In this document: positions 1 through 32,946 of the stretch, piece by piece | Layout: each line of letters opens with the position of its first letter | How positions within the stretch are numbered: the stretch's first letter is position 1 | Assembly (NCBI GenBank): GCA_027062325.1 | Contig: JAMOTN010000046.1 | Coordinates: 1-32,946, forward strand | Reading direction: 5' to 3' | Source: a bacterium | GTDB lineage: Bacteria; JAMOTN01 | DNA length: 32,946 bases | The notes under the pieces: generated by a model | The model's database searches: none | What the model saw: the letters and a program-made list of their open reading frames with translations, nothing else | What the model was told of the DNA's origin: nothing | Translations under genes and position numbers: made by a program

Positions 1-458
1 CATCTCCATTAATTGAAGAAAAGAATATTGATGAGGTAAACTTTGGCTATCGCAGAGGACTTTCTGAAGTTTTTGATGGTGTAATTCTTGCAGTATATCT
101 TTCGCTGAACAGCTTCTCAAGAGGAGATTATGAGGTAATAAAAGAAAGAATTTTTGAAGCAGCCCAAGTTAGAAGAAAACAACCAACTTTGCCTAGTGCA
201 GGATGTTTCTACAAGAATCCTAGAAAAAATTTATCAGCTGGTTATTTAATAGATAAAGCGGGTTTGAAAGGGATTAAAGTTGGTGGTGCTGCAGTATCCA
301 TAGTACATGCCAATTTTTTTGTTAATACTGGAAGGGCTACTTATAAAGATTTTGTGGAACTTGACTATGTGGTCAGGGAACGCGTGTTGCAAAGGTTTGG
401 AATTGCTTTAGAGAGAGAGGTAAGAATTTACGACAACTATGGACAGATTTTGAATTGA
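1..458 (+). CDS. murB: UDP-N-acetylenolpyruvoylglucosamine reductase (MurB), 3' part
   Basis: Only the C-terminal part is present; the frame is open from position 3 and the 5' end lies outside the window. The family reduces UDP-GlcNAc-enolpyruvate to UDP-MurNAc with NADPH and FAD, in the cytoplasm, early in peptidoglycan synthesis. The visible part matches the MurB C-terminal domain: an FGYR motif near residue 15 of the fragment, then PSAGCFYKNP at about 192-221. The residue at the catalytic proton-donor position is Cys (codon 204-206) where E. coli has Ser; Cys is common here in other MurB proteins. A late conserved Glu sits in the LEREVRIY segment near the end. The stop at 456-458 is followed almost at once by ddl, so both belong to one cell-wall/division operon. 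Confidence 0.93.
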   Translation, partial: SPLIEEKNIDEVNFGYRRGLSEVFDGVILAVYLSLNSFSRGDYEVIKERIFEAAQVRRKQPTLPSAGCFYKNPRKNLSAGYLIDKAGLKGIKVGGAAVSIVHANFFVNTGRATYKDFVELDYVVRERVLQRFGIALEREVRIYDNYGQILN

Positions 459-459
459 A

Positions 460-1479
460 GTGTGGGGTGTGGAGAGGGTGAATTTTGAAGAAAAGATAAA
501 AAAGGCACACAGCGCTTTGAAAAGGATAAAAAAAGTATGTGTGCTTGGTGGCGGAGAATCTTCAGAGAGGCCTATATCTCTTAAGACTTCAGAAGCTGTG
601 ATGAAAGCTCTTAGAAATTTAGGTTTTAAAGTTGAGTTTGCTGATTTTTCTTCCCAAAATGACGAGTGGAAAAAGTTGGTAAGAACTAGTGATGTTGTTT
701 TTAACTGTCTTCACGGTGGAGATGGAGAAAACGGTAAAGTTCAGGCGTGGCTTGAGATTGAAGGGATTCCATTTACCGCTTCGGGTTACTATGCTTCTTA
801 TCTTGCAATGGATAAGCCTCTTTTGAAGAAATATATAGCCTCTCTTAAAGGTTTAAAAGTTACTAAGATTTTACCGGATAAAGTGTTTTGGTTATCAGGG
901 TTTGAGGATGAAGAAAGCGTTTTTTCTGAAGTACTTGATATTGAAAAAAAGTGGGGACGTGCTGTTTTAAAGCCGGCTGATGAAGGATCTAGTGTTGGAT
1001 TGTTTGTTTCTCCTCTTGAAAAGTATCAAAAGGAAATAATTAATATGTTGCGTGAGGGTAAAAAGTTGATGGTTGAGCCGTTTGTTAAAGGGGTTGATTT
1101 TACAGTTGGTTATGTTGCGGGGCTCTTGCCACCTATACGAATTGAGTGTGGAAAGGATAACGTTTTTGATTGGGATGCAAAATACGTTAAAAGTTCCACA
1201 ATTTACAAAGTTTTAGATTATAAAGGATACGAAGAACTTTTAGAAGATATAGAGTTGATGATAAAAGCGTTTAAATTTAAAAGTGCCTTCAGAGTTGATT
1301 ATAGGTTTAATCCTGAGGCTGGTGAGTATTACTTGTTAGAAATTAATACTGTTCCCGGAATGACAGAGCGGAGTTTGATTCCAAAGGCAGCTTATAAACT
1401 CGGGCTTTCTTTTGAGGATGTTGTGGGCTTGATTCTTTGGGAAGCGATTTCTTTTAAAGCAACTGGCCAAAATACTTAA
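460..1479 (+). CDS. ddl: D-alanine--D-alanine ligase
   Basis: The enzyme joins two D-Ala with ATP to make the dipeptide for the peptidoglycan stem; it is cytoplasmic and of the ATP-grasp fold. The sequence shows the usual motif order: a Gly-rich N-terminal loop (VCVLGGGESSERPIS), CLHGGDGENGKVQ, an AMDKPLLKKY segment, the ATP-lid motif KPADEGSSVGL, and the C-terminal RVDYRF...LLEINTVPGMT block with metal-binding Glu and Asn. Length (339 aa at most) is normal. The start is uncertain: GTG codons at 460, 469 and 478 are all in frame. The one at 478 begins MNFEEKIKKA and has a GGAG just upstream at 471-474, though very close. The gene follows murB by 1 nt. Confidence 0.95.
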   Translation: MWGVERVNFEEKIKKAHSALKRIKKVCVLGGGESSERPISLKTSEAVMKALRNLGFKVEFADFSSQNDEWKKLVRTSDVVFNCLHGGDGENGKVQAWLEIEGIPFTASGYYASYLAMDKPLLKKYIASLKGLKVTKILPDKVFWLSGFEDEESVFSEVLDIEKKWGRAVLKPADEGSSVGLFVSPLEKYQKEIINMLREGKKLMVEPFVKGVDFTVGYVAGLLPPIRIECGKDNVFDWDAKYVKSSTIYKVLDYKGYEELLEDIELMIKAFKFKSAFRVDYRFNPEAGEYYLLEINTVPGMTERSLIPKAAYKLGLSFEDVVGLILWEAISFKATGQNT

Positions 1480-1560
1480 AAAAAATGCTTGTGCTAAAAA
1501 TTGTCATTTGACATTGTATAACTATTTATCGTAAAAAGTGATGGTGTTAACGATTAAATT

Positions 1561-1589
1561 TTGATAGTGGAGGGCTTGGTTGTTATAAT
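1561..1589 (+). promoter_or_regulatory. Sigma-70-type promoter before ftsQ
   Basis: TTGATA at 1561-1566 and a perfect TATAAT at 1584-1589 are separated by 17 bp, a near-consensus housekeeping promoter. Transcription should start near 1596, about 8 nt before the ftsQ ATG at 1604. This would give the ftsQ-ftsA-ftsZ-ftsZ genes their own promoter in the 124-bp gap after ddl. A second TTGACA at 1508-1513 has no good -10 partner. Confidence 0.7.
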
Positions 1590-1603
1590 CTCAATAAGTT
1601 GCT

Positions 1604-2230
1604 ATGGGTAGGATAGGCATTTTTGTGTTTTTCGTGTTGTTGACGGCGTGGATGATGTGGTGGATTTGGGAGGAAAGTGGAGTGTTCAGAATAATTGACG
1701 TCAAAGTTGTGGCGTCGTCTGATGATGTTGAGCAGTATGTAGCAGAGGTTGTTGAGAGAGTTAGGGGAAAGCATTTTGTAAATTTAAATTTTAAGAGGTT
1801 GAGGGGTGATATTCTCTCTAATAGTAGAGCAAAGGACGTGAAGTTTTTATTGAAATTGCCGGGGGAATTAGTGGTAAAGGTGTTTGAAAGAAGGCCATAT
1901 TACTGTGTAGTATCTGATGAGGTTTATGTAGCAGATAGCGATGGAGTTATTTATAAGGTTTGGGAAGGGGAAAAGTGCCGTGTAATAGTGGCAGGGAGAT
2001 GGAGTAAGTATGAGAAAGAGCAGGTTGATCAGATGTTGAAGAGAGTTAATACAATTGATGGCATATACTTTGGAGATGAGGTTAAGGTCTATATAGGGAA
2101 TACAGAGGTGGTATTTGATCCGGGTATAACTGGTGAGAAGATAGATTTTGTAAAGGACGTGGTAGAGATTTTGAAGCCTAAGAAGGTAGATGCACGTTAC
2201 AACGGACTCAAGGTTGCTGTAGTAAAGTAA
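1604..2230 (+). CDS. ftsQ: Cell division protein FtsQ/DivIB
   Basis: FtsQ is a single-pass membrane protein that links early divisome proteins to FtsB/FtsL and the septal peptidoglycan synthase. The sequence has a short cytoplasmic tip, one hydrophobic helix at residues 5-21, then a POTRA-like stretch (about 26-95) and a FtsQ/DivIB-like beta domain ending in DARYNGLKVAVVK, which resembles the family's usual 'DLRYxxGLAV' ending. At 208 aa it is at the short end of the family. Sequence conservation in FtsQ is low, so position just before ftsA is a large part of the support. There is no ribosome binding site before the ATG, and the predicted mRNA leader is only about 8 nt, so translation may be nearly leaderless. 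Confidence 0.85.
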   Translation: MGRIGIFVFFVLLTAWMMWWIWEESGVFRIIDVKVVASSDDVEQYVAEVVERVRGKHFVNLNFKRLRGDILSNSRAKDVKFLLKLPGELVVKVFERRPYYCVVSDEVYVADSDGVIYKVWEGEKCRVIVAGRWSKYEKEQVDQMLKRVNTIDGIYFGDEVKVYIGNTEVVFDPGITGEKIDFVKDVVEILKPKKVDARYNGLKVAVVK

Positions 2231-2266
2231 CTGGCTTTACGTTAAAGGGAGGGGTGAATAACCTTA

Positions 2267-3493
2267 ATGGAAGAGATAGTAGTGGGGCTTGATGTTGGAA
2301 CAACAAAGGTTTGTGCTTTGATTGGAGAAGTAAAAGGAGAAGTTGTAAACATACTTGGTGTTGGTGAAGCACCTTCAAAAGGTTTGAGAAAAGGTGTAAT
2401 AGTTGATTTAGATGCTACTGTGAAGTCGATAGAGCATGCCATAGTGGAAGCGGAAAAGAGTGCAGACAGAGAGATAAGTGAGGTTTACGTTGGGATTGCA
2501 AGTTCTTACATCAAGTCGTTTAATTCTCATGGAGCAATTACATTAGCTGCAGAGCCAATAGAAATAACAGTTCAGGACAGAGATAAAGTTATAGAGACTG
2601 CTAAAGGTGCTGCGTTGATGCAAAATGTTGAAGTTATTCACGTTATTCCTTGGCAATACAAAGTTGATGGGCAGTCCCAGATAAAAGATCCAGTTGGAAT
2701 GTACGGCTCAAGATTAGAAGTTGATGTTCATATAGTTACTGCTGCGGTTTCTGCCGTAAAAAATTTGATAAAAGCAGTAGATCAGGCAGGAATTGCAGTT
2801 ACTGATATAGTGTTGCAACCTATTGCTAGCGGAGAGGCAGTTTTAACTGAAGATGAAAAAGATTTTGGAGTTGCACTTATAGATATAGGTGGTGGAACGA
2901 CTGATATTTCGATATTTTATCAGGGTAGTGTTGTTTACTCGAAGGTGATTCCTCTTGGAGGTAGTCATATTACAAGCGATATAGCTATAATTTTTAGAAC
3001 GTTGATGAAAGAGGCAGAAATGATAAAGAAAAAGTATGGTTCAGTTCTTCCCAATGAAGTGCCTGAAGATGAGGAAATAGAGATGAGAATAGCAGGATCT
3101 GATGAGGTGAAGAAGGTTAAACTTAGGGAAGTGTGTGAGGTTATAAGGGAGAGAATGATAGATATATTCACCAGAGTTGATGCTTCTTTGAAAGAAAGTG
3201 GTTTCTATGATAAGTTGAATGCTACGGGGATAGTATTGACAGGGGGGACTTCGCTGTTGCGAGGAAGCGTTAGAATGGCGGAGGAATTTTTTGGAGGGCT
3301 TCCTGTTCGTATTGGAAAGCCGAGAAATTTGGGTGGTTTGGCAGAAAGAGTTGATAGTCCCATATATGCTACTGCGGTTGGATTGTTAAGATATGGGGCG
3401 AAACATATAAGTGCTGTATCTAGTACAGAAAAAGATTGGTTGGCTTACATTGTGGATAGAATAAGGGAATTTTTCAAGAGTATAAAAATATAG
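2267..3493 (+). CDS. ftsA: Cell division protein FtsA
   Basis: FtsA is an actin-like ATPase that tethers FtsZ filaments to the inner membrane. Residues 7-21 carry the phosphate-1 loop (GLDVGTTKVCALIG), a 1C/SHS2-type domain follows at roughly 85-165, the phosphate-2 loop IDIGGGTTDISIF is near 206-216, and the adenosine loop VLTGGTSLLRG near 322. The last 18 residues form a predicted amphipathic helix with Trp, Phe, Lys and Arg, the expected membrane-targeting sequence. Length (408 aa) is typical. A purine-rich ribosome binding site at 2247-2254 precedes the ATG. It lies between ftsQ and two ftsZ genes, so it could meet either FtsZ; only the second has the C-terminal peptide that FtsA normally binds. 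Confidence 0.97.
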   Translation: MEEIVVGLDVGTTKVCALIGEVKGEVVNILGVGEAPSKGLRKGVIVDLDATVKSIEHAIVEAEKSADREISEVYVGIASSYIKSFNSHGAITLAAEPIEITVQDRDKVIETAKGAALMQNVEVIHVIPWQYKVDGQSQIKDPVGMYGSRLEVDVHIVTAAVSAVKNLIKAVDQAGIAVTDIVLQPIASGEAVLTEDEKDFGVALIDIGGGTTDISIFYQGSVVYSKVIPLGGSHITSDIAIIFRTLMKEAEMIKKKYGSVLPNEVPEDEEIEMRIAGSDEVKKVKLREVCEVIRERMIDIFTRVDASLKESGFYDKLNATGIVLTGGTSLLRGSVRMAEEFFGGLPVRIGKPRNLGGLAERVDSPIYATAVGLLRYGAKHISAVSSTEKDWLAYIVDRIREFFKSIKI

Positions 3494-3527
3494 GGTGAAA
3501 GATAAATAGAGAAGGAGGGAGAAGGGG

Positions 3528-4592
3528 ATGGACTTTTCTTATCCCTTTAAAATGGATCTACCAGATATGCCATTTGGTTACGATGAATTTAATACTCGTA
3601 TCCGCATAAAAGTGGTAGGAGTTGGAGGCGCTGGTGGAAATGCGGTAAGTCGCATGATTGAAAAGGATCTAAAAGGAGTGGAGTTCATAGCTGTGAATAC
3701 AGATGGACAAGCATTAAAAAGCTGTCCTGCTCCAGAAAAAATTACCATTGGTGCAGATTTGACCAAAGGTTTGGGAGCTGGAGCGAATGTTGAGGTTGGA
3801 AGGGAGGCTGCTTTACAGTCTTATGAGGAGATAGAAAGAGTTTTAGAAGGGGCAGATATGATATTTATCACTGCTGGAATGGGAGGCGGAACTGGGACGG
3901 GTGCATCTCCCGTTGTGGCAGAGATTGCTAAAAAACTGGGCGTTTTAACAATAGCTGTTGTTACGATGCCCTTTTCTTTTGAAGGCCGTATAAGAATGCG
4001 TCAGGCTCAAGAAGGTTTAAAGCGCCTTCAGGAAGTTGTGGATACGCTGATCATAGTTATGAACGATAGGTTGATAAACATAGTTGATAAGAATACGCCT
4101 TTTGTGGAGGCATTTCGTATAGCTGACGATGTGCTTTATCACGGAATAAGGGGTATAACAGATTTGATAACTGTTCCAATGAATGGAATAAACGTTGATT
4201 TTGCTGATCTTAAGGCTGTTATGAGCCACGGTGGTTTTGCACTTATGGGGATAGGAGAGGATTACGGTGCTGCTGCTGCGGTTAACGCTGTGAGGCGCGC
4301 AATGGAAAATCCTCTTGTAAATGCCACTGTTGATGGAGCAAAGGGCTTGATAGTAAGCTTCTTTGGTGGTTCTGAAATGGGAATACATGAGATAAATGAG
4401 GCTTCAGGTGAGGTTGTAAGAAGAATAGATCCGGATGCAGAAGTTATATTTGGTTTCCATACAGATCCAGCTCTTGGCGATAGAGTAAAGGTTATACTCA
4501 TTGCCACAGGTGTTAGGATAGGAAAGGAGTTTCCAAGTGCAGGTGGGAGCTTTTCAGGGAAAAAAGAGATGGTATTTGCAGGGGGGAAGTAG
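3528..4592 (+). CDS. FtsZ, first copy, without a C-terminal peptide
   Basis: This is a tubulin-family GTPase of the FtsZ type. It has the nucleotide-binding loop [15 protein letters not shown], the tubulin signature [10 protein letters not shown] at about 118-127 and the synergy (T7) loop NVDFAD at about 222-227, so both GTP binding and hydrolysis look intact. Compared with the next gene it has an N-terminal extension of about 12 residues rich in Asp/Phe/Pro. It stops soon after the core domain, ending in [10 protein letters not shown], with no disordered linker and no conserved C-terminal peptide. At 354 aa it is short for a bacterial FtsZ. A strong AAGGAGG lies at 3512-3518. The next ftsZ starts 3 nt after its stop, so the two are co-translated. 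It is probably a co-polymerising or regulatory partner rather than the FtsA-tethered copy, which is inference. Confidence 0.93.
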
Positions 4593-4595
4593 GGG

Positions 4596-5864
4596 ATGTT
4601 TGAATTCGAAATTCCGGTACAGGCAAAAGGTGCTGATATAAGGGTAATAGGGGTTGGAGGAGCAGGTTGCAACGCTGTTAATCGAATGATAGAAGTTGGT
4701 TTACAGGGAGTTGAATTTATAGCTGTTAATACGGATGCTCAAGCCCTTGCAAATTCAAGAGCTAAAATAAAGGTGCAGATAGGGGAAAAAGTTGCAAAGG
4801 GGCTTGGCGCTGGTGGAGATATGAATGTGGGGCGCCAAGCGGCGGAAGAAGATCGTGAAAAGCTTGAGGAGATTGTCAAGGGAGCAGATATGATATTTAT
4901 AACTGCTGGAATGGGAGGCGGAACGGGAACAGGAGCTTCCCCTGTAATAGCAGAGATAGCGAGGGACAAGGGGATATTGACTGTTGCAATAGTGACAAAA
5001 CCTTTTATGTTTGAAGGAAGAAGGAGAATGCAGCAGGCAATTGTGGGAATTCAGCAGATAAAAGATAGAGTTGATACATTGATTGTGATTCCAAATCAGA
5101 AATTACTTGAAATTTCGGATACAGAGATGTCTATTGTTGAAGCTTTTAAAAAGGCTGATGATGTCTTAAGACAAGGTGTTCAGGGGATAAGTGAGATAAT
5201 AGTTAAACCAGGAGTCATAAACGTTGACTTTGCTGATGTAAGAACAATTATGAGAGATGCAGGTAGCGCAATAATGGGAATAGGAGAAGCTACTGGAGAA
5301 AACAGAGCTGTTATGGCTGCAGAGGCTGCTATAAACAATCCTTTACTTGAGGCTGGTATTCAAGGAGCCAAGGGAATATTGGTCAACATTGTTGGGTCTT
5401 CTGCTATTACTCTTCATGAGGTATATCAGGCTTGTGAAGTTATCCAACAGGCAGCTGATGAGGATGCAAATATAATATTTGGTGCAGTTATCGACGATGA
5501 GATGAAGGATACGTTTAGGATAACTGTTATTGCAACAGGTTTTGATAAGAAAAAGAGTGATGCCATTGCTGGGGGAATGGGCACAGGAATACCATCTGGT
5601 AGGATGACAGCGAGAGATTTGCTGAAAATGATGGGGAAAACTCCAGCTTCTCAGCATTCTTCAACCCAACCTTCGCAGCCTACTCCGGTAAATTCTTCAC
5701 CGAGGGAAGAAGGAAGTATGTCACCTAGCCAGTCACCGGAGGTAGCTCAGGAGGAGAAGAAAAATATAAATTTACCTGATGATGTTTTTATAGAGACAGA
5801 GGAAGATCTTCCACCAAGGTTAAGAGGAAGAGATAAGGATTGGAATCCGTTTGGGGGAAGATAA
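4596..5864 (+). CDS. ftsZ: FtsZ, second copy, with linker and C-terminal peptide
   Basis: This is a canonical FtsZ GTPase that builds the division ring. The core shows [25 protein letters not shown] (about 106-115) and the NVDFAD synergy loop (about 209-214). After the core (about residue 325) comes a Ser/Pro/Gln/Glu-rich linker, then the acidic-to-basic end TEEDLPPRLRGRDKDW (about 401-416), which fits the conserved peptide bound by FtsA and other partners. At 422 aa it is of usual size. It starts with ATG 3 nt after the first ftsZ, with its ribosome binding site inside that gene's last codons. The two cores differ along most of their length, so the duplication is probably old. Confidence 0.96.
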   Translation: MFEFEIPVQAKGADIRVIGVGGAGCNAVNRMIEVGLQGVEFIAVNTDAQALANSRAKIKVQIGEKVAKGLGAGGDMNVGRQAAEEDREKLEEIVKGADMIFITAGMGGGTGTGASPVIAEIARDKGILTVAIVTKPFMFEGRRRMQQAIVGIQQIKDRVDTLIVIPNQKLLEISDTEMSIVEAFKKADDVLRQGVQGISEIIVKPGVINVDFADVRTIMRDAGSAIMGIGEATGENRAVMAAEAAINNPLLEAGIQGAKGILVNIVGSSAITLHEVYQACEVIQQAADEDANIIFGAVIDDEMKDTFRITVIATGFDKKKSDAIAGGMGTGIPSGRMTARDLLKMMGKTPASQHSSTQPSQPTPVNSSPREEGSMSPSQSPEVAQEEKKNINLPDDVFIETEEDLPPRLRGRDKDWNPFGGR

Positions 5865-5866
5865 AA

Positions 5867-6958
5867 GTGAGAAGAGTTTTGATTTGGGTTGTAGGGCTGG
5901 GCATTTTGTTTGGTTGGTTTAATGTTGTAGTTCACGCGAAAAAGATAGATTTTGATGAGTGGAGTTTTCTAAACATAAAGAGTGCGGGACGTGGTGGGTG
6001 TTATCTTACGTTTTACTCCGATAAAGATACCGCGTATTATAATCCTGCACTGCTGCACTATTATTCTTCTCACCTAGATTTTGGGGCATCTGCTCTTCTG
6101 GAGGGAAATGATGATTTGAGTGATGGTTGGGATTTGATAAATGATTTAGAGGATATATACGATGCTTATAGGGGAAGTGTGTTGCTTTCAGAAAAGATCA
6201 GAGAGAGATTAGATCAGGCTTTGCAGGATAAGCTTAGTCCTTATATCTCCTTTGGAGCAAATGGGGCAATTTTTACCAAAAAGATGCTTGCTTTAGGTGG
6301 AATGGGGCAGTTTATTGTATCGCTTGGTTTGACTGGAACATCTGTGGATCCTCATCTCAAGATCAACGCTTACAGTTCTAAAGTTTTTTACGTTTCAGTT
6401 CCTTTGAAGAGAAGAGTTTTTAATAAAAGGTTTAAGGTTGGAATAACACTTAAAAAGGTTGAGGCAGGAAGCGTTTCACTTGATTGGAATGCCAATACTG
6501 TAGCAAACAACAGTGATGACTTATTGGATTCCATAGATGATGAAATAAAAGAAGATTCGTCGGTCATGGCAGATATAGGTATAGCTTACAAAAATAGAGC
6601 TGGAATATTCATGGCGGCAGTTTTGAGAAATATAGGGAAAGTAGAGATGGCAGGAGGAAAAGAGATAGGGACTACTTTGGATATAGGAATTCGTAAGAAA
6701 GTTGGGTTGTTCACATTGGGTGTGGAGATTCACGATATAGGTACAAATTCAGATTTTTCGGACAAGCTGAAGATAGGTGTTGAGACGAGTAAAATTCCCT
6801 TTGTTGGAGTTTTGAGAGCAGGCTATAACAACAGTGGAGCAACATTTGGATTATCCACACGTCTGTTTATATTTAACTTTGATTTTGCTGTATATAAGAG
6901 AAAAATGTTTGAAGATACAGATGTGGTGTACTCGGCTAGTTTGAGTTTGAGATTTTAA
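5867..6958 (+). CDS. Exported beta-barrel protein, PorV/TraF-like outer-membrane family
   Basis: I chose the GTG at 5867 because it follows the purine run TTGGGGGAAG (5851-5860) and starts a clear signal peptide: RR, a hydrophobic core to about residue 23, then VVHA before KKID. An in-frame TTG at 5840 would bury this. The mature part (about 340 aa) begins with a segment of the type SAGRGG..., then DTAYYNPALL, typical of the loosely related PorV/TraF/UPF0164-type outer-membrane barrels. It continues with alternating hydrophobic/polar strands, many Gly and aromatic residues, and ends in LSLRF, a terminal Phe as in outer-membrane barrels. It follows ftsZ by 2 nt and may be co-transcribed with it. 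Its specific role is unknown. Confidence 0.65.
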   Translation: MRRVLIWVVGLGILFGWFNVVVHAKKIDFDEWSFLNIKSAGRGGCYLTFYSDKDTAYYNPALLHYYSSHLDFGASALLEGNDDLSDGWDLINDLEDIYDAYRGSVLLSEKIRERLDQALQDKLSPYISFGANGAIFTKKMLALGGMGQFIVSLGLTGTSVDPHLKINAYSSKVFYVSVPLKRRVFNKRFKVGITLKKVEAGSVSLDWNANTVANNSDDLLDSIDDEIKEDSSVMADIGIAYKNRAGIFMAAVLRNIGKVEMAGGKEIGTTLDIGIRKKVGLFTLGVEIHDIGTNSDFSDKLKIGVETSKIPFVGVLRAGYNNSGATFGLSTRLFIFNFDFAVYKRKMFEDTDVVYSASLSLRF

Positions 6959-6970
6959 GGTTAGTATGAT
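6941..6970 (+). promoter_or_regulatory. Possible rpsO promoter
   Basis: TTGAGT at 6941-6946 and TATGAT at 6965-6970 are 18 bp apart. The -35 box lies in the end of the preceding coding region. A start near 6977 would give an 80-nt leader containing the whole hairpin region before rpsO. Both boxes are imperfect. Confidence 0.45.
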
Positions 6971-7011
6971 AAGATTTAAAAACCAGGGAGTAATCATTCT
7001 CTTAAATTACC

Positions 7012-7057
7012 CACAAGAAGGCTTATGGCTTTCTTGTGAGGCGAAGGGGGGATAAGT
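7012..7057 (+). promoter_or_regulatory. rpsO leader hairpin with pseudoknot potential (candidate S15 autoregulatory site)
   Basis: CACAAGAA at 7012-7019 pairs with TTCTTGTG at 7031-7038. Inside this stem, GGC/GCT can extend pairing using G-C and G-U pairs. The apical CTTAT (7022-7026) is fully complementary to ATAAG (7052-7056), which lies directly between the purine-rich ribosome binding site (AAGGGGGG, 7044-7051) and the ATG at 7059. The two pairings exclude part of each other only at the stem tip, so an H-type pseudoknot next to the start is possible. S15 is known to repress its own mRNA by binding leader structures, including a pseudoknot in E. coli. S15 binding here is inferred, not shown. 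Confidence 0.55.
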
Positions 7058-7058
7058 T

Positions 7059-7328
7059 ATGTTGTCACGCAAAGAGAAGGCAGAGATCATCAAAAAGTTT
7101 GCACGCCATGAGGGTGACACTGGTTCCAGTGAAGTGCAGATTGCTGTATTGACGGAGAGAATTAAAAGACTTACTGAGCATTTAAAACAGCATCCTAAAG
7201 ATTACCACTCTCGTCGTGGGTTGACTCTCATGGTTGGAAAGAGAAAGAGGCTTTTGAGGTATTTGAAGAGGAAAGATTATGATAGTTATGTGAAAGTGAT
7301 AAAAGAGCTTGGAATAAGAGGAGTTTAA
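7059..7328 (+). CDS. rpsO: Ribosomal protein uS15
   Basis: uS15 binds the central domain of 16S rRNA and helps assemble the small subunit platform. The 89-residue product has exactly the family's usual length and its signature blocks: [37 protein letters not shown] and [15 protein letters not shown]. The ATG follows a strong purine-rich ribosome binding site (7044-7051). The rpsO-pnp order is common in bacteria. A strong terminator follows, so much of the message is probably monocistronic. Confidence 0.98.
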
Positions 7329-7347
7329 ATTAGTTGTTAATATTAAG

Positions 7348-7381
7348 GTGGGTAGGATTAATCCTACCCACTTTTCTTTTT
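7348..7381 (+). terminator. Rho-independent terminator after rpsO
   Basis: A perfect 24-bp palindrome (7348-7371, GTGGGTAGGATT and its complement) forms a stem of about 10 bp with a small loop. It is followed directly by TTTTCTTTTT (7372-7381). It lies 20 nt after the rpsO stop and can stop or attenuate transcription into pnp. Confidence 0.92.
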
Positions 7382-7440
7382 ATGACTGTTTTTATGTTTC
7401 CCGTGTTAGGTGAAAGAGAATTAGGTAGGAGGGAGATGTT

Positions 7441-9810
7441 ATGGAGTCTGAGGTGAAAAAAGTTAGTGTAGAATTTGCTGGGAAAGAGTTGGTTATAGAA
7501 ACAGGAAAGGTTGCTAAACAAGCAGCTGGTGCGGTTGTGGTTAGTTGGGGAGATAACAAGATACTTGGAACTTTGGTGCTTGGTGGAGAGAGGGATGTGC
7601 CGTTTCTACCGTTAACTGTTGAATTTATGGAGAGAATGGGAGCAACTGGTAGAATACCTGGTGGATTTTTCAAAAGAGAGAGTAAACCAAGTCCTGAGAC
7701 TATTTTGGCTGCAAGGCTTGTTGATAGACCAATTAGGCCTCTATTTCCGGAGGGTTGGAATAGAGAGTTGCAAGTAATTTTGGATCCGTTATCTGTGAAT
7801 ACGGATGATGCAATAATAGATGTATTAGGGGTAATTGCAGCTTCTGCTGCTATAACGATTTCACCTGTACCTTTTGATGGTCCAGTTGCTGCAGTGCGGG
7901 TTGGTTATGTCAATGATGAGGTAGTGTTCAATCCTACTCAAGAACAGCTTGAAGAGAGTAAGCTCAATTTGGTAGTTGCTGCCAAGGAAGATGGAATAGT
8001 TATGGTTGAAGCTGGAGCTAAGGAGTTGCCAGAGGATATAGTTATCGATGCACTTTTAAAGGCTTTTGAATTTTTGAAGCCGGTTGTTGAAGTACAGAAG
8101 AAACTTGCAGAGGTTGCAGGAAAGGAGAAGATAGAATTTCGACCAGAAGAAGATCCAGATTACATAGTTTCAGTTGTGCAAGAACATGCAGACAGAATGA
8201 GAGAGTTGATACTTGAAGCAAAGGGTAAAAAGGATAGGGAAGAGAAGCTTTCTAATTTGAAAGAATTGGTAAAGGAGAAATTACTGGAAGAGGCAGAGGC
8301 TCGTGAAGAAGAGTTGAGTGAGGCTGCGTTTGAAAAGGTGTGGCATGAAGTTGAGAAAAAAGTTGTGAGAAAAATGATATTGGAGGAAGGCGTAAGACCG
8401 GATGGGAGAAAAATGGATGAGATAAGGCCCATAAGCATAGAAGTTAACCTATTACCACGTAGTCATGGATCGTGTTTGTTTACTAGAGGAGAGACGCAGG
8501 CCTTAGCTTCTGTGACATTGGGAACACTTAAGGATGCTCAGATTGTGGATACTATGTTTGGTGATGTTAAGAAAGAGTATTTCATGGTGCACTACAACTT
8601 CCCACCATTTTCTACTGGTGAGGTTAAGCCAATGAGAGGGCCTTCTCGTCGTGAAATAGGGCATGGAAATTTGGCACGGCGGGCATTGGAGGCAGTTATG
8701 CCCTCTATCGAAAAATTTCCCTATACTGTGAGAGTTGTATCAGACATTCTTGAAAGTAATGGATCATCTTCAATGGCTACTGTTTGTGCTGGATGCCTTG
8801 CACTTATGGATGCAGGAGTGCCAATAAACAAGGTTGTTGCTGGAGTTGCGATGGGACTTGTTACGGATGAAGATAAGTCGAATGTGAGAATTTTGACTGA
8901 TATAATGGGAATGGAAGATCATTGTGGAGATATGGACTTTAAGGTAGCTGGGACTGAAGATGGAATAACGGCTCTTCAGATGGATATAAAAATAAGTGGA
9001 GTAAGTTACGAAATATTGAAGAATGCTCTTCAGCAAGCGAAAGAGGCGAGATTGTATATTATTGGACTTATGAAAAAGGTATTAGAAAAACCACGTAGTA
9101 GTTTGAGTGAGCATGCTCCTAAGATTATCACGTATCAACTTGAGAATACCAAACAAGTTGCTGAGTTGATAGGTCCTGGTGGCAAAGTTATAAAGGAAAT
9201 AATAGAAAAGACAGGAGTTGAGATAGAGATAGATGATCAAACGGGGCTTGTGTTCATAATTTCTCAGGATGAGGAAAAGTTGAAAGAGGCTTTAGAGTGG
9301 GTCAAGGCGGTAACGAGTGAGATTGCTGTTGGAGAAGTGTTGAGGGGAAAAGTTACTAAGGTTGTCAACTTTGGAGTGTTTGTAGAGGTGAGGCCTGGTA
9401 AAGAGGGTTTGGTTCACATTTCGCAACTGGATGACAGGAGAATTGTCAACATTGCTGATTTTGTAAAGCCCGGCGATGAGATAGTCGTTAAGGTTGTTGG
9501 AGTGGATAGTATTGGAAGACTTAATCTTTCTAGAAAAGAGGCAATAGCTGATACGGGGCAGGAGGATGATTTGAGTGGCAGGACTGATGGAGTTGTAGCT
9601 TCTCGATTGAGTCCTGCTGGATCCAATGATCATTTTAGTGATCATAGAGATAGGGCTAAGGAAGATAGGCACGATGAAGGGAGAGATATGCATGCAAAAG
9701 CTCCGAGAAATTCGGGACGCTCAGAGCACAGGGAATATCGAGACCACTCTCATCGTACTTCCCATGGTCCAAGAAGAGGAGATAGGCGTCATAAGGGACC
9801 TAGAAGATAA
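7441..9810 (+). CDS. pnp: Polyribonucleotide nucleotidyltransferase (PNPase) with long charged tail
   Basis: PNPase degrades RNA 3'-5' with phosphate and works in RNA turnover. Domain order is standard: first RNase PH domain, an alpha-helical linker rich in Glu/Lys (about 240-315), second RNase PH domain with residues D493, D499 and K501 in the EDHCGDMDFK motif matching the E. coli catalytic set, a KH domain with GPGGKVIKEI (about 578), and an S1 domain (about 631-700). The ribosome binding site AGGAGGG is at 7427-7433. At 789 aa it is about 80 residues longer than usual because of a tail (about 703-789) rich in Arg, His, Asp, Gly and Ser, probably disordered and perhaps RNA-binding. The last 119 nt also encode the start of the next gene in another frame. 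Confidence 0.97.
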   Translation: MESEVKKVSVEFAGKELVIETGKVAKQAAGAVVVSWGDNKILGTLVLGGERDVPFLPLTVEFMERMGATGRIPGGFFKRESKPSPETILAARLVDRPIRPLFPEGWNRELQVILDPLSVNTDDAIIDVLGVIAASAAITISPVPFDGPVAAVRVGYVNDEVVFNPTQEQLEESKLNLVVAAKEDGIVMVEAGAKELPEDIVIDALLKAFEFLKPVVEVQKKLAEVAGKEKIEFRPEEDPDYIVSVVQEHADRMRELILEAKGKKDREEKLSNLKELVKEKLLEEAEAREEELSEAAFEKVWHEVEKKVVRKMILEEGVRPDGRKMDEIRPISIEVNLLPRSHGSCLFTRGETQALASVTLGTLKDAQIVDTMFGDVKKEYFMVHYNFPPFSTGEVKPMRGPSRREIGHGNLARRALEAVMPSIEKFPYTVRVVSDILESNGSSSMATVCAGCLALMDAGVPINKVVAGVAMGLVTDEDKSNVRILTDIMGMEDHCGDMDFKVAGTEDGITALQMDIKISGVSYEILKNALQQAKEARLYIIGLMKKVLEKPRSSLSEHAPKIITYQLENTKQVAELIGPGGKVIKEIIEKTGVEIEIDDQTGLVFIISQDEEKLKEALEWVKAVTSEIAVGEVLRGKVTKVVNFGVFVEVRPGKEGLVHISQLDDRRIVNIADFVKPGDEIVVKVVGVDSIGRLNLSRKEAIADTGQEDDLSGRTDGVVASRLSPAGSNDHFSDHRDRAKEDRHDEGRDMHAKAPRNSGRSEHREYRDHSHRTSHGPRRGDRRHKGPRR

Positions 9811-10510
9811 TTTTAAGATAAAAAGGGTTATTTGCGTTGATTGCGATGAGGAAAAGGTTGGCCCCGCTGATGTGTCGGTTTCCAAAGTTTGGATAGGTGA
9901 TGCTGACACGGTTGGCGGGGCCAGCCGCGTTAAAGGCAATTATGATTTAAAGGTGATTTTTTCTGAGGCAAAAGACAAAAGTGATTTTGAGTTGGCACTT
10001 GAAATTGCGCGAAATTTGAGCTACTTTGATTTTGAATCTTCCGAATGGGTAAATAATTTCTTTGTTTTAGGAGCAGTTGGTGGTAGGTTGGATCACGAAA
10101 TGTTCAATTTAGGTGTTGTGTGGAGGTTGTTCACAGGTGATGTTGTGTTAAGGGATAGAGTGAGTTCTAGTAGATTACCTAGCAGTGTGCAGCATTTGAA
10201 AAACTTGCATTTAAGGGTTTCTTTTTTAGGAATTACTGATCGGGGAAGGTGGTATGCTCTATTGTTTTTTGATCAAAAGATTAGTTTTTACCACCGAGGT
10301 ACATTTTCATTCTTGGCTTTGGAAGAGGTATTTGTAAGGATAGATGGGCGATGCAGATGGAGATATGAAGGATACGCTTCCTTTTTTAACAGTTTAACCC
10401 TCAGCAATGAAGCTAGTGGGAGAGTGTATGTATCGGCTCAAAAAGGAGCTATATATGTTGAATTTGATGATAAAAAAGGTTTACTGGAATTTTTAAGAGA
10501 CATTAAATAA
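9692..10510 (+). CDS. thiN: Thiamine pyrophosphokinase-like protein
   Basis: The family transfers pyrophosphate from ATP to thiamine to make TPP. Three family motifs are visible: GDADT (residues 69-73, for the usual GDFDS), KDKSDFELAL (94-103) and GAVGGRLDHEMFNL (127-140). Near the end, SLTLSNEASGRVYVS resembles the thiamine-binding 'SNE' segment. The usual 'GLKWPL' type segment is weak, so activity is not certain. I chose ATG 9692 because GAAGGGAGAG lies just upstream (9676-9685). An ATG at 9764 has no such site, and no start codon exists after the overlap before the conserved core. At 272 aa it is longer than the typical 210-220. It overlaps pnp by 119 nt in a different frame. Confidence 0.72.
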   Translation: MQKLREIRDAQSTGNIETTLIVLPMVQEEEIGVIRDLEDNFKIKRVICVDCDEEKVGPADVSVSKVWIGDADTVGGASRVKGNYDLKVIFSEAKDKSDFELALEIARNLSYFDFESSEWVNNFFVLGAVGGRLDHEMFNLGVVWRLFTGDVVLRDRVSSSRLPSSVQHLKNLHLRVSFLGITDRGRWYALLFFDQKISFYHRGTFSFLALEEVFVRIDGRCRWRYEGYASFFNSLTLSNEASGRVYVSAQKGAIYVEFDDKKGLLEFLRDIK

Positions 10511-10554
10511 ACTGATTGCGCGGGCAATATAGATGCAAGATGCCCAATTTAGTG

Positions 10555-12849
10555 CTACATAAAGTCTGCTAGTGATAGAGGTAAAATTTTGGCTCCTGTT
10601 GAAAGAGTAACTTGCAAAGCTACCTGTAGAAGCCTTAGTTGTGATACAACTTCTGATAGATCTGCGTCTTCTATGTCAGATATTGTCTTTTCAATGCTAA
10701 CTTTTTCATTTTGTAAAAATTCATCGTTATTTTCTAATCTTTTTTGCCATACTCCGAGTTGAGCTATCTTGTTACGGATTTTAGACATGCCGCTGTCTAA
10801 CTCTTCCAATAAGCTTCTACTTCTGAGTACTGGTTCTGATGATACTGTAGTTAATGTGTTGTTTTCGTCATCTTGTTGGGTGTATGGAGTGTCGATTATT
10901 TTTCCAAGAGAGATGGCCTCTGTATCACCTTTGATTACAGCATCTCGAATTTCTATCATTATCGAGAATAGATTTTTTGTTTTATCTTCTACTACGTCAC
11001 TTTTAACCATTCCATTTTTAGAGATATGACTGATAGGAGATGTTAAACCCAGAGCTTCAGATACAGGGTTATCCTCTACTTCTATTTTTTCGTTTGAAAA
11101 AAGAAGTAATTGTCCATCGTTTGTAACTGTAGCAAAGACTTTCTGTTTTAGTCCTTCTGTGGAATTTATCTTTTCAGCAAGGGATGTGAGGTTATCAGTT
11201 GGATCTACTATGATGTTGTAACCGTTTATATTTATCGATGCAGAAGCGGTGGGGGGAAGTATACCAATGTCGGAAAAAGTTTTACCTTTCCAGAGTTTTG
11301 TAGTGTCAAAATCTAAAGCGAGGGCTGTATTTGCTTCTGGAGCTGCAGGGTCATACTGGTTGAGTTTTCTATTGTAAACTTCGTGAATTTTTAATTTTTG
11401 AGCTATAAATGAGTCTATTTCTGCGAAGTCTTGGAGAGATAAGGAGCCATTTGGATCAGGGCTTCCATCCTTATCGCTATCTTGATAGATGAACAATTGC
11501 CCGTCTTCTAGACGAGCTACTACCGGTGCTGGAGAGGAATTTATTTTATTGATGAATTCGTTTAAGGTTTCATCACCGGTAAGCTGTATGTTAATACCGT
11601 AGAATGATAGAGTTCCACCGTTTACTCCAAGATCTCTTAGCTTTACATCTCGTAAACTAGGACCAAATGAATTGGATTTTAGTACGTTGCTGAAAAATCC
11701 AATTTTATTGAGAAGATCCCCTTCCAGCTGTTTGATAGTGAAACTACCTGTACTTTCTAGAGTTATTCTGTTGTTTTCTAATTTCCAGCTTATACCTTCT
11801 TCACTCAATTTATTTAGTAAATCTTTTAAAGTTGTGTCACGTGTGTATGAGATTATTTTATTGTTAACCATTATTTGTCCATTTTGAATAGTTGTAAATA
11901 CGTATTTTAGTGGAAGCTCTAACTGCCTTTTTGAAAATGTTTGTGAAGATGCAACTTCTGTTTTTAAATTCAAAAGAGATGCGAGATTCGAAGTATAAGT
12001 GCCGTCTATGAGTGAAATTGGTTTGTCAGAGTTTATAACTAAACGGTAGCCATTAGGTTCCACGCTCTCTATGGAAGCACTAACGAGTCTTGTTTGATTT
12101 AGCTTTTCGGCAATTTGAGAAAGAGTAGCATTTTCTGGGATTTCAACTTTTACTTGAGTATCACCCACCTTTAAGAGAATTTCTCCCTCTGTTGTGTTGA
12201 GAGGTGTGTTTTTGCTATCAAAAATTTTTGAGTATAGAGAGTTAATTGTGGAATTTTCGAAGATTTCATCTCCAGTCATTGAGGTTGGTAGCACCACATC
12301 TTGGGTAGCAAAGGCGCTTGCAGTTTTGCTACTTCCTACCCATTCTACTGATGTAATTAAGTTATCTGTTATCCCGTATTGAAGTAAATCTGGATCTTGG
12401 GATTTAACTGCTATGAATGGTTTTGTAATGTTAGAAGTTCCTGCAAAGATGTATTTGCCTTCGGATGTACTGTTGGCTATATTAACAAGTTCTTCAATTA
12501 TCTGCTCCATCTCCATTGCTATTGCTTTCCTATCATCGAGAGATAGTGTGTCATTTGCGCCTTGAATGGTGAGTTCTCTGAATCGTTTTAACAACTCATT
12601 TGCTTTTGAGAGGGAATTTTCGGCTGTAGATAACTTATTTTTAATTTGAGAGACATTTCTTATATATTGGTCGTTTGCAACCTTTTGTGAATGATAGTAT
12701 TTTGACAAGGTGTAAGAGAGGGGATCATCTGAAGGGAGGATAAACTTTTTCCCAGTTGTCATTTGCTTTTGATACATATCTTGTCTGTTTTCGATATTTT
12801 CCAAGTCTGATAGGAAACCTATGATTCTACTCTGATTTGTAAGACGCAT
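10555..12849 (-). CDS. flgL: Flagellar hook-filament junction protein FlgL (HAP3), expanded
   Basis: FlgL sits between hook and filament outside the cell. The first ~140 residues match the flagellin-like D0/D1 region (MRLTNQSRIIGFL..., a TGKKF..PSDDP block, and EGKYIFAGT). The last ~60 match the C-terminal coiled coil (EDADLSEVVSQLRLLQVALQ) and end ILPLSLADFM. Known FlgL proteins are mostly 300-500 aa; this one is 764. The extra middle contains about four repeats with the pattern of the Flagellin_IN motif, near residues 218-275, 310-370, 400-455 and 535-590 (for example ININGYNIIVDPTDNLTSLAEKIN in two parts). The ribosome binding site on the minus strand is GAGGGGGGAT. It follows flgK by 19 nt in one operon. 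Confidence 0.93.
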   Translation of the reverse strand: MRLTNQSRIIGFLSDLENIENRQDMYQKQMTTGKKFILPSDDPLSYTLSKYYHSQKVANDQYIRNVSQIKNKLSTAENSLSKANELLKRFRELTIQGANDTLSLDDRKAIAMEMEQIIEELVNIANSTSEGKYIFAGTSNITKPFIAVKSQDPDLLQYGITDNLITSVEWVGSSKTASAFATQDVVLPTSMTGDEIFENSTINSLYSKIFDSKNTPLNTTEGEILLKVGDTQVKVEIPENATLSQIAEKLNQTRLVSASIESVEPNGYRLVINSDKPISLIDGTYTSNLASLLNLKTEVASSQTFSKRQLELPLKYVFTTIQNGQIMVNNKIISYTRDTTLKDLLNKLSEEGISWKLENNRITLESTGSFTIKQLEGDLLNKIGFFSNVLKSNSFGPSLRDVKLRDLGVNGGTLSFYGINIQLTGDETLNEFINKINSSPAPVVARLEDGQLFIYQDSDKDGSPDPNGSLSLQDFAEIDSFIAQKLKIHEVYNRKLNQYDPAAPEANTALALDFDTTKLWKGKTFSDIGILPPTASASININGYNIIVDPTDNLTSLAEKINSTEGLKQKVFATVTNDGQLLLFSNEKIEVEDNPVSEALGLTSPISHISKNGMVKSDVVEDKTKNLFSIMIEIRDAVIKGDTEAISLGKIIDTPYTQQDDENNTLTTVSSEPVLRSRSLLEELDSGMSKIRNKIAQLGVWQKRLENNDEFLQNEKVSIEKTISDIEDADLSEVVSQLRLLQVALQVTLSTGAKILPLSLADFM

Positions 12850-12868
12850 TTAATCCCCCCCTCTTTTA

Positions 12869-15100
12869 CTAGACAATGGCAAACAGAGCGTCTAACATGC
12901 TTTGAGTAGTGCTGATTACCTTAGTGGCTGCTACGTATGCTTTTTGATATTTGATCATGTTGGAAAGCTCTTCGTCCAAATTGACTCCACTTACAGCCTC
13001 TCGTTGCTTTTTCAAGGAGTCTAATACGTTTTTTTCTGTATCGTAACGATTTTTGTTTGCTTGGTTTTGGATTCCTATTTTTGCTTCAAAATCTCTGAAA
13101 AACTCTTCGGGTGACATGTTATTAAAGAGCTTTTTCTCTTTCAATTTTATGAGTTTTAGAACATTAGAGTTATCTCCACTGCCTTTGCTGACAAGTTTAC
13201 CCGTTTGATCAAATACTTCTTCGTCAAATCCTGCAGCAGCAATTTTGTTGTAGTCGTCGAGAATGTCTTGAGAGATTGAGACACTTTTTACCGGGTCATT
13301 CCAGTCAATTGAAAAAAAGTTTCTGCCGCTTACCCCGTATAGATCAAAACCTTGAGCATGAATTTTGTTGAATTCTTCTACAAATGTTTTCATAAAATTG
13401 TCAAGATCGTTTTTCAAATCTTCCAAAAGGCCATCTCTTACATCAATTAAGGCTTTGATTTTGCCGCTTCCTGAGAATGAGCGCCATGTTATTGTGGTGG
13501 TACCGGTTGATAGAATTTTCAATGTGGTACCATTGTAATCAACTGTATCTCCCCAAAATTCTATCTCTTCTCCATTAATGTTAACCTTACCGGGAATACC
13601 TTCTTCTATTATTGGAGGTTGGGTTTTTACTTCAGTAGCAGGAATGTTTGAAAGACCAAGTTTATAAAGTAGATCCTCACCACTATCGGATGAAACGAGG
13701 CGAATATCTACCATTTTGAGAGGATCTTTAGAAGAGATTGAAAACATGTAACCATCTTCAGTTTTAATTACTTCGGTTTCTACGTCTGGAACGTTTGAGT
13801 TTATCTCTTTCGCAATATCCTCCAACGTATCATTTACTCCAGCAGTTATTCTTATTATTCTATTGTTGATTTGAAGGACAGCGCCTACTCCAAGATGTTC
13901 TGTTGAACTGTTGATGTTAAATTTTACCTCCCCGCTGGCTCTGGAAAGTAAACCGAGTTTTTCCAAAACGTTGCTGCTTCCACCTTTTAGTTCAATACCT
14001 TCTCCTGTTTTATCTATGAGTTGAATTCTTCCCATAGGAGTGTAGACTGCTTCTACTCCTATGTTTGCATTGTTGATCTTTTTAACAAATTCACTGATAG
14101 TTGCTGTTGGTTCCACATTGAAAACCACACCATTTATAAAAAAAGTTCCGGAGGTAACGTTGTATTGAGAAAGTTGTGCAGTTGATGTAGAAAAATGCTG
14201 TAAACTGGTTATGGTCTCTTCTTTTGGAAGGTTTTCAACTTTTATGGCCATTGAAGGATTATTAACTCCTTCAACAACTGCTACTTCGGGGTTTGAGTTC
14301 CAAGAGCTTCCTTCTACTTTCACACCGTATTTACCATTACCAAAGTCGTATAATTGTACAGGTGTAACTGAGTCTTTTGAAACAATGGTATTACCCCCTA
14401 AGCTGACGATTCCATTTTCCAATCCCTCGGTATCGACAAATTTAACTCCTATGAGTTCTGAAAGTTGTTGAAAGAGACGCTCTCTTTCGTCTAGTAGATC
14501 ATTTTGAAAAGCAGTTTTTGAACTGCTTTTTAAAAGCTCTTTGTTTATTGATGCAATTTTTTGCAGTAGTAAGTTTACCTCAGCTGTGTAATCTTGAATG
14601 TGTAAATTGGCTTCATTCTGTATATCTTCGATTCTGGAATATATGTGTTTTACAGTGTTTAAGAATTGTTCTGCTTTTTCTACAACTGCTGCGCGTGTGG
14701 CTGAATCTTGAGGATTAACTGACAAATCCTGCATTGCTTTCCAAAATTCAAGCCATGAGTCCTGCATTGATGCTTGGGGATTTTCAAATATTCTTTCTAC
14801 TTTTTCAACAATATCTTGGGCAGCTTCCCAATATCCGGTATTTGCAAACTGATCTCTAAGTTGTCCGTCTAGATAACGATTGTTAACTCTTTCTATATCA
14901 ACTAAATCAACGCCAAGACCGGGGGGATTTTTAAATCCTTCTGTTGGAGTGGCTGGTCTTGTCAAAGAAAGTGCATTTAAAACTACTCTTTGGCGAGTAT
15001 AGCCTTCGACTCCTACATTGGCAATGTTATGAGATATAACTTCAAGAGCAGCTTTGGCAGCATTTAGTGCTGTTTTAGATATGCCTAGTGATTGTAACAA
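12869..15100 (-). CDS. flgK: Flagellar hook-associated protein FlgK (HAP1), expanded
   Basis: FlgK forms the first junction layer on the hook. The N-terminus has the rod/hook signature ISKTALNAAKAALEVISHNIANVGVEGYTRQ (split across residues 8-38) and the C-terminus the matching helix GVNLDEELSNMIKYQKAYVAATKVISTTQSMLD. The start is a TTG: an in-frame stop lies just upstream and a run of seven G (minus strand, 15116-15110) sits 9 nt before it. At 743 aa it is longer than most FlgK proteins (about 450-650). The middle holds at least two Flagellin_IN-like repeats, near 318-375 and 395-450 (GTFFINGVVFNVEPTATISEF and a second copy). No clear sigma-28 promoter is visible in the divergent 91-bp gap upstream. 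Confidence 0.94.
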   Translation of the reverse strand: MLQSLGISKTALNAAKAALEVISHNIANVGVEGYTRQRVVLNALSLTRPATPTEGFKNPPGLGVDLVDIERVNNRYLDGQLRDQFANTGYWEAAQDIVEKVERIFENPQASMQDSWLEFWKAMQDLSVNPQDSATRAAVVEKAEQFLNTVKHIYSRIEDIQNEANLHIQDYTAEVNLLLQKIASINKELLKSSSKTAFQNDLLDERERLFQQLSELIGVKFVDTEGLENGIVSLGGNTIVSKDSVTPVQLYDFGNGKYGVKVEGSSWNSNPEVAVVEGVNNPSMAIKVENLPKEETITSLQHFSTSTAQLSQYNVTSGTFFINGVVFNVEPTATISEFVKKINNANIGVEAVYTPMGRIQLIDKTGEGIELKGGSSNVLEKLGLLSRASGEVKFNINSSTEHLGVGAVLQINNRIIRITAGVNDTLEDIAKEINSNVPDVETEVIKTEDGYMFSISSKDPLKMVDIRLVSSDSGEDLLYKLGLSNIPATEVKTQPPIIEEGIPGKVNINGEEIEFWGDTVDYNGTTLKILSTGTTTITWRSFSGSGKIKALIDVRDGLLEDLKNDLDNFMKTFVEEFNKIHAQGFDLYGVSGRNFFSIDWNDPVKSVSISQDILDDYNKIAAAGFDEEVFDQTGKLVSKGSGDNSNVLKLIKLKEKKLFNNMSPEEFFRDFEAKIGIQNQANKNRYDTEKNVLDSLKKQREAVSGVNLDEELSNMIKYQKAYVAATKVISTTQSMLDALFAIV

Positions 15101-15191
15101 AGTGATTCACCCCCCCTTTAATTTTTCGGTAAAATTAAGGAAAGATGAACTATTAAAATAGATACTAAAAATAGATGTAATATGGAGTAAA

Positions 15192-16361
15192 ATGCGTAAT
15201 ATGAAAAGGATTGTGCTTGAGCTACTTTTCTTACTGTTTTTATTTGCTTATTGTAGGATTACCTATCTAGAGTCGCAAGTTATAAGTTTTGATGATTTAA
15301 TTTTGAGAGAGTACGTTGAATGTTTGTTTCCAAATAAGTGTGATATATCTAGGTATGGAATTGTGAATAGGCAAGTGTTTGAAGTTTTTTTAGATAAGAT
15401 AGAGACTACAGCTAATACAATCTTCTCAAAGATAGAGAAGACAAGGATTTACGAGGAAAATTTTCTTGCTACTGTTGGTTTTATAAAAGACTTGATTAAA
15501 GAATATGATTACGATCCAGTATCTATATGGATTTTGCTCGGACAAGTTAAAAAAGATTTTTTGAAAATTCTTCACTACGTTTCTCAAAAGAGAAGAATAT
15601 TACTGGGGTTTTATGCGTTATTGTCTCTGCCTTTATCTCCTTCTGATTATTCAACTAAAGTTGGTTTTTATCTGAATGTTTCTGGAGATAAGTTTATGCG
15701 ACTTCTGTATCCGTGCCGTGTAAAGTGGGAAGAAAAACTGATAAAAAGTTATTTTAATCCTGATATAGTAATAAAACCTTTATTTTTGGAAGATTTTGAT
15801 CCGAGACGGAGTTATTTTAAAGCGTGGTACTGGTTGAAGCCGTCAGTTTTGTATGAGAGCTATTCATTTAGCGATTGGCAATTTATTAAAACTATGGAAG
15901 AATTTTTAAAAGGTCATGAAGAATTGAGGTTGATTTTAAATCCTTATGAAGTTTATCCTGTTTTTAAAATGAAAATTTTGTCTTTTAAATCTTTTGTAAA
16001 GAAGCTAATAGCTTTATCTAAAAGGAGGTCAAGTTTAATTATTGCTGTTAAGCCGTCTTCTTTTGAAGTGTTTATGAAAGGAGCAAATATAGGATTTGTA
16101 GTGGAAGGAGTTGATGATCTTAATGAATTAAGAAATTTTGTGCTTAAGTACAGTTTAAACAAGTGGGGGTTGGTTTATGTTTGGGACAAGTACGAGTACT
16201 ACCTGGACAATGTGACGATAAGTTTTTTGGAATTGGCGTGGAAGTTTGCAAATATATATGGGGCTAGTTATTTTTGTATAGGAAGGAGTAGTTTCATGTT
16301 TTTTAATAAAAAGCCAACTTACATAGCTAAGAAAGTGAAAGAGGTGATATTCTCTAAATAA
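15192..16361 (+). CDS. Exported or membrane-anchored protein of unknown function
   Basis: I do not recognise a family. The 389-residue product starts with a basic tip and a strong hydrophobic stretch (about residues 4-21, ending AYC), so it is exported or held by an N-terminal helix. The residue before Cys is Tyr, so a lipoprotein is unlikely. The rest is rich in Phe, Tyr, Lys and Leu. A hydrophobic segment (LLGFYALLSLPLSP, about 136-149) could be a buried helix. The C-terminal half alternates short strands and helices (SLIIAVKPSSFEVFMKG, NIGFVVEGVDDLNELRNF). GGAG at 15184-15187 favours ATG 15192; ATG 15201 is an alternative. Its stop overlaps the next gene's ATG (TAATG), so the two are coupled. 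Confidence 0.8.
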   Translation: MRNMKRIVLELLFLLFLFAYCRITYLESQVISFDDLILREYVECLFPNKCDISRYGIVNRQVFEVFLDKIETTANTIFSKIEKTRIYEENFLATVGFIKDLIKEYDYDPVSIWILLGQVKKDFLKILHYVSQKRRILLGFYALLSLPLSPSDYSTKVGFYLNVSGDKFMRLLYPCRVKWEEKLIKSYFNPDIVIKPLFLEDFDPRRSYFKAWYWLKPSVLYESYSFSDWQFIKTMEEFLKGHEELRLILNPYEVYPVFKMKILSFKSFVKKLIALSKRRSSLIIAVKPSSFEVFMKGANIGFVVEGVDDLNELRNFVLKYSLNKWGLVYVWDKYEYYLDNVTISFLELAWKFANIYGASYFCIGRSSFMFFNKKPTYIAKKVKEVIFSK

Positions 16362-19096
16362 TGTTTGGAAAGTTGATTGGAAGAATTAGAGTGTTCAGGT
16401 ATTGGTTTTATGTAGTGCTCATGGATATAGACTTTTTAACGGCTTATTGGTTGAAAAAGATATGGAGATATTTAAATGTACCGTATTTTGCACGTTTTTT
16501 TGTAGATTATGTGGTTTCCCCACTTCTTGCAGGTGTATTTGATGCACTAACAGAAGAAGAAAAAAAGACAGCGTGGCAGGCAAATGTTTATTTAAAATTA
16601 GAGTTACTTAAGCGAGATTTGGCTAAGGCTCTAAGAATGGCTCTTCAGTTTAGAGATGAATATTTTGTGGCTTTAATCTCTTTTAAGTTGAAACGTTATG
16701 ATATGGCTGTAAAGTACTCAGAAAATATTTCTAATAGACTAAAAAGAGCTGCATACTTCAAACTGGGTGAGTACGAAAAGGCCTACAAGATTGGTAAGTG
16801 GAAGTTTGCTTTGTTTTATGGAAAAGTTTTAAATGGTGAAAGTTTTAAGTTGGAAGAAGTTAGTTTATCCGAAAAAAAACATCTTTTGAAGTTGGCTTAC
16901 AAGGTAAAAAACTGGGAATTTATTTTCAATAATGCTGATAATCGTTACATTAAATACTTTGCGGGTTTAAAACTTGGTTTGTTGAGTGCCAAGGAAACTG
17001 AAGAATTGTTAAGGGGTTTGAATCCTGACTTTTCCTGGAATAGAGCTTTTGTCGTTTACGAAAAAGAGGATGGGAAGTGGAAACTTTATTTGGGATGGAG
17101 AAAGTGTTTTGAAGGTGAGTTTTTTAATGAGATGTCGTTTGCTTGCTCGTGTATTAATTTGGATGCTCTTGCTTCGAGTTGGTTGGAATTTGAGACACGA
17201 TTTAGTTTATTGAAGGAGCCGGTAGCTGTTCTTTGGAAAAATTTTAATGTTGGTAGATGGCGGGAAATTTTAGAAATTTTGAAGCTCGTAGGGATTGATT
17301 GGAATTATGCTGGAAAGTATTGGTTACCCTTTAAGGCTTTAAGATTTCTGAATTCTTTTTCAAAAAAATCGCGTATGGGGCGTGCTAAAAAGTTAGTTGT
17401 TCTTTGTGGAAAAAGGTGGAGGAGAGATTCGGAGGTAATGTTAAGGGTTTTTAAAAAGATAAACTATTGTCCTCGTTTAAATAGTGTGGAGGTATTTTTT
17501 GGATTGTTGCTGGCTTTCAGATTGTTAAAAAAGGGTCTTGATGAAGATAGAGTTTTCAATGCTTTAGAAAGTATGCTAGCAGAGAATAGAGATAATATAC
17601 GTAATTGTGCTACCTGCAAGTTAAATGAAAGTTGTAGTTTCAAGGTTTTGGATTATTCGGTAAAAAAGATTGATAAATATGAAGAATTATTGGCTGTTAA
17701 TAAATTTTATGAATTTGATACTTCTGAATTGATGGCTTACTGGGGAAAGAATACTTTGGCACTTCCTGAGAAACTTGAGCGTTTATTCAATGAATTTGGC
17801 CCTCGATCTTACTTGGAACCAAATGGTGTACGTATAAAGAGAAATGAGGAGAATGCAATTTTACTGTTTGATTTTTACTTTGAGGGGGTTTCATTATTAC
17901 TTGCAGAAATTTTAGGTTTTGATGTTGGAGCAGAATATGTGGATTATGATGTTGAAATAGTAGGTAAAGATACAGAGAGTATTGAACCTTTAGAATCGGA
18001 GTCTCTTAAAGCAGAAGAGTTGTCAAAGTTAATTTTTAAGTTGGGAGATAGAGAAGTAAAAATTCCAGATGTTTTGAAAGTTGAATTTGATCCTGCAGTC
18101 GTAAGTGGTTTTGTGAATAGGTTTTCAAAAAAGGAGCTTGTTGGATATATGCCTTCGCTTGATCCTACAGATGGGAGTTTTAGTTTGAAGAGATTTATGG
18201 ATGTAGTGGTTGGTAGGGATGATAAAGTTGTGAGTTTGTGGTTGCCAACAGCTTTGGATAGTAGTATTGAGTTGTTTAATGTTTTTAAAAGGGAAAAGGT
18301 GAGTTGGTTAGAAGGTTTTGGAGATAAACTGCTTGATAGGTTTAAGGAAAGATTAGGAAATATAGGATATTTGAAAAATTATATGATTGAGTTTTCTCAT
18401 GATCCAGCAGGATTTTTTGAGTTGAGTGTTTCCAGATTCTTTAAGAGATTGTCGGTTTATAAAAAAACACAGATATTTTTTAATGGCAAAGTGAAAAGAT
18501 TGTTGATGTGGTGGCCGTTTTGGCAACTCCTCGAAGAGTTTGAAGTTTTGTTGAAAAATTATATGAAAAAGGGAATAGAATTTATGTCGTACAGTTTCCT
18601 TGAAGGTTTTTTTGCAGGTTTTGAGGAAAGCATAGATGTTTTACTTGAAAATTTACAGTTGTGTGGAGCTTTGGATTTTGAAATTATTCAGAGTAGAGGA
18701 AGTGCCCCAAATGGCGAGAGTTTTACTAACAAAATAGATGAAATCTGGAATTATTTAGAATCAGAAGAAGAGTTGATGTTGGGAAGTGCACGATTTATTG
18801 AAAATTACAGAGTTGCCGTGGTTCTAAGAGAATTGGGACTAGCAGGATTGGATAAGCTTTGGCAGGTTAAATTGAGGATAACTCCGGCTAAGTTGTATTC
18901 TGAATTGAAAGATAAAGTTTCGGAAGAGAGTAAAACTGATTGGTTAGCTGGTTTATTTGGAATGGTTGTTGGTTGTGGAGGAGAAGGTGTTAAAATAAGA
19001 AAGTTTGATGCCGACAGATTTGCTCTCTACAAGAAGTTTCTATGGGAGTGGAGGAAAGAATTTCTCAAGTTTTTTGAAGTAAAAGAAGAGCGGTAG
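16361..19096 (+). CDS. Large 911-residue protein of unknown function, helical-repeat N-terminal half
   Basis: No family is recognised. The first ~60 residues are aromatic and moderately hydrophobic and might touch the membrane. Residues about 70-210 look like degenerate TPR/HEAT-type helical repeats (for example AVKYSENISNRLKRAAYFKLGEYEKAY in two parts). A Cys cluster C416-x2-C419-x5-C425 could bind a metal or form disulfides. The region about 520-640 is acidic and strand-rich (VEFDPAVVSGFV, GYMPSLDPTDGSF). The C-terminal part is mostly helical with many Trp/Phe. Its ATG overlaps the stop of the gene before by one base, and its TAG overlaps the GTG of the gene after, so all three are made together. 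Base composition is like the neighbours. Confidence 0.82.
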   Translation: MFGKLIGRIRVFRYWFYVVLMDIDFLTAYWLKKIWRYLNVPYFARFFVDYVVSPLLAGVFDALTEEEKKTAWQANVYLKLELLKRDLAKALRMALQFRDEYFVALISFKLKRYDMAVKYSENISNRLKRAAYFKLGEYEKAYKIGKWKFALFYGKVLNGESFKLEEVSLSEKKHLLKLAYKVKNWEFIFNNADNRYIKYFAGLKLGLLSAKETEELLRGLNPDFSWNRAFVVYEKEDGKWKLYLGWRKCFEGEFFNEMSFACSCINLDALASSWLEFETRFSLLKEPVAVLWKNFNVGRWREILEILKLVGIDWNYAGKYWLPFKALRFLNSFSKKSRMGRAKKLVVLCGKRWRRDSEVMLRVFKKINYCPRLNSVEVFFGLLLAFRLLKKGLDEDRVFNALESMLAENRDNIRNCATCKLNESCSFKVLDYSVKKIDKYEELLAVNKFYEFDTSELMAYWGKNTLALPEKLERLFNEFGPRSYLEPNGVRIKRNEENAILLFDFYFEGVSLLLAEILGFDVGAEYVDYDVEIVGKDTESIEPLESESLKAEELSKLIFKLGDREVKIPDVLKVEFDPAVVSGFVNRFSKKELVGYMPSLDPTDGSFSLKRFMDVVVGRDDKVVSLWLPTALDSSIELFNVFKREKVSWLEGFGDKLLDRFKERLGNIGYLKNYMIEFSHDPAGFFELSVSRFFKRLSVYKKTQIFFNGKVKRLLMWWPFWQLLEEFEVLLKNYMKKGIEFMSYSFLEGFFAGFEESIDVLLENLQLCGALDFEIIQSRGSAPNGESFTNKIDEIWNYLESEEELMLGSARFIENYRVAVVLRELGLAGLDKLWQVKLRITPAKLYSELKDKVSEESKTDWLAGLFGMVVGCGGEGVKIRKFDADRFALYKKFLWEWRKEFLKFFEVKEER

Positions 19097-20127
19097 TGAA
19101 GGAAGATTTTAACTTTATCTCTGAGAGTGAAGGGAAGAAGATGAGTTTTATCGAGGTTGTGTTAATAAATACTCTTCATAGATTGAAATTACTTGTTAGG
19201 GAGAAAGAGTATTTATTTCAAGCTTTAGGACTATACTTTTTTATGGCACTTTTGTTTTTCTCGCTTGGCGTATGGGGAACAGTTGTAGAAATTCAGAGTG
19301 GATGGGTTAAAAAGATATATTCACGTTATAGGTCTTACCAAAGATTTGAAGGTGCTAGAGGTGTCTATGAGACGGAAGCCGAATTGGTTATAGGACGTGA
19401 TACTTTCCCCGTAAAAATTGTAGGACGGACGGATCAAAAAAAAGTGTTATTTGGAAGTTATTTTAAAAGGTACAGAAGAGCTAAGGGAATTTTAATTGGT
19501 TTGGATAGAGTGAATGTGAAGTTGGAGCATTTTTTTACAACGGGGTATGAAGATGTAGATAAGTTTATTGTTATTGCTCCAATTGAGTTGGCGTGGAAAA
19601 TAGATATGGCTTCTGGAGTTTACAGTTGGTGGGAATCTGATAAGATACCATCTGCTTTGAGAAACAGTGCGAGGGCAACTGTTGAGGATGTTTATTTTAC
19701 TAAATATGGAGTGGGAAGATTTGAAGTATTGGAGAGTGAGATAGTATCTGTAATAGGTTTTTTGGGAGTTGTGAGTGTTATGTTACTCAGTTATTCTGCT
19801 TCTCTTGGATTGCGCAAGAGATTTGTCAATCTTGATTTGATTTGGAGAGTTAAAAGGGCTAGTTTTTTTTCTTGGAGAAAAATTCCGCAAGTGGCTTGGT
19901 TCACTTTGTTTATGATGACTTATATGGGCATTGTTATTCTGGCTTACTTTACTGCCCAGGGAACAGCTATTTATATATCACAAACAGAGGTGATGAAATA
20001 TTTTAGGGATGTGTATGGAATAAATGAGTTAAGAATTACACTGAGCTTAAATTTTATAATAGCGATAATTTTAGTTATGAGTCTTACTTCGGTTTTAATT
20101 GCTTTTTCTAAAGAAAGGATTTTTTGA
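19096..20127 (+). CDS. Four-helix membrane protein with FtsX-like permease topology
   Basis: Predicted membrane helices lie near residues 43-62, 215-236, 266-288 and 315-338. Between the first and second is a ~150-residue extracytoplasmic domain. One helix, an outside domain, then three helices is the layout of FtsX/MacB-type ABC permeases, and the segment after helix 2 (SASLGLRKRFVNLDLIWRVKR) recalls the coupling region of that superfamily. Similarity is otherwise weak and no ABC ATPase gene is nearby. The GTG start overlaps the previous stop (TAGTG). An ATG at 19141 with GAAGGGAAG just upstream is a credible alternative, giving 328 aa. It is the last gene of the three-gene operon and is followed by a hairpin. 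Confidence 0.6.
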   Translation: MKEDFNFISESEGKKMSFIEVVLINTLHRLKLLVREKEYLFQALGLYFFMALLFFSLGVWGTVVEIQSGWVKKIYSRYRSYQRFEGARGVYETEAELVIGRDTFPVKIVGRTDQKKVLFGSYFKRYRRAKGILIGLDRVNVKLEHFFTTGYEDVDKFIVIAPIELAWKIDMASGVYSWWESDKIPSALRNSARATVEDVYFTKYGVGRFEVLESEIVSVIGFLGVVSVMLLSYSASLGLRKRFVNLDLIWRVKRASFFSWRKIPQVAWFTLFMMTYMGIVILAYFTAQGTAIYISQTEVMKYFRDVYGINELRITLSLNFIIAIILVMSLTSVLIAFSKERIF

Positions 20128-20135
20128 AAGAACAA

Positions 20136-20162
20136 GGGTGCAGGACTTTAAGCCCCGCACCC
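20136..20162. terminator. Hairpin between convergent genes, probable terminator
   Basis: GGGTGC at 20136-20141 pairs with GCACCC at 20157-20162, and inner GG/CC pairs can lengthen the stem after one mismatch. On the plus strand little T follows (CTAATATTTATT). On the minus strand the T-rich TTGTTCTTTC follows, so it fits best as the end of the heat-shock gene transcript, possibly serving both directions. Confidence 0.6.
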
Positions 20163-20213
20163 CTAATATTTATTAATGACAAGGTCTTGACGGGACTGTT
20201 CTCCACTGATTAT

Positions 20214-20669
20214 TTACTTTTTAATGGGGATCTTTTTAGTTTTCTCTTCTTCTTTCTTGGGGATACGAATTACTAGTATTCCGTTTTTGAACTCTGCTTC
20301 TGCTTTGTCAAAGTCAACATTTTTGGGAAGGCGAATACTTCTTTCAAATTTTCCATAGGATATTTCACTAAAAAGGTAATTTTCTCCTTCCTTCACTTCT
20401 TCTTTTTTGCGTTCTCCTTTAATAGTCAACACATCACCTTTTACATTCAGTTCGATGTTTTCTTCCTCAATTCCAGGAAGTTCTACCTTCAATACCATTT
20501 CATTTTCCTTGTCGATTAGCTCCATGGCGGGAAAAGATGCGGCAGTTTCATACCGAACTATATCCGGTATGAACTCAGACAGAATTTTATCGGTTAATCT
20601 GAAGATGTCTCTTATTGGACTAACTCCAAATTCTTCCATATTATTTGGTTTTCTTGGCCATCTGTTCAT
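20214..20669 (-). CDS. Small heat-shock protein (Hsp20/alpha-crystallin family)
   Basis: These ATP-independent chaperones hold unfolding proteins in large oligomers in the cytoplasm. The 151-residue product has a short N-terminal arm, then an alpha-crystallin domain starting near residue 46 (ELIDKENEMVLKVELPGI) and including GDVLTIKGERK and FKNGILVIRIPK. It ends with the oligomer-forming IxI motif as IPI in KKIPIKK. The minus-strand AGGAGGG just before the ATG is an excellent ribosome binding site. No CIRCE operator is present upstream. It reads in the same direction as prmA after a 135-nt gap and so may have its own promoter, though I see no convincing boxes. Confidence 0.96.
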   Translation of the reverse strand: MNRWPRKPNNMEEFGVSPIRDIFRLTDKILSEFIPDIVRYETAASFPAMELIDKENEMVLKVELPGIEEENIELNVKGDVLTIKGERKKEEVKEGENYLFSEISYGKFERSIRLPKNVDFDKAEAEFKNGILVIRIPKKEEEKTKKIPIKK

Positions 20670-20804
20670 TTTACATCCCTCCTTTTTTCAATTTGTGTTT
20701 TGTCAATGTTTCCACTTTTTATTTTTGCAAAATGCGTGCCTAAGATTTTGTAGAATTTATCAACAGTTAGCTTAGTAGTGTTGTTTCATATTTCAATGAT
20801 AGTT
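20670..20804. other. Non-coding gap between prmA and the heat-shock gene
   Basis: This 135-nt stretch is AT-rich and holds the heat-shock gene's ribosome binding site at its low-coordinate end. I find no inverted repeat, terminator or clear sigma-70 or heat-shock promoter in it on the minus strand. Confidence 0.5.
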
Positions 20805-21668
20805 TCATTTTGTAAATTCAAGTACGGCGGAATACCACATAGCTGAATTTTCTTCTTCAACTACGAATTTTCCCCACTCCTTTTTGAATTCTGATACCTC
20901 TTCTTCTAATATCCCACTCACTATGAGTTTTTTCACTCTGTTTTTTAGATCTGGTATGAGTTTCTTGAGAACACTCCAAAGGATATTGGCAGCTCCTAAA
21001 TCAAATTTTTTGTCTTCACGTATGGCTTTTGTACCCTCACATATGATTACTTTTACGGAACTTTTATTTTCTTTAAGATTTTCTGCAAGGGAGAAGATAC
21101 AAGATTTATCAATTTCTGTTGCTAATACATCCTTAATACCAAGTTTTTCAGCGGCAATTGATAAAATACCGCTTCCTGTGCCGATGTCCAAAAATGAAGA
21201 GCTTTCTTTAGCATATTTTTGTAGGAACTTCAAGCAAGCTCTGGTTGTTGGATGATGACCTGTTCCAAATGCTCCGAAGCCTTCTATTGTGATTACAATA
21301 TTATTCGAAGTTGCTTCTTCTGGTGTTTCCTTATCAGCTGGCTTAACAAGGATTATTCCAACTTTTACGGGTTCGAACTCCTGTTTTTGCAGCTGATTTA
21401 ATTCGTTTTCATCTAAGGCTTCTATGTGATATTCGAATTTTCCGAATAGTTCTTCTAACTCCTTCCAAGCCTTCATTGCATCTGAGAACTCTGCAAAGTA
21501 AGCTTTGGCATAGGGGCGTGAAGACTTTGGAACGACACCTGTAAGACCGGGAAAGTCTTCCTCTCTTAAATCTTCGTATTCACAACCTCCTGTCTTCTCG
21601 ACTAGATAAGCAACGATAGGTTCAATCAACAACTTATCTTTGGGGTATATTGTTAATGAAACAGGCAT
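20805..21668 (-). CDS. prmA: Ribosomal protein L11 methyltransferase (PrmA)
   Basis: PrmA methylates ribosomal protein L11 with S-adenosylmethionine. The N-terminal ~110 residues form the substrate-recognition domain. The family signature FGAFGTGHHPTTRACL precedes the SAM-binding motif LDIGTGSGILSIAA, followed by an acidic motif (TEID), AANIL and an SGIL segment. I chose ATG 21668 because GGAGGTGAT (minus strand, 21681-21673), a near-perfect anti-16S match, sits 4 nt before it. An in-frame GTG at 21677 lies inside that site. At 287 aa it is normal length. It follows trmI by 23 nt and is probably transcribed with it. Confidence 0.95.
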   Translation of the reverse strand: MPVSLTIYPKDKLLIEPIVAYLVEKTGGCEYEDLREEDFPGLTGVVPKSSRPYAKAYFAEFSDAMKAWKELEELFGKFEYHIEALDENELNQLQKQEFEPVKVGIILVKPADKETPEEATSNNIVITIEGFGAFGTGHHPTTRACLKFLQKYAKESSSFLDIGTGSGILSIAAEKLGIKDVLATEIDKSCIFSLAENLKENKSSVKVIICEGTKAIREDKKFDLGAANILWSVLKKLIPDLKNRVKKLIVSGILEEEVSEFKKEWGKFVVEEENSAMWYSAVLEFTK

Positions 21669-21691
21669 TTTTATCACCTCCGGGGGTATTG

Positions 21692-22432
21692 TTAAATAAT
21701 TTTGAAAGTTTGAACCAGAAAGGCAGTGTGTGCAATCATCCTATCTGTTGGACGCAGCGCTTTAGGGTTCGGATTCCATTCACGGTGCAAAATCTCTAAT
21801 ATCCGGGTAGCAACGAATTTTTTTGTTTTTAAAGTTTCCAAAAGCTCTATAATTTGAGTTGTTGTTGGAACTAGAAATACTACTGATTTGCCAGGTTTTA
21901 GGACTTTGTATACAGCTTCTACCATAGCAAAAGGTTCCGGAACATCTATGAAGACAGCATCTGCTATTTCATCTTGGATAGGGAACTTCTCTTTTATGTC
22001 GGCATTTATCAAGTGATAGTTGTTGAATTGTGAGAATTTTTTTAAGTTTTGTTTTGCAATATTAATAAAAGAAAAACGCCTTTCAAAGCTAAGTAGTTTC
22101 CCTGTAGGGCCAATCATGTTTGAAAAAAATATCGATGCTGATCCCGAACCTGTTCCACATTCCACTACTGTACTTCCAATACGAAGATCCATGAGAAAGG
22201 GCAGCATAGCTAATTCTTTTGGAAATAGGATTTGTGTCTTCCTGTCAAGTTTTTTTATAATGTCCTCCAGCGTTGGATAGAGTATGTGAGCTTTAATTCC
22301 TTTATTTGATTGTATTGTTTGGCCGTAATTTTGTGAAATCTCTTCTTCTGGAAAAGTTCCCTTATCAGTGTGAACAGAATGGAGTTTTGAGATTAGGAAT
22401 TTGCGTTTTTTGTCTATTCTTATTAACTTCAC
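21692..22432 (-). CDS. trmI: tRNA (adenine(58)-N1)-methyltransferase TrmI
   Basis: TrmI makes m1A58 in the T-loop of tRNAs, which supports growth at high temperature in Thermus. The sequence shows the N-terminal small beta domain, QILFPKELAML, the SAM-binding motif VVECGTGSGSASIFF, the acidic FERR after it, the catalytic-region motif DAVFIDVPEPF, then a late HREWNPNPKALRPTDRMIAH segment with HTAFL, all as in the family. Length 246 aa is normal. The GTG start overlaps the stop of the pseudopilin-like gene by 4 nt (GTGA), and AGGTGA lies 6 nt upstream. It is followed by prmA, so two translation-machinery methyltransferases are paired. Confidence 0.93.
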   Translation of the reverse strand: MKLIRIDKKRKFLISKLHSVHTDKGTFPEEEISQNYGQTIQSNKGIKAHILYPTLEDIIKKLDRKTQILFPKELAMLPFLMDLRIGSTVVECGTGSGSASIFFSNMIGPTGKLLSFERRFSFINIAKQNLKKFSQFNNYHLINADIKEKFPIQDEIADAVFIDVPEPFAMVEAVYKVLKPGKSVVFLVPTTTQIIELLETLKTKKFVATRILEILHREWNPNPKALRPTDRMIAHTAFLVQTFKII

Positions 22433-22980
22433 TTCAATTCACCTGCCAGAATTTTTTCTGCTTGAGAGGGAATAGTTTTGTGTAGAGAAAAAAGCAGATT
22501 ATCTTTATAAAAAACTTGAAATTCAAACATAAAAATTTTTGATCTGGTTACGCTATCGTCCAACTCTTTATCGTGAATCAATACTTTGCCATTTGAGAAG
22601 TAGTAAGGGATAAATTTTATCTCTACGCTATCCGGGAGGTGAATGAAATTTGTTCTGCCAGCTTTTGAAATTTGAATTTTTGATTTTGAAAACTCTACAG
22701 TCATTGTTTCCTCCTCGGCTATTGATGCAACTGGAGGTTTTAGTTTGAAAGATATGAAGTTTGATTTGCAACGTGTGACTTCCGAGACATTTTCTAACAG
22801 ATCGCCCAATTTAGTTATGGCTTTATAAGAAAAGAGAAGACGAGATGTTTTCTCTTCTAAAAAAATTCCGCGTTTGTTGATATAAAGCCATACCTGATTT
22901 ATGACGATTCCAATAAAAGAAGCTATTGCAATAGAGATTAAAACCTCTGGTAATGTGAAGGAGTGAATTTTGTACCTCAT
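22429..22980 (-). CDS. Pseudopilin-like protein with type IV prepilin N-terminus
   Basis: The N-terminus MRYKIHS-FTLPEVLISIAI has a short basic leader, then FTLPE and a ~20-residue hydrophobic helix, the class III signal of type IV pilins and type II secretion pseudopilins. Glu at position +5, needed for assembly, is present. The residue before the cleavage point is Ser where prepilin peptidase normally needs Gly, so processing may be weak or absent. The remaining ~155 residues are a beta-rich globular domain I cannot assign. No other pilus gene is near. No ribosome binding site precedes the ATG, and a TATAAT (22994-22989) ends only 8 nt before it. Its stop overlaps the trmI start. Confidence 0.75.
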   Translation of the reverse strand: MRYKIHSFTLPEVLISIAIASFIGIVINQVWLYINKRGIFLEEKTSRLLFSYKAITKLGDLLENVSEVTRCKSNFISFKLKPPVASIAEEETMTVEFSKSKIQISKAGRTNFIHLPDSVEIKFIPYYFSNGKVLIHDKELDDSVTRSKIFMFEFQVFYKDNLLFSLHKTIPSQAEKILAGELK

Positions 22981-22988
22981 CAGGAGTA

Positions 22989-22994
22989 ATTATA
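22989..22994 (-). promoter_or_regulatory. -10 element in the 18-bp divergent gap
   Basis: A perfect TATAAT reads toward the pseudopilin-like gene and ends 8 nt before its ATG, so the mRNA would start about 2 nt from the start codon. There is no good -35 box 17-18 bp upstream, where the plus-strand gene already begins. Confidence 0.4.
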
Positions 22995-22998
22995 CACT

Positions 22999-23445
22999 AT
23001 GGAGAGCACAATAATCTTGGTAGCTTTAATTTTGTTTGGGTTTTCAGTGTTTTTGGGTTTTATAAATTATATAGTTGGAAAACCATTAATAGCGGCACTT
23101 ATGAGTGTTTTTGGTATCTACATAAATTTTCTTGCGGGTATGGCAGTATTTCTTGTTTTGAATGAACTTTTATCATATTTTGTGAGGAATGCTGTAGGAA
23201 TGCGGCGCATGGTTGAAGTGCCAGATTTAACCCCTAAGGAAGTTATACTGAGAAGAAAAGCTATTAAGCGCACTCTTGGATTTGAATTAGGAGGAAAGGA
23301 GAATCTTATTGAGGGATCAAAGGTAAAGAGTTCTGAAGGAGGTACAAGGAGTTCCCAAGGTACTCCTAATATTCCCAACTTACCTGAAGGAATGAATATG
23401 GAAGATTTAACAAATGCTTTGAAGTTGCTAGGGGGGATGCAATGA
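22999..23445 (+). CDS. Small membrane protein of unknown function
   Basis: The 148-residue product has two hydrophobic helices, about residues 3-25 and 30-60, with a short turn (NYIVGKP) between them. A basic cytoplasmic-type segment follows (VILRRKAIKRTL), then a Ser/Gly/Pro-rich flexible part and a final short helix ending NALKLLGGMQ. I do not recognise a family. AGGAG at 22982-22986 lies 12 nt before the ATG. It starts 18 bp from the divergent pseudopilin-like gene, so the two may be controlled together. Its stop codon lies at the base of a strong hairpin. Confidence 0.7.
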   Translation: MESTIILVALILFGFSVFLGFINYIVGKPLIAALMSVFGIYINFLAGMAVFLVLNELLSYFVRNAVGMRRMVEVPDLTPKEVILRRKAIKRTLGFELGGKENLIEGSKVKSSEGGTRSSQGTPNIPNLPEGMNMEDLTNALKLLGGMQ

Positions 23446-23457
23446 TCCCCCCATTTT
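23431..23457 (+). terminator. Hairpin overlapping the stop codon of the small membrane protein gene
   Basis: GGGGGGAT (23431-23438) pairs with ATCCCCCC (23445-23452) around a 6-nt loop (GCAATG). The TGA stop spans loop and stem (23443-23445). A short T run (ATTTT, 23454-23458) follows, so it is probably a terminator, with a weak T tract. Confidence 0.65.
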
Positions 23458-23475
23458 AGAAAATTGACGAAAGAT

Positions 23476-24000
23476 TTATTTACCAAAAAGTTTGTTCCAT
23501 ATTCTTTTCCACCAGCTTTCTTCTTTCTTTTGCTCTTGAGATGGGTGAGATGGGGTTGTGTTAGCAGGTTTGGAGGTAACAGTATTCTCTTCAGTTTTAG
23601 GTTTTAATAACACCTTTTCTAACTTTGGAAGATTGAAGCCTATAATTTGATCTTTCATTGTTTTATCTTTGGAGAGAATAATTGTTGTGGGAACTCCTCT
23701 AATCATAAATTGCCTAAAGAGAGGAATGGCTGCTGGAATGTAATCGAATTGGTTATCTACCATCTGCTGCGTCATTTCACGAGATACCGGTGTTACAATA
23801 ACAATTCTTACATTTGGATTTAATTTTTCTTTATTCTCTTTTAGCCATGAAATAAGTTTTATGCAGTAAGGACAATGATTTGAGACAAAAGCAAGAGCGA
23901 TTTCCTTGTCGTTTGGAATTGATTCCAAATCGGTGAATTCTGTTCCCAAAATTGTGAATGTTAGTAACAATGTGAAAAGCAATGCGTACCTGAATTTCAT
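23476..24000 (-). CDS. Exported thioredoxin-fold protein with CPYC motif
   Basis: A signal peptide or N-terminal anchor (residues 4-20) is followed by a thioredoxin-like domain with the redox motif C43-P-Y-C46 in SNHCPYC and a cis-Pro in IRGVPTTII. CPYC is the glutaredoxin/Dsb-like type, so a role in disulfide chemistry outside the cytoplasm is likely. After about residue 125 comes a Thr/Ser/Pro/Lys-rich linker, then a C-terminal helix WWKRIWNKLFGK, cationic and Trp-rich. I chose ATG 24000, 8 nt after GGAG. An in-frame GTG at 24009 directly follows the GGA and leaves no spacing. It stands alone on its strand. Confidence 0.82.
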   Translation of the reverse strand: MKFRYALLFTLLLTFTILGTEFTDLESIPNDKEIALAFVSNHCPYCIKLISWLKENKEKLNPNVRIVIVTPVSREMTQQMVDNQFDYIPAAIPLFRQFMIRGVPTTIILSKDKTMKDQIIGFNLPKLEKVLLKPKTEENTVTSKPANTTPSHPSQEQKKEESWWKRIWNKLFGK

Positions 24001-24028
24001 CTCAACCACTCCTTGTTGATTTTTTAGT

Positions 24029-24034
24029 TATAAT
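24029..24034 (+). promoter_or_regulatory. Possible -10 element before the TPR gene
   Basis: TATAAT lies in the AT-rich 88-bp divergent gap. A second TATACA is at 24041-24046, 19 bp after a TTGATT at 24016-24021. Neither has a well-spaced strong -35 box. A TATAAT also reads on the minus strand (24042-24037) toward the thioredoxin-like gene. Confidence 0.3.
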
Positions 24035-24088
24035 AAATTATATACAAAAGTTGCTTTCTTTCCTAAGATATTTGGGAGGTGTAAGTTT

Positions 24089-24955
24089 ATGAGTTGGGCA
24101 AATATTGATAAAGCAAATGACTTGTTTGAGAAGGCACTGGAATACTTTGAAAATGAAGATTTTAGTTCTGCTGAGAAAAATTTAAAAGAGGCTCTTAAGA
24201 AAGATCCAGAATTTGCTCAAGCATACATAAAATTGGGAGACATCTATCTCCTAAGGAATAAATTGACAGAGGCTAGGGATTATTATGAGAAGGCTTTGAA
24301 AATTAATCCGGATTCTATTTTAGCTTTGTATAAACTTGCGGATACTTATTTGAAAATGAGAATGTACAGTCAGTCTATAAAGTTGTTCCGTGAGTGTATT
24401 AAAAAAGGCGTAGAAGATCTTGAACTTTATGTTTCAGCAGATGAAATCTATGCAAAGCTTGGAGAGGCTTACTTAAAGAAGGGAGATCTTAAAAAGGCTG
24501 CAACCTTCTTGTTGAGAGCTTTGAACATAGCTCCGACTTCTCTTGTTGCGCGCTATCATTACGCTGTTTTGTTGCTAAGAAAGAGAAAACTGGATGAAGC
24601 AGAGCATAATTTTCGAGTTGTCATAGAACAGACTACTCGTTCGTTAGAAATAAGTGCTCAAAATCCGGGGGTGTATTTTTTCAGGGGTAAAGCAAACTTT
24701 CACATATTTAACTACGGAGATGCAAAGAGGGATATATCAAGAGCAATTGAGTTGGATACTGAAGAGATTGATTATCACGTTTATGAGGGGTTGGGATATA
24801 GCGATGCAGATGCATATGTAGCTTTGGGTGAAGTTTACAAAAAAATTGGCGATAAAATTAAAGCGGAGGAGTATTGGAAAAAGGCTCTTGAAATAGAACC
24901 TGATCATCCATTGGCAAGGAGGTATTTGTCCGGGTGGAAGTTGGTAATCTGGTAA
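24089..24955 (+). CDS. Tetratricopeptide repeat protein
   Basis: TPR repeats fill the protein: at least six helical pairs of the pattern A..YIKLGDIYLLRNKLTEARDYY-EKALKINPD, ending with KIKAEEYWKKALEIEPDHPLA. There is no signal peptide, so it is probably a cytoplasmic scaffold for protein contacts. The site GGGAGGTG before ATG 24089 is strong. The next gene, a FlgJ-like rod-binding protein, starts within its last 22 nt in another frame, so the two are translated together and may work together, perhaps in flagellar assembly (inference). Confidence 0.9.
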   Translation: MSWANIDKANDLFEKALEYFENEDFSSAEKNLKEALKKDPEFAQAYIKLGDIYLLRNKLTEARDYYEKALKINPDSILALYKLADTYLKMRMYSQSIKLFRECIKKGVEDLELYVSADEIYAKLGEAYLKKGDLKKAATFLLRALNIAPTSLVARYHYAVLLLRKRKLDEAEHNFRVVIEQTTRSLEISAQNPGVYFFRGKANFHIFNYGDAKRDISRAIELDTEEIDYHVYEGLGYSDADAYVALGEVYKKIGDKIKAEEYWKKALEIEPDHPLARRYLSGWKLVIW

Positions 24956-25392
24956 GGTATGGGTTGGCTTCAAATGGAACGATGTTATACGAATCTGATC
25001 CAGTTTCTAATTTGGATTTCAGAAGATTTAAAAAGATGTCTAAAGAAGAGCAACTGAAAAAGTTGCGTGAGCTTGCTGATGAGATGGAAGCGTCCATGGT
25101 TAAATCACTTTTAGTTAAAATGAAGCGGGCAAGTGAATGGAGTGAGAAGCCGTCGCTTGCCCGCCGTTTTTGGGAAGAGGAGCTTTTTGGAAAGTGGGCT
25201 GAAGTTATAGCCAAGAGTGGGGACTTGGGGATAAGTGAGGCAATTTACAATCAGTTAAAAGAAGCAATAGAAGGAAAAGGTTTGAAGGGGAAAGTGGTTG
25301 AAAAGATTGATGTAGTTGATGAAATTGATAAAGAAAAAACTTTGACTTCTCCAAAACTGGATTTATCTAAATTTAGGCTTAGAGCTCCTTAA
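24934..25392 (+). CDS. FlgJ-like rod-binding domain protein
   Basis: The central part matches the pattern of the rod-binding domain (FlgJ N-terminal type): a helix LRELADEMEASMVKSLLVKM like the family's 'AAxEFEALFLxQLLKxMR', then FWEEELFGKWAEVIAKSG and DLGISEAIYNQL, like 'xYxDMLDxQLAxxIAxxGGLGLAxxLxxQL'. This family helps assemble the flagellar rod in the periplasm. There is no muramidase domain, as in most FlgJ homologues outside Proteobacteria. The 152-residue protein also lacks a signal peptide; rod-binding proteins use the flagellar export system. The GTG start has AAGGAGG at 24917-24923, inside the TPR gene. The match is by pattern only, supported by flgK and flgL elsewhere in the window. 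Confidence 0.62.
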   Translation: MEVGNLVRYGLASNGTMLYESDPVSNLDFRRFKKMSKEEQLKKLRELADEMEASMVKSLLVKMKRASEWSEKPSLARRFWEEELFGKWAEVIAKSGDLGISEAIYNQLKEAIEGKGLKGKVVEKIDVVDEIDKEKTLTSPKLDLSKFRLRAP

Positions 25393-25413
25393 TAATTCTG
25401 GTTTTGTTGAGTT

Positions 25414-26337
25414 ATGAGTGGAAGGTATTTGGATAAGTGGAAGCTTAGATTAGAGTCTTTGAGTATTACTTCAATACTGTTGATTTTATTGCTAAAGTTG
25501 TTTTTTGAACTAGTTCCTTTAGATATAACAGCTTTAAATGCGCCATTTTCTCACACCAAGGTTGTAAAAGTAGAGTTAAAGTTTGCTGGGAAAGATTTTT
25601 CTGAGAAAAAAAGAAGAACCGTTGAACGTTCTTTTGATTACTCTTCAAGGAGAATAGTTAAGAAATTAGCTGAAAATTTGAAATTTTCGCAATTATCTAA
25701 GCGGCTTGATTACAAGCCCAAAATTTCAAAGAAAAGATTTACGATTTCTGAATTCTGGAAAAAGGGTCAGAATCTTCGTAAGGCAGAAGTTGGATTAGAA
25801 GGAAATAGGAAAAGAATGTTCAAAGTTGATTTTGAGAAAGTTGATTTTAAACCTGCTGGATTTGATGAGGTTGTGAGTAAAGCTAAAAGAAGTGAATTGA
25901 CCATGGTTGGAAAGAGAGAGCCAAATTTAGATGATTCAAAAATCATTGCTTCTATTGCCAAGAAAAAATTTTCTCCACGTGTAGTTAATGAAAGTAAGTT
26001 GAGTGATAATTTAGTTATTTCGAGTTCAAAGAAGAAACGTTTTGTGGTTTCGATAAATGGCAGAAATTATGAATTTGAGAGTGATGTGAAGTTGAAAATG
26101 TTATCGGATGGTGGTCTTTTTTATCCTGACTGGGCGGTCAAAAATGGGATAGAAGGAACTGTTAGGTTGAAATTGATAATAGATAGAGATGGAAACGTGG
26201 AAGATGTTGAAGTGATAAAAGCTCCACCTTCTGCTAAGCTTCTTGATTTTACTGTAAAGAAGGTTAAGCTTTGGAGATTTGTGCCACTGAATAACAAAGT
26301 TGAAGCTATAGTTACAATTAGGTATGTTCTGAAGTAA
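25414..26337 (+). CDS. TonB-family energy transducer
   Basis: TonB proteins pass energy from the inner membrane to outer-membrane transporters. The product (307 aa) has a short basic N-terminus, one membrane helix (about 16-34) and a long periplasmic stretch rich in Lys, Arg, Ser and Phe, lacking the usual Pro-rich repeats. The C-terminal TonB domain (about 230-307) has the motif GLFYPDWAVKNGIEGTVRLKL, then IDRDGNVEDVEVIKAP and VKLWRFVPLNNK. No exbB/exbD genes are in the window. No ribosome binding site is evident before ATG 25414, which follows the FlgJ-like gene by 21 nt. The presence of TonB supports a two-membrane envelope. Confidence 0.85.
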   Translation: MSGRYLDKWKLRLESLSITSILLILLLKLFFELVPLDITALNAPFSHTKVVKVELKFAGKDFSEKKRRTVERSFDYSSRRIVKKLAENLKFSQLSKRLDYKPKISKKRFTISEFWKKGQNLRKAEVGLEGNRKRMFKVDFEKVDFKPAGFDEVVSKAKRSELTMVGKREPNLDDSKIIASIAKKKFSPRVVNESKLSDNLVISSSKKKRFVVSINGRNYEFESDVKLKMLSDGGLFYPDWAVKNGIEGTVRLKLIIDRDGNVEDVEVIKAPPSAKLLDFTVKKVKLWRFVPLNNKVEAIVTIRYVLK

Positions 26338-26352
26338 TGGCATCCATACTGC

Positions 26353-27849
26353 CTATCCCCAGAAAAGGCGCTCTGCTGTTTTGACAAATTCTTTGAATTT
26401 TTGTTTGTAAATTTTTACCTTCACTGTTGTTGGAGAACTCCAGATATCTGATATGTCAACAAGATTGCCAACAACTCTGGGGATGAGCTTTGCAGCTTCT
26501 GCGTAGTTTTTTGCTTTGTCAAACATAATAGCAGCTTTGTATAAGAAGAATTTTTTCTCTTGGAACATTTCTGCAAGTTCGAGGTAAACTTTTGCTGCTA
26601 GTGAGGGATGGATATTCTCTGCTGCTTTAGCTTTTAAAAGAGCAATATCTTTATCGTAAGGAAGACGTAAAGAAAGCGCAGTTGCGAGTTGAAAGGCTTT
26701 GTGTGGATCTGTCTTGATCAATTTTTTGATGCGATTGGTTATCAAATTGTAAATTAACTCACCGTTTAGTAGTTTTTTAGAGATTGTGAAATCTTCTGTT
26801 GCATCTATTAAACGAAAATTTATCCATCCTAAAATGAAGAAGTTGACTAGTGAGAGACCTGTTATAAAAAAGTTCATGAAGTATTTTTTGAAAAATGCAG
26901 CTGTAAAGTATGTATAAAACCTGGGTTTGTCATAAGCATTGGCAAGTATAAATCCATAATCCTCTTCAAGCCAAGCTATTTTGAATCTGAGAGCCCACCA
27001 TTTACTTAAATGCTTTGTTGATTTGGAACAAAGTTTCAAGGTGTCTTTTGCTTTTTTTATTTTTCCGTCTTTTATGAGAAATGAGGCTATGAAAAGATAT
27101 ACCTTATCCATCTCTTCAGTGGATTTAAATAGGTACTTTTTTATTATCTTGTGATAAATAAATATCAAACGTGCAAATTTTTCCAGTTCTTCAGGGGATG
27201 AGTTAAATTTGTTTTTCCAAATTTTCTGGACTTTTATGAGCGTTTGAATGCTATTTTTTAGTTCTGCAACAAGAGGATGTTTTGGATTGTAAAATTCTAG
27301 CTTTTTTAGCAATACCTTGACCTTTTCAAAATCTTTTTTCAGCAGGGCTTTTTGTATAAGTTTCGCAAATTTATCTGCCATTGCTTCTTTTAGTTGAGCT
27401 TCGTTTGTAATTGTTTTTCCAGAAGCTACACTAGCTGCGTTGAGGTGAAAAAGTTTTTCTGTGACATTCGATTTTATTAGTTTATCTACTCTTGCTTTGA
27501 GTTTTTTTAAGGGGCAACTTACAAATAATCTCAAATATAGATCCAGTGCTTTTTGTGGATCTTTTTTAGCAAGTTTGATTATCTTATTGGCAATGGGTTG
27601 GTATATCTCCCTGAGTTTTTGTTCTAGTTTTTGCTTTATATCCTGTAGAATGTTTTTCTGTTCTGAAGATAAGGACTTTGATTCAAGTTTTTTAACTAGT
27701 TTATAAGCATCTTCAAAATGTCCTTGAAGCATCTTTAATTTTATCTGTTGTAGCATAAGTTGAAATTGTGCTTTAAGGGGGGAGGCACAGCAGTTATAAT
27801 AGTGGGTTGTAAGGAGAATTAGAATGGGTAAGAGGGTTTTTCTAAGCAC
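26353..27849 (-). CDS. Signal-peptide protein with helical repeats and an internal membrane helix
   Basis: No named family is recognised. Residues 1-22 form a signal peptide or anchor (ending NCCAS). Residues ~25-310 are helical, Lys- and Leu-rich, with TPR-like units (GHFEDAYKLVKKLESK, KKDFEKVKVLLKKLEFYNPKH). A strong membrane helix lies at about 324-346 (MNFFITGLSLVNFFILGW). A second helical-repeat part (about 375-480) follows it. If the signal peptide is cut, the first part would be outside and the second in the cytoplasm. The start is a GTG with GGGGGCG about 6 nt upstream. It is last in the run pgi-ligA-GH57, and its stop faces the TonB gene's stop 15 nt away with no terminator between. 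Confidence 0.78.
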   Translation of the reverse strand: MLRKTLLPILILLTTHYYNCCASPLKAQFQLMLQQIKLKMLQGHFEDAYKLVKKLESKSLSSEQKNILQDIKQKLEQKLREIYQPIANKIIKLAKKDPQKALDLYLRLFVSCPLKKLKARVDKLIKSNVTEKLFHLNAASVASGKTITNEAQLKEAMADKFAKLIQKALLKKDFEKVKVLLKKLEFYNPKHPLVAELKNSIQTLIKVQKIWKNKFNSSPEELEKFARLIFIYHKIIKKYLFKSTEEMDKVYLFIASFLIKDGKIKKAKDTLKLCSKSTKHLSKWWALRFKIAWLEEDYGFILANAYDKPRFYTYFTAAFFKKYFMNFFITGLSLVNFFILGWINFRLIDATEDFTISKKLLNGELIYNLITNRIKKLIKTDPHKAFQLATALSLRLPYDKDIALLKAKAAENIHPSLAAKVYLELAEMFQEKKFFLYKAAIMFDKAKNYAEAAKLIPRVVGNLVDISDIWSSPTTVKVKIYKQKFKEFVKTAERLFWG

Positions 27850-27885
27850 TATTTCGCCCCCTGTTAAATTTATTGAAAAGTTGTT

Positions 27886-29082
27886 TTAACCACAGAAGCG
27901 CCTCTTTTCTGTCTCCATTATTATGTTCAAAAACAGCTCGCGTCCTCGGTAGATGTACTCAGATTTACCTAGGACCTCTGCTGCCACTTGAAGAACGTCG
28001 AGAATTAAAAATGCTCCCCTGTAGATCTGTGATGGATCAAAGTTCCATGCAGATGCCCACCAAAATTGACAGGAGTAAAGAGCTTTGTCCATTAAAAGAC
28101 GTAATTTTTCAAATTCTTCTTTCAAAATTTGCTTTTGCCTTAGTTTATCCTCTGCTTCTTTGACGGCTTCAAGAGCGAAGAATAGTAACTCCCATTGTTT
28201 AGCGTGAATGGGGTTGAATTTGCTCTGCCATAAAGGATAAGGGTCGTCGTTTGCAAGATCTGTTGCGGTTGCTGACCATGTAGATGGTGGCACAAAGACA
28301 TCGCGCGCTTCAAACTTTTCCACAAGCTCTGAGATTGTTACCAATTGGAGCTTATCTGAGTTAGCAGCTTCGCACAAAAATGCTCTCAAAAACTTTTCAT
28401 GGTAGTATTTGTGATGATGACCAAATGTTTCTCCATCCATGGCAATTACTATGTAGCCCTCTTCTTCGCCAAACCATTTTTCCATGTCAGATAGAAGTTT
28501 GTAGAAAAATTCATTTCCTTTGTATGAATTAAAGGAGATATCATTGCTGTGGAGATTGGAGCGTAAAACCACTCTTATGTTTCCAACTTTTGGGATGAAG
28601 TTGTATGGAACAAATCCATGATAGTATGAGAATGGTAAGTCATCAGTTATTACCCATTTGTATCCCATTTTGGCAAGGAGCATAGCTAAAGGTGTGCTGT
28701 AGCACATCTCTGGAGGAAATACTCCTTGAGGTTTAAAGTTTGGCATGTAAGTCATGTTACCGGCTTCGTTGAGGCGTAATTGGCGCTTTATTTCCTCTTC
28801 TGGGATTAAGGGGAAAATTGGATGGTAGGCTCCGCTACTTGTAAATTCTATGAAACCTTTACCTGCTGCTTCGTTGAAGTTGTCGAGTATCTCTTTCCAC
28901 CCATGTTTTATGAGTTGTTCAGTCAATGAAAAATTTATGTTAAGAGTAACTTTGGGAGAAATTGATGGATCGTTTAATATTGTAGAGAGCGGTAAATAGC
29001 ATTCTTTAGCAATTTGATCGATTACCCAGCCAATTTGCGTGGGTGGTTGATATATGTGAAGTAAGATTGCAACGTATTTCAT
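27886..29082 (-). CDS. Glycoside hydrolase family 57 protein
   Basis: GH57 enzymes act on alpha-glucans (amylases, 4-alpha-glucanotransferases, branching enzymes, amylopullulanases), mainly in thermophiles. Conserved regions are visible in order: HIYQPP at residues 9-14; FTSSGAYHPIFPLIP (80-94); the nucleophile region GVFPPEMCYS with E125; and the acid/base region IAMDGETFGHH with D216. A helical C-terminal part with Trp-rich SCQFWWASAW follows. At 398 aa it is short, close to a catalytic core alone, and lacks a signal peptide, so it acts in the cytoplasm. Exact specificity cannot be read. A strong GGAGGG precedes the ATG. It follows ligA by 32 nt, and pgi upstream suggests a link to sugar phosphate use (inference). 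Confidence 0.88.
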   Translation of the reverse strand: MKYVAILLHIYQPPTQIGWVIDQIAKECYLPLSTILNDPSISPKVTLNINFSLTEQLIKHGWKEILDNFNEAAGKGFIEFTSSGAYHPIFPLIPEEEIKRQLRLNEAGNMTYMPNFKPQGVFPPEMCYSTPLAMLLAKMGYKWVITDDLPFSYYHGFVPYNFIPKVGNIRVVLRSNLHSNDISFNSYKGNEFFYKLLSDMEKWFGEEEGYIVIAMDGETFGHHHKYYHEKFLRAFLCEAANSDKLQLVTISELVEKFEARDVFVPPSTWSATATDLANDDPYPLWQSKFNPIHAKQWELLFFALEAVKEAEDKLRQKQILKEEFEKLRLLMDKALYSCQFWWASAWNFDPSQIYRGAFLILDVLQVAAEVLGKSEYIYRGRELFLNIIMETEKRRFCG

Positions 29083-29114
29083 TTGAATCCCTCCTTTAAG
29101 TGGACTTTTGTAAA

Positions 29115-31166
<2,052 letters not shown>

Positions 31167-31181
31167 TTAGTTCACTCCTGT

Positions 31182-32534
31182 TTATGTATTGGCTTCCCAC
31201 TTGAATTTTGCTTCATAGTTGAGTTCATTCTTTAATCTATCCGCTTCCTCTTCAAAGCCTTCACGGCCAAGTAGTGCATAAGTTGCTACTTTTCCAGCTT
31301 CAACTCCCGGCTGATCAAAGGCATTGATATCTAAGTATTCTCCAGCAATTGCAGTTGCCATTTCAAATAAGAAGAAAAGGGCCCCTATGTGTTCTTCGTC
31401 AATTTGGGCAATGCTTATTTCCCAGTTGTAGCAGCCTGAATTTTGAAGAGCTATTTGAGTGGCTGTGCATTCTGTGTTTATCAATCTTGAGAATTCAACA
31501 CCTGATAAGTATTTAATTGAGTAATTTTGGTACATTCCCTCTGGAATTTTTACTTCTTTTCTGAACTTTTCGACTTTTATAAAACCAACGACTTTGTCTT
31601 TTGGACCTTCATTATAGAGCTGAATTTGTGAGTGCTGATCTATGGTTCCAACTGCCTTGACGGGAGTTTGCCCCCACTCGATTACTCGCCCTGATCTTGT
31701 AAAGCGCTTTCCAAGGCTTTCTGCCCATAGTTGTCTGAACCAATCGGAGAGATAATGGAGTTGGGTTGAGTATGGCATGAGGACCAGCATATTGACTCCT
31801 CGTCTGAAAAGAAGAAGGTGTGCAGCTGCAAAAGCTGCAGCAGGGTTGCTTGGGGCTGCTATAGAACACAGCTTTTTCATCTTAGCAGCTCCTTCGAGAA
31901 GTTTTCTTATGTTTATTCCGGAAACAGCAGCAGACAAAAGTCCAACTGGGGTTAGGACAGAAAATCTTCCACCCACAGATGGGGGAATGTGTAGAATTTT
32001 GAAGCCTTCTTCACGTGCAATTTTTAAAAGGTCTCCTTTTTCAGGATCGGTGGTTGCTACAATGTTTTCAGGTTTAACAAGACTCCTTAAGTACATAAAA
32101 GCGGCCATGGTTTCTGCTGTACTTCCTGATTTTGTTATTACGTTGAAACATGTCTTTTCAGGGTTGATCACTTCAAATAAAGCAGCCACGTTTTCGGGAT
32201 CAGGATTATCTATGAAAAATATGCGTGGTTTATTGATAAAATTGTGATATGGGTGATTAAGCGCAGTATGTAATACAAGGTTTCCGAGGTTTGAGCCTCC
32301 TATTCCAACGATAACGAAATTTTCAAACTTTTGTCGAATTTCATCTGCTAGAGTTTCTATTTCTGAAATTAGTTTTTCTTCTGTTTCGGGAAGAGAAATA
32401 AAACCGTAATTGGCTTTCAATACCTCATCTGTATATGGAGCAACCTCTTTTATAAAAGAAGCCAATTCATTTGGGTCTAAGGCTCCCTTAGTTCTGAGAT
32501 TAGTTATACCGTCAAGTTTGAACTCAATTTTCAT
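31182..32534 (-). CDS. pgi: Glucose-6-phosphate isomerase
   Basis: The enzyme interconverts glucose 6-phosphate and fructose 6-phosphate in the cytoplasm. Family motifs are clear: VGIGGSNLGN, the sugar-phosphate-binding SKSGSTAET, GGRFSVLTPVG, the active-site Glu region WAESLGK, VGTIDQHSQIQLYNEG with the conserved His, and the C-terminal QPGVEAGKVATYALLG with the conserved Lys. At 450 aa it matches the short bacterial form (as in Bacillus or Thermotoga), not the ~550-residue one. The ribosome binding site GGGAGGGAGTAAG precedes the ATG. It is first in the minus-strand run ending at the TPR/membrane protein. Confidence 0.98.
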   Translation of the reverse strand: MKIEFKLDGITNLRTKGALDPNELASFIKEVAPYTDEVLKANYGFISLPETEEKLISEIETLADEIRQKFENFVIVGIGGSNLGNLVLHTALNHPYHNFINKPRIFFIDNPDPENVAALFEVINPEKTCFNVITKSGSTAETMAAFMYLRSLVKPENIVATTDPEKGDLLKIAREEGFKILHIPPSVGGRFSVLTPVGLLSAAVSGINIRKLLEGAAKMKKLCSIAAPSNPAAAFAAAHLLLFRRGVNMLVLMPYSTQLHYLSDWFRQLWAESLGKRFTRSGRVIEWGQTPVKAVGTIDQHSQIQLYNEGPKDKVVGFIKVEKFRKEVKIPEGMYQNYSIKYLSGVEFSRLINTECTATQIALQNSGCYNWEISIAQIDEEHIGALFFLFEMATAIAGEYLDINAFDQPGVEAGKVATYALLGREGFEEEADRLKNELNYEAKFKWEANT

Positions 32535-32577
32535 CTTACTCCCTCCCAGTTGTTGAGATTATTTGAGATTATTACTT

Positions 32578-32583
32578 ATTATA
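32578..32583 (-). promoter_or_regulatory. Possible -10 element for the pgi-ligA operon
   Basis: TATAAT on the minus strand would start transcription near 32571 and give a ~37-nt leader with the ribosome binding site. The 17-bp-spaced -35 hexamer (ATGCTT) is poor. Two copies of TTGAGATTA lie beside it at 32553-32571 on the plus strand, 10 bp apart. Confidence 0.35.
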
Positions 32584-32663
32584 AAATATAAGCGTAAAAT
32601 AAGCATTAGCACGAGAAAATGGAAAATGTAAAACAGCTAGAGCTTTTGGTGGAGGAGAAGTGC

Positions 32664-32946
32664 GTGGGGAGAGTAATTTTGTGTTTGCTTATTTTGATGA
32701 CTTCAGGAATGTTGCAAGCTCTATCTGACGTTCCGGAATTAACATATACGATTGCGGATTGGTTGAAGTGGACGTATTTTTTGGATAGTGAGGAAGCTTA
32801 TAATGAAGCAAGAGGAATTGTTGCACTGTACATGGAAGGGAAAGATAAGGGGTATGACAATGAACCTGATGCCAAACTTCTAATTAAGTGGGCAGAGCGG
32901 GGGCTTTGTTGGCGCTATATAGTGTCAATGCTAGATGAGAGATTTG
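32664..32946 (+). CDS. Exported protein of unknown function, 5' part
   Basis: The frame is open from here to the window edge. I chose GTG 32664 because GGAGGAG (32651-32657) lies 6 nt upstream and the product then begins with a good signal peptide: MGRVILCLLILMTSGMLQA before LSDVPELTY. An in-frame ATG at 32619 would add 15 residues but has no ribosome binding site. The mature part visible (about 75 aa) is rich in Trp, Tyr, Glu and Asp (TIADWLKWTYFLDSEE, LLIKWAERGLCWRYIVSML). No family is recognised from this part. It is divergent from pgi. Confidence 0.65.
   Translation, partial: MGRVILCLLILMTSGMLQALSDVPELTYTIADWLKWTYFLDSEEAYNEARGIVALYMEGKDKGYDNEPDAKLLIKWAERGLCWRYIVSMLDERF

Follow-up and report, generated by a model that had tools for sequence, protein, structure and literature searches.

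A three-gene operon that may encode a diverged, lineage-restricted inner-membrane complex without its own motor

Three adjacent genes (P1, P2 and P3) in a bacterial contig of 32,946 nucleotides, the whole of which was analysed and is referred to here as the window, look like an ordinary lineage-restricted operon rather than a demonstrated new machine. With a probability of roughly 0.42, we read their products as a diverged inner-membrane complex that is lineage-restricted, as far as is visible, and has no motor of its own. In such a complex, P3, with its outer domain, would serve as the hub in the membrane. P2 would be a scaffold in the cytosol or at the membrane surface that docks on the basic P3 loop joining the second and third transmembrane helices (TM2 and TM3), and the anchored P1 would face the periplasm and partner the outer domain of P3. 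Since none of the three carries an energy-coupling module, a role in the assembly, signalling or maintenance of the envelope would be more likely for the complex than pumping. The genes and their candidate transcription signals are as follows.

15106..15135, + strand: candidate sigma-70-like promoter, a weak match (TTCACC-18-TAAAAT), upstream of P1
15192..16361, + strand: P1, 389 aa, with an N-terminal hydrophobic anchor and no family match
16361..19096, + strand: P2, 911 aa, predicted to be soluble/cytosolic, with no family match
19096..20127, + strand: P3, 343 aa (328 aa if it starts at ATG 19141), with four TM helices
20133..20165, no strand: 15-bp hairpin, a plausible terminator, exactly in the gap between the convergent P3 and hsp20

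P1, P2 and P3 are real genes, because their codon usage is like that of their neighbours (correlation with the rest of the window of 0.74–0.82, compared with 0.71–0.88 for known genes) and because the antisense frames across P2 hold 28–48 stops, which marks the 911-codon frame as genuine coding sequence. The one-base overlaps proposed in an earlier, sequence-only reading of this DNA are confirmed by inspection, both in their coordinates and at the two junctions (TAATG for P1/P2 and TAGTG for P2/P3). These overlaps are not special, as trmI/22429 and tpr/24934 also overlap by a few bases within the same window. The same reading took the overlaps to imply strict co-translation; the overlaps are present, but P3 has a second in-frame start, ATG 19141, that lies 45 bases past GTG 19096, is preceded by AAGGGA and has an equally good predicted ribosome-site energy (−5.6 versus −5.2 kcal/mol). 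The start of P3 is thus uncertain and the one-base P2/P3 overlap may not be the one used; a start at ATG 19141 would leave a 44-base gap between P2 and P3. Upstream of the P2 ATG we observe AGAGGTGAT, with a long spacing. Sigma-70-like sites occur at chance level in number, so the match upstream of P1 is a candidate only; terminator-like sites overall are likewise not above chance, and the hairpin after P3 has a long stem. Elsewhere in the window, a thiamin-pyrophosphokinase-like ORF (9626-10510, +) overlaps the end of pnp (7441-9810) by 185 bases, and its true start probably lies downstream of the listed one. The blocks of + strand genes at 1-10000 and 16000-20000 have a GC skew of 0.35–0.48, a very strong excess of G over C on the coding strand.

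The operon is bounded on one side by the divergent flgK (12869-15100, − strand) and on the other by the convergent hsp20 (20214-20669, − strand). This placement raises the alternative that survives best, which is that P1–P3 are a flagellar accessory by virtue of their adjacency to the hook-filament junction genes flgK and flgL. In its favour, flgK and a flgL/flagellin-like gene lie directly upstream on the opposite strand, and a FlgJ-like rod-binding gene is found 4.8 kb downstream. However, the strand and promoter of the operon differ from those of flgK, none of the three proteins matches a flagellar family, and the adjacency may be accidental because the other neighbours (hsp20, prmA, trmI, pnp and ligA) are unrelated. 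We regard a flagellar role as unlikely.

The sequence-only reading had placed the first two proteins outside any recognised family, which holds up: comparisons of P1, P2 and P3 with Pfam, NCBIfam, PADLOC and PHROGs at E values up to 1, and with PDB sequences, gave nothing meaningful, the anti-phage defence models of PADLOC returning 0 families at E 1 for each protein. Relatives were equally elusive. Matches were at chance level for P1 in 386 genomes spread across the domain and for P2 in 290 genomes, including two P2 matches (L011 and L012) that were inspected and judged to be chance, and nothing beyond chance was found for P1, P2 and P3 in IMG/VR or for P2 and P3 in plasmids. A search for P2 by peptide seeds in GTDB contigs likewise gave nothing beyond chance. 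In 386 genomes, nothing beyond chance was found for P3, its best match being the YihY/BrkB-type protein discussed below. We also observe no paralogues of P1–P3 in the stretches of their own genome that were examined. The source genome (81 contigs, 1.65 Mb, 84% complete, with the window as contig C46) is the sole member of its phylum among the genomes searched, and no other PNPase searched shares more than 54% identity with its own. P3 had no match in the 9 genomes of the phylum whose PNPase comes closest, and the PNPase neighbourhoods of 20 other genomes contain nothing resembling the operon. Because the genomes searched include no other of the same phylum, this empty search for relatives is weak evidence.

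Family misses are also to be expected in this lineage, as about a third of the window's genes are without a confident Pfam family. The gene between ddl and ftsA (1604-2230, +), which by position is presumably ftsQ, has one N-terminal helix and matches POTRA_1 only at E 0.02, a case of an ordinary division protein that has diverged to an extreme degree in this lineage. The FlgJ-like rod-binding gene (24934-25392, +) matches its own family at about 0.002, below the cut-off, as does a prepilin-like gene with an N-terminal methylation motif (22429-22980, −; about 0.002). These last two sub-threshold matches suggest that flagellar and type IV pilus parts may be encoded nearby. Since all three of these genes score below threshold, the family misses of P1–P3 mean little, and P1–P3 may well be ordinary envelope proteins that have diverged past recognition. 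The operon most likely encodes a much-diverged but ordinary envelope or surface-appendage accessory that lies beyond the reach of profiles. Deeply isolated genomes often carry lineage-restricted operons whose proteins cannot be recognised, and P1–P3 are at least as likely to be an old machine that has diverged past recognition as a new invention. In the same window, two complete ftsZ genes lie in tandem directly after ftsA (3528-4592 and 4596-5864, +). They are 49% identical over 338 residues and both score far above the FtsZ cut-off; we found no report of tandem ftsZ genes in a limited search of the literature.

The predicted locations of the three products are complementary. As the sequence-only reading proposed, the 389-residue P1 is anchored at its N-terminus: hydropathy gives a single segment at residues 7–25, followed by about 360 residues predicted to lie outside, and no lipobox or signal-peptidase site is seen in P1. 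The protein has a cysteine pair (C44/C50), and its C-terminal half appears by eye to alternate between strands and helices. Residues 141–180 show a recurrent short resemblance to ORFs that we take to be pyruvate:ferredoxin oxidoreductase beta subunits; the rest of that protein is absent from P1, and the candidate was rejected. P2 has no clear TM segment (a marginal one lies at 500–518), a hydrophobic, aromatic-rich N-terminus and the cysteine cluster noted earlier, a CX2CX5C arrangement at C416/C419/C425. The helical repeats that had been attributed to P2 do not rise above chance. Two stretches near 100–145 are TPR-like by eye, but Pfam TPR matches P2 only at E 0.09, no internal repeats score above shuffled sequence, and the TPR-profile score is equalled by 36 of the 198 shuffles reported, such that two or more TPR units above chance were not found.

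P3 has four predicted TM helices (46–64, 216–234, 266–284 and 320–338) in an N-in orientation, with an outer domain of about 150 residues between TM1 and TM2 and a strongly basic TM2–TM3 loop at about 239–262. Structure prediction from the single sequence reproduces this order of elements in P3 but provides no usable fold for either P3 (pLDDT of 43.6, falling to about 30–40 in the outer domain) or P1 (pLDDT of 40.8, too poor for naming a fold), and a Foldseek search with the low-confidence P3 model returned noise only. The layout raises a second unlikely alternative, standing just behind the flagellar one, in which P3 would belong to the type VII (ABC3/FtsX-like) permeases, though strongly diverged, and would draw on an ATPase from another locus; P1 would then partner it on the periplasmic side and P2 would play an accessory part. 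The order of elements in P3 is indeed that of FtsX and MacB, and its basic stretch lies where MacB has its coupling helix, between TM2 and TM3 (PMC5985334), although the MacB outer domain is larger at about 200 residues (PMC5985334). The FtsX of the same genome carries EIEIMRLVGATEWF between TM2 and TM3; no profile aligns the basic stretch of P3 as a coupling helix. For P1, the model in such a system would be EnvC, the periplasmic partner of FtsX.

Comparison of P3 with the permease families argues against this assignment. In its own genome, PF02687 picks out two permeases (on contigs C75 and C18), whereas it gives no match to P3 even at E = 10. A profile of 11 division-FtsX-type proteins gives P3 7.4 bits, a score equalled by 174 of 500 hydropathy-preserving shuffles, whereas the 11 true FtsX-type proteins, each scored with itself left out of the profile, reach 25–188 bits and are matched by only 0–2 of 200 shuffles. 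The score of P3 against a MacB-type profile (1.2 bits) is within that of its shuffles, and hhalign gives 1.4% against the FtsX profile and 0.5% against the MacB-type profile. Because P3 misses PF02687 and scores like its own shuffles while true FtsX-type proteins beat theirs, its likeness to FtsX is one of topology and layout alone. The description of P3 as FtsX-like consequently stands for the four helices and the outer domain after TM1 but not for PF02687, hhalign or the shuffle comparisons, and its assignment as an ABC3-type permease is unsupported.

The ATPase complement of the genome points in the same direction. A canonical FtsE-FtsX-EnvC locus is found on C18 and a MacB-type ATPase–permease pair on C75, so that both ABC3-type ATPases recovered already have permeases of their own. 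Among the PF00005 matches inspected in the 84%-complete genome, no unpaired FtsE- or MacB-type ATPase was found. The remaining ATPases that could be clearly identified either sit with partner genes of their own or belong to different ABC types; from our reading of the ORFs, we take these other clear PF00005 matches to be LptB, Mla, Opp, Ecf, Fet-like, Znu-like, sugar, ABC-2 and Ccm-like ATPases. At one locus (L142, G000:C32), a TPR-like ORF (2-1414) overlaps a diverged ABC ATPase gene (1405-2127) that is CcmA-like by eye.

A further possibility, and a distinctly improbable one, is that P3 is related to the YihY/BrkB family, in diverged and truncated form. The best match of P3 beyond its own genome, among the 386 genomes, is a YihY/BrkB-type protein in G218 (P3 residues 221–323, 29% identity, E of 4.9e-6 for that genome), and with a BrkB profile built without the G218 protein, P3 scores 16.6 bits, a value reached by 24 of 1000 hydropathy-preserving shuffles. 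This shuffle result is insufficient, however, because the G218 lead was chosen from 386 genomes and is thus partly selected. At E 10, PF03631 has no match in the genome of the window, P3 included, and for most other BrkB proteins the score in the comparison with P3 is about zero. The architecture also differs, with a TM1–TM2 span of about 150 residues in P3 versus about 50 in the G218 protein, whose last two helices P3 does not have.

The absence of an ATPase gene from the operon, noted in the sequence-only reading, is confirmed, with no Walker A motif in P1, P2 or P3. That reading went on to suggest that P2 might replace or recruit the ATPase. We consider it highly implausible that P2 itself replaces the ATPase and drives P3: the operon encodes no large soluble protein other than P2, which fits no known family, but neither an ABC signature nor a nucleotide-binding family (at E 1) was found in it, and the idea has lost its main support because membership of P3 among the ABC-type permeases fails in the hhalign and shuffle comparisons, leaving no footing past topology. 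The chances are just as slim for a membrane machine that keeps the FtsX/MacB layout but no longer has an ABC ATPase, with P2 driving or gating it and P1 receiving its signals, although an FtsX-like complex without an ATPase would, if true, change the view of how transmembrane mechanotransmission is powered.

We return to a diverged inner-membrane complex without its own motor as the preferred reading. The three genes lie on one strand, overlapping or nearly so, between a divergent and a convergent neighbour, and they encode an anchored outer protein, a soluble protein and a polytopic protein with a basic cytosolic loop. From this arrangement we infer that the products associate, that P2 docks on P3 and that their role is in the envelope or a surface appendage. 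Against this, co-transcription is no proof of interaction, and P1 and P2 could be unrelated lineage-specific proteins.

Several known systems resemble parts of this proposed assembly. The two TPR-like stretches of P2 recall TPR scaffold proteins, from which P2 differs in that its scores are not above those of shuffles. YihY/BrkB proteins (PF03631) share a weak local similarity with P3 across TM2–TM4, whereas P3 has a larger outer loop and fewer helices. The MacB/LolCDE permeases have the same four-helix layout with a periplasmic domain as P3, yet the P1–P3 operon contains no ATPase, either fused or adjacent, and the MacB-type profile does not separate P3 from its shuffles. Finally, although the sequence of P3 is not FtsX-like beyond its hydropathy and FtsE is absent from the operon, FtsEX with EnvC, a type VII ABC system of cell division, is comparable in that FtsX, too, is a four-helix protein whose outer domain lies between TM1 and TM2 and which has a partner protein on the outer side.
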